In this document: in pieces, positions 1 to 64,000 of the stretch | Position numbering within the stretch: position 1 is the stretch's first letter | Layout: the number at the start of each line of letters is the position of its first letter | Assembly (NCBI RefSeq): GCF_001895925.1 | Contig: NZ_MPPI01000015.1 | Span: 1-64,000, forward strand | Direction of reading: 5' to 3' | DNA from: Phormidesmis priestleyi ULC007 | Lineage (GTDB): Bacteria; Cyanobacteriota; Cyanobacteriia; Leptolyngbyales; Leptolyngbyaceae | DNA: 64,000 bases | Position numbers and translations under genes: made by a program | The notes under the pieces: generated by a model | What the model saw: the letters and a program-made list of their open reading frames with translations, nothing else | The model's database searches: none | What the model was told of the DNA's origin: nothing

Positions 1-134
1 ACGATTTGCTTTTCTAAGTCGATTGTGATGCATGATGGGGTGATTGGACGGTTCATTAATCGCGTCATATTCGGATTCCCCATTTAGACACGAACAACAC
101 GTCTAGAACATTACCCAGTGGTCTAGCTTTAACG

Positions 135-536
135 GTGAACCCCGTTCAAGCAGGTGTCCAAACCATTCAACCCGGACTGACCGCCGTTTCACCCACGGTT
201 CAGTCACCCAGTCTGGCGCGGTTCACGGCTCCTCTGTTCCTCAACGGCTTCTGGCAAGGCAACATTCATGCGGCGGGCGATGATGCTTTGTCCTATCTGA
301 CTCTCAAGATGACGGGCAAGGATTCCACCTATCAAGGCACTTGGCAGCTAGAAGGACAGGACGGTCCGTTGCAAAAAGGCAGCCTCAGCGCGACCAAACA
401 AGGCAACACCATCACCCTTAAGCTTGAGAAGTTCAGTGGTAACAAAGCCATTGTGCTCTCGGGAACGACGGGCGCAACCTCAATGACTGGAAAAGTTGTA
501 GATACGAATCTTGTGTTCTCTTTTGTGAAAAGCTAA
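135..536 (+). CDS. Hypothetical protein, possibly 5'-truncated
   Basis: I do not recognise this 133-residue protein. The start shown is GTG, but the frame stays open upstream to a TAA at 57-59 with no ATG, so the true start is uncertain or the gene may be the tail of something larger. After a Pro/Thr/Val-rich N-terminal stretch, the C-terminal 90 residues alternate Thr, Gly, Lys and hydrophobics (NGFWQGNI, STYQGTWQL, NTITLKLEKF, MTGKVV), which looks like a small beta-sheet domain. There is no clear signal peptide or membrane segment. It lies outside the biosynthetic cluster, beside an insertion sequence, and nothing links it to the lipopeptide genes. No function is assigned. Confidence 0.45.
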   Translation: MNPVQAGVQTIQPGLTAVSPTVQSPSLARFTAPLFLNGFWQGNIHAAGDDALSYLTLKMTGKDSTYQGTWQLEGQDGPLQKGSLSATKQGNTITLKLEKFSGNKAIVLSGTTGATSMTGKVVDTNLVFSFVKS

Positions 537-925
537 GCCTGATTTGTAGGCAGGCGAGACTGGACTGGCTGGGTTCAGCGGCGGGTGGACAAAATCAGGA
601 GCAATGCGAACCGCTCTACCGAAGTGCGATTTCAAGTCAACGCTTTGTGATTGAGATCGCACGTTTAATCAGTTGATTTCCAGCCTAATTCGTGGAGGCA
701 ACGCCGATTCAATGCGGCAAGCGATCGCTGTAAATTCCGCCTGTGGGGTTCATCCTTTGTTTTGGGTCGATTGGGTTAGGGTAGGAACTAGTTCTCTAAA
801 GCTCTGCCAATGGCTCACTTCAGCGATGCAGTCCTACCCTAACCCAGATAACTAGCGATCTCGGCTCAATGTCTGCTTACCCTATTTCATCCTCTGAGGC
901 AGAGGACTCTTCCTGTCTACTCCCC
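537..925. other. Non-coding stretch with a 14-bp inverted repeat
   Basis: I see no convincing gene here. A perfect 14-bp inverted repeat (GGGTTAGGGTAGGA at 773-786 and its complement at 832-845) encloses a 45-bp loop. A HIP1 octamer starts near 720. The hairpin could be a small cyanobacterial interspersed repeat. It has no T-run that would make it a clear terminator. Confidence 0.5.
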
Positions 926-1958
926 AGCAGATACAGCAGTTTTCAAGTATGTGTAGTACAGTTAACTAGTCAGTGTCAATAGAAAAAATGCAGCCTTATT
1001 CCACCAGCTTCCGAGAAAAAGTTGTGCAAGCCTATCAAGTCGGGAACACCTCAGTTCGGAAGGTGGCGGCTCGATTTGATGTCAGCAAAGCCTTTGTCCA
1101 AAAGATGCTAAAACAACAGGAAGTAGCCGGACATCTTACCCCAGGCAAACCGGGCGGAGGCATGAAGGGTAAGCTAGCAGGGCGTGAGGTTCAGTTAGCT
1201 GAGATGGTAGAGCAACACCCCGATGCGACGCTGGTAGAATACTGTGAGTACTGGGGAGAAACCCACCAGCAATGGGTCAGTGCCAGTACAATGTGCCGAG
1301 CGTTGCAAAAGGCAGAGTTGACGCGAAAAAAAAGACTTTACGCAGCACGCAAGCCGCGGCTGAACGAGTCCAAAAGCTACGCAGCGAGTACTGGGAGCAA
1401 GTGAGCCAAGTTGCCCCTGAGAATCTGGTATTTCTCGATGAGATGGGGGTTTTGCTGGGATTGACGCGAACCCATGCGCGCAGTCCTCAAGGCACAAGAG
1501 TCTATGACCTCAAGCCGTTTTACCGAGGTGCGAAGGTGACGGTGATTGGGGCAATCTCACTTGATCGCGTGTTGGCGATCATGACCTTAAATGATTCAAT
1601 GGACGGCAAGGCGTTTGAAGTCTTTATCCGACATTGTTTAGTTCCTCAGCTTTGGTCAGGGGCAGGGGTGGTCATGGATAATCTGCCTGCCCACCAGATC
1701 GCTTCCATCAAACCGCTGATTGAGTCAGTCGGAGCCAGCACCCTGAATTTGTCGCCCTACTCCCCAGAGTTTAATCCCATTGAACTTTGGTGGTCACAGC
1801 TTAAAGCGTTCTTACGACAGTTCTCTCCCACGACGACCAAAATGGTAGACACGCTCATTGCAACAGCTCTGCATTTGGTTAATCCTGAACACTTACGCAA
1901 CTGGTTTGCAGACTGTTGTTACTGTACTTCATAAACCTGAAATGTGCTGTATCTACTA
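926..1958 (+). mobile_element. IS630-type insertion sequence
   Basis: The ends are imperfect inverted repeats of about 35 bp: 929-962 matches the reverse complement of 1921-1955 at most positions, sharing AGATACAGCA and GTACAGT. The transposase of the IS630/Tc1 (DDE) class fills the interior. These elements insert at TA dinucleotides and TA is present near both ends, but I could not fix the exact boundary. The element looks structurally complete, although its transposase needs a frameshift. It abuts a second, decayed IS630-type element to its right. Confidence 0.8.
973..1934 (+). CDS. IS630-type transposase, two frames joined by -1 frameshift
   Basis: The first frame (973-1404, GTG start; ATG at 988 is a good alternative) encodes an N-terminal helix-turn-helix region (VRKVAARFDVSKAFVQKML) for end binding. 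The second frame (open from 1272, stop at 1932-1934) carries the DDE catalytic domain: FLDEMG, VMDNLPAH and FNPIELWW supply Asp, Asp and Glu. The two overlap at an A8 run (1326-1333). Slippage by -1 on A_AAA_AAA there joins ELTRKK directly to KTLRSTQ. Programmed -1 frameshifting is common in IS transposases, so I read this as one functional gene, not a mutation, but the sequence alone cannot exclude decay. The stop codon lies inside the right terminal repeat. Confidence 0.8.
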
Positions 1959-1973
1959 ATACCGTTTCGCGTT

Positions 1974-2842
1974 CTAAGTCGTCATTTGGAGATGTGGAAA
2001 GTAGGTCATCGAACTGATTTTTTCAGGTAAGTCCATCAGCTCTTTTAAGCCTTTGCAAAGAGTATTGCTGACCGCATCTAGCGTCTCAAAGGCTCGATTG
2101 TAGAAATGTTTCTCTCGGATCTCCTCCCAAATATGTTCTGTTGGATTAAGTTCAGGACTGCGAGGCGGTTGAAAAATCAAGCGAATATTCTCAGGAATGA
2201 GCAAATCTCCAGAACGATGATAAGAAGCACCATCCACCTGCATCACCACGAAAAATCAGCAAAATCCTCAGCCCCTTGTTCAAGAAACAAATTCACCATA
2301 GCGGTGTTAGAAAACGGTGACCCCAATGCGCTCATTCGCCCCAAACTCGGTGCGACTGCCACAAACGCATATAGATTTTCGCGTACCCATTGTTGAGCAG
2401 CATCAGGACGGATTCCAGGTGCACACCAAGCTCGCATGACTTGTCCCCGCCGCCCAAATCGACCTTCGTCGGCAGCCAAAATTACCACAGGACGTTCATC
2501 CTCACTATCCCGGTCGGCTAGAGCGGTTCGCACCAGCATGGGAAAGTTTTTTAAATGTCTCTTGCGCTTGTTTGTCCCCAGCCGGGTGGTAGGGACGAGG
2601 CATCAGTTGACGCCATCCATGCCGTTCCAACAATCGATAAATGTGGGATGCACGCAGTCTTTGACCCGTTGCTCAAAGGCTTGATGAATCGTTTGAATGG
2701 TGGTCAACAATCCCTGAGCCGAATCGCTCAGGAAGGGTTCTAAAAACGCGATTTCCTCATCCCAACTGAGATAGTCGTTGCGTCGTCCTCCACGACCTGG
2801 GGTTTCCAGCGCTGCGGCACCCCAGGGGACAGGGTTTCTCAA
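1974..2842 (-). pseudogene. Broken IS630-type transposase
   Basis: Three pieces of one DDE transposase appear in order on the minus strand. An N-terminal helical part covers 2842-2603. A middle part with the first catalytic Asp region (VVILAADEGRFGRRG) covers 2539-2243. A C-terminal part with MQVDGASYHRSG and PELNPTEHIWEE covers 2249-1974. A segment reading MPRPYHPAGDKQAQETFKK sits in a different frame at about 2600-2540, so at least two frameshifts separate N-terminal and middle parts, and a further frame change lies near 2246. The gene is therefore dead. Its 5' flank (2843-2934) is the IS end that recurs, inverted, on the other side of the biosynthetic cluster. Confidence 0.85.
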
Positions 2843-2934
2843 GTAAAGTTTATTGAGAAGCTCTTTGGAATGAGTGCTTAACGGAACGCGAACGAAACAC
2901 TTCGTTTGTCACTAAAAAGTATTTGCGACACAAC
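2822..2934. repeat. Left copy of an IS630-type end (inverted repeat with 58194-58305)
   Basis: This 113-bp stretch is the 5' end of the decayed IS630-type element. It reappears as its reverse complement at 58194-58305 with roughly 90 percent identity by eye, including the internal GAACGAA/TTCGTTT palindrome and the GACAGGGTTTCTC block. The transposon terminus points toward the NRPS genes. A TTG that could extend NRPS1 upstream (2923) lies inside this repeat and is therefore an unlikely start. Confidence 0.85.
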
Positions 2935-2973
2935 CCCATTTCCCCTCTTACCCGACTAAAATATGAGATAAAA

Positions 2974-5900
2974 ATGTATAACCCCTTGCAACAAAATAGA
3001 GGGCAGCCATCGGTGCTAAATCTGATCAAGCAGCAACTTATGGTTATGACCCAGCAATTAGATTTGCTACAGCAAATCCAGCATTCATCTGGTTCAGCTA
3101 ATTGCAGTACTACCTCAACCGAGCGCCATACTGAGTCAAATCCAGGGGAGGAAGCCATTCATATTCCCCCTTCGCCAGGACAGCGCGACCTCTGGTTTTG
3201 GTCAAATCTAGGAGCAGATAAATCGTCTGCATACAATCAATCAGTGGTGATGCGATTGCGCGGTGAGTTGCAAATACCACTTCTAAAGGCAGCCATACAG
3301 ACTGTAGTGGCTCGACGGGACGCTTTGCGAATAATCAGTATCAGTTCAGAAGAGCAAATTATTGCAGCAACCCTACAAATTGAGATTCCTTGCCTAGTTC
3401 TGCCTGAAGCATCAGAGAATGTTAAACAACAACAAATTGATGCCTGGTTGGAGGCGGTAACGTCTCAGCCATTCAACTTTAAGGAAGGGCCATTTTTTCG
3501 GTTGCAGTTGGCACAGGTGAATCATCGGGATTATCTGATGGTGCTGGTGGCTCATCATTTAATTGCAGATGGATGGTCGATCGAAGTGATCCTGCAAGAA
3601 GTTGCTGAATTGTATTCAACTTTATGTGTGGGCAGACAGGCGGATAAACCAAAACCTGTACAGTATCAGAGTTATCTAGACTGGCTGCTAACGCTGCAGA
3701 CAAGCCAACAACTGGAGCAAGATCACGCCTATTGGTTAGAGGTTTGGAGTACTTCAATCCCAAAGCTCGTCTTACCCAGCGATTTCCTGAAACCCGCCAG
3801 AACTTACAACGGCGATCGTCAAACGCTGACGCTGAACAGTGCTGTTTATGAACAGCTAAAGCGGTTCAGTCAGACTCAGGGGACAACCGTGGTGATGACA
3901 CTTCTGGCTGCCTGGACGGTCTTTTTATCCCGGCTGACGGGACAGGAACAATTGGTTGTAGGTATTCCGACGGCGGGACAACTGCTAATGGGAGCCAGAG
4001 ATTTGGTGGGACACTGTAGTTCGCTGTTGCCGATCGTCAGCAACCCACGCTGGGATCTGGAATTTACTGAGTTTCTGGCATCTGTCAAAAAAACCTTGTT
4101 TGATGCCCACGAACACCAGCGCTACTTTTTCATCGACCGGCTCAGTCAGGTACACCCGCAGTCCGTCACTGCCCCTCAGGTGACAACCCTGTTTAATATT
4201 GACAAGATGATGGACATCCCAAAACTGCATGGGCTGGATGTAGCGTTAATGCCAAGCCCAGTCCATTTTGCAAAATTTGATCTCAGCTTGAACAGTATTC
4301 AGCATGACGATCAATTTGTTTTAGATTTTACCTACCGCACCGACTTATTTGATCCTCAAACTATCCGTCACTGGTGTCATGCTTTTCTCACATTGTTAGC
4401 AGGTATCCTGGCTTCTCCTGAAAGTCGATTATATCAACTGCCCTTGGTTTTACCTGAAGACCATCAAACGTTCTTTTCAGATGTTGATTCAGTGCAAGAT
4501 GTTGAGCCAATTCATCAGCAGTTTGAGCGCCAGGTGAGTCAGAACCCTGATGCGATCGCGGTTACAGTTGGGGATGAATCTATTTCCTATACAGTGTTAA
4601 ATTACCGAGCAAATCAACTAGCACGGTATCTAAAGGCTCAGGAAGCTGCACAATCACACGTTACAGTGTATCTGCAACATCCCATCCAACTCGCGATCGC
4701 AGTGTTGGCGCTATTCAAGGGTGGAATGAGTGTAACTTTGATTAATCCTGGGCTTAGTGCAGAGGCAATCCGGATGGCAACGGATGAATGGGTTGAGGGT
4801 TTGCTCTTGACCGAGGCATCATTGATCACGGCTTTAACCGAGGGCAAGTCACATTCAGGCACTCATTTAGTCGCTATTGATGATGATTGGTCAATAATTT
4901 CAACCCATAGTAGTGAAAATCTCCAGCCTATTAATTCAGAAGGTTATATTGACTTCTTGTACGCAACGGCATCTACTGAGATTGATCGCCTGCAACTGAG
5001 TTATCTTGCTGTTTGCCGTCACATTGCAGGTCTGCAAAAACTGCTTCCTCACACGAGCCGCGATCGCATCTCCATCTTCAACCAGTTTGAGAGAGAAGAT
5101 TTTGCCATTTTTGACTTTTTGTTATCGAGTTTGACAGTTGGCGCGTCTCTTAACGTCATCGCTTGGCAACAGATCTCTGATTCGGAAAACCTGGCTGCTT
5201 TTGCAGACAAAACCAGCACTATGATCGTGGCATCTTTGACAGACATGGTTGCATTGGCAAGGGCATTTTCAGTTAACCCAAAATTACTAATGGTAAGTAA
5301 GCCGCAGCAGTGGGTTATTTTTGACCAGGGCAAATTGGGATACGGATTAGTCAAGCAACTCTCTCAATGTCTGGATTGTCTGGGTCAACCTGTTGAGCTT
5401 TATTGGGTCTACAAACTTCCTGTCCTATCCTTAGTGGGGGCGGTCAAGCAACTGGTATCCCTCCCAGAGGAGCCGCAGGGCAACAGTCAAGCCGTTCCTC
5501 TAGGACATCCGATCGCTCAACTGGGGTTCTCCGTGCGCGATGCCTACGACCAAATTTTACCTGTAGGCATACCCGGGAAACTCTGTGTGGAATATCCCTC
5601 AGGGATGGCCATCCCAACAGGCGACAAGGCTCGTCTGCGCTTCGATCGCGGTATCGAAATTTGTGGCGATAAGGCGACCTCTCCCAGGGAAATTGAACTG
5701 ACCCTTAGTCTATGTTCTGGGGTCAAAGAGGTTGTTGTTAGAGAAAGTCAGCCTCAAGGTGCTGATGCCGCGATCGAATTTCGTGTATACGTAGTCCTGA
5801 CAAAAGCCGAGGGGCATGATCTTCAGAAAGTTGAGCAATTATTGAACAGCTTATTGTCTATCCCTGAGAGTTTTAGGTTGATTCAGGTGGAAACAATCCC

Positions 5901-7644
5901 ACGGACTGCGTCCGGAGTGGTTGACTATTCAGCCTTGAGCGAGATACCAGGAGTGTCATTAACAGGGGTCGATTTTGTCGCTCCTGGGAATTCCACAGAA
6001 AAGGCGATCGCTCACTATATCCAACAGACGCTGGGAAAACCGTTGGTTAGTGTAGATGACAATTTTTTTGATTTAGGTTTATCAAGTTTGCAAGGAACTC
6101 AACTGATCTCCAGAATCCAGGCAGAATTAGCGGTAGACATCAGTCTGCGCGATTTATTTGAAGCACCGAACATTGCGAGTTTGGCAACCCGAATTAAAGA
6201 TCGAACCACTCCACCGTTGCCGCTAATGCAGCCCCTACCAGAACCTGCTGATGCAGCAGGAATGCAGCCCCCCTTTCGAGATTATGACCTTTCCCCTGCC
6301 CAGCGCAGCCTCTGGCTTCATGCCCAACTGGACGAGAGTGAGATCGCCTATAACCTGTCTACGTCCTTACTGTTGGAGGGAGATTTAGAGATTACAGCTT
6401 TACAGCGATCGTTTCAGTCCATCGTCGCCCGCTATGAATCCTTGAGAACCACCTTTGTTCTGGTAGAGGAGGAACCCAGGCAACGGGTGCATGAGACGAT
6501 GCCTGTTCCCCAAACCGACCTTGACCTCTCGGAAGCTGAGAATTCCCTGGAACTCGCTGGCAAGTATGGCTGGGAGGAAGCTCAGAAACCCTTTGATCTG
6601 GCTCAGGGACCGCTCCTGCGAACCCTGTTACTCAAACTGTCCGATACCCGACACATTCTGTTATTTACCACTCATCACCTTATTATTGATGGCTGGTCGC
6701 TCGATATTCTGGGGCGGGAACTCTTTAACTACTATGCCACCTATCGATCGGGTCAGAACTACCAGCCCTCCCCTTTAAGCATCCAGTACAAAGACTATGC
6801 CGCTTGGCACAATGCTCTCCTGCAAACCGATCGCTTAGTCAAACAACGGGCTTACTGGCACAATAAACTCTTGGGATCGCAACCTGCACTCAATTTACCA
6901 ACGGATTTTCCTCGCCCATCCGTGCCCACATTCAAAGGCAGTGTGATGACTTTCACCTTCGATCCCGGACAAACCGCTGCCTTAAATCGCCTCAGTCGCA
7001 ACTATGGTGCCAGCCTATACATGCTCCTAGTCACGGCGGTCAAAACCCTACTGTATCGGATCACTCAACAGACGGATATAATTGTTGGCACGACCTTTGC
7101 CGATCGCCCTCATCCTGATTTAGAGGAGCAGATTGGCTGTTTCATCAATCCGCTGATTCTGCGGGATATAATTGCCGTTAATCAAAGCTTTGTGTCGCTT
7201 TTGCATCAGGTCAGGCAAACGATCCTGGAAGCGCTGGAGAACACTTTGTATCCCTTCGATCTGCTGGTTAACGAACTGCAACAGCGGGATCTCAGCTTAC
7301 AGGGATCGTCTCTGTTTGAAGTGCAAGTTGTAATGCACAACCATCCCCAAACGTATACCCAGGGAGATGGGCTGAAGGTGTCAATCGTTGAGAATATTGT
7401 ACTGGCTAGCCGATTTGATTTAATCTTCAACTTTATCGAAAACGATGACCAACTGCAACTGGATATTGAATACAAAACGGATTTGTGGAAGCTTGAACGG
7501 ATTGAGGTGATGAAAAACCGATTTTATGCCCTGGTCATAGATATCCTTGCCCATCCCCACCAGACACTGGATAATCTCAACATTCAGACTGCTTACGAAG
7601 AGTCAGCCGAAGAACCAGAACTGTTGTTTGATCTTGATTTTTAG
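2974..7644 (+). CDS. NRPS1: C-A(degenerate)-PCP-C
   Basis: This is a non-ribosomal peptide synthetase of about 1556 residues, counted from ATG 2974. An upstream TTG at 2923 lies in IS sequence. Order: a helical leader (about 10-30), condensation domain 1 with HHLIADG, an adenylation-like region (about 510-985), a PCP with the phosphopantetheine Ser in GLSSL (about 1037), then condensation domain 2 with HHLIIDG (about 1231). The adenylation region is badly degraded: the P-loop core YTSGSTGxPKG is replaced by LYATASTEIDR, NxYGPTE and YRTGDL are missing, and the A10 Lys motif is replaced by TASGVVD. It should not activate an amino acid. Both C domains and the PCP keep their key residues. The protein probably accepts the beta-amino acyl chain from the PKS-aminotransferase. 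It is 17 bp upstream of NRPS2, in the same operon. Confidence 0.9.
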   Translation: MYNPLQQNRGQPSVLNLIKQQLMVMTQQLDLLQQIQHSSGSANCSTTSTERHTESNPGEEAIHIPPSPGQRDLWFWSNLGADKSSAYNQSVVMRLRGELQIPLLKAAIQTVVARRDALRIISISSEEQIIAATLQIEIPCLVLPEASENVKQQQIDAWLEAVTSQPFNFKEGPFFRLQLAQVNHRDYLMVLVAHHLIADGWSIEVILQEVAELYSTLCVGRQADKPKPVQYQSYLDWLLTLQTSQQLEQDHAYWLEVWSTSIPKLVLPSDFLKPARTYNGDRQTLTLNSAVYEQLKRFSQTQGTTVVMTLLAAWTVFLSRLTGQEQLVVGIPTAGQLLMGARDLVGHCSSLLPIVSNPRWDLEFTEFLASVKKTLFDAHEHQRYFFIDRLSQVHPQSVTAPQVTTLFNIDKMMDIPKLHGLDVALMPSPVHFAKFDLSLNSIQHDDQFVLDFTYRTDLFDPQTIRHWCHAFLTLLAGILASPESRLYQLPLVLPEDHQTFFSDVDSVQDVEPIHQQFERQVSQNPDAIAVTVGDESISYTVLNYRANQLARYLKAQEAAQSHVTVYLQHPIQLAIAVLALFKGGMSVTLINPGLSAEAIRMATDEWVEGLLLTEASLITALTEGKSHSGTHLVAIDDDWSIISTHSSENLQPINSEGYIDFLYATASTEIDRLQLSYLAVCRHIAGLQKLLPHTSRDRISIFNQFEREDFAIFDFLLSSLTVGASLNVIAWQQISDSENLAAFADKTSTMIVASLTDMVALARAFSVNPKLLMVSKPQQWVIFDQGKLGYGLVKQLSQCLDCLGQPVELYWVYKLPVLSLVGAVKQLVSLPEEPQGNSQAVPLGHPIAQLGFSVRDAYDQILPVGIPGKLCVEYPSGMAIPTGDKARLRFDRGIEICGDKATSPREIELTLSLCSGVKEVVVRESQPQGADAAIEFRVYVVLTKAEGHDLQKVEQLLNSLLSIPESFRLIQVETIPRTASGVVDYSALSEIPGVSLTGVDFVAPGNSTEKAIAHYIQQTLGKPLVSVDDNFFDLGLSSLQGTQLISRIQAELAVDISLRDLFEAPNIASLATRIKDRTTPPLPLMQPLPEPADAAGMQPPFRDYDLSPAQRSLWLHAQLDESEIAYNLSTSLLLEGDLEITALQRSFQSIVARYESLRTTFVLVEEEPRQRVHETMPVPQTDLDLSEAENSLELAGKYGWEEAQKPFDLAQGPLLRTLLLKLSDTRHILLFTTHHLIIDGWSLDILGRELFNYYATYRSGQNYQPSPLSIQYKDYAAWHNALLQTDRLVKQRAYWHNKLLGSQPALNLPTDFPRPSVPTFKGSVMTFTFDPGQTAALNRLSRNYGASLYMLLVTAVKTLLYRITQQTDIIVGTTFADRPHPDLEEQIGCFINPLILRDIIAVNQSFVSLLHQVRQTILEALENTLYPFDLLVNELQQRDLSLQGSSLFEVQVVMHNHPQTYTQGDGLKVSIVENIVLASRFDLIFNFIENDDQLQLDIEYKTDLWKLERIEVMKNRFYALVIDILAHPHQTLDNLNIQTAYEESAEEPELLFDLDF

Positions 7645-7661
7645 GGAGTGATGAGCTTGCT

Positions 7662-10600
7662 ATGGACATGGATATTCGCAGGGTTATTTCCGAAGATTTT
7701 TGGATCGACCAATTAAGAGGATTTGAGCCGCACGGGTTTATCCCCCTGAACCGCCAGCAGGATATCTCAGGCTCTACCCAGTCACACGTATCATCCTTTC
7801 CCCAACCGATTCGCGATCGATTAAATGAGGTCACGAAAGGAATACCAACTAATGCTTATGTGTTAATGGCGGCAGCCGTCGCGATTCTCCTGTCCAGATA
7901 CATGAACACTCAGGATATCCTCATCGTTACGCCCAGGCTCCAAGTATCGCAAACAACCGGAAATCCTCACGCAGGCATCCTGTTTCTCAGACTTCCAGTG
8001 GTCAAAGACGGAACCATCCGAAATTTGCTCCAGATCATTCAGACTACCGTCACTCGTGCGCACAAACATCAAGACTATGACCTTGAGGCATTACTGCGGC
8101 GATTGGGTGCAGAGGGTCGCAATCCAGATGCTTTGTTCCAGGTTGGGTTTAGCTACTCGGCACTGAATCAAAATCATTCGTTTGACGACAAGTTAACCCT
8201 GCGATTTCAGATTGAGGAATCCCAGATTGGAGAATCCCAGAAGCAATACACTCTAGCGATCTCCTACAATGATGAAATTTTCAACGAGGCATTCATCAAC
8301 CAAATAGCTGCTCACCTGTTGCGAATTTTAGCGTGTGTTGTGTGGCATCCCGATCGGGCGATCTCAGCCGTCGAACTGTTATCTGAGGCGGAACGGAATA
8401 CACTCTTAGAAACCGTCAACGCCACTCAAACATCCTATCCTCAGCAAAAGCCAGTGATTGATTGGTTTGAGGAGCAAGTTGAGCGTAGCCCAGACGCAAT
8501 CGCCATTGTTTGTGAACAGTGCTCTCTGACCTATCGAGATTTAAACCAACAGGCTAATCAGGTCGCCGCTTATCTCCAAACTCAAGGAGTGGAGCCAGAA
8601 CATCGAGTTGGGTTACTCCTGACCCGCTCAGAGTATTTGATCATCGCCATCCTGGGGGTGTTGAAAGCTGGGGGCGCTTACCTGCCCATCGAACCGGAAT
8701 TTCCCCTGGAACGTATTCGCTATATGGTTGCCGATAGTGATTGCCGAATTATTTTGAGCGAAGCCAGTCAGCAGAATAAGTGGGCTGTGGGGGCAGTGCA
8801 AGTGACAGACATCCGGGAACTTCCCCTGGCACCTGCAACCCATCTCACCCGATCGGGCGATCCCCACCAATTAGCCTATCTGATGTATACCTCTGGCTCT
8901 ACGGGTTTACCGAAAGGAGTGGCGATCGAACACCGCAGCTTAATGAACTACCTTTACTGGGCCAGCGAATACTACTTTGAGCAAAACCCTGACCGCGGCA
9001 ATATGGCTTTGTTTACCTCACCCGCCTTTGACTTGACAGTAACGACCATCTTCCTGCCCCTCTTACGGGGAAAAAAGTTATATATCTATCCAGATAATTC
9101 ACCCGAAGTCGTTTTAGAAACTTGTTTTCGAGAGGATAGTGAAATCGATGCGATTAAGTTAACGCCTTCTCATATCCAAATCCTGAACTATATTCCAGTT
9201 ACCCCCAGCAATATCGAAGTGGTGATTGTGGGGGGTGAGGAATTAAAACCAACGCACATTCAGTTACTAAAAGAGCGCAACAACTCCATACGAATCTACA
9301 ACGAGTATGGCCCGACAGAAGCAACGGTAGGATGTACGATCGTGGAAGCTAATCCCGAAAAAATTACCATTGGCACCGCGATCGCCAATAGCCAAATCTA
9401 TATCTTAGATGAAGACTGTCAACTTCAGCCTCTGGGAGTAGCAGGGGAAATTTGCATTGGTGGAAATGGCTTGGCAAGAGGGTATTGGAACCGGGAAGAA
9501 CTGACACAAGAACGATTTATTGTCCATCCGTTTTATCCAGGAAAGCGAGTTTACCGGACTGGAGATTTAGGGCGGTGGTTGGACACGTTGGAGTTGGAAT
9601 ATCTGGGACGAAAAGACAGTCAGGTGAAAATCCGAGGCTATCGGATTGAATTGCAAGAAATTGAGCAGCAACTTTTAGCATTTAGCCAGATTCATGATGT
9701 TGCAGTGGTGACGAATGATTCCTCAACAGATCCGGAATTGATTGCTTATGTTGTAGGTTCAGGAGAACTGAATCTGGAGCAGGTGCGATGCCAGTTAAGT
9801 GAAAAATTACCTGCTTATATGATTCCCCAACAGATGATCCGTCTAGAGCGGTTGCCCCTAACCGCGAATGGTAAACTCGCTTGGCGATCGCTTCCCAAGC
9901 CTGAACAACTCAAGCCGTCTTCCACCCCGGACTATGTTGCACCCCGCGATCAACTGGAAGCGCAACTGGTAGAGATTGGAGCTGAAGTGCTCAAGCAAGA
10001 CAGAATCGGCATTAACGATAACTTACTTACCCTGGGAGCCAATAGTTTAAAGATCATTCAAATTGTCGCTCGCGTGCGTCATCGCTTAGGCGTGGATCTC
10101 AACTTAAAAGAAGTCTTTGCCAACCTCAGGATGAGAGAAATCGCTGAACTAGTGCGCGTCAAGCAACCACTGCAACTACCTCCCATTGAGCTAGTAACCC
10201 CCGCAGAACATTATGCTCTTTCTCAGTCTCAACGGCAGTTTTGGACATCAGCGCAGATAGGTGCGGCGATCGCCTACAATATCCCTGGGGCTGTCGTGTT
10301 AGAAGGTTCCCTGAATCGGCAAGCCCTGCTGAAAGCATTTCGTTCCTTGGTTGAACGGCATGAAGTCTTGCGAACGACGTTTATCTGCGTCGATGGTGAA
10401 CCCAGACAGTGGATTAGCCCGGATAGCAATTTTTGGTTAGAAGAGCGTAATTTGACTGGGGAGGCAGAACCATTCAAGAGCGCCCGATCGTGGATAGAGA
10501 AAGCAGCCACGCTACCGTTTGACCTGGAAAAAGAAACGCTGTTGCGCGTGTATCTGTGGCAATTAGCACCCATGCGGCATCTGTTGTTGATCAACACCCA

Positions 10601-11573
10601 CCACATTATTTTTGATGGTTGGTCTATTGGATTGCTGTTGCAAGAGTTGACTACGTTGTATGAAGCCTATCAAAATGGGCAAGACAATCCACTGCAACCT
10701 CTGGAATTTCAATATAAGGATTATGCAACTTGGCAGAATACCTTCTTGAATAGTCACCAGGCGCGGGTGCATCAAGCCTATTGGCAACAAAAGTTACAAG
10801 ACCTTCGCCCCTTAGATTTGCCTACCGACTATCCGAGATCGACCCTGCAAACGTTTCAAGGAGCCGTTATACCCTTGAACCTGTCTACCCAATTAGTCAA
10901 GATGCTGGAGGAATTTAGCAAGCAACACGAAGTCAGTCAGTTCGCGATCGTTCTAGCGGTGATCAAGGCGTTGCTGCATCGTTATACGAGCAAAGCAGAT
11001 ATTATTGTGGCCACCCCTGTTTCCGAGCGAACTCAAGCAGATTGGGAAACTCAAATTGGTCTTTATCTCAATACCGTTGTGTTGAGAGATCATGTTAGCG
11101 GACAAGACCGATTTGTCGATTTGCTGCAACGAGTAAAACAGACGGCTCTAGACGCTTTCATACACCAGATTTATCCCTTCAATAAATTGGTACAGGAGTT
11201 ACCGATTCAGCGAGATCTGAGCCACAATCCTGTGTTTGATGTTGGGTATACCTGGATGGATGAAATTGGTTCTCAGATCGAGCAAATCATCCTTTCTCAC
11301 ATCAAGGTTACCCAAATTCCTCTGGAGCATGAGCAAAAGACCGCCGTCACGGATTTATGGTTTTATTTTGAAAGCCGTGGTGATTGCATTGCAGGTTACT
11401 TGACCTACAATTGCAATTTGTTTCGGGAAGAAACAGCCCATTTTATCAACCAGGCATTGATTAAAATCCTGGAGCAAGTACTTAACAATCCAGAGCTAGA
11501 AATTAACGTACTGAACCTTGCAGATGAGGTCGAAATGACTAAAGCGCAAATCACTGTGGAGCTAAATTTATAG
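7662..11573 (+). CDS. NRPS2: half-C-A(Asn?)-PCP-C
   Basis: This 1303-residue NRPS starts with about 270 residues that match only the C-terminal lobe of a condensation domain and lack HHxxxDG. An intact adenylation domain follows (YTSGSTGLPKG near 408, YNEYGPTEATVG, YRTGDLG, LTANGKL), then a PCP (GANSL, Ser near 795) and a complete C domain (HHIIFDG near 977). Pocket residues read by eye give D-L-T-K-I-G-E-V-G-K, the pattern known for Asn. The ORF follows NRPS1 by 17 bp with a GGGAG-like ribosome binding site, so the two are co-transcribed. The complete C domain at the end should link this residue to the one on NRPS3. Substrate assignment is inference from the code. Confidence 0.9.
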   Translation: MDMDIRRVISEDFWIDQLRGFEPHGFIPLNRQQDISGSTQSHVSSFPQPIRDRLNEVTKGIPTNAYVLMAAAVAILLSRYMNTQDILIVTPRLQVSQTTGNPHAGILFLRLPVVKDGTIRNLLQIIQTTVTRAHKHQDYDLEALLRRLGAEGRNPDALFQVGFSYSALNQNHSFDDKLTLRFQIEESQIGESQKQYTLAISYNDEIFNEAFINQIAAHLLRILACVVWHPDRAISAVELLSEAERNTLLETVNATQTSYPQQKPVIDWFEEQVERSPDAIAIVCEQCSLTYRDLNQQANQVAAYLQTQGVEPEHRVGLLLTRSEYLIIAILGVLKAGGAYLPIEPEFPLERIRYMVADSDCRIILSEASQQNKWAVGAVQVTDIRELPLAPATHLTRSGDPHQLAYLMYTSGSTGLPKGVAIEHRSLMNYLYWASEYYFEQNPDRGNMALFTSPAFDLTVTTIFLPLLRGKKLYIYPDNSPEVVLETCFREDSEIDAIKLTPSHIQILNYIPVTPSNIEVVIVGGEELKPTHIQLLKERNNSIRIYNEYGPTEATVGCTIVEANPEKITIGTAIANSQIYILDEDCQLQPLGVAGEICIGGNGLARGYWNREELTQERFIVHPFYPGKRVYRTGDLGRWLDTLELEYLGRKDSQVKIRGYRIELQEIEQQLLAFSQIHDVAVVTNDSSTDPELIAYVVGSGELNLEQVRCQLSEKLPAYMIPQQMIRLERLPLTANGKLAWRSLPKPEQLKPSSTPDYVAPRDQLEAQLVEIGAEVLKQDRIGINDNLLTLGANSLKIIQIVARVRHRLGVDLNLKEVFANLRMREIAELVRVKQPLQLPPIELVTPAEHYALSQSQRQFWTSAQIGAAIAYNIPGAVVLEGSLNRQALLKAFRSLVERHEVLRTTFICVDGEPRQWISPDSNFWLEERNLTGEAEPFKSARSWIEKAATLPFDLEKETLLRVYLWQLAPMRHLLLINTHHIIFDGWSIGLLLQELTTLYEAYQNGQDNPLQPLEFQYKDYATWQNTFLNSHQARVHQAYWQQKLQDLRPLDLPTDYPRSTLQTFQGAVIPLNLSTQLVKMLEEFSKQHEVSQFAIVLAVIKALLHRYTSKADIIVATPVSERTQADWETQIGLYLNTVVLRDHVSGQDRFVDLLQRVKQTALDAFIHQIYPFNKLVQELPIQRDLSHNPVFDVGYTWMDEIGSQIEQIILSHIKVTQIPLEHEQKTAVTDLWFYFESRGDCIAGYLTYNCNLFREETAHFINQALIKILEQVLNNPELEINVLNLADEVEMTKAQITVELNL

Positions 11574-11645
11574 GGGTAAGGAGGGAAGGGATAAGGAGAG
11601 AAGAGGGAAGAAAACAGAGGGAAGAAAACAGGAGAGAGGAAAAGG
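11574..11645 (+). other. Purine-only intergenic leader with ribosome binding site
   Basis: The gap between NRPS2 and the exporter is almost entirely A and G on the plus strand, made of repeated GGGAAGA/GGAGAG units that end in a strong GGAGAGAGGA just before the exporter ATG. It contains several possible Shine-Dalgarno sequences. No terminator is visible, which supports read-through from NRPS2. Confidence 0.5.
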
Positions 11646-13433
11646 ATGAATGTATTTGAAAGTGAGTTCTGGCAGCAATTTTTAGCCATAGCTAAACCTT
11701 ACTGGTATCCATTCAACAAAGAGGTCGATGAAGCGGGCAATGAAGTTGTCAATAGACTAGATAATGAAGCGAGTAGGAGCTTTCTAGAACTGTTGTGGTC
11801 TTGGTCGATTTTGGCTCTACTGCTGTTTTTGCTGGTTTTGTTCAATGTCATCAATGCCTACGGTAGCTATGTCAATAGAGATTTGATAGATGTACTTGAA
11901 CAGAAGGATTTTACAACCTTCTTTGTCCTGTTGTTGATTTATGCCAGTCTGTTTTTAGCGATGACACCAATTCTGGCTTTTTCTCAATACTTAAGAAAAA
12001 TCCTCGCGCTTGACTGGTATAAATCGCTTACTAATTACATCTCAAACAAGTATTTTCAGGATCGGTCTTATTATCAAATTAATTTTCAGTCGGAAATTGA
12101 AAATCCCGATCAGCGGATATCCCAGGAAATTGAGCCAATTCCCAGCATGACCCTCGAAATTGCGATCGTGGTGATTGCCAAAGTTATTGAGATCATTGCA
12201 TTTCTGGGAATTATTTGGTCAATTTTTCCCTTAGCCGCGCTGGGGCTGATTGCTTATTCCATCTTGGGTAACGTTTTCATCATTTTTCTGAGTCAACAAA
12301 TGACGAAGATTGATGCCGACAAACTTGAAAGCGAAGCCAACTACAGCTATTGCCTAACTCATTTTCGCAACAATGCTGAATCGATTGCTTTTTTTCAAGG
12401 CGAAGCCCAGGAAGCGCGGTTAATCAATCAGAAATTTACTAACGTGATTCAAAATTCTGAGAGTTTGATTGGTTCGCAGCAGAGTCTAGAATTATTTGCG
12501 ATCGGCTATCAGTCTTTTCTCTATGTATTTCCGTTTGTGACGGTAGCACCCTTATATTTTTACGGTCAGATTGAATTAGGAGAAGTGTCTCAAGCCAGCA
12601 TTGCTTGTGCTCAGTATGCGGGTGCGCTATCAGTGATTGTGCAACAATTTGGTAATTTAGGTCAATTTGTGACTCTTGCGAATCGTTTATCTGCTTTCTT
12701 AGATACTTTAGACGCAACCAAGAGCCAACAGCAACCAGTCAGTACAATTGAAACGGTGGAAGCAGACCGTCTCGCGCTCGAAAATGTCAGCCTGCAAACT
12801 CCCAACTATGAGCGGGTTTTAATCCAAGATTTGTCAGTCTCAGTGACTCCTGGGGTGGGATTACTGATCGTCGGCCCTAGTGGCTGTGGCAAAAGTTCGC
12901 TGTTACGGGCGATCGCGGGGTTATGGAATGCAGGTACAGGTCGTCTGCTGCGGCCAAACCTGGAAGAGATATTATTTTTGCCTCAACGCCCTTACATGAT
13001 TTTGGGAACCCTGCGCCAGCAGCTTTTATACCCGAATAGAAATCGTCAAGGGGTTACAGATCCGGAACTGGAACAAGTTCTGCAACAAGTCAACCTTCAA
13101 GACCTGCCTGCAAGAGTCGGTGGTTTTGATGCCGAAGCCTACTGGGAAAATGTTTTGTCTTTAGGCGAGCAACAGCGCCTCGCCTTTGCACGAACCCTGG
13201 TCACTCGGCCTCGTTATATCATTTTAGATGAGGCAACGAGCGCCCTGGATTTAAACAACGAGGATAGTCTCTATCAGCAGTTGCGCCAAACAGGAACAAC
13301 CTTTATCAGTGTGGGACATCGACAAAGTTTGGTGAACTATCATCAGTTCGTTTTGGAACTCTCACGAGATACTAGCTGGCGGCTGCTTCCAGTGGAAGAT
13401 TACCAAAGCAACGCCAGCACTTGGGAATCGTGA
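11646..13433 (+). CDS. SbmA/BacA-like ABC exporter (fused permease-ATPase)
   Basis: This 595-residue half-transporter has an N-terminal membrane domain with about six hydrophobic helices (the first near 50-75: SILALLLFLLVLF). A nucleotide-binding domain follows, with Walker A GPSGCGKSS (near 410), signature LSLGEQQRL (near 505) and Walker B YIILDEATS (near 525). The membrane domain is of the ABC_membrane_2 (SbmA/YddA) type. Transporters of this type are commonly encoded in cyanobacterial peptide clusters and are thought to export the product. It is the third gene of the NRPS1-NRPS2 operon, with a strong ribosome binding site. It probably works as a homodimer in the inner membrane and exports the finished lipopeptide; that role is inferred from context. 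Confidence 0.9.
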   Translation: MNVFESEFWQQFLAIAKPYWYPFNKEVDEAGNEVVNRLDNEASRSFLELLWSWSILALLLFLLVLFNVINAYGSYVNRDLIDVLEQKDFTTFFVLLLIYASLFLAMTPILAFSQYLRKILALDWYKSLTNYISNKYFQDRSYYQINFQSEIENPDQRISQEIEPIPSMTLEIAIVVIAKVIEIIAFLGIIWSIFPLAALGLIAYSILGNVFIIFLSQQMTKIDADKLESEANYSYCLTHFRNNAESIAFFQGEAQEARLINQKFTNVIQNSESLIGSQQSLELFAIGYQSFLYVFPFVTVAPLYFYGQIELGEVSQASIACAQYAGALSVIVQQFGNLGQFVTLANRLSAFLDTLDATKSQQQPVSTIETVEADRLALENVSLQTPNYERVLIQDLSVSVTPGVGLLIVGPSGCGKSSLLRAIAGLWNAGTGRLLRPNLEEILFLPQRPYMILGTLRQQLLYPNRNRQGVTDPELEQVLQQVNLQDLPARVGGFDAEAYWENVLSLGEQQRLAFARTLVTRPRYIILDEATSALDLNNEDSLYQQLRQTGTTFISVGHRQSLVNYHQFVLELSRDTSWRLLPVEDYQSNASTWES

Positions 13434-13453
13434 ACATCGCCTCCTGCCATTTT

Positions 13454-14008
13454 CTAACTAGATACGGGCCTGTCAGGGCCAGGAAATCCTGGGGGTGTGT
13501 GGACTGGGATATCCGCTCCGATTCGCCCCATAATTGTTAAGCCCGTAGTCGCCAGTACCACTGAAATGTGGAATATCTTACCGGGATCAATTTTGCCAGT
13601 CTTCTGCAACTCGTCGAGTAAATCGATAAGGGTTGGGGAGATGGCTACGACAGCGGTGGAAACGGCACCCCAGAAAGTTTTGCTTTCAAAGATGCTTTTA
13701 GCCTGAGTTGGATCCGCTGGCTTGTCAGGACCAGGCAAACCAGCGGGTGTGTAGACTGGAGTTTCCGCCTCTATCCGGCCCATGATGGTGATGCCTGTAG
13801 TGGCCAGCAAAATTGGAATTTTGAGCATGGTGAAAGGAGAAATTTTCCCCGTCCTGAGCAACTCGTCCAGTAGGCTGGTGATGGCCGGGGCGATCGCGAC
13901 GGCAGCGCTCGAAATGGCTCCCCAAAAGGTTTCGCTTTCAAAGATACTCTTGGCTTCAGGAGCAGCGGCAGCAGGTAGGCTTGGCAATGGTTCAGAGGGG
14001 TTTTGCAT
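13454..14008 (-). CDS. Tandem-repeat hydrophobic protein, unknown function
   Basis: I do not recognise the family with certainty. The 184-residue protein is two copies of one unit of about 83 residues (about 19-102 and 103-184). Each begins AKSIFES(E/K)TFWGA, carries two hydrophobic stretches (for example LATTGITIMGR) and ends in a Pro-rich tail (GLPGPDKP / GFPGPDRP). The FESKTFWGA opening followed by short membrane-like helices recalls small holin-like proteins, but this is only a resemblance. The ATG at 14008 is preceded by AAGGA. The gene is convergent with the exporter and follows the NRPS6 stop on the same strand, separated by 330 bp. It may be unrelated to the cluster, or could act in export or self-protection; no evidence decides. 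Confidence 0.7.
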   Translation of the reverse strand: MQNPSEPLPSLPAAAAPEAKSIFESETFWGAISSAAVAIAPAITSLLDELLRTGKISPFTMLKIPILLATTGITIMGRIEAETPVYTPAGLPGPDKPADPTQAKSIFESKTFWGAVSTAVVAISPTLIDLLDELQKTGKIDPGKIFHISVVLATTGLTIMGRIGADIPVHTPPGFPGPDRPVSS

Positions 14009-14070
14009 AAAAATCCTTCCACTAAATTGTCAATTTTATTTTATTTTACATCAAGGGTTTTAGAGGTTTA

Positions 14071-14162
14071 TATAGCAATCCTAAATGAATTGTGGGATGG
14101 GCATCTTGCCCGTACAGGCTAGAAGCCTGCCCCACTTTCACAACTGAAATAGGATTGCTATA
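14071..14162. repeat. 92-bp MITE-like element (copy 1)
   Basis: The ends are 13-bp perfect inverted repeats, TATAGCAATCCTA and its complement. A related element lies at 56792-56893, sharing the TATAGCAA end, the GTGAATTGTG-like inner arm and the TAGGATTGCTATA end. It has no coding capacity. It resembles non-autonomous miniature inverted-repeat elements common in cyanobacteria. Confidence 0.65.
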
Positions 14163-14261
14163 GCAATTTTTCTTGCACTTTATCAGGTCTCGATCCTCTT
14201 GAAAACTAGGTACTTCAATCTCGTAGAGGGTAGATTCCCCGCCCCTTGGGGCGTAAGTGTC

Positions 14262-14306
14262 TAATTAAAAAAGGGCTGTTTGATACCCCGTCCGCTTGCG
14301 GCGGAG
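14262..14306 (-). terminator. Possible terminator downstream of NRPS6
   Basis: On the minus strand, just past the NRPS6 stop, a short GC-rich hairpin (arms TCCGC/GCGGA, 14291-14305) is followed about 15 nt later by a T6 run (complement of 14266-14271). The gap between stem and T-run is longer than usual, so this is a weak candidate. Confidence 0.3.
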
Positions 14307-14338
14307 TCGTTCATTGATACTGCTTAAGAACTACATTG

Positions 14339-17300
14339 TTAATTCTGGAGAGTCTGCTCCAGAATTTCATTCATCACGTGGGCGTTATGGTATAAGTATT
14401 CATTGACGAGCATATCCCCGTGATTGCCCAAGCCCTCGTAAACCGATACCTTCCCTGTAGTGATGTTAACCCAGCTATCCAGGTTATTGGAGATTGGCTG
14501 ATTCTCTTGCGAACAAATCAAATGAATATTGGCTGCTATTTGTCCATTATTGATGACATGATTTGAGTAGCGCAGGTAAGCCGTCATTTTCGTCCTGAGT
14601 TTCTCTTTGAAGTGTGGGTTGTTGAACAACTGGTTTAAATCTTTGTCTTCTTGAACAAACGTAGAGTAGTAGCCGATTTCTGCATCAACTTGCTCTTGAA
14701 TCATCGCCTCGCTGTCATTGCGTTGGCAAAATCGGGGCACGGAATCCAACATAATGATGTCTGAAACGTGACGATCGCGTTGCTCTAATCCTTTTGCTAA
14801 TTCAAAAGCCAAATTACCGCCGCCACAATACCCCAATAAGACGTAGGAACCCTCCGGTTGCGCCTTTTCCAGCAATTCTATGTAGCGGGCGACAGGATTG
14901 TTGTCTTCAATAAAGTCTAAGCCGTAGACTGAGTGAAACTTAAGCTGTTGAGCCAGTCCCTTAAACGCGATTCCATAACCCAACACAGTGGGTAAAGCAA
15001 AGAGGGGTTTCTCGCGTTCGGTACTGAGCAAGATCATCTGTTCTTTGCCAATAATGATATTCTGATCAGGCCCGATCGTGGCGATATAGCTACCGAGATA
15101 GTTACCGAGGGTGCGAATTGTGGAAAATTCAAAGACAGACTTGAGGGCGATTTCGATGCCCAGAGATTTGCGAATTCGGGAAAGCAGCGTCAATGCCTTT
15201 AAACTGTGACCGCCAAGCACAAAGAAATCATCGTCCACCCCTATACTTTTAACACCCAGTAAATCCTGCCAAATCTCAGCTAAAACTTTTTCTACACGGC
15301 TCCTGGGCAGTTCATAGGCTTGATTTTGCTTCCCAGTGAGTCCTGCTTGTTGCAACAGAGCTTTGCGGTCAAGTTTGCCGTTATGAGTTAAGGGGAACTG
15401 ATCTACTAATTGGAAATCACTTGGAATTAGGTATTGTGGTAGTTGGTCGTCAAGAAAAGCCCGAATACTCTTGACTAACGTTTCCACCTGTCCCCACTGC
15501 TCCGCTGCTTTCTCCTGCTGAGATTGGGTAGCCGTGTTGGACATTTGGCTTTGGACTCTATGTCCATAGATTTTATAAAGGTTGGTGCCTTTGAGGAGGT
15601 TGTCTTGGGCAACCTGAACTTGAAATCCGTATCTGGCTAAACGGGCTTTAACGTGTTCTAACCGCCCGTCGATGTCGTGAACTTCCACAATCAGTTGCTT
15701 AATTTTTTGCCAGTCCTCTGCATCAATACCATCCAGAACATCTAGTTCACTTTTTTCAACATCAATCTTCAACAGATCGACGTGACTGATATCTAACTCT
15801 CGCAGAACTGAGGATAGCCGTCTGAGATGAACAGTTTGGGAAAGAGATCGCATGCTGTCATCCAGTTCCTCTTCGGTTGAGAGTACTCCATTTGACCCTT
15901 TGACTTTCTCGTTGTTCAGGATAAATGATGACACGATTGTTCGATCGTCCTCAGTATCCCCATATCGACCTGACATCACAGTATTCGTGGGGTAATACGT
16001 AAACGTTTGCTGAGTTTCTTCACAGGAGAGGCTAAAGGGATAGCAATGAATCTTTTCACCATAAAGGATAGAGTTTTTACTCAAGGTTGCATAGACTGGA
16101 GGAATCGGTTCAAAAGCGTAAATTTGTGCTTCGGGATACTGCTGATGGATTAACAGTGAAAACATACCAATGTTGGCTCCCACATCGAAAACAATGTCAC
16201 CATTGCTAACGGTAATTCCATGTGCCAGGTAATTCTCTTCCTCAAAGATCTCCTGATATAGGTAATCGATTTCTTTCCGATTCATGCCAAACATCTGTAA
16301 GCCATTGGGCAACGAGTGTAACTGATTTTGAAGATTGGGATCCTCTGCGATCAGCCTAACTAACCGTCGTAGCAGGGGTGCCCGTCCAGAATCAGGGATG
16401 AGATAAGCCTTTAATTCCTGCTCCTGGTCTGGGAGTTCACGGGTCGCCACAACCGCCTCTTCAACGCCGGGGTGCTGCTTGAGCAAACCCTCCACTTCAC
16501 CCAACTCTACGCGGTGTCCTCTAATTTTCACCTGATCGTCTTTTCGACCCAGGTAGATCATTGTTCCAGTTTCCAACCATTTGCCCAAATCTCCTGAGCG
16601 GTAAAGCTTACTGGTTGGCTCTAGGGGATGTGCAATAAATTTTGCTGCACTCAAGGCAGGGTTTGTCCAATAACCATCGGCTAAACAGGAACCCGCAATA
16701 TAAATTTCACCCACACAGCCAATCGGGACAGGCTGAAGATGACTATTGAGAATGTAGACTCTGGTATTGTCTATGGGTTGACCGATCGTGATGTGATCTG
16801 GTTCTGTTACTCGATCGACAATACATCCGACAGTTGCTTCTGCTGGGCCATATTCGTTATAGATTTCCATATTCGGATTGAGAGCCAGTAATGTTTCGAC
16901 TTGCTCTTTTTTCAACTCCTCGCCACCCACAATGGCTAATTGAATCGCAGTTTGCTTTGCTTCTAATTGTTTTAAGGCTGAAATATGAGCGGGTGTCAGT
17001 TTGATAGTATCGATTTGGTTTTCCAGGTCGATAATCTGTCTGAGGGTTTGGTCAATTTCTTCTCTGTCCACTACTACGACTGTCTTGCCGAGAACCAAAG
17101 GACAGAAGAGACTGGTGATCGTTAGATCGAAAGCCGGAGAGGTAAACAGGGGCATGGTTCCCAAATTTCGCCCCCGGAAGTAGAAATTGGCACACCACTG
17201 AATGTAGTTAAAGAGACTGGAATGATTGACTGCGATGCCTTTTGGGTTGCCAGTTGAACCCGATGTAAAGATGATATAAGCCAGGTCGGCCGGGGATGGC

Positions 17301-19132
17301 AAATGGTTTGTTGAAAGTGGTTCAAGCAGATCTAGATTTTCGATGACAACCACGGTGCCAGAAAAGTTTTTCAGTTCGGTACTGAATCTCTCATCGACGA
17401 TCGCGACTTTGCTCCCAGATTCGCTGATCATTGCCAGATTTCGTTCTATGGGGGCTTTCGGATCCAGGGCCATAAATCCGCATCCCGCTTTGATCACAGC
17501 CAGTACCGCAATCACGAATTGTTCGGACGGCGAAAGCAGAATTGCGATCGGTTCACCGGGTTGCACCTGGGTTTGTGTCATCAGGTAAGCTGCGATTTTG
17601 TCAGCGGTGATACCCAGTTCCCGATAGCTGAGTTTTTTGTCAGCAAACTGTACGGCTATTGCATCTGGAGTGTGATTGGTCTGTTGTTCAATCAAGTCAA
17701 CGATGGTTTTTTCTGGCTCACGAACCGTTTTAGTCGCATTAAATTCTGATAGTAGCAGGTGGCTTTCGCGATCGCTCAGGAGTTGAATATCAGCGATCGC
17801 AATTTCCGGGAATTGCAGCACCGCTTTGATGATATTGCTCAGATGGCTCTCAAGGCGTTGGAGATAAGCCGGACTAAAAACGTTTGCATTGTATAAAAAC
17901 CGGAATTGGAGTTGATTTCCTGGAGTTACAACTACCGAGAAGTCATAATTGCTTTGTTCTACAACCTGAACTTTTTCAATTGTAAATCCATAATGAGTCG
18001 TTTCTAATGCTTCACGTACGCGATCGTGGGCAGGATAGTTTTGAAAGACAATCAGATGGTCAATCAGGCTCGACCGATGCTCACTCAATGCCTGGATATC
18101 TGCTAATGAATAATAGCTGTGTTCCATGCTGGCGATCGCATCGTTTTGAATCTGCTCCATTAATTGAGCAAATGTTAATTGCGATGTCAAACGAACCCGC
18201 ACCGGAACCGTATTGATGAACAAACCAAGCATCTGCTCAATGCCCCTAATTTCAGGAGGGCGACCCGATATTGTAGAGCCAAAAATAACGTCATCAGCAT
18301 CATGATAGTGGGCTAACAAGACTGCCCACATACTTTGAACTAGACTGTTCAGAGTAACCTGATATTGACGAGCCAACTGCTCTAACTGGCTGGTCGATTG
18401 TTCGTCTAGCGTAAAAGTAAATGTAGATAATTGATACCCCGTTGCTGCAAACTGACTTCTTGGCATCCTCACTGGATCGGTATACCCCTGCAAATACTGC
18501 TTCCAGTACTGCTGTGCCGCCTCGGTATTTTGCTGTTTTAACCAGCGAATAAAGTCGCTATAAGGTGGGGCACTACCAGGATTTGGACGCTTACCATCAA
18601 CGAGTGCCTTATAGGTGTCAATGAGTTGTCCTAGCATCAGACCAGAAGACCACCCATCTAAAAGAATGTGATGATACGTCCAGACGATTTCATAAGCATC
18701 GGGGTGCGTCTGAAAAACCGCAACCCGCATCAGTAAATCTCGATCTAACTTAAATCCTGTTTTTCGGTCTTTCTGTTGATAGGTTTTCAAAAAATCTTCT
18801 TGTTGTTTCCCTGTCAGATGCTGAATATCTTCATAGTGAAAAATTATCTGGCATTCCCTTAAAACCATTTGTAAGGGTTGGGACGCTTTTTGAGGAATTA
18901 GAATAGTTCTAAAAATGTCATTTTGTTTAAACAGCTCGTTCCAACTTTTCTCAAACAGATCAATATGAAAATCACCCGTAATTGAACAGAAAATCTGCTC
19001 TAGAAAAGTACCCAGACTTTCGTCGTAGAGCGAATGAAACAGCATTCCCGCTTGCATGGGAGTCAATGGATACAAATCCTTTAAATTTTCCTTACCTGTG
19101 CTGACACTTTGAACTTTACCTTGATTATTCAT
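14339..19132 (-). CDS. NRPS6: C-A(Asn?)-FkbM methyltransferase-PCP-TE (termination)
   Basis: This terminal NRPS has about 1597 residues from the ATG at 19132. The frame opens at 19162, but 19132 has a GAGG ribosome site inside the end of NRPS5. Order: a C domain of the kind that accepts D-residues (N-terminal LKDLYPLTPMQAGMLF, HHILLDG near 155), an A domain (FTSGSTGNPKG near 625, YNEYGPAEATVG), an inserted FkbM-type methyltransferase (about 975-1190; VFDVGANIGMFS, YAFEPIPP, LLKIDVEKSE), the A10 motif (LTHNGKLD), a PCP (GGHSL, near 1306) and a thioesterase with GYCGGG (nucleophile position near 1437) and GNHGD. Pocket residues read D-L-T-K-I-G-E-V-G-K, an Asn pattern, so a methylated Asn is the likely last residue. 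The TE has Cys where Ser is usual. It should release, and probably cyclise, the peptide. Confidence 0.9.
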   Translation of the reverse strand: MNNQGKVQSVSTGKENLKDLYPLTPMQAGMLFHSLYDESLGTFLEQIFCSITGDFHIDLFEKSWNELFKQNDIFRTILIPQKASQPLQMVLRECQIIFHYEDIQHLTGKQQEDFLKTYQQKDRKTGFKLDRDLLMRVAVFQTHPDAYEIVWTYHHILLDGWSSGLMLGQLIDTYKALVDGKRPNPGSAPPYSDFIRWLKQQNTEAAQQYWKQYLQGYTDPVRMPRSQFAATGYQLSTFTFTLDEQSTSQLEQLARQYQVTLNSLVQSMWAVLLAHYHDADDVIFGSTISGRPPEIRGIEQMLGLFINTVPVRVRLTSQLTFAQLMEQIQNDAIASMEHSYYSLADIQALSEHRSSLIDHLIVFQNYPAHDRVREALETTHYGFTIEKVQVVEQSNYDFSVVVTPGNQLQFRFLYNANVFSPAYLQRLESHLSNIIKAVLQFPEIAIADIQLLSDRESHLLLSEFNATKTVREPEKTIVDLIEQQTNHTPDAIAVQFADKKLSYRELGITADKIAAYLMTQTQVQPGEPIAILLSPSEQFVIAVLAVIKAGCGFMALDPKAPIERNLAMISESGSKVAIVDERFSTELKNFSGTVVVIENLDLLEPLSTNHLPSPADLAYIIFTSGSTGNPKGIAVNHSSLFNYIQWCANFYFRGRNLGTMPLFTSPAFDLTITSLFCPLVLGKTVVVVDREEIDQTLRQIIDLENQIDTIKLTPAHISALKQLEAKQTAIQLAIVGGEELKKEQVETLLALNPNMEIYNEYGPAEATVGCIVDRVTEPDHITIGQPIDNTRVYILNSHLQPVPIGCVGEIYIAGSCLADGYWTNPALSAAKFIAHPLEPTSKLYRSGDLGKWLETGTMIYLGRKDDQVKIRGHRVELGEVEGLLKQHPGVEEAVVATRELPDQEQELKAYLIPDSGRAPLLRRLVRLIAEDPNLQNQLHSLPNGLQMFGMNRKEIDYLYQEIFEEENYLAHGITVSNGDIVFDVGANIGMFSLLIHQQYPEAQIYAFEPIPPVYATLSKNSILYGEKIHCYPFSLSCEETQQTFTYYPTNTVMSGRYGDTEDDRTIVSSFILNNEKVKGSNGVLSTEEELDDSMRSLSQTVHLRRLSSVLRELDISHVDLLKIDVEKSELDVLDGIDAEDWQKIKQLIVEVHDIDGRLEHVKARLARYGFQVQVAQDNLLKGTNLYKIYGHRVQSQMSNTATQSQQEKAAEQWGQVETLVKSIRAFLDDQLPQYLIPSDFQLVDQFPLTHNGKLDRKALLQQAGLTGKQNQAYELPRSRVEKVLAEIWQDLLGVKSIGVDDDFFVLGGHSLKALTLLSRIRKSLGIEIALKSVFEFSTIRTLGNYLGSYIATIGPDQNIIIGKEQMILLSTEREKPLFALPTVLGYGIAFKGLAQQLKFHSVYGLDFIEDNNPVARYIELLEKAQPEGSYVLLGYCGGGNLAFELAKGLEQRDRHVSDIIMLDSVPRFCQRNDSEAMIQEQVDAEIGYYSTFVQEDKDLNQLFNNPHFKEKLRTKMTAYLRYSNHVINNGQIAANIHLICSQENQPISNNLDSWVNITTGKVSVYEGLGNHGDMLVNEYLYHNAHVMNEILEQTLQN

Positions 19133-19136
19133 CTCA

Positions 19137-22100
19137 TTATTCCTCGGTAAAAATTTCCTCAAACTCTTCCAAACTTAAATTGTCGTAGGTTAAATCAGCA
19201 GGGGTGAGTTCGATCGTCTGTTGCTGCTGACAATGCTCAACGATCTCTTTCAACGCCTGCTCGTAATTCTCTAAAAGTCTTTGAATAGTCTGCAAATGAA
19301 ATCGGTCAGTACTGAAAGTAACTGAAAATCTCAGTTTCCCTTCATGAACAAATCCCGAAAATTCCAATTCGTGTGTTCGTGCAGATTCGGGATCAATCAA
19401 ATTACCGCATGGCTCTTCCGCCAAATCAAATCGACTGAAGCGAATATCTTCGTCGATACGCCCCAAATAGTTGAACAAAATGGCAGATTGTTGATCAATC
19501 CAAGCATTTCGTTCTTGCTCGTTTAGTATTAAGTAGCACCAGATCCCATAACCGATCCCTTTGTGAGGAATTTGTCGCAGCATTTCTTTAATGGACTTGA
19601 TTTGGTATCCCAAATCGCTAGTAGAACCTAAATCGAGCAAGACAGGGTAAATACTGGTAAACCAGCCTACAGTCCGGCAGACATCTACCCCATCAATATC
19701 ATCTACTCGTCCATGTCCCTCCAAATCAATCAAAAAGCTCCGATATCCACACCACCTATGGAGGGCGTGAGCCAGAGCAGTCAGTAAGATGTCATTAATT
19801 TCGGTATTATAAGGACGGTGAACTTTCTTCAGTAGGGAGTCTGTTTCCTCTGGAGTTAAAGCAAAGTCCAGGGTGCAACTATCCCGAACTAGATTTTCCC
19901 CTTCAGGAACATCGATTGTAAAAGTATCCACCACTGTGTTGGTCAGGTGCTGCCAATACTCTACTTCTTGTTGTAATAGTTGACTGGTGCTATATTCTTG
20001 CAGCGTCATTGACCATCGCTGATAAGAGTCAGTTTTAGCAGGAAATCTGATTTCCGAACCCGCACACGCTTGATCATACCCCTGGGCTAGATCCTCCAGT
20101 AAAATCCGCCAGGAGACCCCATCTATCACTAAATGGTGAGCAGCCATTAACAGTCTGTCTCCTTGATCCAGATGGAAGAGCATAAACCTGATCAAAGGAC
20201 CGTGATCTAGATCCATGCTAGATTGAACTCGATCGGCTTCTGTCTCTAGCCGATGGATGGCATCCACTTGCCCTACTAAATCAATAACTTCTAAATCAAA
20301 ACAATGCTCAACGTCTGCACACTCCTGGACGATCGCCTCATCGATCGTCCTGAATCGCAACCGGAGTGCATCATGATGGCACTGAATCTGTCGAACAACG
20401 CAGCGTAGGGCATCCACATTCCATCGCTCCGCAGTGGCGAGCATAATAGACTGATTAAAATGATGTTTCTTACCGGGGTAAGTTGAGAGAAATCTGAGTT
20501 GAATTGGGGTTAGGGGTACAATCCCTAATACGATTCTCTGGTCAGCTTGATTTTCGTGCAAAACCGCTTGTTGCACGAGTTCGGCGATGGTTGGGAACTG
20601 AAACAGGTGTCTTTCTTTGATTCTCAGGTTGTGTTGGGCTAAACGGGATACTACCTGGATTGCCTTGATGGAATCTCCACCCAACTCAAAAAAGTTGTCG
20701 TAAATACCGACCTCCGTCAACCCCAATGCTTGAGCCCAGATGGCGGCTAAAATCTTTTCTGTAGAAGTAGAGGGTAGAACAAAGCGAGTTGCTGAATTGA
20801 TGGATGCCTGGGGTGCTGGCAGGGCGCGGCGATCACATTTTCCGTTAGCAGTCAGGGGCAGAGCTGCCAACTGCACAAAGGCACTAGGCACCATGTAATC
20901 GGGTAGTTTCTCCTTCAGGAAGCGACTCACTTCCCGGGTGTCGATTGATTCTGTGCTGGCAACAATATAGGCTACCAAGCGCTTGTCACCGGGTTGATCT
21001 TCTCGGAGGATCACCACAGCTTCCCGGATTTGGGGATCTTGTCTCAGCACCGCCTCAATTTCTCCCAATTCGATCCGGAACCCCCTCAACTTCACCTGGT
21101 GATCCATCCGACCGAGAAATTCAATCGTGCCGTCACTGAGGTAGCGGGCTAAATCACCCGTTTTATAGAGGCGGCTTCCCGGTTCTGGGCTAAAAGGATG
21201 GGGAATGAATTTCTCAGCCGTCAAATCCGGGCGGTTGAGATACCCCCTGGCTAAACCAACACCGCCGATGTGCAGTTCACCTGGAATACCGATCGGCACA
21301 GATTGGAGATAGTGATCGAGAATGTAAAGTTGGATATTACTAATCGGATAGCCCAACGATACAATTGGCTGCACACTGTCCCGTTGACATTGCCAGAAGG
21401 TCACGTCGATCGCAGCTTCTGTGGGACCGTAAAGATTATGCAGTTCGCAACTCAAATGGGCAAAGAAACGCTCTTGAAGTTGAAAAGGAAGCGATTCGCC
21501 ACTGCAAAAAACTCGTTTTAAGCAATGACAAGCATTCAGCCCTGACACTCCCAGAAAAGCTTGCAGCATGGAGGGAACGAAGTGCAAGGTCGTGATCTGC
21601 TGCTCCTGGATTAGCTGTAGCAGATAAGCACTGTCTTTGTGTCCTTCGGGTTTGCATAACACCAAACACGCCCCGGTCAACAACGGCCAAAATAGCTCCC
21701 AGACCGACACGTCGAAACTGTAGGGAGTTTTCTGGAGAACGCGATCGTGGGAGGCTAATGGGTAAGTTTCCTGCATCCAGAGCAAGCGGTTGCAAATCCC
21801 ACGGTGGGTATTCATGACTCCTTTCGGTCTACCCGTAGAGCCAGAGGTAAAAATGACATAGATGAGGTTGTCTAATTGCACCCCAGAGGTCGGATTCGCC
21901 TGCGAGAGTTGGGCTAACTCCCGCCACACTTGCTCCACACACACCACCGACCCGGACTGAGATGGGAGCTTCACAGCCAGCGTGGAGTCCGTCAACAACA
22001 CCGCTATCGGGGTGTCCTCCAGCATCACTGCCAACCGCTCTGCTGGGTAAGCCGGGTCTAACGGGACATAAGCGCCCCCTGCCTTGAGCACGCCCAGCAC

Positions 22101-23744
22101 CGCTACCAACATCTCTAGAGAGCGTTCCAAACAAATCCCCACTAACCCCTCTGCTCCCACTCCCAACGACTGCAAATAGTGCGCCAGTTGATTCGCTCGC
22201 TGATTCAGTTGGCGGTAGGTTAACTGGTGCTGCTCAAATACTGCTGCTACTGCATCTGGCGTGCGCTCCACCTGCATTTCAAACAAGTGGTGAATGCAGG
22301 CTTGTGAATACTCCACCTGCGTCTGATTCCACTGCTCCACCACTTGCTGACGCTCTGACGGCGGCAGCAAGGGTAAGGTAGCAATGGGGTGTTCTGGATG
22401 AGTAACGATCGCCTGCAGCAAGGTTTGAAAATGCCCGCTCAGGCGGCGGATAGTGCTGGCATCAAACAAATCACTGTTGTACTCCCAGACTCCAGTCAAC
22501 CCCGCTTCTGTTTCTGCCATCGACAACAGCAAATCAAACTTGGCGGTGACATTGGCAATGTCTAAAAGTTCGAGCGTCAAACCAGGTAGTTCCAGTTGAC
22601 CCATCGGGGCATTTTGCCAAGCAAACATCACCTGAAACAGGGGCGTGTGGCTGAGGGAGCGCTCGGGTTGCAAGGCTTCCACCAGTTGTTCAAAAGGCAG
22701 GTCTTGATGGGCATACGCCTCCATCGCCACCTGCTTCACCCGCTGCAACAGTTCTAGGAAGGTGGGGTTGCTTTGCAGGGGCAGGCGCAGCACCAGGGTG
22801 TTGACAAAGAAGCCAATCAGTAGCTCCAGTTCTCGACGAGTGCGATTGGCGATCGGAGACCCGATGACGATATCGTCCTGGTGACTAGAGCGGGCGAGGA
22901 GCGTGGCAAAGGCGGCGAGCAAGGTCATGAAGAGCGTAGTCCCGGCTGACTGGGACAGGGCTACGAGTTGCTGACTCAGGGGAGAGTCGAGTTGAAATTG
23001 CTCTGTGCCGCCCGCAAAGCGTTGCACCGCGGGACGAGTTCTGTCGCTGGGTAATTCTAAAAGGGGGGGAGCGCCTGCGAGTTGGTGTTGCCAGTAGGCG
23101 AGTTGGGTGGTGAGTATGTCGCCGCTTAAGGACTGGCGTTGCCAGTGAGCAAAGTCTGCGTATTGGATGGGTAAGGGATCCAAGGGGGAGGGCTGTCCTT
23201 GTAAAAAGGCGGCATAGAGGGCAGCCACTTCTCGAATGAAGATGCTGGTAGACCAGGCATCGGAGACGATATGATGCAGGGTCACCAGGAGGACATGGGA
23301 GTGTTCAGCCAGTTGCAGGAGGCTGACCCGGACTAAAGATCCAGTTGCAAGGTCAAAGGGAGCCTGGGCTGACTGGAAGGCGAAGTCTTGGACGTGTTGG
23401 GCTTGTTCTGCTGAGGGGAGAGATCGCAAGTCCACCAGAGTCAGGTCAAAGTCAGCGGTGGGAGAGATGAGTTGGACTAAGGAGCCGTCGTGGAGTTGGA
23501 AGTGAGTACGCAGGACTTCGTGGCGTTGAACGATTTCAGTCAGCGCTTGCTTGAGTGCTGCCAGGTTCAGCACCCCGGTTAACTGCAACGCAGATGGAAT
23601 GTTATAGACAACACTACCCTCCTGAAGTTGGCTGAGAAACCACAAGCGCTGTTGAGCAAAAGATGCCGGAAATACGAAGACATCCTCTTCGATCGTACCA
23701 AAATTATTCTCACTGACCGCTAGAAAATCGTTGGTCTGTTTCAT
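19137..23744 (-). CDS. NRPS5: C-A(Ser?)-PCP-E
   Basis: This is a 1535-residue single-module NRPS. The C domain carries HHIVSDA (near 156; the usual Gly after Asp is Ala). The A domain has FTSGSTGRPKG near 634 and pocket residues D-V-W-H-F-S-L-I-D-K by eye, a well-known Ser pattern. The PCP is of the GGDSI type (near 1022), typical before epimerases. A complete epimerisation domain follows (HHLVIDG near 1203, EGHGR, VGWFTSIYP). The expected output is D-Ser on the growing chain, matched by the D-accepting type C domain of NRPS6. A GGAGAGG ribosome site precedes ATG 23744. The A8-A10 region (20810-21257) is identical in DNA to the same part of NRPS4, so the C-terminal A subdomain has been homogenised while the pocket has not. 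Confidence 0.92.
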   Translation of the reverse strand: MKQTNDFLAVSENNFGTIEEDVFVFPASFAQQRLWFLSQLQEGSVVYNIPSALQLTGVLNLAALKQALTEIVQRHEVLRTHFQLHDGSLVQLISPTADFDLTLVDLRSLPSAEQAQHVQDFAFQSAQAPFDLATGSLVRVSLLQLAEHSHVLLVTLHHIVSDAWSTSIFIREVAALYAAFLQGQPSPLDPLPIQYADFAHWQRQSLSGDILTTQLAYWQHQLAGAPPLLELPSDRTRPAVQRFAGGTEQFQLDSPLSQQLVALSQSAGTTLFMTLLAAFATLLARSSHQDDIVIGSPIANRTRRELELLIGFFVNTLVLRLPLQSNPTFLELLQRVKQVAMEAYAHQDLPFEQLVEALQPERSLSHTPLFQVMFAWQNAPMGQLELPGLTLELLDIANVTAKFDLLLSMAETEAGLTGVWEYNSDLFDASTIRRLSGHFQTLLQAIVTHPEHPIATLPLLPPSERQQVVEQWNQTQVEYSQACIHHLFEMQVERTPDAVAAVFEQHQLTYRQLNQRANQLAHYLQSLGVGAEGLVGICLERSLEMLVAVLGVLKAGGAYVPLDPAYPAERLAVMLEDTPIAVLLTDSTLAVKLPSQSGSVVCVEQVWRELAQLSQANPTSGVQLDNLIYVIFTSGSTGRPKGVMNTHRGICNRLLWMQETYPLASHDRVLQKTPYSFDVSVWELFWPLLTGACLVLCKPEGHKDSAYLLQLIQEQQITTLHFVPSMLQAFLGVSGLNACHCLKRVFCSGESLPFQLQERFFAHLSCELHNLYGPTEAAIDVTFWQCQRDSVQPIVSLGYPISNIQLYILDHYLQSVPIGIPGELHIGGVGLARGYLNRPDLTAEKFIPHPFSPEPGSRLYKTGDLARYLSDGTIEFLGRMDHQVKLRGFRIELGEIEAVLRQDPQIREAVVILREDQPGDKRLVAYIVASTESIDTREVSRFLKEKLPDYMVPSAFVQLAALPLTANGKCDRRALPAPQASINSATRFVLPSTSTEKILAAIWAQALGLTEVGIYDNFFELGGDSIKAIQVVSRLAQHNLRIKERHLFQFPTIAELVQQAVLHENQADQRIVLGIVPLTPIQLRFLSTYPGKKHHFNQSIMLATAERWNVDALRCVVRQIQCHHDALRLRFRTIDEAIVQECADVEHCFDLEVIDLVGQVDAIHRLETEADRVQSSMDLDHGPLIRFMLFHLDQGDRLLMAAHHLVIDGVSWRILLEDLAQGYDQACAGSEIRFPAKTDSYQRWSMTLQEYSTSQLLQQEVEYWQHLTNTVVDTFTIDVPEGENLVRDSCTLDFALTPEETDSLLKKVHRPYNTEINDILLTALAHALHRWCGYRSFLIDLEGHGRVDDIDGVDVCRTVGWFTSIYPVLLDLGSTSDLGYQIKSIKEMLRQIPHKGIGYGIWCYLILNEQERNAWIDQQSAILFNYLGRIDEDIRFSRFDLAEEPCGNLIDPESARTHELEFSGFVHEGKLRFSVTFSTDRFHLQTIQRLLENYEQALKEIVEHCQQQQTIELTPADLTYDNLSLEEFEEIFTEE
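20810..21257. repeat. 448-bp direct repeat, copy in NRPS5 A domain
   Basis: This stretch, encoding motifs A7 to A10 of the NRPS5 adenylation domain, is identical base for base as far as I can read to 24171-24618 in NRPS4. The flanks on both sides diverge at once. This indicates recent gene conversion or duplication. Confidence 0.9.
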
Positions 23745-23814
23745 GAAAACCTCTCCTGGGTGTTCCCGTGATCATCATTGCAGCATGGATCGAATTTTTC
23801 TCTCTATTAACCCC

Positions 23815-26800
23815 CTATTGTCGCTCCTCATCCATCAGTAAAGAACGTTTCATGCGGCGAGTCTCCCGCGAGAGAGGCACGATCGCAGATGTTTGCAGTT
23901 TTTCATCCTGGACTTGTAGCTGTTCTATGACCCTGGCTAGTTCTGCGACTGTGGGAGACTCAAACAAGTGGCGCAGAGGCACATCCAGGGAGAAAGCGTC
24001 CCGGATGCGAGAAATCAGTTGGGTGGCTAACAGGGAATGTCCTCCGAGTTCAAAGAAATTGTCATGGATACCCACTTGTTCTAAGTGGAGCACTTCAGCC
24101 CAGATGGGAGCTAATGCCTTTTCCGCAGATGTAGAGGGAACAGAGTCAACGATTAAATTGACGGATGCTTGGGGTGCTGGCAGGGCGCGGCGATCACATT
24201 TTCCGTTAGCAGTCAGGGGCAGAGCTGCCAACTGCACAAAGGCACTAGGCACCATGTAATCGGGTAGTTTCTCCTTCAGGAAGCGACTCACTTCCCGGGT
24301 GTCGATTGATTCTGTGCTGGCAACAATATAGGCTACCAAGCGCTTGTCACCGGGTTGATCTTCTCGGAGGATCACCACAGCTTCCCGGATTTGGGGATCT
24401 TGTCTCAGCACCGCCTCAATTTCTCCCAATTCGATCCGGAACCCCCTCAACTTCACCTGGTGATCCATCCGACCGAGAAATTCAATCGTGCCGTCACTGA
24501 GGTAGCGGGCTAAATCACCCGTTTTATAGAGGCGGCTTCCCGGTTCTGGGCTAAAAGGATGGGGAATGAATTTCTCAGCCGTCAAATCCGGGCGGTTGAG
24601 ATACCCCCTGGCTAAACCGACACCGCCAATGTGCAGTTCGCCGACAACTGAGATGGGGACTGGTTGGAGAAAGGAATCCAGTATATAAAGCTGGGTATTG
24701 GCAATAGGACGACCAATGGGCACTGCACTCGATCGTGGGGTCTGAGGGGTCACCTCATAAACGCAACAACCCACCACGGTCTCTGTGGGTCCGTATTCGT
24801 TAATTATTCTGGTGTGAGGCGCGTAATTGTGCCAAAATGAGAGACTGTCCCCCAACAGCGCTTCACCACCAACAATCAACAACTTCGTTTGACCCCCAAC
24901 ATCAGCAGTTAACAATTGGCTGAGAATATCCAGATGAGCAGGAGTCAGTTTGACAAAGCTGAAATGACTGTTAGAGTTCAAGGCGGTACACAAAACCTCT
25001 ATTTGTTCATTCTCTGGTAGCATGACGACCTTCTGCCCTACCAATAAGGGAGAGAATAAACTAGTAATCGTTGAATCAAAGCTAATCGAAGAGTTAACAG
25101 GAACGCCATTCCCTTGTGCTACTGCATAGGTCTGAGTAGACCAGTACAAGTAATTTATCAGTCCTTGATGGGAGATCGCTGTTCCTTTTGGTTTTCCAGT
25201 AGACCCCGATGTAAAAATTACATAAGCCAAGTTTTTAGAGGAAACACCACTCATTAAGTTTTGGTGATTTTCAGTGGAGATGATTGACCAATCGGCATCT
25301 AAACGGATTACACGGGATTGATTTCTGGGTAAGCTAGCTACTAATCTATCCTGTGTTAATAAAACTGAAACCTGGGAATCCTCCAGCATATAAGCCAATC
25401 GCTTCTGAGGATAAGTGGGGTCTAGAGGCACATAAGCCCCACCCGCCTTGAGGATTCCCAACAAGCCCACTACCATCTCAATTGAACGTTCTACACAGAT
25501 ACCCACCAACACCTCCGCTTCAACTCCCAAGGTTTGTATGTAGTGCGCCAGTTGGTTGGCACGAGCGTTCAATTCTCGATAGGTCAGTTGCTCCTCTTCA
25601 AACACTACCGCGACTATATCAGGAGTTCTCTCTACCTGTTCTTCAAACAACTGGTGGATGCACTTATCTTGGGGGTAATCTGTCTGCGTATCATTCCACT
25701 CAAAAAGCAACTGCTGTTGCTCCTGAGGCGTTAGCAGCGGTAATTCACACAAACTTGCTTGTGGATTTGCTACCATTCCTAAAAGCAAGGTTTGAAAGTG
25801 ACCCAACATTCGGTGTATCGTTTCTGGCTCGAAGCTGTTAGTATCGTAGCCAATGCGTACAGAAAATTCTGAACCAGGTTCCGCTACCACCGTTAAGGGA
25901 TAATTCGTTTGATCGAAAGTCCGAAAATTACTAATTGCTAAACTGCTATCCAATTGTTGCAAAGAAGTATCTACTGGGTAGTTTTCAAATACCACAATGC
26001 TTTCAAATAAGGGCATTCCTCGTGGTACTTCACTAACACCTTGAATTTCAACCATTTGACTGTATGAATATTGCAACTGTTCTACTTGCTGTGCTTGCAA
26101 CTCACGCAGCCAAGGCAGTAGGTTCGCGGAGGCCGAGACTTGAACCCGCACGGGCAGGGTGTTAATAAACAGCCCTACTATCGATTCCACTCCCATGAGG
26201 ACAGGAGGACGACCGGAGACGGTGGCACCAAAAACTACATCTGATTCCCGACTATAACGATACAGCAGTAGTGCCCAAACTCCTTGTACTAAAGTGTTTA
26301 GTGTCAAATGATGTTGTTGTGCAAAAGACTGTATCGCAGCAGTTTCTGTTGCGGATAAGCGAAGATGTTGCTGGTCGTGGATCGTTGGCTGTTGAGTAGT
26401 TCCCTTGCCCCCAGCTTTATCTACAACCAAAGGAGTAGGTGCGGTCAACCCCTTAAGGGTTTGATGCCAAAATACTTGTGCTTGAGAGAGGTCTTGCTGC
26501 TGCAACCAGGCGATGTAATCTCGGTAGGGACGGGGAGTTTCTAGGTACAAGTCACTGCCTTTGCAGAAAGAATCATATAAAGACAAGATTTCTTTAAAGA
26601 CGATCGGATAGCACCAGCCATCAAGCAGCAGGTGATGATGGCTCCAAACAAAGTGGAAAGTCTCTGGAGCAATCTGAATCAAAGTGCAGCGCATTAGGGG
26701 AGCCTGATTCAGTTCAAATCCCTTGGTGCGATCGCTCTGTAATAAAGCCTCTAATTGCTGTTGTTGTTCAGGCGGAGTCAGACTTTGCCAGTCGCTTTCA

Positions 26801-27057
26801 AACCAAGGTAAATTTACTGACTTACATACAACTTGGTGCGGTTCGTCTAAACCATCCCAAACAAAGGCGGTACGCAAAATCGGATGACGAACGATCACTT
26901 GCTGCCATGCCTGCTTAAACGCCAAAATATTTAAGTTCCCGTGCAGCGTACAGCACTGTTGCTGGAAATAAACTCCCGATGCTGGAGCGTACAGCGAGTG
27001 AAAGAGTATACCCTGCTGCATGGGTGAAAGAGTGTATATATCCTCAACATTCTTCAT
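23815..27057 (-). CDS. NRPS4: C-A(Asn/Asp-like)-PCP
   Basis: This 1080-residue single-module NRPS starts with NVEDIYTLSPMQQGILF, the opening typical of C domains that act after an epimerase or a GGDS-type PCP. HHLLLDG is near 139. The A domain is intact (FTSGSTGKPKG near 619, INEYGPTETVVG, LTANGKCD) and the PCP has GGHSL near 1007. Pocket residues read D-S-T-K-I-G-E-V-G-K, close to Asn/Asp patterns but with Ser in place of Leu or Phe at the second position, so the substrate is less certain. The upstream protein ends in a Gly module with a GGDSI PCP and a short tail rich in D, F, P and L, which fits as the docking partner of this N-terminus. The start has a GGAGG ribosome site. Confidence 0.92.
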   Translation of the reverse strand: MKNVEDIYTLSPMQQGILFHSLYAPASGVYFQQQCCTLHGNLNILAFKQAWQQVIVRHPILRTAFVWDGLDEPHQVVCKSVNLPWFESDWQSLTPPEQQQQLEALLQSDRTKGFELNQAPLMRCTLIQIAPETFHFVWSHHHLLLDGWCYPIVFKEILSLYDSFCKGSDLYLETPRPYRDYIAWLQQQDLSQAQVFWHQTLKGLTAPTPLVVDKAGGKGTTQQPTIHDQQHLRLSATETAAIQSFAQQHHLTLNTLVQGVWALLLYRYSRESDVVFGATVSGRPPVLMGVESIVGLFINTLPVRVQVSASANLLPWLRELQAQQVEQLQYSYSQMVEIQGVSEVPRGMPLFESIVVFENYPVDTSLQQLDSSLAISNFRTFDQTNYPLTVVAEPGSEFSVRIGYDTNSFEPETIHRMLGHFQTLLLGMVANPQASLCELPLLTPQEQQQLLFEWNDTQTDYPQDKCIHQLFEEQVERTPDIVAVVFEEEQLTYRELNARANQLAHYIQTLGVEAEVLVGICVERSIEMVVGLLGILKAGGAYVPLDPTYPQKRLAYMLEDSQVSVLLTQDRLVASLPRNQSRVIRLDADWSIISTENHQNLMSGVSSKNLAYVIFTSGSTGKPKGTAISHQGLINYLYWSTQTYAVAQGNGVPVNSSISFDSTITSLFSPLLVGQKVVMLPENEQIEVLCTALNSNSHFSFVKLTPAHLDILSQLLTADVGGQTKLLIVGGEALLGDSLSFWHNYAPHTRIINEYGPTETVVGCCVYEVTPQTPRSSAVPIGRPIANTQLYILDSFLQPVPISVVGELHIGGVGLARGYLNRPDLTAEKFIPHPFSPEPGSRLYKTGDLARYLSDGTIEFLGRMDHQVKLRGFRIELGEIEAVLRQDPQIREAVVILREDQPGDKRLVAYIVASTESIDTREVSRFLKEKLPDYMVPSAFVQLAALPLTANGKCDRRALPAPQASVNLIVDSVPSTSAEKALAPIWAEVLHLEQVGIHDNFFELGGHSLLATQLISRIRDAFSLDVPLRHLFESPTVAELARVIEQLQVQDEKLQTSAIVPLSRETRRMKRSLLMDEERQ
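24171..24618. repeat. 448-bp direct repeat, copy in NRPS4 A domain
   Basis: This is the partner of 20810-21257, offset 3361 bp, in the same orientation. The second A domain of NRPS3 has a related but clearly diverged version, so the identity is specific to NRPS4 and NRPS5. Confidence 0.9.
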
Positions 27058-27120
27058 CTCAAAACCTCCAGAAGACCACCATCGCTGTACCCCATTAGAA
27101 CCGGATAGTTGACATTGAAC

Positions 27121-30100
27121 TTAATTGAATAGAGAGGATATTTTTTTTAACTTTTCCTCATCCAATTTTGCAAGCGGGAAGTCTGAAGGCTTATAATCCC
27201 CAGCATCGGCAGACTCAAAGCGATCAATAAGTGGCACTGGATCAGTGACGATCGCCTGTTGAGATGGAGCAGAAATAGTTGTATCTAGCACAGAGGCTAA
27301 CTCAGCGATGGTCTGATGCTGAAATAGCTGCTTGAGCGTCAGTTGTAGCCCTGCTTGGTGAGCTTGGGCAATGACTTGAATGCTGACAATGGAATCTCCA
27401 CCGAGTTCAAAGAAGTTGTTATAGATACTGACCTGCGCCAATCTCAGGACTTTTGCCCAGATGTCAGCCAGAATCTTTTCTGTAGGAGTCCTAGGTGCAA
27501 CAAAGCGAGTTGCTAAATTTACCGATGCATCGGGTGCTGGCAAAGCGTGGCGATCGCATTTTCCATTGGGGGTTAGGGGCAAGGCTTCCATCTGCACAAA
27601 GGCACTAGGCAGCATATAACCGGGCAGTTTCTCACTTAAGAAGCGGCGAATTTCGCTGGTGTCAATTGATTCTGAGTCTGTAACAATATAGGCTAGCAGT
27701 CGCTTGTCACCGGGTTGGTCTTCCCGGAGAATCACTACAGTTTCTCGCACCTGGGGATGCTGTCTCAGCACCGCCTCAATTTCTCCCAGTTCAACGCGAA
27801 ACCCCTTCAACTTCACCTGATGATCAATTCGACCGAGAAATTCAATCGTGCTGTCACTCAGATAGCGGGCTAAATCTCCAGTTTTATAGAGACGACTTCC
27901 CGGTTCTGGGCTAAAAGGGTTGGGAATAAATTTTTCAGCCGTCAAATCTGGGCGGTTGAGGTAACCTCTTGCCAAGCCAGCCCCACCAATGTATAGTTCA
28001 CCTCTAACTCCAACTGGAACTGGTTGGAGATTACGGTCAAGAATGTAAATCTGTGTGTTCGCAATAGGACGACCAATAGGCTCTAGGTTCACTCTGCTGG
28101 GCTTAACCGGACGGCTGACGCTGTGGATAGTTGACCAGATAGTGGCTTCAGTGGGGCCATATAAGTTCCAAACAGAGGCTGCTTTTTCTAGCAACTGATC
28201 AGCAAGTGCTTGAGGTAAAGCTTCACCCCCACAAAGAATTTTCAATTGAGGGGAAACTTCCCACCCAGCCGCTTCAAGCATTCGCCATGTAGCTGGAGTG
28301 GCTTGCATAACAGTAGGCTGAGATTTAACTAACTTCTCTAACAATCTTGCTCCATCAACAGCCTCTTCATCGCTGGTCAAGGCTAATTTCGCTCCTACAA
28401 TTAGGGGTAAGAAAAGTTCCAGCCCTGCAATATCAAAAGTTACGGTAGTAACTGCCAGCAAAATATCTTGGTCTGTCAAACCTGGCTGCTGTTTTATCGA
28501 ATTCAAGAAGTTGGTGACAGATTCATGGGTGACTGCAACACCCTTGGGCTTTCCTGTAGATCCGGAGGTGTAAATCGCGTAAGCCAAATTTGCGGCTGTT
28601 ACACCACTAACCGGATTTTCCTGACTCTCCTGGTTAATTGTCTGCCAAACTGTATCCAAACAGACCAGATGTTTGCCATAGTTGGGTAACCCAGCTTGTA
28701 ACCTTTCCTGAGTCAACAATACGGATACCTGGGCATCTTTCAAAATGAAAGCTAAACGTTCTTGGGGCATCTGTGGACCTAAAGGTACATAAGCCCCGCC
28801 AGTTTTGAGAATACCAAGTAGCGTCACTACCATCTCTAGTGAACGCTCCATGTATACACCGACTAGTACTTCTGGTCTCACTCCCAATTTTTTCAGATAG
28901 TGTGCTAGCTGGTTGGCGCGGGCGTTCAATTCCCAGTAAGTTAGCTGTTGGGCATTCTGAACATCTGCAAATGCTAATGCGATCGCATTTGGCGTTTTCC
29001 TAGTCTGCACTTCAAACATCTGATGTATGCGTTGGCCAGGGGAATACTCAGTCTGGGTATGATTCCAGTCCACCAGTAATTGATGCCGCTCTACCTCTTC
29101 TAAAAAACAAAATTCTGAAATTCTTTGCTCTGGATTGGCAACAATTCCCTGAATCAAATTTTGGAAATGTCTCGCCATCCGGGCAATTGTGGCAGCATCA
29201 AATAAGTCGGTGTTGTATTCCCATTCTCCACTCAGCCCCTCTTCTGTTTCTTCCATCACCAGTGTCAAGTCAAACTTCGCTGTTGCGCTCTCATTTTTCA
29301 AGGCAGTTAGAGTCAGACCTGGAAGTTCCAATTTTCCCATTGGTGTATTATGCAAAACAAACATCACCTGGAACAGGGGACTATAGCTGAGGGAACGCTC
29401 TGGTTGTAAAACTTCCACCAACTGCTCAAATGGCAAATCTTGGTGTGCATAGGCATCCATTGCAACCTGCCGCACCCGACTCAGTAAATGTTGGAACGTT
29501 GGGTTTCCCTGCAAATCGGCACGCAATACTAGGCTGTTGACAAAGAAACCGATTAGCGACTCTACTTCCCGACGGTTGCGGTTGGCGATCGGCGAACCAA
29601 CCAATATATCTTCTTGATTGCTGTAGCGCCCTAGTAGGACGGCGAATGCCGCCAGTAAGGTCATAAATAAGGTTGCCCCTGATTTCTGGCTGAGACTTTG
29701 TAACTTCTGTGTCAGGGCACGGTCAATCTGAAAATACTGGATATCTCCTTGGAAGGTTTGTACTAGTGGGCGGGTTCTGTCGATGGGCAACTCTAGCAAC
29801 GGCGGTGCCCCTGCTAATTGCTGTCGCCAGTAGTTCATTTGCACTTCTAGCACTTCCCGGCTCAACCACTGCCGTTGCCAGTGGGCAAAGTCTGCATACT
29901 GGATGGTTAACTCCGGCAGTGGTGAAGGTTTTCCTTGACTGAAGGCTTCATACAGTGCCGCCATTTCTCGGATAAATATCCCGATTGACCAGCCATCAGA
30001 GACAATATGGTGCAGGGTCACCAGGAGCACATGGGACTTTTCCGCCAGCCGCAGTAAATTGACGCGCAGTAAGGGGTCTGATGCCAAGTCAAAGGGCCGC

Positions 30101-33003
30101 TGCTCTTCAATGCTTGCTAACCGTTGCACCTCATGGGACTGCTCTTCTGGTAACCTCTGCAAATCCACTATCGGGACAGTCACACTGAAGGTCGGTGCGA
30201 TCACACTGACTACAGTCTCATTTATTAAGACAAAGCTAGTTCGCAGGATTTCATGCCGTCGAACAATTTCTTGCACAGCCATTTCTAAGGCCGTAACATT
30301 AAGCGATCCCTGAAGGTGCAAGTCCGCTGGGATGTTGTAAGTGGCGCTACTGCCCTCAAGTTGGTCGAGGAACCAGATCCGTTGCTGGGCGAAGGATAGC
30401 GGCAGGGTTCCGGTTTTGTTAATTGGCACGATCGCCAGGGTGGGCACCTCCGATCCTGTTTGGCGCAACGATTCAACTACGGCACTGAGTCCCGCGATCG
30501 TGGGGGTTTCAAATAAGTGGCGCTGGGGGATTTCCACCGCTAACACATCCCTGATCCGTGAAACCAGTTGGGTAGCTAATAGGGAATGCCCCCCAAGCTC
30601 AAAAAAATTGTCGTGGATACCGACTTTTTCCAGACCCAACACTTCTGCCCAAAGCGCCGCTAAACTGGCTTGTATCGGGGTGGTAGGTGGATCATAGCTG
30701 GCTTCTGAACTGCCAAAAGCGATCTCAGGAGTGGGGAGGGCGCGGTAATCGATTTTGCCATTGGGGGTCAGCGGGAATTCCTCCAGCAACAAAAAAGCGA
30801 CTGGCAGCATATAGTCCGGTAGGATCTGACTCAACTCGAACCGCAACTGGGAACTTTCCAACTCTGGTGCGACGACATAAGCCAGGATTTCCTGGTTGTT
30901 GTCATGGGCGGTTCTGGTCACGGCTACGGACTGGGTGACTCCAGGGATGCGGTATAGCGCGGCTTCAATTTCCCCTAATTCAATCCGATAACCCCGGATT
31001 TTAACTTGTCGATCGCGCCGTCCCCCAAAGAGCAATTCGCCGTTAGCCAGCCTCCTGGCCAGATCCCCGGTTCTGTAGAGCTTTTCCCCAGGTACGAACG
31101 GATTTTCGACAAATTTGCTGGCGGTCAACTCCGGGTTGTGTAAATAGCCTCTGGCCAGTCCTTGACCCGCGACACAAATCTCACCTACGACTCCCGTGGG
31201 TACAGGTCTCAACAAGGGGTCAAGCAAGTAAACGGCGGTGTTGGGAATTGGGTTACCGAGGGGGATATCCCCTCGCTCAGGCTGCCCCGCCTCCAATTTG
31301 TAAATTGTTGTGCAGACCGAGGTTTCCGTTGGGCCGTAGGCGTTGAAATAGTCCAACTGCTGGGCGTAATGATCAGCGTCCTGTGCATAGGCAGTTTCAC
31401 CCGCTGTAATCATCACCCGCAGATGCTGAAACTTCGGTTGCTCCAGGGCACGCAGATAAGCCGGGGGAAACGTCGCAACTGTGACTTTTTGGGCATCCAG
31501 GTAAGCGAGGAACTGCTGGCGATCGACAAGCGTGGCCTTGTCTACGAGAACCACCGTCGCCCCAGAGAACAGGGCCATAAATATCTCTGACAGCGACGCA
31601 TCAAAAGAGGAATTGGCAAACTGCAAGATCCGATCGCTGGGCTGAATATCAAAGGCATCGATTTGGGCGATCGCCATGTTGACAAAGCTGTGATGTTCTA
31701 CTGTCACCCCTTTGGGTATGCCTGTAGAGCCGGAGGTATAGATGATATACGCCAGGTCAGAGGGCTGACTGAGGGATGCAGGAGGGTGGGTGATCTGCTT
31801 CAGTTGGGACAACTGGATATCCATCGCAAACATGGGAATATCCAACAGATTTTGCAGTTGGGGCAGGCTGTCTAGCTCCATCAGCAAAACCTTCGGAGCC
31901 GCATCTCGGATGAGAAATTCCAAGCGATCGCTGAACGTGTCCGGGTCAATGGGCACATACGTCCCACCTGCTTTGAGAATGGACAGCAAGCCAATGATTA
32001 AGGATTCGCTACGCCCCAGCATTACTCCAATCGGCTCATCCGGTTGGATGTCGTACTGAGTGCGGAGATGATCAGCGAGTTGATTGGCTTGAACGTCGAG
32101 TTCCTGGTAAGTGAGGCTACGGCTGGGGGTTTGAATGGCAATATTGTCTGGCGTTTTTAATACCTGAGCGGCAAACCGTTCATGGATCGTTTGTGGTTGC
32201 CGCTCCATACGATCGCCGACAGCCCAATCCTGCACAAGCTTGGTTTGTTCTGCGGGCGACAAAATTTCCAGATGAGCCAGAGGGGTATCAAGTTGCGTAT
32301 ACGCTGAAAATAAATGTTGTAACTGTTGAGCAAAGCCCTGCACAAACGCGCGATCGCAGTGTCTGGGGTTGTAGCGCCAGGTCAAGTGCAGAGCTGAGTC
32401 TTTGTGAATCTCGATTACCCAGTCATAGGGACTTAGATCAGGACATGACCCATGAATCTCCGGCAGCCACACGACGACATTGGTCGCCAGATTCTCTTTG
32501 GTTTGATCGGTGGCAATCATTTCCCGATACGGGAAACCTTGATAGCTGTAACTTTGAGAAACGATTTGGGAAACGGTGGAAATAAAGGTCTTTAAAGATG
32601 TTGTTTCATTCACTTGAAACAGCAAACTCACTGACTCTCCCATCGCTTCACCGAACTCTTGAACGGCCAGCACAGGGGAATCAATCAAAATAGTGGGCTG
32701 TCCAGTATAGCGACTGAATAAATAGGTCAGCGCTGAAACAATGACAATATAGGTCGCCAGGAGATCTTGTTTGGCGATTGTGTCAAGGGTCTGTGTCGCA
32801 CTGGCATCCAATTCAAAGGGATAGGTTTCTTTCACATTCCAGCAAGAGCCATCCGGTTCAACAGGGCTTTCTAGCAGAAAAGTGCCTTCTAGGCGGAAAG
32901 GGGCTTCCAGTTGGGCGAGTTGTGCCCTCCAAAAATCGGCATGGGGCTGATAGTTTTTTCCTGTGTAATGCCACAGGTTTTGTTGCAATCGGGTCTGGCT
33001 CAT
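27121..33003 (-). CDS. NRPS3: half-C-A(aromatic?)-PCP-C-A(Gly?)-PCP
   Basis: This is a 1960-residue bimodular NRPS. About 250 N-terminal residues match only the C-terminal lobe of a C domain (no HHxxxDG). Then come A1 (YTSGSTGIPKG near 421), PCP1 (GGHSL near 806), a full C domain (HHIVSDG near 1001), A2 (YTSGSTGKPKG near 1480), PCP2 (GGDSI near 1871) and a short tail ending DFPLAKLDEEKLKK that looks like a docking helix for NRPS4. Pocket residues read D-A-S-T-I-A-A-V-C-K for A1 (Phe/Tyr-like) and D-I-L-Q-L-G-L-I-W-K for A2 (the known Gly pattern). Its ATG overlaps the stop of the CmlA-like gene (ATGA), so the two are translationally coupled. This suggests that the hydroxylase acts on the aromatic residue held on PCP1. 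Substrates and the hydroxylase partnership are inference. Confidence 0.92.
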   Translation of the reverse strand: MSQTRLQQNLWHYTGKNYQPHADFWRAQLAQLEAPFRLEGTFLLESPVEPDGSCWNVKETYPFELDASATQTLDTIAKQDLLATYIVIVSALTYLFSRYTGQPTILIDSPVLAVQEFGEAMGESVSLLFQVNETTSLKTFISTVSQIVSQSYSYQGFPYREMIATDQTKENLATNVVVWLPEIHGSCPDLSPYDWVIEIHKDSALHLTWRYNPRHCDRAFVQGFAQQLQHLFSAYTQLDTPLAHLEILSPAEQTKLVQDWAVGDRMERQPQTIHERFAAQVLKTPDNIAIQTPSRSLTYQELDVQANQLADHLRTQYDIQPDEPIGVMLGRSESLIIGLLSILKAGGTYVPIDPDTFSDRLEFLIRDAAPKVLLMELDSLPQLQNLLDIPMFAMDIQLSQLKQITHPPASLSQPSDLAYIIYTSGSTGIPKGVTVEHHSFVNMAIAQIDAFDIQPSDRILQFANSSFDASLSEIFMALFSGATVVLVDKATLVDRQQFLAYLDAQKVTVATFPPAYLRALEQPKFQHLRVMITAGETAYAQDADHYAQQLDYFNAYGPTETSVCTTIYKLEAGQPERGDIPLGNPIPNTAVYLLDPLLRPVPTGVVGEICVAGQGLARGYLHNPELTASKFVENPFVPGEKLYRTGDLARRLANGELLFGGRRDRQVKIRGYRIELGEIEAALYRIPGVTQSVAVTRTAHDNNQEILAYVVAPELESSQLRFELSQILPDYMLPVAFLLLEEFPLTPNGKIDYRALPTPEIAFGSSEASYDPPTTPIQASLAALWAEVLGLEKVGIHDNFFELGGHSLLATQLVSRIRDVLAVEIPQRHLFETPTIAGLSAVVESLRQTGSEVPTLAIVPINKTGTLPLSFAQQRIWFLDQLEGSSATYNIPADLHLQGSLNVTALEMAVQEIVRRHEILRTSFVLINETVVSVIAPTFSVTVPIVDLQRLPEEQSHEVQRLASIEEQRPFDLASDPLLRVNLLRLAEKSHVLLVTLHHIVSDGWSIGIFIREMAALYEAFSQGKPSPLPELTIQYADFAHWQRQWLSREVLEVQMNYWRQQLAGAPPLLELPIDRTRPLVQTFQGDIQYFQIDRALTQKLQSLSQKSGATLFMTLLAAFAVLLGRYSNQEDILVGSPIANRNRREVESLIGFFVNSLVLRADLQGNPTFQHLLSRVRQVAMDAYAHQDLPFEQLVEVLQPERSLSYSPLFQVMFVLHNTPMGKLELPGLTLTALKNESATAKFDLTLVMEETEEGLSGEWEYNTDLFDAATIARMARHFQNLIQGIVANPEQRISEFCFLEEVERHQLLVDWNHTQTEYSPGQRIHQMFEVQTRKTPNAIALAFADVQNAQQLTYWELNARANQLAHYLKKLGVRPEVLVGVYMERSLEMVVTLLGILKTGGAYVPLGPQMPQERLAFILKDAQVSVLLTQERLQAGLPNYGKHLVCLDTVWQTINQESQENPVSGVTAANLAYAIYTSGSTGKPKGVAVTHESVTNFLNSIKQQPGLTDQDILLAVTTVTFDIAGLELFLPLIVGAKLALTSDEEAVDGARLLEKLVKSQPTVMQATPATWRMLEAAGWEVSPQLKILCGGEALPQALADQLLEKAASVWNLYGPTEATIWSTIHSVSRPVKPSRVNLEPIGRPIANTQIYILDRNLQPVPVGVRGELYIGGAGLARGYLNRPDLTAEKFIPNPFSPEPGSRLYKTGDLARYLSDSTIEFLGRIDHQVKLKGFRVELGEIEAVLRQHPQVRETVVILREDQPGDKRLLAYIVTDSESIDTSEIRRFLSEKLPGYMLPSAFVQMEALPLTPNGKCDRHALPAPDASVNLATRFVAPRTPTEKILADIWAKVLRLAQVSIYNNFFELGGDSIVSIQVIAQAHQAGLQLTLKQLFQHQTIAELASVLDTTISAPSQQAIVTDPVPLIDRFESADAGDYKPSDFPLAKLDEEKLKKISSLFN

Positions 33004-34592
33004 AGCACAACCTCTTTTTTCCCAAACAGGAATTCAGCAGATATCCCTCTGGATTTACACTCACTGATTAAGCGCTGCAATTGAACCATGGGATTAGCAT
33101 CCTCTTGTAGCTCCAGCCCTAAAATGTATTGCAGCCAAGGCTCCTGTCCCATGGCGTAAACATACATCTGCTGAGGATGGAAGCGATCGACCAACTGCAT
33201 CCCCTCCCTATAGTTACAACCCCGACCCAGGCGGCTTTGATCCATCGGTCTCGGTAAAGGTGATTTAAACAACGGGCCATAAACCCAGGAAGGCGGTGAG
33301 CCGTCGCATTCCATCCCCAGAAAAATGAGATCGACATCTCCGGTGTAATTGTGAATGCGGTCATACAAGACTGGATCGATACTGCAAGAATCTGCCTGTA
33401 CCAATATGGAATGATCCAACAAGCGCACTAAATAAGTCAGTTTGCTGCGGACTAACAGGTCATGATGCTCTCCCAGAAACGGCAGTCCAACAATCACCCC
33501 TCCGGGAATTTCAATCTCGTCCAGTTCTCTGAGTTCAATCACATTCTTGAAGCCGAGATATTTCAGCATCAGCCCCAGAGATGGATCTTGCAGCGCACCT
33601 TCACAGTTGCGACCCACGACAATATGACCGACTTTATGCCGCAACTGCATCAATGTTTCCGGCAAACAGTGATCTTGATGGCTATGAGTGATCAGTACAT
33701 AATCAATCCAGTCGGGTAAATCTTGATAGGTGTACCGGGGAATATCTGAATCATAAGTATAGCTAATGACCGGATCGAACAGAATACTGACCTCCCGCGT
33801 CTCAATGAGCAAACAGGCATGACCGAAATACCGAATGCGGACACGATCGCCCGTATACTTTTCCTGACTTGGTGGAGGTGCTTCAGTAAAAAATGATCTG
33901 AATAGTTCTGGGTTCGTAATCTCAACGTCTAGCTGACTGCAAATATAGTCATAATCTTGCGGGGTTGACCTCATCTTAAACAGTTCATCCAATCCCGGAT
34001 GAGCAAACGGAATCGGTAAATGAGCGTAGTTCTCCTGCTTTAGCCTGGGTGTACTGAAAATGAATGGGCGACTGCGATCGTGCTTCACCTGAGACAGTCC
34101 CATACTTTGACACGTCACATCGTAAAAGGGGCTGCGGTAGAGCAACTGTTCAAAAAATCTGAATGTAGGATTGTTGTTGAGGTCGTAGCTGAGTTCCACA
34201 TATCCTTGCAGGATCTCTGGGACTTTGGCGTAAAGCGATTCCAAGCTATACCCCTTGGCATCGCGACTCAAGAGATTTTCCAATTCTTTAACGGCATGGA
34301 CAAACTCGATTAAGTGTCCGTGGCGTTCCTGCGTGTGTTGCAACAGATCCTTCACTTCATCGACTCTGGAACTATCTAGGGCAATGAAAGGGCCGCTCTG
34401 CATGGCTAGGTTTTTCAAAGCCAGGATATGAAGTTGGGGCGAATTGATGTATGAGGTCATGATAGCCAGATGGCGATCGACCAGATTCATCGCCGCTGTA
34501 GCCGGGGGGATCAGTAATACCCAAGCCACCCACAAATTGAATAGGGGTTCAACCTGAACATCCTGCCTGAAATACAATTTTGGGTTCGGCAT
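33000..34592 (-). CDS. CmlA-like diiron beta-hydroxylase
   Basis: The 530-residue protein has an N-terminal domain (RQDVQVEPLFNLW opening) followed by a metallo-beta-lactamase fold with the metal motif THSHQDHC (HxHxDH, near 302). Length and layout match CmlA of chloramphenicol biosynthesis (about 530 residues), a dinuclear-iron oxygenase that hydroxylates the beta-carbon of an aromatic amino acid while it is bound to an NRPS carrier protein. The stop overlaps the NRPS3 start by ATGA, and the first NRPS3 adenylation domain has an aromatic-type pocket, so beta-hydroxy-Tyr or beta-hydroxy-Phe is the likely product. It is the first gene of the late NRPS operon. A simple hydrolase is the alternative, but the N-terminal domain and length argue against it. 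Confidence 0.8.
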   Translation of the reverse strand: MPNPKLYFRQDVQVEPLFNLWVAWVLLIPPATAAMNLVDRHLAIMTSYINSPQLHILALKNLAMQSGPFIALDSSRVDEVKDLLQHTQERHGHLIEFVHAVKELENLLSRDAKGYSLESLYAKVPEILQGYVELSYDLNNNPTFRFFEQLLYRSPFYDVTCQSMGLSQVKHDRSRPFIFSTPRLKQENYAHLPIPFAHPGLDELFKMRSTPQDYDYICSQLDVEITNPELFRSFFTEAPPPSQEKYTGDRVRIRYFGHACLLIETREVSILFDPVISYTYDSDIPRYTYQDLPDWIDYVLITHSHQDHCLPETLMQLRHKVGHIVVGRNCEGALQDPSLGLMLKYLGFKNVIELRELDEIEIPGGVIVGLPFLGEHHDLLVRSKLTYLVRLLDHSILVQADSCSIDPVLYDRIHNYTGDVDLIFLGMECDGSPPSWVYGPLFKSPLPRPMDQSRLGRGCNYREGMQLVDRFHPQQMYVYAMGQEPWLQYILGLELQEDANPMVQLQRLISECKSRGISAEFLFGKKEVVL

Positions 34593-35181
34593 CTACGCTA
34601 ACCTAGCAACGTCTATATAACCTTGACATCCTCTAGATATCTCTGTTAAGCAGAAACTACTTGTGGCTCCGTTAAGGTAGCTTTTACTTTCGTATATGAC
34701 TAATTCATCGTTGTTGTAGCTGAGCGAACTTTCGTATTGCTCTCATCAGGACGACGAGTAAAAGCGAAAATCAACCCTATTGGCTTCTGAATGTAAATCA
34801 GAAGTAACCTAAAAATATCCGATCTTGTGAAGATAATAACTCATAAGCCGAAGAATCCAGTAATCGTTAGAAGAATCTAATGTAAACCTTGTCCTAGCAA
34901 CAACCCGCTCTGCAATGAATTGCGGGCGGGATGGCGGGGTACTGAGAATGGTGCCAAACCTCAGTAATGTAACTCTATGTAACGATTTTGTCTATGCGAT
35001 CGCTGACAATCTTATAGTACTAAGGATTTTCTAATACCTCAGAAGATCTTGTATTCCTGGTCACAACCCACTCTGTAACAAAGTGTGGGCTAACAGAATT
35101 AAGCTTTCGTAGGCTGGGTTGAAGCAGGAAACTCAACATTTTTAGAGCGTTGGGTTTCTTACCTCAAACCAATCTACACAG
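34593..35181. promoter_or_regulatory. Divergent promoter region between the late NRPS operon and mbtH-TEII
   Basis: No gene is visible in these 589 bp. The region lies between two divergent operons, so promoters for both must be here or in the adjacent inverted-repeat element. It holds a HIP1 octamer near 34997 and two similar short hairpins, CCCGC...GCGGG near 34905-34930 and CCCAC...GTGGG near 35068-35092. I could not identify a convincing -35/-10 pair. Confidence 0.4.
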
Positions 35182-35357
35182 TAGACCTCCTGCACAAATC
35201 CGGGAACGCCCCCTAAATCCCCCAGAATGGGGGACTTTGAAACCGCAAGTCTTCTCAAAGTCCCCCAGAATGGGGGATTTAGGGGGCACAAGCCGACCTA
35301 AACGGAGCAAGATCTGAGAGAGCTTATATCGAGAATTTTATTCATGCAGGAGGTCTA
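35182..35357. repeat. 176-bp MITE-like element carrying a large palindrome
   Basis: The ends are perfect 13-bp inverted repeats (TAGACCTCCTGCA at 35182-35194, complement at 35345-35357). Inside, 35209-35286 is a near-perfect palindrome of about 32-bp arms built from CCCCCTAAATCCCCCA units, a sequence type also present at about 59985-60014. The right terminal repeat contains AGGAGG (35348-35353), placed just upstream of the GTG at 35358 that can start mbtH. Confidence 0.7.
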
Positions 35358-35609
35358 GTGAATTCATACTCTATAGAAAAGCAGATGAATCAAGAGAGTA
35401 GCGAGGATCCAACACTTTACAGAGTAGTTGTGAACCATGAACAGCAGTATTCTATCTGGCCAGTCGATCGCGAAAATGCCCTTGGCTGGACAGATGCAGG
35501 TAAAAGTGGTTCCAAAGACGACTGTTTAAGTTATATCAAGGACGTATGGACTGATATGCGACCGCTCAGTCTCCGTCGGCAAATGGAGAAAGCATCTGGG
35601 GAATCCTAG
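35358..35609 (+). CDS. MbtH-like protein
   Basis: This small protein (83 residues from GTG 35358, 73 from ATG 35388) has the MbtH family signature: [33 protein letters not shown] and SLRRQ. MbtH-like proteins bind adenylation domains and are needed for folding or activity of many of them. The GTG start has a strong AGGAGG only 4 nt upstream. The ATG gives a length more typical of the family but has a poorer site, so the start is open. It lies 9 bp upstream of the type II thioesterase, with which it forms a two-gene operon divergent from the late NRPS block. It probably serves one or more of the cluster's A domains. Confidence 0.93.
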
Positions 35610-35618
35610 TTTTACTTC

Positions 35619-36389
35619 ATGGCACCGACCTTTGACTCCTGGGTAAAATATCTCAAACCCAATCCCCAAGCCAGCCTGCGCCTGTTCTGCTTTACCTTTG
35701 CAGGGGGTTGGTCTGCTACATTTCGCACCTGGCCAGATGGCTTACCAGAATATGTCGAGACGTGTGCTATTGAACTGCCTGGACGCGGAACTCGATTAAA
35801 GGAGATCCCATTAACCAGTTTTCCACTGCTCGTTGAGGCGATTGCGCTAGTTCTTCCGCCTCATCTAGACAAACCGTTCGCCTTCTTCGGTCACAGTATG
35901 GGTGGGCTAATCTGTTTCGAGGTGGCCCGTTTCCTCAACAAACATTACGATCGGGAACCCGTTCACCTGTTCGCTTCCGGTTGTCGATCGCCGCAACTGC
36001 CCGCCCTTAAACCGCCTATCCATACGTTGCCAGAAGCCGCATTTTTGGAGGAACTACGTAACCTCAATGGGACTCCCCAGGTGGTTTTGGAGAACGCCGA
36101 ATTGAGGCAACTATTGTTGCCTGTCTTGCGTGCTGATTTTGCTGTCTTTGAAACCTATACTTACACTACCGATTCACCCCTTAACTGTTCCATTACGGCT
36201 CTGGGTGGTTTACACGATCCGGAAGTCAGCGCCGAACAGATGACAGGCTGGCGAGAACAAACTACCGCGTCCTTCTCCCTGCATCTGCTTCCCGGTGATC
36301 ACTTTTTCCTGCAATCAGCCCAGCCCCTCCTGCTCCAAATCATCTCTCAAAAGCTGCACCAGTTAACGTCGGTACAGAGTTTCAGGTAA
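35619..36389 (+). CDS. Type II thioesterase
   Basis: The 256-residue alpha/beta hydrolase opens with LRLFCFTFAGG, has ELPGRGTRL, the nucleophile motif GHSMGG and the catalytic-His motif GDHFF. This is the pattern of the stand-alone thioesterases (GrsT/RifR type) that clear mis-loaded or stalled acyl groups from carrier proteins. It follows mbtH by 9 bp. Its 3' end overlaps the converging PKS-aminotransferase gene by 27 bp, so the two operons run into each other without room for a terminator. Given the degenerate A domain of NRPS1 and the damaged AT of PKS1, an editing enzyme could matter in this pathway; that is inference. Confidence 0.93.
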   Translation: MAPTFDSWVKYLKPNPQASLRLFCFTFAGGWSATFRTWPDGLPEYVETCAIELPGRGTRLKEIPLTSFPLLVEAIALVLPPHLDKPFAFFGHSMGGLICFEVARFLNKHYDREPVHLFASGCRSPQLPALKPPIHTLPEAAFLEELRNLNGTPQVVLENAELRQLLLPVLRADFAVFETYTYTTDSPLNCSITALGGLHDPEVSAEQMTGWREQTTASFSLHLLPGDHFFLQSAQPLLLQIISQKLHQLTSVQSFR

Positions 36390-39300
36390 AAATCCTCCTT
36401 TTTGCAGTTCCTCTACGCTATTCTTGACAGCCTGAATCAAATACTCAATATCTGCATCGGTATGTGCAGTTGACAGAAAACAGTTACGCCCTTCCCAGAT
36501 GTAAACCCCGTTGAACAGCAGGTGATAAAACAGCAAATCCAGATTACCTGAAAATGAAAAGCGAAACAGGGAGCCAAAATGGATGATACGGATGGGGACA
36601 TTTTCAGTTTTAAAGTAAGTATTCAACGTTTCCGCGAACTGTGACGTGCGCTGATTTAACTGCTGCGTCAGGCGATCGCCTTGTTGTTTAAGCTGCTGCA
36701 GCACCGCCCTGGCAGCGTTCATTGTGATATGGTTTTTGTTGAAGGTTCCGGCGAAAAATGTCTTCTCTGCCTGGGGGTAGGAAGCGTCTCCATACTGCCA
36801 CACCCCCCCGTCGATCGCATTCATGTAGAGAGCCTTGCCTGCAACAACCCCGATCGGCATTCCACCTCCGACAATTTTGCCGTAAATGGTAATGTCTGCT
36901 GCAACCCCAAACCAGGCTTGTGCCCCGCCCGGATGGATGCGGAAGCCTGTAAGAACTTCATCAAAGATCAGCGCTATTCCTGTGCTCTGTGTTAATTGCC
37001 TTAATTGCTGTAGAAAGGCTTTGGGTTGTAAATCGGGGCGGCGACTTTGCACGGGTTCAACCAGCACTGCGGCTAGTTCGTGTGCGTGGGCCTGCAAAAT
37101 ATCCAGGGATCTGGGATTGTCGTAATCCAGGACTAGAACGTCTTTAACGGCTTGCGGCGATACTCCTGGCACCATTGGTACAGTATTGATCCCGGCAGTA
37201 TTGATCCCAGCATTCGATGCTGTCGCCAAAACGCCGTCAAAATGCCCGTGATAAGAATTCGCGAATAGAGCAATCTTGTTGCGACCCGTCACGGTGCGTG
37301 CCAGACGGAGGGCTAACATTACGGCTTCTGTTCCGGTGTTGCAGAATGCCGCCCGTTCCATACCCGTCAATTCGCAAATTAGCTGGGCTACTTCTCCGGC
37401 CAGATTTGACTGTGGCCCAATTTGTATCCCGTGTTTGATTTGCTGTTCTATAGATGCAGTAATAAAGGGTGGGTTGTGACCAAACAGCAGCACACCAAAT
37501 CCCATTGTGATGTCAACATACTCGTTGCCATCCACATCCCAAAATTTGCAGCCCTGCGCTCGCTCCCCAATGATCGGATAAAGCATTTCTTTGATCGAAG
37601 GCCGAAAACCTGCTACCGATCGACTGTCCGCTAAAACCTGACGATAGGCTTGCGATCGCTGTTTTGATGTTTGAGTACGATGAGTATATTTAACGATGAG
37701 TGAATCTAAGTGCTGCTGTTGTTGTGGATTGAGACTTTTAGGTTGCGTTTCTGGCTTGAAATGAGGGGTCGATAAATGAGCGGTGGAGTCTGAGGGGCGA
37801 TCGCTGAATGGCAAAAATCCATTCTTGGATACTGGCTCCTTCTCGGTTATGAAACTGTTTCCAGAGAGAAGCTGTAACTGTTGAGACATCAATTCAATCT
37901 GCTGCTGAATCACCAGTCTTATGTCATCAGGAGTGACTTCTAATTCTCCAGAAACCTGGACATCAAGCATTCCTGGCTTTGTCGGTATAGTCGTTGCGTT
38001 CCGTGCGACTGGCTGGGCAGACTGGAATTGAGATTGGTGGAGTTGAGGTTGAAGTGAATTTGTCGCCGCCCAAGTTGGAGGTAAATGTTGGTCAATGTGG
38101 GTTGCCAAAGCATCAATGGTTGTCAACTGTTCAAATAGTTGGCGAATCGCAATTTTAATGCCAAATATCTGTTCGATCGTTTGTACAGCATCCATGAGAA
38201 CAATCGAATCTGCACCCATTTCCAGAAACGCCGCATGAGGTTCTACTTCCGATGGCTGAGATCGCAGTAGTTCTGCAATCGTGGACTGTAAGATCGCCAG
38301 AATTCGGTCTTTTTGAGTCATGCTGGGATGTTCAGTGATCTGAGGCTCTGGTCTATTTTCGCCTGATGGTTGTTCATTGAGTTCATTGCTCTGCTTCATA
38401 GCTGCATTTGTGTTTTCAAACCAATAACGTTGGCGCTGAAAGGGATAGGTGGGAAGTGACAGCCAATGTCTGGAGTAGCCGCGATCGAATTCAGGCCAGT
38501 TAACACCGATCCCCCGGACATATAAAGCAGATAAGCTCTCTAATAAGACTCGCCAATCCTCTTGTCCCGGCGCTAAAGAGGGCAACCAGATTGCTGGAAC
38601 ATCTTGTTGGCAACCTTTGCCTAAACTTGACAGGATCGGTTTCGGGCCAATTTCTACAAATAGTTCACAGCCTTGCTGAAACATTGTGTGGATTCCTGCC
38701 GTAAATCTCACGGCAGATCGCGAGTGATGTCGCCAATATTGGCTACCTGGTGGTTGTTCAGGCGACATCATCTGACCCGTTAAGTTGGAAATCAGCGGGA
38801 TGGCTGGAGCATGAAACGTGATTTGACTCGCAGCTTGTTCAAGGTCGTCCAAAATGGGTTGCATGGCGGGGGAATGGAACGCATGAGAGACATTTAAGGC
38901 TCGCGTTGCCACTCCCCTGGACTGCAAGCTCGCCTGCACCCTCTCCAGCGCGGGTCGCGCTCCCGAAATCACCACATGAGCGGGCCCGTTAATTGCGGCG
39001 ATCCCTAATCCAGACTGGTCGGGCATCAGCTCCTCGACCACGGCAAGCGGCGCAAACACCGCCATCATTCCCCCCGTCTGCGGCAGCGATTGCATTAACC
39101 GCGCCCGCGTCGCCACCAACTTCAGGGACTCTGCCAGCGTGAACACCCCCGCCACCGTGGCTGCCACATACTCCCCTAAACTGTGCCCCATCACCACATC
39201 CGGTACAATGCCCCAAGAGCGCCACAATTGGCAGAGGGCATACTCTAAAGCAAACAAGGCGGGTTGCGTATAAGCCGTTTGGTCAATCGGCGAGGACGCT

Positions 39301-41162
39301 CCCGGTCGGGGATAAAGCACCTGTAGCAGGGGCGGGTCGAGGTAAGGTCGGAGCAGGGTGTCGCAGTCCTCCAGCGTTTGCCGAAAAATCGGTTGAGTTT
39401 CGTAAAGTTGTCGTCCCATGTGGACATATTGACTGCCCTGCCCTGTAAACAGAAAGGCAATTTTAGGGGGGGAGTTGCCCGGAGACTGAGCGGCTGGGAG
39501 GGGTGCCGCTGCAACTGGATAGACCATCAGTTTGTCCACGGCTTCCGCGATCGTTGCTGCGACGATGCTGAGGCGGTAGGGAAAGTGGGAACGACCGCCA
39601 GCGGCGGTAAAGCAAACATCACTCAAGGGGAGGTCGGGATGGGATTGCAGATGGTGAGCGTAGCGGTGGGCGAGTTGGAGTAGGGCGTTGGGAGTTTTGG
39701 CCGAGAGGGCGAGCAGATGCAGGGGACGCTCCCGCTCCCTTTCCCCCGGTTCTGGAGCGGTGGGCGAGTCGGGAGGGGCGGCTTCCAGGATGAGATGGGC
39801 GTTGGTGCCACTAAACCCAAAGGAACTGACTCCTGCCAAGCGTTTCTGACCACCCGGCCAGGGCCTGGCGGCGGTGGGGACAAGCATCGGGAGTTGCTCC
39901 CAATTAACGTGCGGGTTGGGCTGAGAGAAGTGGAGGTGAGGGGGAATTTCTTGATGTTGCAGCGAGAGCACGACTTTGATTAATCCGGCAATCCCGGCTG
40001 CGGCTTCCAAGTGCCCAATGTTCGTTTTGACTGAGCCAATCACCAAGGGTTGCTCTGGGGAACAGTGTTTGCCAAACACCTCAGCCAATGCCTCTATCTC
40101 AATGGGATCGCCCAAGGAGGTTCCAGTTCCATGAGCCTCAATGTAGCCGATTTGCGCTGGCTCAACTCCCCCATTGGCGAGAGCCTGACGAATTACCGCG
40201 ACCTGAGATGGTCCATTGGGAACAGTTAAGCCACCACTTGGCCCATCCTGGTTCACCGCCGATCCGCGAATTAAGGCCAGAATTTTGTCGCCGTCCGCGA
40301 TCGCATCTGAGAGGCGCTTCAGGACAACTACACCACACCCTTCGCCTCGGACGTAGCCGTCTGCTTGAGCGTCAAACGTTTTACAGCGACCATCCGCCGC
40401 CATCATTCTAGCTTTGGAAAAATTGATGCTCGGTTCTGGCGAGAGGATCAGGTTTACGCCAGCAGCTAGGGCCAAACTGCACTCTCGCAGGCGCAAACTC
40501 TGACAGGCTAGATGGACGGATACCAGGGAAGCCGAACAAGCCGTATCTACACACAGGCATGGGCCCGTTAACCCCAAGCTATAGGACAAACGTCCAGCCG
40601 CCACGCTAAGAGAGTTACCCGTACCAAAGTAGGCATCGATATGCGTGGCATCACCCGCTTGCCAGAGGACTTTCGTGTAGTCACTGGTGCTCATGCCCAC
40701 AAATACGCCCGTGGAACTGTTGAATAACTTGTCAGGAACCTGATTGGCGTGTTCCAGGGCTTCCCAACTGACTTCCAGAAGCAGGCGTTGCTGCGGGTCT
40801 AGACTGATCGCTTCTCGTGGGGAGATATGGAAAAATTTGGCATCAAAGGCATCTACCTGAGGCAAAAAACCCCCGTAGCGAGTAGACATCTTGCCGGGAG
40901 CCTCTGGATTGGGGTCATAGTAGGCGTTGATGTCCCAACGGTCTGGAGGAACTTCGCGAATCGCATCTACCCCATTTCGCAGCAGTTGCCAGAAAGCATT
41001 TGGGGTATCAGCCCCCGGAAACCTGCTGCCTAAACCCACGATCGCGATCGCTTCAGTCTTGGCCTGTTCTAAAGCCTGGAGCTTGGATTGCAGTTTTTCC
41101 AGTTTCAGCAGGGCATTTTCCATTAACGCCCGATAGTCTATGCCTGTTGAGCTTTGGCTCAT
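36363..41162 (-). CDS. PKS3: KS-AT-ACP-aminotransferase
   Basis: This is a hybrid of about 1599 residues from ATG 41162, which has GAGGT just upstream (a GTG 6 bp earlier is possible). Order: a ketosynthase (DTACSAS near 205, [22 protein letters not shown]), a malonyl-type AT (GHSLGEY near 662, HAFHS), an ACP (GADSI near 986), a helical linker (about 1070-1090) and a class III PLP aminotransferase (GTEAVMLALRLAR, IFDEVLTGFR, lysine in YGKIVGGGMPIG near 1426). There is no reductive domain, so the beta-keto group made here should pass to the aminotransferase and become a beta-amine. The same arrangement makes the beta-amino fatty acids of iturin/mycosubtilin and puwainaphycin-type lipopeptides. 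The KS-AT region shares a nearly perfect 1.2-kb stretch with PKS2. Confidence 0.93.
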   Translation of the reverse strand: MSQSSTGIDYRALMENALLKLEKLQSKLQALEQAKTEAIAIVGLGSRFPGADTPNAFWQLLRNGVDAIREVPPDRWDINAYYDPNPEAPGKMSTRYGGFLPQVDAFDAKFFHISPREAISLDPQQRLLLEVSWEALEHANQVPDKLFNSSTGVFVGMSTSDYTKVLWQAGDATHIDAYFGTGNSLSVAAGRLSYSLGLTGPCLCVDTACSASLVSVHLACQSLRLRECSLALAAGVNLILSPEPSINFSKARMMAADGRCKTFDAQADGYVRGEGCGVVVLKRLSDAIADGDKILALIRGSAVNQDGPSGGLTVPNGPSQVAVIRQALANGGVEPAQIGYIEAHGTGTSLGDPIEIEALAEVFGKHCSPEQPLVIGSVKTNIGHLEAAAGIAGLIKVVLSLQHQEIPPHLHFSQPNPHVNWEQLPMLVPTAARPWPGGQKRLAGVSSFGFSGTNAHLILEAAPPDSPTAPEPGERERERPLHLLALSAKTPNALLQLAHRYAHHLQSHPDLPLSDVCFTAAGGRSHFPYRLSIVAATIAEAVDKLMVYPVAAAPLPAAQSPGNSPPKIAFLFTGQGSQYVHMGRQLYETQPIFRQTLEDCDTLLRPYLDPPLLQVLYPRPGASSPIDQTAYTQPALFALEYALCQLWRSWGIVPDVVMGHSLGEYVAATVAGVFTLAESLKLVATRARLMQSLPQTGGMMAVFAPLAVVEELMPDQSGLGIAAINGPAHVVISGARPALERVQASLQSRGVATRALNVSHAFHSPAMQPILDDLEQAASQITFHAPAIPLISNLTGQMMSPEQPPGSQYWRHHSRSAVRFTAGIHTMFQQGCELFVEIGPKPILSSLGKGCQQDVPAIWLPSLAPGQEDWRVLLESLSALYVRGIGVNWPEFDRGYSRHWLSLPTYPFQRQRYWFENTNAAMKQSNELNEQPSGENRPEPQITEHPSMTQKDRILAILQSTIAELLRSQPSEVEPHAAFLEMGADSIVLMDAVQTIEQIFGIKIAIRQLFEQLTTIDALATHIDQHLPPTWAATNSLQPQLHQSQFQSAQPVARNATTIPTKPGMLDVQVSGELEVTPDDIRLVIQQQIELMSQQLQLLSGNSFITEKEPVSKNGFLPFSDRPSDSTAHLSTPHFKPETQPKSLNPQQQQHLDSLIVKYTHRTQTSKQRSQAYRQVLADSRSVAGFRPSIKEMLYPIIGERAQGCKFWDVDGNEYVDITMGFGVLLFGHNPPFITASIEQQIKHGIQIGPQSNLAGEVAQLICELTGMERAAFCNTGTEAVMLALRLARTVTGRNKIALFANSYHGHFDGVLATASNAGINTAGINTVPMVPGVSPQAVKDVLVLDYDNPRSLDILQAHAHELAAVLVEPVQSRRPDLQPKAFLQQLRQLTQSTGIALIFDEVLTGFRIHPGGAQAWFGVAADITIYGKIVGGGMPIGVVAGKALYMNAIDGGVWQYGDASYPQAEKTFFAGTFNKNHITMNAARAVLQQLKQQGDRLTQQLNQRTSQFAETLNTYFKTENVPIRIIHFGSLFRFSFSGNLDLLFYHLLFNGVYIWEGRNCFLSTAHTDADIEYLIQAVKNSVEELQKGGFLPETLYRR
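38830..40046. repeat. 1.2-kb near-identical direct repeat, copy in PKS3
   Basis: This segment covers the end of the KS, the KS-AT linker and most of the AT. It matches 45486-46702 in PKS2 with one mismatch that I noticed (AAG against AGG near the KS end). The encoded protein is the same over about 400 residues. Sequences diverge abruptly at both edges. Confidence 0.9.
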
Positions 41163-41173
41163 GTTCACCTCGT

Positions 41174-44100
41174 TTAATCCAAACTTGCCAATTTTTTAGC
41201 CAATAAGTCTGCGAGTTCTTCTTGAGACAGTTCTTTCAAAGTTGCTGATAACTCCGTGTCCTCTGCAAGGGGGGGTGATTCCGGGCTGAGTGGCGGGGAA
41301 AGCTCCAGGGACAGGACATCCTCCAAATACTCGACTAGCGCTTCCACGGTGGGGTAATCAAAGATCAACGTTGAGCGCAAAGATTTGCCCAGATCGCGTT
41401 CAAAGCAATTTTTTAATTCAACCGCGACGAGCGAGTCCAGACCCAGATCAAATAATCGTTGGCGCGGCTCTATTTGCTCCCATGACTTTAACCCAACAAC
41501 CCTGGCAATTTGAGAACGAATATACGTCATCAATAGAATTTTGCGTTCTTTGAAGGGAGCGTCCTTTAACTGCTGGAGGAATTCGGGTTGCTGCGCCTGG
41601 GATTGGTCAGAAGCAGCAGTGCAATGCTCCAGAAGCGGTAAATCCAGCCCTTGAGGAAGTTGCTTGAGAAACTTCGCCCAATTCACAGATAAGACCCCTA
41701 CCTGAGTTGCAGGGTGTTCCAGCAACTGGGCAAGCACTTGCAATCCTTGCTCAGGCTTGATGGCACTGATCCCCAAAGCTGCCCAGCGATCGCGATCGCG
41801 AGGCGTCATTTCCTCTGCCATCCCAGCCGTTGCCCAAGGGCCCCAATTGATGCTCAAGCCTGGTAGTCCTAATGCTCGACGGTAATGCATTAAGGCATCC
41901 ATAAAGGCGTTGGCTGCGGCATAGTTGCCCTGTCCCGGTGAGCCAAGCAGGGCAGCGCTGGACGAAAAACAGATAAAACAGTCTAAGGGCAGTTCCTGGG
42001 TCAATACATGCAGATTCCAGGCTCCTGTGATCTTGGGTGCCATCACCGAGCTAAAGCGTTCCCAGGTTTGACTGAGCAATACTCCATCTGCCAAAACTCC
42101 CGCCGCATGGATGATTCCTCGCAGGGGTGGCATGGATGCCTGCACCTCCGTCAAAACGCGGGACACCTCGTCCCGGATAGCCACATCCGCCTTGCAGATT
42201 TTGACATTGGCTCCAGCCTGCTGTAATTCAGCGATCGTAGCCTGGGCTGCCTGAGATGCCGCCTGCCGCCCCATTAAGACCAGATGGCGGACTCGTCGCT
42301 CTACTACTAACCAGCGAGCTACCTGCAAACCCAGAGCACCTAACCCACCTGTAATTAAATAGCTGCCCTCCCCCTGCCTTGCTTGCGGCATGGAAATCAC
42401 GACTTTGCCCACGTGCTTGGCCGTTTGCATATAACGAAAGGCATCGACCACCTGATGAATCGGAAATGCTTTGTAATTTAACGGCTTGAGAGTACCGTGC
42501 TTGAACTCCTCCATCAATTCCTCAAGCATCGAGGCAATTAAACCAGGATTCTGTAGAGAGAGTTCTAATAAGTCGAAGGCAAAATAGGACGCATCAGGTC
42601 TTTGGGACTGCACCTGGGTTTGATCCCAAATGCCGATTTTGCCAATTTCGACAAATCGCCCTCCTTGCCCTAAAACCTCAAGGCTCTTGGGAATGAACTC
42701 CCCATTCAGGCTATTAAGAACAATGTCCAACCCTTGTCCGTCAGTGGCTGTCATGACTGCTTCAGCAAAGTCCAGGGTGCGGGAGTTCATTACCTGGGTT
42801 ACCCCAGTTGATTTGAGAAATTCCCACTTGCTGGGGCTGGCTGTAGCAAAAATTTCTGCCCCCACCCGTTGAGCTAACTGGACTGCGGCCTGTCCAACCC
42901 CGCCAGCCGCCGCGTGAATCAAGATTCTGTCTCCGGGTTGCATTTTAGCTTGGTAATGCAAGCCATAGTAAGCCGTTAAGAAGGGGGTCAAAATCGTAGC
43001 TGCGGCTGCAAAACTCAGGTCTGGGGGTTTGGGAACAACAAAATCTGCTTTGACGGTGACAAAACTACTCAGACTGCCCAGGGCCATGACAGCCATCACT
43101 TCATCACCCACTTGAAACCTGGAAACCTGTTTGCCCACGGCCACAACCCTGCCCGCACACTCCCCGCCAAAGGGAATGTCGATCGCCGCATCAATCCCTT
43201 GCTGCTGCGTATAGGCTTGGAGCAGTCCGAGGGCATTGAGGACATCTCTAAAGTTCAGTCCACAGGCGCAAACTTCAATTTCCACCTCCTCTGGTTCCGG
43301 GGCGCGGCGGGTCATCGGTGCCAAGGTGAGATTTTCCAGAAGTCCGTAACTGGTTATTTTGACCTGGAAGGGTTCAGTCGGAAACTCCAGCATTTTTGCT
43401 TGACGTTCACCCGCGCCCGATCGAGACCTAACCAGTCTAGGAACATAGCGAACTCCCTGTCTGTAGGCAATCTGGTCTTCTCGATCGGGCGATCGTAATT
43501 CTTCCAACAGGGTCAGAACTTCAGTTTGATCTACCGCTGGGTCTAAATCGAGTCGCACACACCGCAGATCAGAATGTTCCAGGGCAATGACGCGCCCCAG
43601 CCCCCAGAGAGGCGCTTGCTGAATGTGCGGGAGCTGGCTTTCCCCGATCGGTTGAGTTCCCCTGGTCACTAACCATAAGCGGGGGATCACGGCGGGGTTC
43701 GTTTGGACAAGACTTTGCAATAAATGCAAAACACTGCCACAGCTTTGTGCTTGCGCGTCCTCTAAGCTTGCCAGGGTGATGTCTGGTAACGAGTCCTCTA
43801 GGCTCCACAGAAAAATCACGCCGCTATAGAACTGTGAGTGATCGTCCTGGCTATCCAGCAGCAATTGCTGAAAATCTGCCGGGTTGGTCGGATTAATTTG
43901 ATACTCGTCTGCGGCTAATCTGGCATACCCTAGACCAGGGGACACTAAGACACAGCGATCGCCCTTATCCCTGAGGTAGGTAGCCAGCGTCCTGCCGATT
44001 TCTCCTGGGTCAACAAACAGCAGCCAATGACTCAATTGTCCGGATGGTAAGGGCGGGTGTTTGGCACTGCGCTCCTGAACCTGCCAAGTGGTTTCATACA

Positions 44101-47100
44101 ACCAGTGGCTCAGGTCTTCTTGCTGAAGAACTTGTTGCAAGGCTTGACGAGTGATACTTCGGAGGGTTAAGCCCTCTAACTGGGCCACCATATTGCCGCT
44201 CTCATCCAACAGTTGGACTGTAGCCGTTACGGTCTTTTGCTGCCAGCCCTCAACCTGGCAGATCTTCAGTTGAGTCCACAAATGGGTGCTGGGACGACGA
44301 TACAACTGTAAGCGCTCTACCCCCACTGGAATATAGACGGCTTGTTGGTCAGCCTCAGCCAGAGCTGTGCCTACGACCTGGAAACAGGCATCCAACAATA
44401 TTGGGTGCAGTTTGTAGGCTTCTGCCTCTAAAATCAAGGGTTCTGGTAAGCGAATTTGCGCCAATGCTTGTCCTGGATGCCGCCAGAGCTTATCAATGGC
44501 CTGGAAACTGGTACCATAATCGACTCCCTGCTGGCGTAACTGCTGGTAATACTGGTTTGTAGATACGGCTTCCGTATATTGGGCCTGTAAGGCCGCTAAA
44601 TTCACTTGAGGGGGTGAGTTTTTGGGGTCTTCAACCAGGTTGCCAAAAGCATGGAGTGCCCAGTAGGACTCAGAATTGTTTTCGTCAACATTGAGGCTAT
44701 AAACCTGCCAGGAAAATGTCTTTGAGTTTTCTGTCTTTGAGTCTTCGGGTTTCAGAACTACGTGGAGGGTTTTGTCGGCATCGCCTAGCATCAGAGCCTG
44801 CTGAATGACGGTTTCCTGTAGCCTCAAGTTGTTCGAGTTGCAAACCACAGCCCCAGCCGCTAGTGCCATTTCTAGATAAGCCGTGGCTGGCAAAATTACT
44901 TGCTGGTAAAGGCGATGATGTGCAAGATAGGCAGGAGAATCTTGACTAAGGGTAGACTCAAAACGAATCTCTTCAGTGCCGGGTAAATGCAACCGTTGCC
45001 CCAACAGAGGATGCAGGCGGGGAGCAGTACTGCTTGCCCGGAATGAAGATGGATTGGCTCCGGGTGTAGCTGTCTTCACCCAATAGCGCTCTCGCTGAAA
45101 CGGATAGGTGGGCAAGGCAACTCGACGACGGGGACAGTCTTGATCAAAACCAGACCAGTCTACCTTGGCTCCACACCGATACAACTCTCCCAAACTTTGT
45201 AGCAACGGTTGCCAGTCTGCTTGACCGAAATGCAGGCTGGGCAACCAAACTCCAACTGCTGCTGGCAAGCAATGCCGAGCCATTTCTAAGAGGATAGGCT
45301 TGGGGCCGATCTCGACAAAGATTTCAATTCCTTGCTGATACAGCGTGTCTATACTGCGAGCAAATTGGACAGATTGCCGCAAATGAGCAACCCAATATTC
45401 AGGAGTGGCGATCGCTGACGTTGCCACTTCTCCCGTCACATTAGAGATTAAGCGGATTTGTGGCTGGGCATAGGTTACTGCTTTGGCAGCTTGTTCAAGG
45501 TCGTCCAAAATGGGTTGCATGGCGGGGGAATGGAACGCATGAGAGACATTTAAGGCTCGCGTTGCCACTCCCCTGGACTGCAAGCTCGCCTGCACCCTCT
45601 CCAGCGCGGGTCGCGCTCCCGAAATCACCACATGAGCGGGCCCGTTAATTGCGGCGATCCCTAATCCAGACTGGTCGGGCATCAGCTCCTCGACCACGGC
45701 AAGCGGCGCAAACACCGCCATCATTCCCCCCGTCTGCGGCAGCGATTGCATTAACCGCGCCCGCGTCGCCACCAACTTCAGGGACTCTGCCAGCGTGAAC
45801 ACCCCCGCCACCGTGGCTGCCACATACTCCCCTAAACTGTGCCCCATCACCACATCCGGTACAATGCCCCAAGAGCGCCACAATTGGCAGAGGGCATACT
45901 CTAAAGCAAACAAGGCGGGTTGCGTATAAGCCGTTTGGTCAATCGGCGAGGACGCTCCCGGTCGGGGATAAAGCACCTGTAGCAGGGGCGGGTCGAGGTA
46001 AGGTCGGAGCAGGGTGTCGCAGTCCTCCAGCGTTTGCCGAAAAATCGGTTGAGTTTCGTAAAGTTGTCGTCCCATGTGGACATATTGACTGCCCTGCCCT
46101 GTAAACAGAAAGGCAATTTTAGGGGGGGAGTTGCCCGGAGACTGAGCGGCTGGGAGGGGTGCCGCTGCAACTGGATAGACCATCAGTTTGTCCACGGCTT
46201 CCGCGATCGTTGCTGCGACGATGCTGAGGCGGTAGGGAAAGTGGGAACGACCGCCAGCGGCGGTAAAGCAAACATCACTCAAGGGGAGGTCGGGATGGGA
46301 TTGCAGATGGTGAGCGTAGCGGTGGGCGAGTTGGAGTAGGGCGTTGGGAGTTTTGGCCGAGAGGGCGAGCAGATGCAGGGGACGCTCCCGCTCCCTTTCC
46401 CCCGGTTCTGGAGCGGTGGGCGAGTCGGGAGGGGCGGCTTCCAGGATGAGATGGGCGTTGGTGCCACTAAACCCAAAGGAACTGACTCCTGCCAAGCGTT
46501 TCTGACCACCCGGCCAGGGCCTGGCGGCGGTGGGGACAAGCATCGGGAGTTGCTCCCAATTAACGTGCGGGTTGGGCTGAGAGAAGTGGAGGTGAGGGGG
46601 AATTTCTTGATGTTGCAGCGAGAGCACGACTTTGATTAATCCGGCAATCCCGGCTGCGGCTTCCAGGTGCCCAATGTTCGTTTTGACTGAGCCAATCACC
46701 AACGGGTTTGCTTGAGAACGCCCTTTCCCCAAAACAGTGTCTAAAGCCCTGATTTCGATCGGATCGCCTAAAGCGGTTCCAGTGCCGTGAACCTCTACGT
46801 AGCTTATTTGTAATGGGTCTACCTTGGCTTTCGCTAGAGCCTGGGAAATCAGTGCTTGCTGCGCCTGTTTATTCGGAACGGTGAGACCGCTACTGTGACC
46901 ATCATGGTTAACGGCTGACCCACGGATCACCGCCAAAATGCGATCGCTATTGGCCACCGCATCGGACAACCGTTTGAGTACTAGCATCCCACATCCTTCG
47001 CCCCGACCATACCCATCGGCGGAGGCATCGAAGGTCTTGCAGCGCCCATCCGGAGAGAGTACCCGCGCTCTGGACAGAAAAATAGTAACCTCCGGTGACA

Positions 47101-47821
47101 GGATTAAGTGAACCCCACCCGCCAGAGCTAAGTCGCACTCTCCAGCCCGCAAACTTTGACACGCTAAATGGACACTTACGAGCGAAGCGGAACAAGCGGT
47201 ATCGATGGCTAAGTTAGGGCCTTGCAAACCCAGAATATACGACAGCCGACCTGCTGCAAATGCAAACCCATTGCCCGTCCCAGCGTATGGATCAATGTTT
47301 TCATAATGACCGGAAAACATCTGTAACTGGGCGTAATCATTCTGTCCGATCCCCACAAAAACACCCGTTTTGCTGCCAGTCAATTGGTTCGGGGCTTGTC
47401 CGGCATCTTCTAGGGCTTCCCAACTCACTTCTAATAGCAGGCGCTGCTGGGGATCTAGGCTGGCCGCTTCGCGAGGAGAAATCCCAAAAAACTGGGCATC
47501 AAATTGGTCTACCTGGGGAAGAAATCCACCATAACGAGTGTAAATTTTTCCTGGCGCGTCGGGATTTGGATCATAATAGGCATCGGTATGCCAGCGGGTC
47601 TTTGGGATCAGATCGATCGCATCCACGCCATCCCGCAATTGCTGCCAGAACGCCTCTGGATGATCGGCAGAACCAGGGAACCGACAGCCCATTCCAATAA
47701 TCGCGATCGGCTCGTGTTGAGCATATTCAACAGCTTCCAGTTTGGCGGCGGCTTCATCGAGGGCAAGCAGGAGCCGTTGCTTGATAGAAACTTGATTCAT
47801 GGGTTCAGAAAAATCGCTCAT
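41174..47821 (-). CDS. PKS2: KS-AT-DH-ER-KR-ACP (fully reducing)
   Basis: This 2215-residue type I PKS module has a complete reductive set. Its domains are KS (DTACSAS near 207), AT (GHSLGEY near 662, HAFHS, malonyl type), DH ([16 protein letters not shown] near 965), ER ([11 protein letters not shown] near 1642), KR (ITGGLGALG near 1827, with [17 protein letters not shown]) and ACP ([10 protein letters not shown] near 2129). One round of extension here should give a saturated two-carbon addition to the fatty acyl chain. It starts 1 bp after the PKS1 stop, behind AGGGGAA, and ends 11 bp before PKS3, so the three PKS genes form one transcription unit. Its AT-encoding DNA is almost identical to that of PKS3. 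Confidence 0.95.
45486..46702. repeat. 1.2-kb near-identical direct repeat, copy in PKS2
   Basis: This is the partner of 38830-40046, offset 6656 bp, in the same orientation. Recombination between the two copies would remove most of PKS2 downstream of its AT and fuse its 5' part to the 3' part of PKS3. Confidence 0.9.
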
Positions 47822-47822
47822 G

Positions 47823-50800
47823 TTATTTTCCCCTTAGCAGCTTTTCCAGTTTTTCCAGCCGCTCTGTAATTGAGGCATCAATATCCTCTTCTGTGAGTAC
47901 GTCTACCCTCGATCGGGCGGTTGGTTTGGTTTTCGCCTTGGGCAATTGAGTGATATCTGACCCTGACGGCACGATTCGGGGTTGAGGTTCTGCTGCGGCT
48001 AATTGAACCGGATCTGCTGATCCAGTAGCCTCCCGTCGGAGGATGTCGTTTAGCAGATGCTCCACCAAATCCTGGATGGTTGCAAACTCAAACATTAAGG
48101 TTGCAGGCAACGAAGTACCCAAATGAGTATCTAAGCGGTTTTTTAGTTCCAGTACCATCAACGAGTCCATCCCCATATCAAAGAATCCCTGCTGTGGATC
48201 GGGCAGGTGTGGCGATCTCAGACCCATGATTTTGGCAACTTCCTGCTGGATATAGGCGATTAACAGGGGTTGACGATCGCAGATAGGAACGGTTTCCAGC
48301 TCCTGTAAAATCGTATGCTGCTGTGCTGACGCATTCTCCTCTGGACTGGTCACTTCATTCAGCAAGTGGGTCAGTAATGGTATTTGCTCGGCGGTAACCT
48401 GCTGCTTCAGCCGTGACCAATCCACTGAAAACACACCCATCTGAGCTATCCCCTGCTGTCCTAGCAGGTTTGTCAACGCCTGCAATCCCTGCTCCCAACT
48501 GAACCGATTCATGCCCAAAACAGCCAGACGATTTTGATAACGATCATCTAAGTTGACCACCATTCCTGTATCCGCCCACAGTCCCCAGTTCAGACTCAAA
48601 CCAGGAAGCCCTTGCCTTTGTCGATAATGGGCCAAGCTATCCAGAAATGCATTGGCAGCAGCATAATTACTTTGACCTGCCGCGCCCAGTAGCGAACTCA
48701 CGGAGGAGAAACAAACAAAAAAGTCTAACGGCAAACGCTGGGTGAGGGTGTGTAAATTCCAGGCACCCTGAACCTTGGGATTCATTACTTTGGCGAACCG
48801 TTCCCAGTCTTGTTGCAGCAGGATTCCATCCTCCAAAACACCTGCCGCATGAATAATGCCCTTCAGGGGTGGCATTGAGGCATTGAGTCTGTCAAAGACC
48901 CTGAGCATCTCTGTGTGGTTCGATACATCAGCCTGCGTAACCAGAATTTGAGCTTCCCCCTGCTCCAGATCCGCGATCGCAGCTTGAGTTGGGGCCGATG
49001 CGGGCCGACGGCTCAGTAAAATCAAGTGCCGAACGCCCTGCTTAACCATCCACCGAGCGACCTGCAATCCCAAAGCTCCTAAACCCCCCGTAATTAGATA
49101 GGTCGCATCGGGTCTTAGCGGCACGGCTGCTGCTGGCAACTCGCCTTTGTTGATTAAACGTGCCACATAACGGTGTCCCGATCGCCAAGCAATCTGGTCT
49201 TCACCCTCCGCAGCACAAATTTCTGTAAGCAGCATCCTTGCTGCATCTGGTTGCGTTGCGTCTAACGCTAAATCGCACAGCCCCCCCCACAATTGCGGGT
49301 GTTCTAAGGCGATGACTTTACCCAATCCCCATATAGGAGCTTGAGCAACGGCTGGAGAACCAGGTTGAGATTCCACAAACTGAGCGCCCTGCGTGACCAA
49401 CCACAATCGCGGTAAGACCGACCCGTTACGCTTAACGATCGCCTGCACTAAATGCAAGATGCTAGCACAACCCAAAATTTGCACCTGCTCCAGAGCGGCA
49501 AGATTTAACTCCGGCGTTTGTTCTAATCCAACACTCCATAGATGAACCACTCCCTTCAACGGGAGGGCATTGATGAGGTCAACGTCCCGTAACAGTTGTT
49601 GAAAATTCTCAGGATCGACTGGATTGACGCTGTAAACTCCAGGTTGCTGACAGGTATAAGCATCGCCGGGATAGACAACAAAACACGTTTGTCCCTGGGA
49701 GTGTAAAATTTCTATCAGGGCATCTCCTATACCACTAGAGTCAGCGAAAATCAGCCAACTACTAGGCTTACTGTCCAGAGTAGCCGTTATATCTAGGTTT
49801 TGCTGGCGGGGTTTTGGTTGCCACTGGATTTCATACAGTCCAACGACTGAAGGTTGAACTTTTTCCGGTAATGCAGGCTGGGCTGTGTGCGGACTACTGT
49901 CTGTCGTTTCAATCCAATACCGTTGGCGCTGAAATGGATATGTTGGTACTTTTAGAGGACGACGGGCATATTCCTGGTCAAAGCCAAACCAGTCTACCTG
50001 CACCCCGCGAATGTGTAACTCCGCTAAACTTCGGAGCATTTGTTGCCAATCGTCTTTTCCCGGACGCAAACTGGGCAACCACACCATTGCTCCAGACTCC
50101 AAGCACTGCTGACCCATTTCCAACAAAGTCGGCTGAGGACCAATCTCCACAAATAACTCATACCCTAGCTGAACCAGGGTTTCCATACTCGTGGCAAATT
50201 TGACCGATCGCAACAGATGACGGCTCCAATAGTCAGGAGTCGCAATATCCTCCGTGGCGAGTTGCCCAGTGACATTAGAGACTAAGTTCATTTTCGCTGG
50301 AGAGTAAGTTACAGTTGCGGCGACTTGCTCAAACTCTGCCAGTATGGGCTGCATTAACGGAGAGTGGAACTTCACCACTATTTCTCCATCTTGAGGCAGG
50401 TTTTGCATTAAACGACCTCTTGCAGCAATTAGCTTCAGTCCATCTTCTAAGCTGAACACTCCCGCTACACAAGCTGCGACATATTCCCCCACACTCTGAC
50501 CTATGACGATACCCGGTTCGATGCCCCAGGATTTCCACACCTTAACCAGGGCGTATTCAATGGCAAATAGGGCGGGTTGGGTGTAAGCGGTTGCATCGAG
50601 TAATGGCGCGGATTGTGAGTTGGGAATGTGGGGATCTGGATATAGAACTTCGAGCAGGGGGAGGTTCAGATAGGGATGTAAAAGGGTCGCGCATTCGTCT
50701 AGAGTTTGCCGAAAAATCGGTTGAGTTTCGTAAAGTTGCCGTCCCATCTCGACATACTGTGACCCCTGACCTGTGAATAAAAATACTGGCTTTGGAGGTT

Positions 50801-52430
50801 TCCGACTGCGAAAAACGTGACTGACTACAGATTCAGTAGGTATGCTGCTGACAAAAGCTGCTAACTGTCTCCGTAACGACCCGGTAGAGTCTGCAACTAT
50901 AGCTAGACGATGATTAAACTGCGATCGCCGAGTATTGGCTGTAAAACAAATATCTGCGATCTCGGTCTGGGGTTGGTTTGCCAAAAACTCCTGATAGCGT
51001 TGGGCGAGCGATCGCAAAGCCGCTTCACTCTTGGCAGATAGGGTTAGCACATGCCAGGGACGTTCGATCGCTGCGAGATTTTGCCGCTTGAACGCCAATT
51101 GCTCCGGGCTAGACCTATCCCCAGCCCTACTATCCGGTGCTGCTTCCATAACGATATGGGCATTCGTCCCGCCAAAGCCAAAGGAACTGACTCCAGCCGC
51201 TAGAGTGCCACCATTCCCAGCCGTCCAGAGCGACAGTTGCTCCTGCACCCGTAACCGCAACTTTTCAAAATTAATGTAGGGATTGGGTTGCTGAAAATGC
51301 AAGCTGGGCGGAATCTGGCGGTGTTTGAGTGACAGAGCCACTTTAATCAACCCGGCAATCCCTGCCGCTGCTTCCAAGTGACCAATATTGCTTTTCACCG
51401 AACCGACGGCACAGTAGCTTCCAGGACGACGATTCTTGGACAATACTTTTCCCAAGGCTTTCAGCTCCATCGGGTCGCCTAACTTCGTCCCCGTGCCATG
51501 TGCTTCTATATAGCTAACCTGCTCTGGAGAAACCCCCGATCGGCGATAGGCTGACCGCAGCACAGCTTCCTGGGCGTGGGGGTTAGGAGCGGTCAGACCG
51601 TTGCTGCGCCCATCCTGGTTGATGGCGCTGCCTCGAATCACTGCGTAAATGGTATCACCATCCGCGATCGCCTGAGATAAGGGCTTCAAGACCACCATCC
51701 CTGCCCCCTCACCCCGGACGTAACCGTTTGCACGGGCATCAAAGACTTTGCAAAGTCCATCGTCCGCCATGAATCCCCCTTGGGAGAAGCTGACCGTAAC
51801 CCACGGCGATAACATGATATGCACACCCCCAGCCAGTGCCATGCTGGATTCCCCATTCCACAAGCTCTGACAAGCGAGGTGAACGGACACCAGGGAAGAG
51901 GAACAGGCCGTATCAATGGCCATACTGGGCCCAGTAAAATCAAACACGTAGGAGATCCGGTGGGCGGCGATGCAGTTATTGTTGCCTGTGGCGGCGTAGG
52001 CATCAACGTTACGAGGATTTCTCATTAGCAACTCGTAGTAGTCGTAACTCGAAATGCCAACGAAAACACCAATTTCTGACCCGGCCAGACGCTCTGGAAC
52101 TTGTCCGGCATCTTCCAGTGCTTCCCAAGTCACCTCCAATAAAAGTCGCTGTTTGGGATCCATACTCACCGCTTCACGGGGAGCGATACCAAAAAACTCA
52201 GGTTCAAACTGATCCACCTGATCCAAAAAACCACCCCAACGGGTATTCATTTTGTCCGGCGTGGCGGGGTTGGGATCGTAGAAGGCGTTGATATCCCAGC
52301 GATCGAGCGGTACTTCCGTAATAGCGCTCACCCCATCTTGCAGGAGTTGCCAGAAAGCGTCCGGGTCGTTGGCACCAGGAAACCGACATCCGATTCCAAT
52401 AATTGCAATGGGTTCAAAGTCCGTTGCCAT
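47823..52430 (-). CDS. PKS1: KS-AT(internally deleted)-KR-ACP
   Basis: This 1535-residue type I PKS has a normal KS (DTACSSS near 172, [22 protein letters not shown]), KR (ITGGLGALG near 1115, CFSSVSSLLG) and ACP (GMDSLMVLE near 1422), without a DH. The AT is abnormal. Its nucleophile motif is GQSVGEY instead of GHSxGEY. Compared with PKS2, about 59 residues between LPQ and FHSP are missing in frame, which removes most of the small ferredoxin-like subdomain. The Ser and the FHSP His remain. The AT may be inactive, and the ACP may then be charged by another AT. The predicted product of the module is a beta-hydroxyacyl chain. It lies between the P450 gene and PKS2 on the same strand. Its ACP is followed by an acidic/Lys-rich tail. 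Confidence 0.93.
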   Translation of the reverse strand: MATDFEPIAIIGIGCRFPGANDPDAFWQLLQDGVSAITEVPLDRWDINAFYDPNPATPDKMNTRWGGFLDQVDQFEPEFFGIAPREAVSMDPKQRLLLEVTWEALEDAGQVPERLAGSEIGVFVGISSYDYYELLMRNPRNVDAYAATGNNNCIAAHRISYVFDFTGPSMAIDTACSSSLVSVHLACQSLWNGESSMALAGGVHIMLSPWVTVSFSQGGFMADDGLCKVFDARANGYVRGEGAGMVVLKPLSQAIADGDTIYAVIRGSAINQDGRSNGLTAPNPHAQEAVLRSAYRRSGVSPEQVSYIEAHGTGTKLGDPMELKALGKVLSKNRRPGSYCAVGSVKSNIGHLEAAAGIAGLIKVALSLKHRQIPPSLHFQQPNPYINFEKLRLRVQEQLSLWTAGNGGTLAAGVSSFGFGGTNAHIVMEAAPDSRAGDRSSPEQLAFKRQNLAAIERPWHVLTLSAKSEAALRSLAQRYQEFLANQPQTEIADICFTANTRRSQFNHRLAIVADSTGSLRRQLAAFVSSIPTESVVSHVFRSRKPPKPVFLFTGQGSQYVEMGRQLYETQPIFRQTLDECATLLHPYLNLPLLEVLYPDPHIPNSQSAPLLDATAYTQPALFAIEYALVKVWKSWGIEPGIVIGQSVGEYVAACVAGVFSLEDGLKLIAARGRLMQNLPQDGEIVVKFHSPLMQPILAEFEQVAATVTYSPAKMNLVSNVTGQLATEDIATPDYWSRHLLRSVKFATSMETLVQLGYELFVEIGPQPTLLEMGQQCLESGAMVWLPSLRPGKDDWQQMLRSLAELHIRGVQVDWFGFDQEYARRPLKVPTYPFQRQRYWIETTDSSPHTAQPALPEKVQPSVVGLYEIQWQPKPRQQNLDITATLDSKPSSWLIFADSSGIGDALIEILHSQGQTCFVVYPGDAYTCQQPGVYSVNPVDPENFQQLLRDVDLINALPLKGVVHLWSVGLEQTPELNLAALEQVQILGCASILHLVQAIVKRNGSVLPRLWLVTQGAQFVESQPGSPAVAQAPIWGLGKVIALEHPQLWGGLCDLALDATQPDAARMLLTEICAAEGEDQIAWRSGHRYVARLINKGELPAAAVPLRPDATYLITGGLGALGLQVARWMVKQGVRHLILLSRRPASAPTQAAIADLEQGEAQILVTQADVSNHTEMLRVFDRLNASMPPLKGIIHAAGVLEDGILLQQDWERFAKVMNPKVQGAWNLHTLTQRLPLDFFVCFSSVSSLLGAAGQSNYAAANAFLDSLAHYRQRQGLPGLSLNWGLWADTGMVVNLDDRYQNRLAVLGMNRFSWEQGLQALTNLLGQQGIAQMGVFSVDWSRLKQQVTAEQIPLLTHLLNEVTSPEENASAQQHTILQELETVPICDRQPLLIAYIQQEVAKIMGLRSPHLPDPQQGFFDMGMDSLMVLELKNRLDTHLGTSLPATLMFEFATIQDLVEHLLNDILRREATGSADPVQLAAAEPQPRIVPSGSDITQLPKAKTKPTARSRVDVLTEEDIDASITERLEKLEKLLRGK

Positions 52431-52481
52431 TTTTTCCTTCTTAATATATTTATTTCCAAGGCTGTTGATGGGGTGGTGTCC

Positions 52482-52536
52482 GGGCGGGTTTAGTCAGAGT
52501 CTCCAATACTCAACTACTGATAGACAAAACCCGCCC
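52482..52536. repeat. Inverted repeat in the PKS1-P450 gap
   Basis: Perfect 10-bp arms (GGGCGGGTTT at 52482-52491 and its complement at 52527-52536) enclose 35 bp. There is no T-run. It may be a structured leader or weak attenuator upstream of PKS1, or a short interspersed repeat. Confidence 0.4.
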
Positions 52537-52627
52537 CTTGTATTGAGGGGAAGATAAGACAAAGACTTGACCACCGGGATGTAAAACAGTATCTACGATT
52601 TACGGTATAAGCTTGTCTGGAAATTGC

Positions 52628-53911
52628 CTAAGTTCTAAAAGTCACCGGGAGCGCTTTCAAGCCCCGTAAAGCAATATTCTTTCTCCACTCTAGGGTGTTG
52701 GTTTGTAGCTGCAAGTCGGGTAAGCGTTGTAACAGGGTGTTGATGGCAATTTGACCTTCAACTCGTGCTAGTGCCGCGCCCAAACAATAGTGAATGCCAT
52801 CAGCAAAGGACAGGTGATTGTTATCACTGCGGTTCAGCAAGAGGCGATCGCAGTCAGGAAATTGGGCGGGATCTCGATTGGCCGCTCCCAGATAAAGAAT
52901 CACCTGTTCGCCAGCCGCAATTTTATGGCCATCGATTTCCACATCTTCCAGCGCGATGCGGGCAATTCGCTGAATTGGGCTATCGTAGCGCAGCAGTTCT
53001 TCTACCGCACTAGCAATCATTGTGGGTTCCTGTTTGAGTAACTCCATCTGTGCAGGATGGCGGAGCAACGCCAGCATACCATTCCCAATCAGATTGACGG
53101 TGGTTTCTTCGCCTGTGGCAAACAACAACATACAAACCGTTAACAGTTCATCATTACTGAGTCGATCGCCTTCATCTCTAGCCACGATTAGAGAGCTGAT
53201 CAGGTCAGATTGCGGTTGCTTTTCCCGCTCTGCAATCAACTCGCGAAAGCAGTTGGAAAACTTTTGGATGATCTGATTCATATAAACCAGAGTCTCCAGA
53301 GAATTAAATGGATCCAGGATGCCAGACAGGTCATTCGCCCACTGATACACCTGGTCTTGAATGTCCTCTGGTATCCCCAGCAGGGTGGAGATCACGCGCA
53401 CAGGTACGGGGCGTGCCAGATCGGAAATAATGTCCATGCGCCCTGTTTTCTGAACAGTGCCGATTAACTGATCTACAATATCTTGCGTTTGGGGACGCAG
53501 GCGTTCTACCACGCTGGGAGAAAAGGCTTGACCAACTAACTTTCGCAGCCTGGTGTGGTCAGGTGGCTCCAGAGATAATAACCATGTATTGGTGGCGCGT
53601 ACTAGTGCGTTAAGATTTTGATTTTGATGTTTGAGGTACTGATTCTTATCATTGAGGCGTTGGGGTAGATTGTCACTGCGAAACCGAGGATCGCGCAAAA
53701 CGGCCTTGACATCCGCATAGCGGGTTAGTCCCCATGATCCAAAAAAGTGCCGATGGATGGGGTCGTAGGAGCGAAGGCGGTGGTAAGCCGGATAAGGATT
53801 GGTGTGAAACTCAAGATCAAACGGATTGAACTTGAATGCTTTTGTTGTTTCTGGTTTTTTAGTGTTGCCAGAATCGACAATCTCTTGATTTGTATTTGAA
53901 ATTGGCTCCAT
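52628..53911 (-). CDS. Cytochrome P450
   Basis: The protein has about 427 residues from ATG 53911 (a TTG 6 bp upstream is possible). It has the P450 landmarks: the I-helix region LFATGEETTVNLIGNG, the K-helix ExxR in EELLRYD (near 302), and the heme loop FADGIHYCLGAALAR, whose Cys (near 375) binds heme iron. It is a soluble bacterial-type P450 without a fused reductase, so it needs ferredoxin partners from elsewhere. Position between the FAAL and PKS1 genes, with only 15 bp to the FAAL, suggests oxidation of the fatty acyl part, but a peptide substrate is possible. Neither substrate nor site can be read from the sequence. Confidence 0.93.
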   Translation of the reverse strand: MEPISNTNQEIVDSGNTKKPETTKAFKFNPFDLEFHTNPYPAYHRLRSYDPIHRHFFGSWGLTRYADVKAVLRDPRFRSDNLPQRLNDKNQYLKHQNQNLNALVRATNTWLLSLEPPDHTRLRKLVGQAFSPSVVERLRPQTQDIVDQLIGTVQKTGRMDIISDLARPVPVRVISTLLGIPEDIQDQVYQWANDLSGILDPFNSLETLVYMNQIIQKFSNCFRELIAEREKQPQSDLISSLIVARDEGDRLSNDELLTVCMLLFATGEETTVNLIGNGMLALLRHPAQMELLKQEPTMIASAVEELLRYDSPIQRIARIALEDVEIDGHKIAAGEQVILYLGAANRDPAQFPDCDRLLLNRSDNNHLSFADGIHYCLGAALARVEGQIAINTLLQRLPDLQLQTNTLEWRKNIALRGLKALPVTFRT

Positions 53912-53926
53912 GTTCAACTCTCTCTT

Positions 53927-56071
53927 TTAAGTATCGGCATCACCTGATTGAGTATCTTCTGGTTGTAAATAACGGCATTCTTGCGATAGGTATTGGACAA
54001 CGGCTTTGATGCTAGGGTATTCCCAGAATAGAGTGGGGTCAAGTTCTAGATTCAACCATTGAGCCAATTCACCTGTGGCACTAACAGCGACCGAGGAATC
54101 CATTCCGTAGTTCGCAAATGGTTCATTAATATTAATCTCATTCGATGGTACTTTCAGGTATAAAGCGAGATAAGCGATTAGCCAATTTTCTATCTCGTCA
54201 GGTGTGGACGTTGGAGTTAAAGTTTGATCGATCGCTGCCAACCCCTGCTTCTCAGAGGGACCTTGCTCCTGCAGCGGGTTTACTTGTGCCTGTTGTTCTA
54301 AATTGATGTCCTGGGGCATTGCAGTCCAATGACCAACCACATCCAAACTGCCATCCCAAAAACCAGCCTGACAAGCATGACGTTTAATTTTACCGCTGGA
54401 CGTTTTGGGAATGCTGGCGGTCTTGAGTAATGCCACGGTGTAGACTTGCAGGTCGTGGTGCTTCGATACGGCCTGCCGGATCGCTGTAGCCACAGATTGG
54501 ACATCCAACTGGCGCAGATAATTCCGCTCGACCTCACACGCGATCGCTAACTGCTCAACCCCATCGACTTCGACTAAAATCGCTGCTCCACAACCGGAGC
54601 GCAGGGCTGGATGACTTTGAGTGGCTGTCAGTTCAATGTCTTGCGGATAATGGTTGCACCCCCGAATAATGATCAAGTCTTTCAAGCGTCCGGTGACAAA
54701 CAACTCACCGTCCTGTACAAATCCCAGATCCCCTGTACGCAGAAAGGGTTCGTTGCCGCTATCGTTCAGGTAGGCTCGAAACGTGGCTTCCGTGTTCTCG
54801 GGTTGTTTCCAATAGCCAAGTGCCACAGAAGAGCTGGAGACCCAAATTTCTCCAACCTTGCCAGCGTGACAGGGGATGAAGGTTTCTGGGTCAACGATCT
54901 CAATTTTTTGGTCTAACCAACTGCGACCACAACTCACGATCGCCTGAGCAGTGTTGTACTCCTCACCCACAACGACCACCTGATTTTGTTCTAAGGCGGC
55001 TTTGTCAACCTGGCAAATCAAGGGTGGGTCTGCTTTCAAACCGCCCGATATGATTAATGTTGTCTCCGCCATGCCATAGCAGGGGTAAAATGCCTCTCGG
55101 CGAAAGCCACACTCCGCAAACGTGTGAGCAAAATGATCTAACGTTTCAGCCCGGATCGGTTCCGCCCCTGTAAACGCGACATCCCAACGGCTCAAATCCA
55201 GCGTTGCCCGTTGTTCAGGAGTAACTTGGCGGCAGGCAAGGTCATAAGCAAAGTTTGGGCCACCACTGGTCGTAGCCTGATACCGGGAAATCGCTTCTAA
55301 CCAGCGTAAGGGTTTCTGGAGAAAGGCGAAAGGGGACATCAGCACGACGGGGAAACCACCAAAAAGGGGCTGTAAAATGCCGCCAATCAGCCCCATATCG
55401 TGATAAGGCGGTAACCAGATGACCCCTCGGCTATGGGGGGCATGCTCAAAACACTGATGAATTAATGTCAAATTTTGCAGCAAATTTTCATGGCTGACCA
55501 TCACGCCCCTGGGAGTTCCCGTAGAACCGGAAGTGTACTGGAGAAAAGCCAGGTCGCTCCCGGAGACCATCGGCTCCTGCCACTCTGAAGCCAGATGGCT
55601 GGCGATGAGATCGGTGGGCAACCAGTGCAAAGCCGCCAATTCTGGATTTTGGGCAATTTGATTGTCCATCTTGCCTAACTCAGCTGTCGTAGTCAGTACT
55701 ACCGTCGCCTGAGCATCGGCAACAATGGACTGTAGCCTGGACTGATTTTGATTGCGTCTGGGTGGATAAGCAGGAACTGCCACCACAGAGGCATACAAAC
55801 ACCCAAAAAACGCCGCAATGTAGTCTAGACCGGACTGATAAACCAGTATCGCTCGATCTCCTGGGGCGACTAGGGATTGCAGCGATGCCGCGATCGCTCG
55901 TGCTTGTTGATCCAATTCTCCACAGGTCAGCCTGAAAGATTCTGTTTCTCCGTCCTGAAGAAAGGTATAAAGGGTCTGGTCGGCTTGGTATAAAGCTCGA
56001 TGCCGCAGCAGCTCGATTAACGTTAAACCCTTAGCCAAAGTATCTGGGAAATGCTCTAAGAAATTATGCAC
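53927..56071 (-). CDS. Fatty acyl-AMP ligase fused to ACP (loading enzyme)
   Basis: The 714-residue protein starts at GTG 56071, with AGAGGGA upstream. The N-terminal 590 residues are an ANL-superfamily ligase with YTSGSTGTPRG (near 180), LPPYHDMGLIGG and CYGMAETTL, all typical of FAALs, which make acyl-AMP and transfer the acyl group to an ACP, not to CoA. The C-terminus is an ACP with GMDSS (Ser near 655). It should activate a fatty acid from the cell pool and present it to PKS1, so it starts the assembly line. It is the first gene of the PKS operon. The chain length of the acid cannot be read from the sequence. Confidence 0.94.
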   Translation of the reverse strand: MHNFLEHFPDTLAKGLTLIELLRHRALYQADQTLYTFLQDGETESFRLTCGELDQQARAIAASLQSLVAPGDRAILVYQSGLDYIAAFFGCLYASVVAVPAYPPRRNQNQSRLQSIVADAQATVVLTTTAELGKMDNQIAQNPELAALHWLPTDLIASHLASEWQEPMVSGSDLAFLQYTSGSTGTPRGVMVSHENLLQNLTLIHQCFEHAPHSRGVIWLPPYHDMGLIGGILQPLFGGFPVVLMSPFAFLQKPLRWLEAISRYQATTSGGPNFAYDLACRQVTPEQRATLDLSRWDVAFTGAEPIRAETLDHFAHTFAECGFRREAFYPCYGMAETTLIISGGLKADPPLICQVDKAALEQNQVVVVGEEYNTAQAIVSCGRSWLDQKIEIVDPETFIPCHAGKVGEIWVSSSSVALGYWKQPENTEATFRAYLNDSGNEPFLRTGDLGFVQDGELFVTGRLKDLIIIRGCNHYPQDIELTATQSHPALRSGCGAAILVEVDGVEQLAIACEVERNYLRQLDVQSVATAIRQAVSKHHDLQVYTVALLKTASIPKTSSGKIKRHACQAGFWDGSLDVVGHWTAMPQDINLEQQAQVNPLQEQGPSEKQGLAAIDQTLTPTSTPDEIENWLIAYLALYLKVPSNEININEPFANYGMDSSVAVSATGELAQWLNLELDPTLFWEYPSIKAVVQYLSQECRYLQPEDTQSGDADT

Positions 56072-56713
56072 TGTATCGTCCCTCTGTGCTGAAAGCGAAG
56101 GTTTTCGAGTTGCTTCACCAAATCTCGTGGTCTAGTCAAAGGTCAGGGGAAATTTGTCTCTCAATAATTCATCTCTCAACCAAATTCATTCCCTCCATCG
56201 TATGCAACGCCAAGACGCAATGCCAGGATGCAACGCCTTTATTTTATGTTTAATGATCAATAGTCCGGGTGCGATTCGTTGAGGGATGAAATACGGTATC
56301 CAGTCCGTCCATAATCACTCCAGCCAAGACTCCTAAGTCTAGCTGAACTTCCCGCTTGATGTCGGTGCAAGCCCTACCCTTCAAACTCAGAAGTAACTCC
56401 TGATCTGCCTACAGCGAACAAGCTCGATTCTTGCGGGCTAAAGCTGGGAGGGCGCAATCAGACAACAGTTATGGGTTGACGCTGGCGCTAACAGGGGGGT
56501 TCCTACGATGAAATCAGATTCTGAAAAAGCGACCGAATTGTGAGCAAGGCATAACCACAAAACCTTGACTTTGCCAGAGATTGTATCCCGCCGTGTCTCC
56601 GGAGGAAACCTGTAAGAGTCAGAGGTTCTGGCGGTTGAATTGAATCCATCTAAGGGAACGGGCAATCGAGCAGGAGGAACGAAGACGACAATTACTGGGG
56701 GGACAGGATTTGT
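56072..56713. promoter_or_regulatory. Divergent intergenic region between the FAAL and dioxygenase genes
   Basis: I find no believable gene in this part of the 943-bp gap. It must contain the promoter of the PKS operon reading left and, with the sequence to 57014, that of the dioxygenase reading right. The distinct signals are listed separately: the TTGAC palindrome and the MITE-like element to the right. Confidence 0.4.
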
Positions 56714-56745
56714 AATTGACGCGATCGGTCAATTTAATTGACGCG
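56714..56745. promoter_or_regulatory. Palindromic operator-like site with a third half-site
   Basis: A perfect inverted repeat AATTGAC-N7-GTCAATT (56714-56734) is followed by another AATTGACGCG. The unit TAATTGACGCG thus occurs at 56713-56723 and 56735-56745, 22 bp apart, about two helical turns. It lies in the divergent promoter region of the FAAL-PKS operon and the dioxygenase, where a regulator would be expected to bind. No regulator gene is visible in the window. Confidence 0.4.
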
Positions 56746-56791
56746 CAACACCCGCCTTTTAAGGCGCAGATATATATGATAAATTGCTTTA

Positions 56792-56893
56792 TATAGCAAG
56801 CCGATGTGAATTGTGAAACCTGGAATCACCCTAAACTTAGGAGCTAGGGGCACGATTAATCTTACGTTTCACAACTCACTTAGGATTGCTATA
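56792..56893. repeat. MITE-like element (copy 2, related to 14071-14162)
   Basis: The left end TATAGCAAGCCG and right end TAGGATTGCTATA form an imperfect terminal inverted repeat. Inner arms GTGAATTGTGAAA and TTTCACAACTC are also complementary. The ends and inner arm match the element at 14071-14162. It lies about 120 bp upstream of the dioxygenase start. Confidence 0.6.
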
Positions 56894-57014
56894 GCAGTAC
56901 GAGAAAAGGTCAAGACATCAATCTCCGCTGTTCCTTTACCTCTCAAGGGGCTTTGTGTCCTCGCCTATTCATCCGTTGCCATATTTGCAAAGCTACTCAG
57001 CAAGAGGAACAGTC

Positions 57015-58040
57015 ATGACAGGAATTTTCCACCCAGTGTCTGAGACCTCGGTAAAAATGTCTTTCTTAGATCCGGATAAGCAGTTCCCTCTGGTTGTTGA
57101 ACCAATTGCTGAAGGACTTGGCTTGTGGGCATGGGCGACGGGTCATCGAGAGTTGATCGAATCTCAGGTGTTGCAATATGGCGGTTTGCTATTTCGGAAT
57201 TTTAATGTCAATGGCTCATCCGACCTGGAAGCCCTGATTCACAGTCTCTCAGGCGAACCCCTGGAGTATCGGGAGAGATCCTCACCGCGCCGCACGATCT
57301 CAGGCAAAATTTATACTTCTACAGAATATCCAGCAGAGCAAACCATTGCCCTGCACTGTGAAAATTCCTACCAGGAAAGTTGGCCGATGCGGATCTTTTT
57401 TCATTGTCTAACGCCCGCTGCTGTCGGCGGTGAGACCCCGATTGCTGATACTCGCAAAGTCCTTACCCGGATAGATCCTGAGATCCGGCAGCGCTTTATT
57501 AACAAACAGGTCATGTATGTTCGCAACTTTTACCACTTCTTAGGGTTACCCTGGCAAACGGTGTTTCAGACAGCCGATAAAGCCGAAGTTGAATCATACT
57601 GCCGGGAAAACAAGATTGAGATAGAGTGGATGGAAGGTGGACATCTCAGAACAAGCGTAGTACGGGAGCCTGTTTTAACGCACCCTCAAACTGGGGAGGA
57701 GGTATGGTTTAATCATGCAATGTTTTTCCATGTGAGTACCCTTGAACCAGAAATCCAAGAGGGTTTACTATTGGCATTTCAAGAAGATGAACTCCCAAGT
57801 AATAGCTTTTACGGGGATGGAACCCCAATTGAAGCCTCAGTAGTTAAGGAGCTACGGCAGTGCCATCAGCAAGAAATGGTGCTTGTGCCGTGGCAGCAGG
57901 GAGATGTATTGATGTTAGATAACATGCTAGTGGCTCATGGACGCTTACCATATTCTGGTTCGCGCCAGGTATTAGTAGGCATGGCGCAGTTAATCAGGCG
58001 AGACCCCGAGATCGGCAGTGCCCTTTTATCAAAGATATGA
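57015..58040 (+). CDS. SyrP/TauD-type Fe(II)/2-oxoglutarate dioxygenase
   Basis: The protein has about 341 residues from ATG 57015, preceded by AGAGGA; an upstream in-frame GTG at 56955 is less likely. The iron ligands are visible as LHCENSY (HxE, near 113) and a distal His in NMLVAHGR (near 308), with a 2-oxoglutarate-binding Arg in GSRQVLVGM. FNHAMFFH lies between. The sequence belongs to the TauD/TfdA superfamily, and its overall look fits SyrP-like enzymes, which hydroxylate the beta-carbon of Asp or related residues bound to NRPS carriers. The several Asn/Asp-like modules in this cluster are candidate substrates, but the fatty chain is possible too. It is the last gene on the right side of the cluster and is divergent from the PKS operon. 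Confidence 0.85.
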   Translation: MTGIFHPVSETSVKMSFLDPDKQFPLVVEPIAEGLGLWAWATGHRELIESQVLQYGGLLFRNFNVNGSSDLEALIHSLSGEPLEYRERSSPRRTISGKIYTSTEYPAEQTIALHCENSYQESWPMRIFFHCLTPAAVGGETPIADTRKVLTRIDPEIRQRFINKQVMYVRNFYHFLGLPWQTVFQTADKAEVESYCRENKIEIEWMEGGHLRTSVVREPVLTHPQTGEEVWFNHAMFFHVSTLEPEIQEGLLLAFQEDELPSNSFYGDGTPIEASVVKELRQCHQQEMVLVPWQQGDVLMLDNMLVAHGRLPYSGSRQVLVGMAQLIRRDPEIGSALLSKI

Positions 58041-58193
58041 GGAAAATAGCGGGATAGTAGTCTTAAGTTAGCTGCAATTATCATGAAACCTTACCTAATC
58101 TGAGCAACTTGTGGGTCGGATGACATCATGAAAAATGAGACGATCCGACGTGGCAAGAAGAATTAGGGCTTGCTGAGGAACTCTGAACAGATG
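58041..58193. other. Gap between the dioxygenase and the right IS end
   Basis: About 150 bp follow the dioxygenase stop, with no gene and no strong hairpin with a T-run. This is the right edge of cluster-specific sequence. Confidence 0.4.
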
Positions 58194-58305
58194 GTTGTGT
58201 TGCAAATATTTTTAGTGACAAACGAAGTGTTTCGTTCGCATTCCGTTAAGCGCTAATTCCGAACAGTTCTTCAATAAATTTTACTTGAGAAACCCTGTCC
58301 CCTGG
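58194..58305. repeat. Right copy of the IS630-type end, cut by IS110
   Basis: This is the reverse complement of 2822-2934 at about 90 percent identity by eye, with one single-base length difference. The transposon terminus again points toward the cluster. The match stops at 58305, exactly where IS110 sequence begins, and the rest of the IS630-type element is not found on the far side of IS110, so it has been lost. Confidence 0.85.
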
Positions 58306-59451
<1,146 letters not shown>

Positions 59452-59583
59452 TCTAGGCGTTAACGCTCAGTTTTAGGAAGGATGAGAGTGTGTTGATCAA
59501 AGTGGCTCCAACAGCGATGTGCGAGTCGCTGCTTTATTGTGCTTTGTTTTTTTCGTAGCGTTGATTTCGCTGACCCCTCAAAT

Positions 59584-59767
59584 TCACATTTGATTCTTGA
59601 CATTCAAGATAATCGCTTTGCTGACTCCCTTCACTTGTCCTTTGCGAATCATACTCATGGCTTCAATCCCGCTCAAAGTTCGTCTTGCCGTGTTGAATGA
59701 GCCGAATCCCATCATGGGTTTGGTCAATCGCTTGATGATTCGATGATCCTGCTCGATGATATTATTC
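59584..59767 (-). pseudogene. C-terminal remnant of an IS6-family transposase
   Basis: On the minus strand the codons from 59767 to 59584 give NNIIEQDHRIIKRLTKPM, GFGSFNTARRTLSGIE and MSMIRKGQV, the characteristic C-terminal part of IS6/IS240 DDE transposases including the catalytic Glu in EQDHR. Everything upstream (N-terminal two thirds) is missing. The reading frame runs into an unrelated inverted-repeat element at 59768. It is dead, and the missing part does not reappear before recA. Confidence 0.8.
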
Positions 59768-59973
59768 AACCTGAGTTCGGGATAAGAAATCGCCAGAAGT
59801 CCTGATTTTCCGTGCCTTGCTGCTATGCTCCACATCAGGCTCTTGTCAATAAGCCTCACAGTTGAGAATATTCTTAATAGTAGGACTTATTGAGAAAAGA
59901 TTACTAGCTGGTTGTTTGGCTCAAGCTACTTGCAGTGGGGATTTCAGCCTTCGGCTTAACCCGAACTCAGGTT
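59768..59973. mobile_element. 206-bp inverted-repeat element, copy 1
   Basis: The ends AACCTGAGTTCGGGATAAG and, inverted, the same sequence with one mismatch form 19-bp terminal repeats. Another identical copy, as far as I can read, starts at 60065 in the same orientation. It has no transposase and is probably a MITE. This copy truncates the IS6-type gene. Confidence 0.75.
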
Positions 59974-60064
59974 GTTTAGGTTCAAAGTCCCCCAATTTTG
60001 GGGGATTTAGGGGCAGCCCGAATTCGCAACCGTAGCGAAAAGCTTCATCGAATTCACGTTGAAT

Positions 60065-60270
60065 AACCTGAGTTCGGGATAAGAAATCGCCAGAAGTCCT
60101 GATTTTCCGTGCCTTGCTGCTATGCTCCACATCAGGCTCTTGTCAATAAGCCTCACAGTTGAGAATATTCTTAATAGTAGGACTTATTGAGAAAAGATTA
60201 CTAGCTGGTTGTTTGGCTCAAGCTACTTGCAGTGGGGATTTCAGCCTTCGGCTTAACCCGAACTCAGGTT
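60065..60270. mobile_element. 206-bp inverted-repeat element, copy 2
   Basis: This is a direct repeat of 59768-59973. It is flanked by GAAT on both sides, which may be a short target duplication. The 91-bp spacer between the copies holds a GTCCCCCAATTTTGGGGGA palindrome related to the one at 35209-35286. Confidence 0.75.
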
Positions 60271-60335
60271 GAATAATAAAAAAGGCAGGCATTTAGCCCA
60301 CCCTCTATGAAATTTAAGCGTTAGAACGATCGCGC

Positions 60336-61421
60336 TTATTCTGCTGCTTCTACAAACTCTTCGTCATCTTCATCTTCTGGGTCAGGCGCTCCGACCGAGT
60401 TAGCAGACACCACAGCGCCCATTTCGAGCTTCTCGCGCACCAGTTTTTCAACTTCTTTGGCAAATTCGGGCTTCTCTTCCACATACTTCACCGCGTTGTC
60501 GCGACCCTGGCTGATGTTATCGCCGTTATAGCTATACCAGGCACCTTTGCGAACGATCACGCCCGTTTCTTCTGCCAGGTCAACCAGACATCCGATCGTC
60601 GAGATGCCTTTGCCGAAAATGATGTCAAACTCAGCAATGCGGAACGGCGGTGCGATTTTGTTTTTGGCAACTTTCACCTTGGCGCGGTTGCCATATTCTT
60701 CGTTGCCCCGCTTCAGGGTTTGAATGCGGCGAATATCGAGACGCACAGAGGCATAATATTTCAGCGCCTGTCCGCCTGTGGTGGTTTCGGGGCTGCCGTA
60801 CGTCACGCCGATCTTTTGACGCAACTGGTTGATAAAGACGACTGTGCAGCCAGACTTGCCAATATTTCCGGTGATTTTCCGCAGCGCTTGGCTCATCAGA
60901 CGGGCTTGCAAACCCATGTGAGAATCGCCCATTTCGCCCTCGATTTCGGCACGAGGAACCAGTGCCGCCACCGAGTCAATGACCACAATATCAACGGCGG
61001 TCGATCGTACCAATTGATCCACAATCTCTAGTGCTGCTTCCCCCGTGTCAGGCTGAGAAATCAGCAGATTAGCAATATCAACGCCCAAAGCTGCTGCATA
61101 TTTGGGGTCGAGCGCGTGTTCAGCATCAATGTAAGCCGCCGTTCCGCCTGTTTTTTGGACTTCGGCAACTGCGTGCAGCGCCACCGTCGTCTTACCCGAA
61201 CTTTCAGGACCGTAAATCTCAATCACCCGACCTTTTGGCAGCCCACCGCCTAGCGCCAGATCCAACGTCAGAGCGCCACTGGGGATGGTTTCAACCTTCA
61301 TCCGGGTGGCATCACCCAGACGCATAATGCTGCCTTTCCCAAAGTTGCGCTCGATCTGGGTGAGCACCATCGTCAGGGCTTTTTGCTTATCGGAACTTTC
61401 GGTTGTTTTACTACTAGCCAT
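60336..61421 (-). CDS. recA: Recombinase RecA
   Basis: The 361-residue protein shows Walker [10 protein letters not shown], the [13 protein letters not shown] region, Walker [10 protein letters not shown], the L2-side segment [11 protein letters not shown] and an acidic C-terminal tail ([10 protein letters not shown]), all standard for RecA. It forms filaments on single-stranded DNA, catalyses strand exchange and promotes LexA cleavage. ATG 61421 has GAGG upstream. It is divergent from xseA with a 152-bp gap in which I see no clear LexA-type palindrome. It is a chromosomal housekeeping gene and marks the end of the accessory region. Confidence 0.98.
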
Positions 61422-61573
61422 TAGCGCCTCAAAAAAGAAAGAGTTATAGAGAGCAAGTCGGAAGGGGCTGAGAGTCTAAGATTGAGACTCGTGATTAACC
61501 TTCTAGCATGAGAGTTAGAAATTTCAGTGAAATCAGCCGATAATTTGATGCTTCTCTCTCCAGGTTACACGTG

Positions 61574-62827
61574 ATGTCTTTTAATCTGCCTAGCTCGATC
61601 GAGCCAGATTCCGCCCTATCAGTCGGGGGGTTAACCGCCTACATTCAACTGCTGCTTGAGCAAGATGACCAACTCCGTCAAGTCTGGGTGACAGGTGAAG
61701 TTTCTAGTGCATCGCGATATCGCAGTGGGTTGTTTTTCACGCTGCAAGACCCCGATGCCAAAGCCTCCATTAGCTGCGTCGTGTGGAACAGTCAACTCGA
61801 TAAATTGGCTGCTCTGCCAGCGCAGGGAGAACAGTTGATTTTGCTGGGTCGGGTCAACGTCCATCCTCAACGGGGCAACTACCAGTTGATTGTCTGGCAA
61901 GCGCTTCCGGCAGGGGAGGGGCTATTGGCTCTGCGCTATCGACAGTTGCGAAATCGCCTAGAGCTAGAAGGACTCTTTGACCCAGAGAGAAAGCGTCCTC
62001 TACCCGTCCATCCTCAAACGGTTGCGGTGGTCACCTCACCTCAAGCCGCAGCCTGGGGAGACATCCAACGAACGCTAAAACGGCGCTATCCGGGGTTGCG
62101 GGTGCTGTTTTCTCCAGCATTAGTGCAGGGAGATCAGGCACCAGCATCGATCGTGGCAGCGATCGCACGAGTCGAACGAGATCGTAGAGCGGATGTACTA
62201 ATTCTATCACGGGGCGGCGGGGCGATCGAAGATATGGCGTGTTTTAATGACGAATTTGTGGTTCGGGCGGTGGCAAATTGCTCGATTCCTGTGATTGCGG
62301 GCATTGGACACCAGCGCGATGAGTCGTTAGCAGACCTCGCTGCCGATGTTTGCGCCCACACCCCAACTGCTGCCGCCGAGCAAGCAATTCCCTTTCTCTC
62401 CAATCTGCACGCCGAGCATCAAGAACGATTTCATGCCCTCAATCAAGCGGTGGTGCAATATCTAGAAGTCGAGCGCGATCGCCTGCAAAGTCTACGGGAG
62501 TGCGTTAAACGCGTGAAGCTCGATCGCCAGATTAAACAAGAAACTCAGGTCGTTGCCTGGTTGAAACAGCGCTTGATTCAATCAACTCTGCGCCCCTTTC
62601 AAGAAGCGACTCAACACCATCAACTTCTGCAAGAAAAGTTAGCAACGCTTGACCCGCAAGCCGTGCTTCAACGAGGCTATGCAGTGGTGCGGCAGATGAA
62701 CGGAAGCATTGCTCGATCGGCGTTAGAAGTCTCTCCGGGAGAGGATTTGTCAATTCAATTAGGGCAAGGGCACCTGAAAGTTAAAGTCACGGAAGTCTCG
62801 ATCGCTCCACCCAGTTTCGACGAATAA
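61574..62827 (+). CDS. xseA: Exodeoxyribonuclease VII large subunit
   Basis: The protein has about 417 residues from ATG 61574 (a GTG just before is possible). The N-terminal OB-fold (VWVTGEVSSASRYRSG, FFTLQDPDA) binds single-stranded DNA. The catalytic core has ILSRGGGAIEDMACFND, PVIAGIGHQRDESLAD and AHTPTAAAEQA, and is followed by a long helical region. With XseB it forms exonuclease VII, which degrades single-stranded DNA from both ends in mismatch repair and damage processing. The small-subunit gene follows by 48 bp, consistent with an operon. Confidence 0.96.
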   Translation: MSFNLPSSIEPDSALSVGGLTAYIQLLLEQDDQLRQVWVTGEVSSASRYRSGLFFTLQDPDAKASISCVVWNSQLDKLAALPAQGEQLILLGRVNVHPQRGNYQLIVWQALPAGEGLLALRYRQLRNRLELEGLFDPERKRPLPVHPQTVAVVTSPQAAAWGDIQRTLKRRYPGLRVLFSPALVQGDQAPASIVAAIARVERDRRADVLILSRGGGAIEDMACFNDEFVVRAVANCSIPVIAGIGHQRDESLADLAADVCAHTPTAAAEQAIPFLSNLHAEHQERFHALNQAVVQYLEVERDRLQSLRECVKRVKLDRQIKQETQVVAWLKQRLIQSTLRPFQEATQHHQLLQEKLATLDPQAVLQRGYAVVRQMNGSIARSALEVSPGEDLSIQLGQGHLKVKVTEVSIAPPSFDE

Positions 62828-62875
62828 AGACTATAAATAAAAGAGTCAGAATTCACCTTCACCTTGGGGCGCTGC

Positions 62876-63175
62876 ATGAATATTTCCCCTGGCTCAAATG
62901 CAGCCTATTCAAAACAAATCGAAGCGGATCAAGATTCGACCCCTGACAGCCGTTCTTCTGAATACCCGTCTCAAACTAACTGGAATTATGAGGCAACGGT
63001 TGCCCAAGTTGAGTCGATTTTGTCACGCATTGAGTCGGGTGAGTTAGACCTTGCCGATGTGTTTGAGCAATTTTCGACCGCCGTCAGGTATTTGAAACAG
63101 TGCGAAGCATTTTTAGCTCAACGTCAGAATCAAGTGGATCTGTTGATTGAAACGCTAACTGACGAAGAGTTTTGA
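62876..63175 (+). CDS. xseB: Exodeoxyribonuclease VII small subunit
   Basis: The ATG at 62876 gives 99 residues; an in-frame TTG 12 bp upstream is less likely. After a Ser/Gln-rich N-terminal extension of about 35 residues, the XseB core is clear: [32 protein letters not shown] and [18 protein letters not shown], two helices that bind XseA. It is co-oriented with and close to xseA, as usual. It is longer than the typical 70-80 residue family member because of the N-terminal extension. Confidence 0.95.
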
Positions 63176-63195
63176 CCCTGATCCTATTCTACACT

Positions 63196-64000
63196 TTATC
63201 CTTTGTTGGCGGGGTTGGTCAGCGATCGTGACTCACCGCGACCTGCGGCGGGATCTTTCAGCCCCGGACGCAGCAGTTTTTTAGGCGGCTGAAGCGCATC
63301 TTTGCCCAGTTGAATTGTCACATCTGAGTCAAGACTCCCCGTTGTCTCAATTCTGACTTCGCCAAACCCTAGCGATCGTCGCACTGATTCTGCCCCAATC
63401 ACATCGCCTTGTTGAGCCACAATGCGAGTGATGCTTAAAGGCTCTGTCCAGGGCTTGTCTTGATAAACGTTGTTAAACCCTGACCCTCTCAGCCTAGTAA
63501 TTACCGACTGCACTCCTTTATCTTGAGGAATGCTGTTTTGAATCGCCACTCTTAGCGTCGCGGGTTGATCTTCGGTCAACGCAGTGGTGCCAAAATCGAG
63601 ATGCTGACCGACTAGCTTTTGAATCTGAGCCGGGTGGGGCAGCCAATAGCTCGCGTCATATTCACCCGGAGCGCTAAACTCGCCTGGGATCATCAGCATT
63701 TTGGTGTTCGATCGATTCACTTGAGAGGCAAAGCCAGTCAGCGCCACCAGTTCTTCAACGGTCAGATTGGTATCGATGTGTGACTGAATGATCGAGAGCA
63801 GTTTAGGAATCCGAGTCACGGTAGTGGGATTGAGGGATTGCTCCATGAGGGCGCGCATCACGGTCTGCTGACGTTGAATTCGCCCGATATCCCCATTTTC
63901 GTCGTAGCGGAAGCGCAGCAGTTGCAGGGTTTTATCGCCGTTGAGGTGTTGCTGTCCGGCTTTGAGATTGACGTAAAGATGCTGACTATCGTCTTTATAT
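63196..64000 (-). CDS. LCP (LytR-CpsA-Psr) family protein, 5' part outside the window
   Basis: The frame is open from the window edge (64000) to the stop at 63196, so the N-terminus is missing. The visible part carries the LCP motif region LQLLRFRYDENGDIGRIQRQ (about 63940-63880) and then a C-terminal LytR_C-type domain (LRVAIQNSIP, VITRLRGSGF, RIETTGSLDSD). LCP proteins are membrane-anchored enzymes that transfer polymers such as teichoic acid or capsule precursors onto peptidoglycan; in cyanobacteria their substrates are less clear. It is convergent with xseB. Apparent start codons inside 63861 are not the true start. Confidence 0.92.
   Translation of the reverse strand, partial: YKDDSQHLYVNLKAGQQHLNGDKTLQLLRFRYDENGDIGRIQRQQTVMRALMEQSLNPTTVTRIPKLLSIIQSHIDTNLTVEELVALTGFASQVNRSNTKMLMIPGEFSAPGEYDASYWLPHPAQIQKLVGQHLDFGTTALTEDQPATLRVAIQNSIPQDKGVQSVITRLRGSGFNNVYQDKPWTEPLSITRIVAQQGDVIGAESVRRSLGFGEVRIETTGSLDSDVTIQLGKDALQPPKKLLRPGLKDPAAGRGESRSLTNPANKG

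What the first reader, a model, noticed from the sequence alone, without database searches (positions are those of the whole stretch)
4501..5985. Degenerate adenylation domain in NRPS1 between functional C and PCP domains
The A region keeps its length but has lost nearly all core motifs: A3 reads LYATASTEIDR, A5 and A7 are unrecognisable, and the A10 Lys is lost (TASGVVD). The frame is intact and both C domains and the PCP Ser are preserved, so the domain has been kept as a scaffold, not simply pseudogenised. The PCP may be charged in trans (for example by the Asn-type A domain of NRPS2) or the module may be skipped.
Basis: partly seen in the sequence, partly recalled or inferred. Interest (0 to 1): 0.8.

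Follow-up and report, generated by a model that had tools for sequence, protein, structure and literature searches.

The report
Dead adenylation domain in lipopeptide synthetase
A cyanobacterial enzyme that should choose and load one amino acid during assembly of a lipopeptide has lost its loading site while the rest of its module stays intact, so the amino acid is probably loaded by a neighbouring enzyme, a trick already known from a few other peptide assembly lines.

Summary
NRPS1 (2923-7644, +) is C-A*-PCP-C, and its adenylation (A) domain is catalytically dead by sequence. A3, A5, A6, A8 and the A10 lysine are lost, A6 and A8 by deletions. Pfam AMP-binding matches only its first third, and AMP-binding_C not at all. 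Among 67 compared A domains it has the longest branch and keeps 45% of conserved positions (others 71% or more). Two corrections: the domain is about 30 residues shorter than normal, and a TGD remnant of A7 survives. Both C domains and the PCP serine are intact, and the frame is open. I found no degenerate orthologue in the cyanobacterial genomes and plasmids searched. Most likely the PCP is loaded across proteins by another A domain of the cluster; NRPS2 (Asn-type code, next gene) is the best candidate. This was not tested. Such modules are established: cystobactamid CysK module 3, albicidin, fungal SidD, bleomycin BlmIII. New observation: the AT of the first PKS (49998-50786, -) also looks dead, through a 59-codon in-frame deletion, so two loading domains of one pathway are lost while condensing domains and carriers remain. 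That fits loading in trans, but decay of the pathway is not excluded.

The parts
2923..7644 (+). NRPS1, C-A*-PCP-C, 1573 aa (TTG start; ATG at 2974 also possible)
   Evidence: ORF, Pfam, starts
3157..4467 (+). First condensation domain C1, HHLIADGWS at 3553-3579; nearest compared relatives are C domains at PKS-NRPS junctions
4468..5988 (+). Degenerate adenylation domain A* (residues 516-1022)
4957..4989 (+). A3 remnant LYATASTEIDR
5401..5427 (+). A5 remnant YWVYKLPVL
5614..5640 (+). A7 remnant PTGDKARLR (TGD kept)
5905..5925 (+). A10 remnant TASGVVD, Lys replaced by Val
6004..6207 (+). Peptidyl carrier protein, Ser in DLGLSSLQ (6070-6093)
6259..7596 (+). Second condensation domain C2, HHLIIDGWS at 6673-6699
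7662..11573 (+). NRPS2: half C, intact A (Asn-like code read by hand), PCP, C; candidate supplier for the NRPS1 PCP
36363..41168 (-). PKS3 KS-AT-ACP-aminotransferase; predicted donor of the beta-amino acyl chain to C1
   Evidence: order inferred
49998..50786 (-). AT domain of PKS1 with a 59-codon in-frame internal deletion (junction within 50352-50399); His region of the active site lost
53927..56071 (-). Fatty acyl-AMP ligase with carrier domain, predicted start of the assembly line
14339..19162 (-). Terminal NRPS C-A-FkbM methyltransferase-PCP-TE

Best explanation
NRPS1 is a working elongation module at the PKS-to-NRPS junction of a FAAL-PKS-NRPS lipopeptide line. Its A domain lost ATP and substrate binding long ago and remains as a folded spacer and platform. 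Its PCP is aminoacylated by an A domain on another protein, most likely the Asn-type A domain of NRPS2. C1 then joins the beta-amino acyl chain from PKS3 to that amino acid, and C2 passes the product to the amino acid on the PCP of NRPS2. Shown here by sequence: loss of the motifs, intact C1, PCP and C2, intact NRPS2 A domain. Inferred: protein order, the loading partner, the residue (Asn), and that the domain still folds.
For: Dead A motifs. Intact C1, PCP Ser and C2. Lost motifs are concentrated in A3-A8 while A1-A2 and the PCP are better kept. The A* branch is about twice that of C1 and C2 with no stop over 505 codons, which neutral drift would not be expected to allow (inference). NRPS2 and N27 begin with a half C domain lacking HHxxxDG, so they need an upstream terminal C such as C2. 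The A domains that follow the nearest junction C domains in other genomes are intact. Experimental precedents: CysK module 3 lacks the A10 Lys, does not load Asn itself and is loaded in trans (PMC7966384); in SidD, A1 loads both T1 and T2 (PMC10192304).
Against: No stand-alone A-PCP gene was seen among the AMP-binding loci of the genome that were read, and the type II thioesterase has Ser (GHSMGG), not the Cys that I recall for SyrC/CmaE-type shuttles. No orthologue was found to show conservation of the degenerate state. A second dead domain (PKS1 AT) also fits a decaying pathway. No product is known.
Confidence: 0.55

Rival explanations
1. The module is skipped: no amino acid is loaded on the NRPS1 PCP, and the beta-amino acyl chain is handed through the PCP (or past it) to C2 and the Asn of NRPS2.
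For: A* is dead; NRPS2 with its own A domain and PCP could accept the chain directly.
Against: C1, PCP and C2 are all intact; a skipped module would be expected to lose at least C1 or the PCP Ser.
Confidence: 0.2
2. The pathway is decaying: A* and the PKS1 AT are inactive remnants and no full product is made.
For: Two loading domains are dead in one cluster; transposase genes lie at both edges.
Against: All large ORFs are open and the other core motifs checked are intact; A* diverged far without a stop, so the protein was maintained long after the loss (inference).
Confidence: 0.2
3. A* still adenylates something in an unusual way.
For: The TGD of A7 and the overall predicted fold remain.
Against: P-loop A3, A5, A8 and the A10 Lys are lost together, with deletions at A6 and A8.
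Confidence: 0.05

Closest known systems
Cystobactamid CysK module 3 (PMC7966384)
   Same: A domain present but inactive, A10 Lys missing; PCP and C used; loaded in trans with an Asn-derived unit
   Different: Loaded from stand-alone CysH through shuttle CysB; no such pair was found here; A* has lost far more than A10
Albicidin inactive A domain complemented in trans (review PMC8949500)
   Same: Low conservation of core motifs in an A domain within a PKS-NRPS line; proposed complementation in trans by an Asn-activating enzyme
   Different: A stand-alone A-T module with an extra domain supplies it; not found here
SidD module 2 and degenerate A domains of fungal siderophore synthetases (PMC10192304, PMC2644324)
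   Same: Degenerate A in a module whose carrier is loaded by another A domain of the same system
   Different: In SidD the N-terminal about 290 residues are missing; here the N-terminal part is the best kept. Fungal, single protein
Bleomycin BlmIII/BlmIV (Du 2003, title in the reference list of PMC10127204)
   Different: Cyclisation and oxidase domains, Cys substrate (from my own knowledge)
Puwainaphycin, laxaphycin and related cyanobacterial lipopeptide lines (PMC4219810, PMC7524897)
   Same: Fatty acyl ligase start and PKS with aminotransferase giving a beta-amino fatty acid, then NRPS modules (abstracts and own knowledge)
   Different: Not compared gene by gene; whether they hold a dead A domain at this position was not checked

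Membership tests
NRPS adenylation domain (PF00501/PF13193), as a descendant | End-to-end homology to NRPS A domains | tested here: met
   BLAST alignments of about 24-29% identity over most of the domain to intact A domains; AMP-binding above cut-off for the first third only
NRPS adenylation domain, as a working enzyme | Core motifs A3, A5, A8 and A10 Lys | tested here: not met
Degenerate-A module loaded in trans (CysK M3, albicidin, SidD type) | Dead A domain between intact C and PCP with active Ser | tested here: met
Degenerate-A module loaded in trans (CysK M3, albicidin, SidD type) | A candidate loading A domain in the same cluster | tested here: met
   Intact A domains in NRPS2, N27, N23, N19, N14; which one acts is unknown
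Degenerate-A module loaded in trans (CysK M3, albicidin, SidD type) | Demonstrated aminoacylation of the PCP by another A domain | not testable with these tools
   Needs biochemistry
Stand-alone A-T plus shuttle system (CysH/CysB, SyrB1/SyrC) | Stand-alone A-T gene in the genome | tested here: inconclusive
   AMP-binding search of the own genome shows no A-PCP didomain in the loci read; the assembly is a draft and the window starts at a contig end
Stand-alone A-T plus shuttle system (CysH/CysB, SyrB1/SyrC) | Shuttle acyltransferase with a Cys nucleophile | tested here: inconclusive
   The cluster thioesterase has GHSMGG (Ser); the Cys criterion is from memory, and the rest of the genome was not searched

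The most novel reading that the evidence does not exclude
One assembly line in which two different substrate-loading domains, the AT of the first PKS module and the A of the first NRPS module, are both dead and both carriers are loaded from elsewhere, with the dead A domain kept as a platform for an A domain of the next protein.
Probability: 0.35. Interest if true: 0.5.

Novelty: new member of a known kind. Interest (0 to 1): 0.38.

Why it matters
Prediction of products from genome sequence assumes one residue per module with its own A domain. A module with a dead A domain but intact C and PCP breaks this rule, and this cluster offers a compact case to test how a neighbouring A domain finds a foreign carrier. 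If the PKS1 AT is also bypassed, the same line would show two bypassed loading steps.

Tried and rejected
Search for orthologues of A*: own genome, 58 relatives, 388 genomes of the class (with whole NRPS1), 42 of the order, 386 of the phylum, plasmids and a scan of genome contigs. The best long matches are at about 25-30% identity; those whose motifs were checked are intact-type A domains. Searches of this sensitivity and sampling do not prove absence. The best plasmid hit by score (Gloeocapsopsis dulcis) has intact motifs. A sister cluster through NRPS2 was not found; best matches about 40% identity. Base composition of A* is close to that of C1 and NRPS2, so no sign of an inserted foreign piece. 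Stand-alone suppliers: an acyl-CoA-ligase-like protein and an A-PCP-reductase elsewhere in the genome were read and not adopted. The structure model was built on an alignment with intact A domains and the closest matches are whole C-A structures, so its A-like fold is not independent proof. No paper on a degenerate A domain in a cyanobacterial cluster was found with the searches made; the library is partial.

Full report
What was claimed.

What is there. NRPS1 is one open frame of 1573 codons, 2923-7644. Pfam gives C, a partial AMP-binding match (first 129 of 384 profile positions), PCP and C, and no AMP-binding_C. The six other NRPS A domains of the cluster match AMP-binding over essentially its whole length, single domains at about 220-315 bits. 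Aligned with these six, A* has lost A3, A5, the whole A6 stretch, most of A8 and the A10 lysine. The TGD of A7 remains, and A1-A2 are recognisable. In an alignment of 67 A domains, A* keeps 52% of conserved columns in A1-A2, 25% in A3-A5, 36% in A5-A8 and 50% in A8-A10; its PCP keeps 74%. Over all conserved columns it keeps 45%, the others at least 71% with a mean of 87%. Its terminal branch is the longest of the set (1.66, median 0.33). C1 and C2 have branches of 0.75 and 0.81 and keep 61% and 79% of their own conserved columns. So the loss is strongest in the A domain.

Is it maintained? The frame is open through A*, PCP and C2. With such divergence, neutral drift would be expected to have produced stops (inference, no simulation made). 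Hydropathy at positions where A* has changed still follows the family in A1-A5 (r 0.43, 0.57, 0.30) but not significantly in A5-A10 (r 0.11, 0.11). This suggests that the N-terminal core is still constrained and the rest less so. AlphaFold2 with 25 sequences gives a model of mean pLDDT 79 with an A-like fold, matching C-A structures such as LgrA, Txo2 and McyB; the alignment contained intact A domains, so this is weak support.

Context. The window lies at the start of a 91 kb contig (lengths). On the minus strand: FAAL-carrier, P450, three PKS proteins (the last with an aminotransferase), a CmlA-type diiron hydroxylase, and NRPS proteins N27, N23, N19 (with an epimerisation-type domain, motif HHLVIDGVSW) and N14 (FkbM methyltransferase, TE). 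On the plus strand: NRPS1, NRPS2 and an ABC transporter. NRPS2 and N27 start with only the C-terminal half of a C domain, and NRPS1 and NRPS2 end in a full C domain, which suggests the order PKS3 - NRPS1 - NRPS2 - N27 - N23 - N19 - N14 (inference). C1 is nearest, among the C domains compared, to C domains of two other genomes that follow a PKS or an aminotransferase, and these are followed by A domains with intact motifs. Substrate codes read by hand and compared with codes known to me: NRPS2 Asn, N27 Tyr then Gly, N23 Asn-like, N19 Ser, N14 Asn. These are predictions only.

A second dead loading domain. The AT of PKS1 lacks 59 codons in frame compared with the ATs of PKS2 and PKS3; the deletion removes part of the core of the domain and the histidine that I assign as catalytic from general knowledge of the family, while the Ser (GQSVGE) remains. 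The Pfam match is split in two. Two stand-alone ATs exist elsewhere in the genome and could load malonyl in trans.

Mechanism. Because C1, PCP and C2 are all intact, an amino acid is probably loaded on the NRPS1 PCP by another A domain. NRPS2 is the best candidate by position and by being the next protein in the inferred line; other in-cluster A domains are possible. Skipping and pathway decay remain open; the second dead domain fits decay as well as loading in trans.

Known kinds. Degenerate A domains whose module is supplied by another A domain are established: CysK module 3 was shown by mass spectrometry not to load Asn and to be supplied in trans (PMC7966384); SidD A1 loads the carrier of the degenerate module 2 (PMC10192304); albicidin (PMC8949500) and fungal sib1 and fso1 (PMC2644324) are further cases. 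The present case is a new member of this kind in a cyanobacterial lipopeptide-type cluster.

Noticed in passing
49998-50786 (-): AT of PKS1 has a 59-codon in-frame deletion relative to the PKS2 and PKS3 ATs; the catalytic His region is lost.
   Followed up: partly
7662-8396 (+) and 32269-33003 (-): NRPS2 and N27 both begin with only the C-terminal half of a condensation domain, without HHxxxDG, directly before A.
   Followed up: no
38535-39455 and 45215-46111 (-): The AT domains of PKS2 and PKS3 are nearly identical in DNA over most of their first 600-700 bases, which looks like recent gene conversion.
   Followed up: partly
A domains of N19, N23, N27 module 2 (19137-33003, -): The A5-A9 stretch is nearly identical between these A domains, suggesting recent exchange of A subdomains.
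   Followed up: no
13454-14008 (-): 184-aa protein with an internal duplication (two KSIFES.TFWGA units) and no Pfam family above cut-off, between the ABC transporter and N14.
   Followed up: no
973-1934 and 58483-59451 (+): IS630-like and IS110-like transposase genes flank the cluster.
   Followed up: no

Follow-up and report, generated by a model that had tools for sequence, protein, structure and literature searches.

FrsH, from the FR900359 pathway, hydroxylates leucine while it is bound to its PCP and before acylation, and takes part at two leucine positions of the product (PMC7794379); CmlA, from the chloramphenicol pathway, has L-p-aminophenylalanine as its substrate. KasD, of the kasumigamide pathway, is a CmlA homologue for which phenylalanine has been proposed, an assignment made by homology only (PMC5061366). 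Clusters for the chitinopeptins, which carry a CmlA-like gene, are linked with a single product bearing beta-hydroxylated Asp, Phe and Ile (PMC9248904), and beta-hydroxytyrosine is known in balticidin, a cyanobacterial lipopeptide (PMC5706043). In the window that we analysed, a stretch of 64,000 nucleotides from contig NZ_MPPI01000015.1 of Phormidesmis priestleyi ULC007 (genome of 5.68 Mb in 118 contigs), a gene for an enzyme of this family lies within a PKS-NRPS lipopeptide cluster. Our principal proposal, which we hold to be probable, is that tyrosine on the first carrier (PCP1) of NRPS3 is beta-hydroxylated by this CmlA/FrsH-type enzyme in a split module, giving beta-hydroxytyrosine in a beta-amino-acyl lipopeptide; the substrate, the timing, the pairing of proteins and the product are each what we infer from the locus.

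The minus strand carries a predicted beta-amino acyl starter (36363..56071), comprising FAAL-ACP (53927-56071), a P450 (52628-53917), PKS1 (KS-AT-KR-ACP), PKS2 (KS-AT-DH-ER-KR-ACP) and PKS3 (KS-AT-ACP-aminotransferase); judged by its family, the aminotransferase domain that follows the final PKS module should give a beta-amino acyl chain. The CmlA-like gene follows the PKS genes on the same strand and is itself followed by NRPS3, NRPS4, NRPS5 and NRPS6, the last with a thioesterase. NRPS1 (2923-7644) and NRPS2 (7662-11573) lie on the plus strand, together with genes for an ABC exporter, a type II thioesterase and a TauD-like dioxygenase. Orthologous clusters are found in Nostoc sp. WHI, where NRPS1-NRPS4 are kept at 68-80% identity, and in Cyanomargarita calcarea, where NRPS2 comes after an NRPS1 of 539 aa, cut down to a linker and one C domain. 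The A domain of NRPS1 in the window is degenerate, with ATASTEIDR in the place of TSGSTGxPKG, no YGPTE and no A10 lysine. Because the window version has a dead A domain and the whole module has been lost in Cyanomargarita, the C-A-PCP module of NRPS1 looks dispensable on this sequence comparison.

The hydroxylase gene (33000..34592, minus strand) encodes a complete protein of 530 aa, which matches the entire Pfam CmlA_N model (1.8e-84; residues 7-239, 33876..34574) and, after it, metallo-beta-lactamase domains. FrsH (8a90; 5e-130, 438 bits) and CmlA (4jo0; 7e-107, 362 bits) both match the protein from end to end, and an AlphaFold2 model (pLDDT 89.7, pTM 0.91) superposes on FrsH with a TM of 0.96 (Z 50.3) and on CmlA with a TM of 0.90 (Z 46.7), all other structures remaining below Z 20. 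A preliminary description of this DNA had recognised a CmlA-type layout with an HxHxDH site in a protein of 530 residues, and these matches in sequence and fold bear it out. The motif itself, HSHQDH at residues 303-308 (33669..33686), aligns to CmlA H305, H307, D309 and H310 and is invariant in 80 homologues, while E375 (33468..33470), D401 (33390..33392) and E428 (33309..33311) align to CmlA E377, D403 and E430. All seven CmlA ligand positions are thus filled (H303, H305, D307, H308, E375, D401 and E428), with none missing outside HxHxDH, where CmlA positions are counted from the 4jo0 chain, which has two extra N-terminal residues. Six of them are identical in 80/80 homologues and the seventh in 79/80. 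We take these seven residues to be the CmlA ligands, in agreement with the E377D entry 5kil and with the residue numbering of 4jo0. The alignments and the modelled fold make a strong case for assigning the 530-aa protein to the diiron beta-hydroxylases of the CmlA/FrsH family. In both sequence and fold the enzyme is nearer to FrsH, which acts on Leu, than to CmlA, which acts on an aromatic residue, an observation that counts against tyrosine as the substrate.

The family is sparsely distributed among cyanobacteria, CmlA_N being present in only 10 of 386 sampled genomes. A scan of one genome per species, covering 84,980 species, returned 68 loci, which apart from the two orthologues, standing at 85% and 78%, come mainly from Bacteroidota at ~50%. 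In a phylogeny with the homologues the window hydroxylase groups with its two orthologues (100/100), but the sister group has no support, and placement in a group of known substrate finds no support in the tree. Among Bacteroidota the A codes beside the enzyme vary widely (Leu, Asn, Ser and others), one clade lying beside Leu-type modules. The cyanobacterial neighbours are mostly GrsA-like, with DASTIAAVC in the window clade and in cluster G030 and DAWTIAAVC in cluster G338; beside a further cyanobacterial clade, in which the CmlA-type enzyme is fused to a reductase, the code is DAPTLGAVN. Counted by hand, against a background that includes related sequences, a GrsA-like code occurs at 3/4 cyanobacterial CmlA neighbours against 1/~54 other A domains of the same loci (p = 0.0005). 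G030 and G338 are two independent cyanobacterial clusters that pair the enzyme with such a code.

The four bases ATGA (33000..33003) are shared by the stop of the hydroxylase gene and the start of NRPS3, the junction reading GTGCTATGAGCC on the minus strand. The same overlap occurs in the orthologues from Nostoc sp. WHI and Cyanomargarita calcarea, so that the ATGA coupling noted earlier is confirmed at the junction and extends to three clusters in total. NRPS3 (27121..33003, minus strand; 1960 aa) has the domain order half-C, A, PCP, C, A, PCP. Its half-C leader (32254..32958) precedes an A domain of Tyr/Phe type, A1 (30754..32175), and PCP1 (30475..30663), the predicted carrier of the hydroxylated residue; domain search then places an internal C domain with the motif HHIVSDG (29077..30408) and A2 (27559..29016), whose code DILQLGLIW is presumably of the Gly type. 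Cyanomargarita has no Gly module in this protein but keeps the hydroxylase with half-C/A(DASTIAAVC)/PCP/C, a combination that is present in all three orthologous clusters.

The A1 code, DASTIAAVC, differs from that of the Phe-activating GrsA (DAWTIAAIC) at two of nine positions, and core motifs A3, A5, A7, A8 and A10 are intact. The best PDB matches by a single stretch are TycA (405 bits) and then GrsA (370 bits), both Phe-activating, two-module chains such as LgrA scoring above TycA by matching twice. The earlier view of this domain as Phe/Tyr-like is upheld by its code, motifs and matches. We take DASTIAAVC to lie near the Tyr code of the specificity tables, the Ser that replaces Trp239 presumably leaving room for a hydroxyl, and this substitution at position 239 suggests that A1 activates Tyr rather than Phe. 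A literature search with the A code strings gave no supporting paper.

The preliminary description had predicted a beta-hydroxy aromatic residue on the ground that CmlA acts on aromatic residues. As a general inference this is ruled out by FrsH acting on Leu-PCP, by the chitinopeptins and by the Bacteroidota clade beside Leu-type modules, and the premise was too narrow. The prediction itself survives as the most likely outcome, given the type of enzyme, its ligands, the coupling and the aromatic-type A domain; we make the aromatic call because the module adjoins the enzyme and because the CmlA/Tyr-module unit is kept in three related clusters. That one enzyme may serve several modules is a point against our preferred explanation. 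The hydroxylase could have a different target or more than one, such as the Asn-type residues handled by NRPS2, NRPS4 or NRPS6, and we regard this as a lesser yet appreciable possibility. FrsH works at two separate Leu modules of FR900359 (PMC7794379), chitinopeptins with a CmlA-like gene have beta-hydroxylated Asp, Phe and Ile (PMC9248904), and the codes next to Bacteroidota homologues include Leu, Asn and Ser among others, whereas here, in three clusters, it is the Tyr module that the ATGA overlap couples to the enzyme, and enzyme and Tyr module are kept together in the orthologues. A TauD gene also adjoins NRPS1 in both orthologous clusters, which argues against this alternative; the TauD oxygenase is a candidate for the Asn-type residue, leaving the CmlA-like enzyme for Tyr, in what would be a division of labour.

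NRPS3 has no HHxxxDG within its first 280 residues, and its leader covers condensation positions 187-446 only, at 31 bits compared with ~600 for full C domains. Its predicted structure (pLDDT 73) matches the C-lobes, and only the C-lobes, of many C domains (Z ~22), the X-domain entries 4tx2 and 4tx3 being among the matches, and we describe it as an isolated C-lobe. A second half-C leader, with 65 bits to the condensation model, begins NRPS2 (7692..8402, plus strand), where no CmlA gene is adjacent.

It had been suggested that the hydroxylase could dock at this leader, and this part of the preliminary description has fared badly; we now consider such a platform, comparable to the X/interface domains that recruit other oxygenases, very unlikely. 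Its attraction lies in the leader being far more divergent than ordinary C-lobes, in its nearest non-orthologous relative (28%, Fulvivirga, L049:5313) sitting on an NRPS just upstream of a CmlA gene, and in G338 and L068, where a half-C start likewise comes straight after CmlA. However, half-C leaders occur in genomes without CmlA as well as on NRPS2, FrsA is described as C/A/T with no such leader (PMC7794379), and the NRPS families directly downstream of CmlA mostly begin with a full C domain (14 full C, 3 A-first and 4 half-C). In a scripted count that covered 85 sequence families with 119 NRPS starts, half-C starts were no commoner beside CmlA (4/21) than elsewhere (12/59; odds ratio 0.92, Fisher p = 1.0), a figure weakened by part of the set having been fetched by leader similarity; it supersedes an earlier hand tally on fewer loci (p = 0.21). 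On these counts the half-C leader was rejected as a hallmark of CmlA.

What half-C starts do track is the end of the protein before them. The preceding protein ends in C in 12/12 scorable half-C families and in 3/35 full-C families (p = 9e-9), a comparison that should be unaffected by the manner in which the set was fetched, and the simplest reading is that the half-C leader goes with A-PCP units that have no C domain in cis. The same arrangement is seen in CmlA-free cyanobacteria, where a half-C leader stands before an A domain with the code DIWEMxADD, which looks to be of diaminobutyrate type, and the preceding protein ends in a full C. The gene of ~418 aa in front of the half-C/A unit in these clusters was considered as a carrier-acting enzyme and discarded, being a class III aminotransferase, probably for diaminobutyrate supply; the likeness in gene order to CmlA clusters therefore means little. 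G338 is an exception, in that no C domain is seen upstream of its half-C/A(Phe)/T protein.

In the window, a C domain closes both NRPS1 and NRPS2, and half-C/A opens both NRPS2 and NRPS3. Since half-C families follow C-ending proteins, the Tyr module of NRPS3 is most likely a split module with its catalytic C domain at the end of NRPS2 (HHIIFDG; 10206..11540, plus strand), which we propose to act in trans. NRPS2 and NRPS3 sit in different operons, and their putative pairing is drawn from the matching ends; the likely order is FAAL, PKS1-3, NRPS1, NRPS2, NRPS3, NRPS4, NRPS5, NRPS6. Half-C/A/PCP might otherwise be the initiation module of a separate chain, with no condensation upstream. A1 has no catalytic C ahead of it in cis, and the G338 protein may itself start a chain, but with an intact C domain at the end of NRPS2, no alternative acceptor among the proteins of the cluster and half-C starts that track C-ending partners, we judge a separate chain to be unlikely.

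The split-module reading would run as follows. A1 would activate tyrosine, or possibly phenylalanine, and load PCP1; the hydroxylase would then place one oxygen atom from O2 on the beta carbon of the PCP1-bound residue, before condensation. As the half-C/A/PCP unit has no catalytic C of its own, the C-terminal C domain of NRPS2 would join the chain from NRPS2 in trans, the half-C leader being an isolated C-lobe that may be retained either to form the usual C/A platform or to provide contact between the two proteins. Two variants of this scheme seem improbable to us. In one, the NRPS3-type leader would be a specialised offshoot of split-module C-lobes that both bridges the proteins and presents Tyr-PCP1 to the hydroxylase, hydroxylation gating trans condensation by the NRPS2 C domain; we hold only slim expectations of it, and entertain it because the leader is strongly divergent and its nearest outside relative also lies beside a CmlA gene. 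Further leaders of NRPS3 type were not found in the phylum beyond the orthologues, where only ordinary C-lobes and other half-C leaders appeared. In the other, the hydroxyl would be made and then lost by later dehydration or oxidation, leaving a dehydro- or keto-residue in the product. Some condensation domains dehydrate beta-hydroxy residues, but nothing specific to such a loss was found here and the next C domain has an ordinary intact motif, so that we give this outcome little credence.

If beta-hydroxytyrosine is indeed formed, as the sequence makes likely, a cyanobacterial lipopeptide cluster would join a family with few characterised members (CmlA and FrsH), and the three orthologous clusters offer a setting in which to ask how CmlA-type enzymes choose their module. 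Should the relation between half-C and split C prove wider, it would help in ordering NRPS proteins, a half-C/A start calling for a partner with a full C at its end. X/interface domains resemble the NRPS3 leader in being catalytically dead relatives of C domains, but they are full two-lobe structures, whereas the leader is a C-lobe only, tracks split modules and shows no association with the oxygenase. On the layout of CmlP, a literature search found nothing. FrsH shares with the window enzyme its full length, fold, all ligand positions, a GMECDG motif and an NRPS in the same cluster; it differs in being ~40% identical and in serving Leu on C/A/T modules, where the window has half-C/A/PCP with an aromatic-type code. 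CmlA is likewise similar in full length, fold and all ligand positions, and an aromatic substrate is expected for the window enzyme too, but identity is ~35% and the CmlA substrate is p-aminophenylalanine. KasD is another CmlA homologue, and kasumigamide is also known from cyanobacteria, yet its cluster architecture and product are different. The chitinopeptin proteins of Bacteroidota (PMC9248904) are again encoded by a CmlA-like gene in a lipopeptide cluster, and the homologues that our scan found in Bacteroidota share ~50% identity with the window protein; the chitinopeptin proteins differ in being tied to three different beta-hydroxylated residues. With beta-hydroxytyrosine already known from balticidin (PMC5706043) and a CmlA homologue already proposed for Phe in the kasumigamide pathway (PMC5061366), the window enzyme adds to a known family and is not a new kind.

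The cluster is flanked by transposase genes, of IS630 type at 973-1934(+) and of IS110 type at 58483-59451(+), and a search of the genome from the same genus and of genomes from the same family did not find the CmlA-like hydroxylase, in keeping with horizontal gain.

Outside the orthologous clusters, the nearest relative of the NRPS3 half-C leader, an isolated condensation C-lobe, is the leader at L049:5313-6092(+) in Fulvivirga sp. M361, where the NRPS that bears it lies directly upstream of a CmlA gene. Half-C leaders also occur in cyanobacterial loci without CmlA (L117-L125), within a recurrent gene cassette in which a protein ending in a full C domain, often standalone, is followed by a class III aminotransferase gene and then by half-C/A(DIWEMxADD)/PCP. 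Some of these cassettes additionally contain cupin_8 or TauD genes, and they are possibly cyanochelin-like siderophore clusters.

In five cyanobacterial genomes a CmlA-like enzyme forms a single protein of ~1000-1030 aa with two further domains, a TubC_N docking domain and an NAD_binding_4 domain of the thioester-reductase type. One of these fusion genes lies at L021:12583-15675(+), and G042, G125, G284 and G123 carry similar ones; a module with the code DAPTLGAVN adjoins them.

A TauD-like dioxygenase (56955-58040(+)), which both Nostoc sp. WHI and Cyanomargarita retain next to NRPS1, is a possible second residue hydroxylase besides the CmlA-like enzyme, its target being perhaps the Asn-type residue of NRPS2. 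NRPS1 itself (2923-7644(+)) carries a dead A domain between intact C and PCP domains; its core motif reads ATASTEIDR where TSGSTGxPKG is expected, and both YGPTE and the A10 lysine are absent. The Cyanomargarita counterpart has lost C-A-PCP entirely, leaving a linker and one C domain (L146:6647-8266).

The NRPS with the last module (14339-19162(-)) has an FkbM-type methyltransferase domain, lying within the A domain or after it, and then PCP and thioesterase; its Cyanomargarita counterpart, although itself without the FkbM-type domain, aligns on both sides of it.
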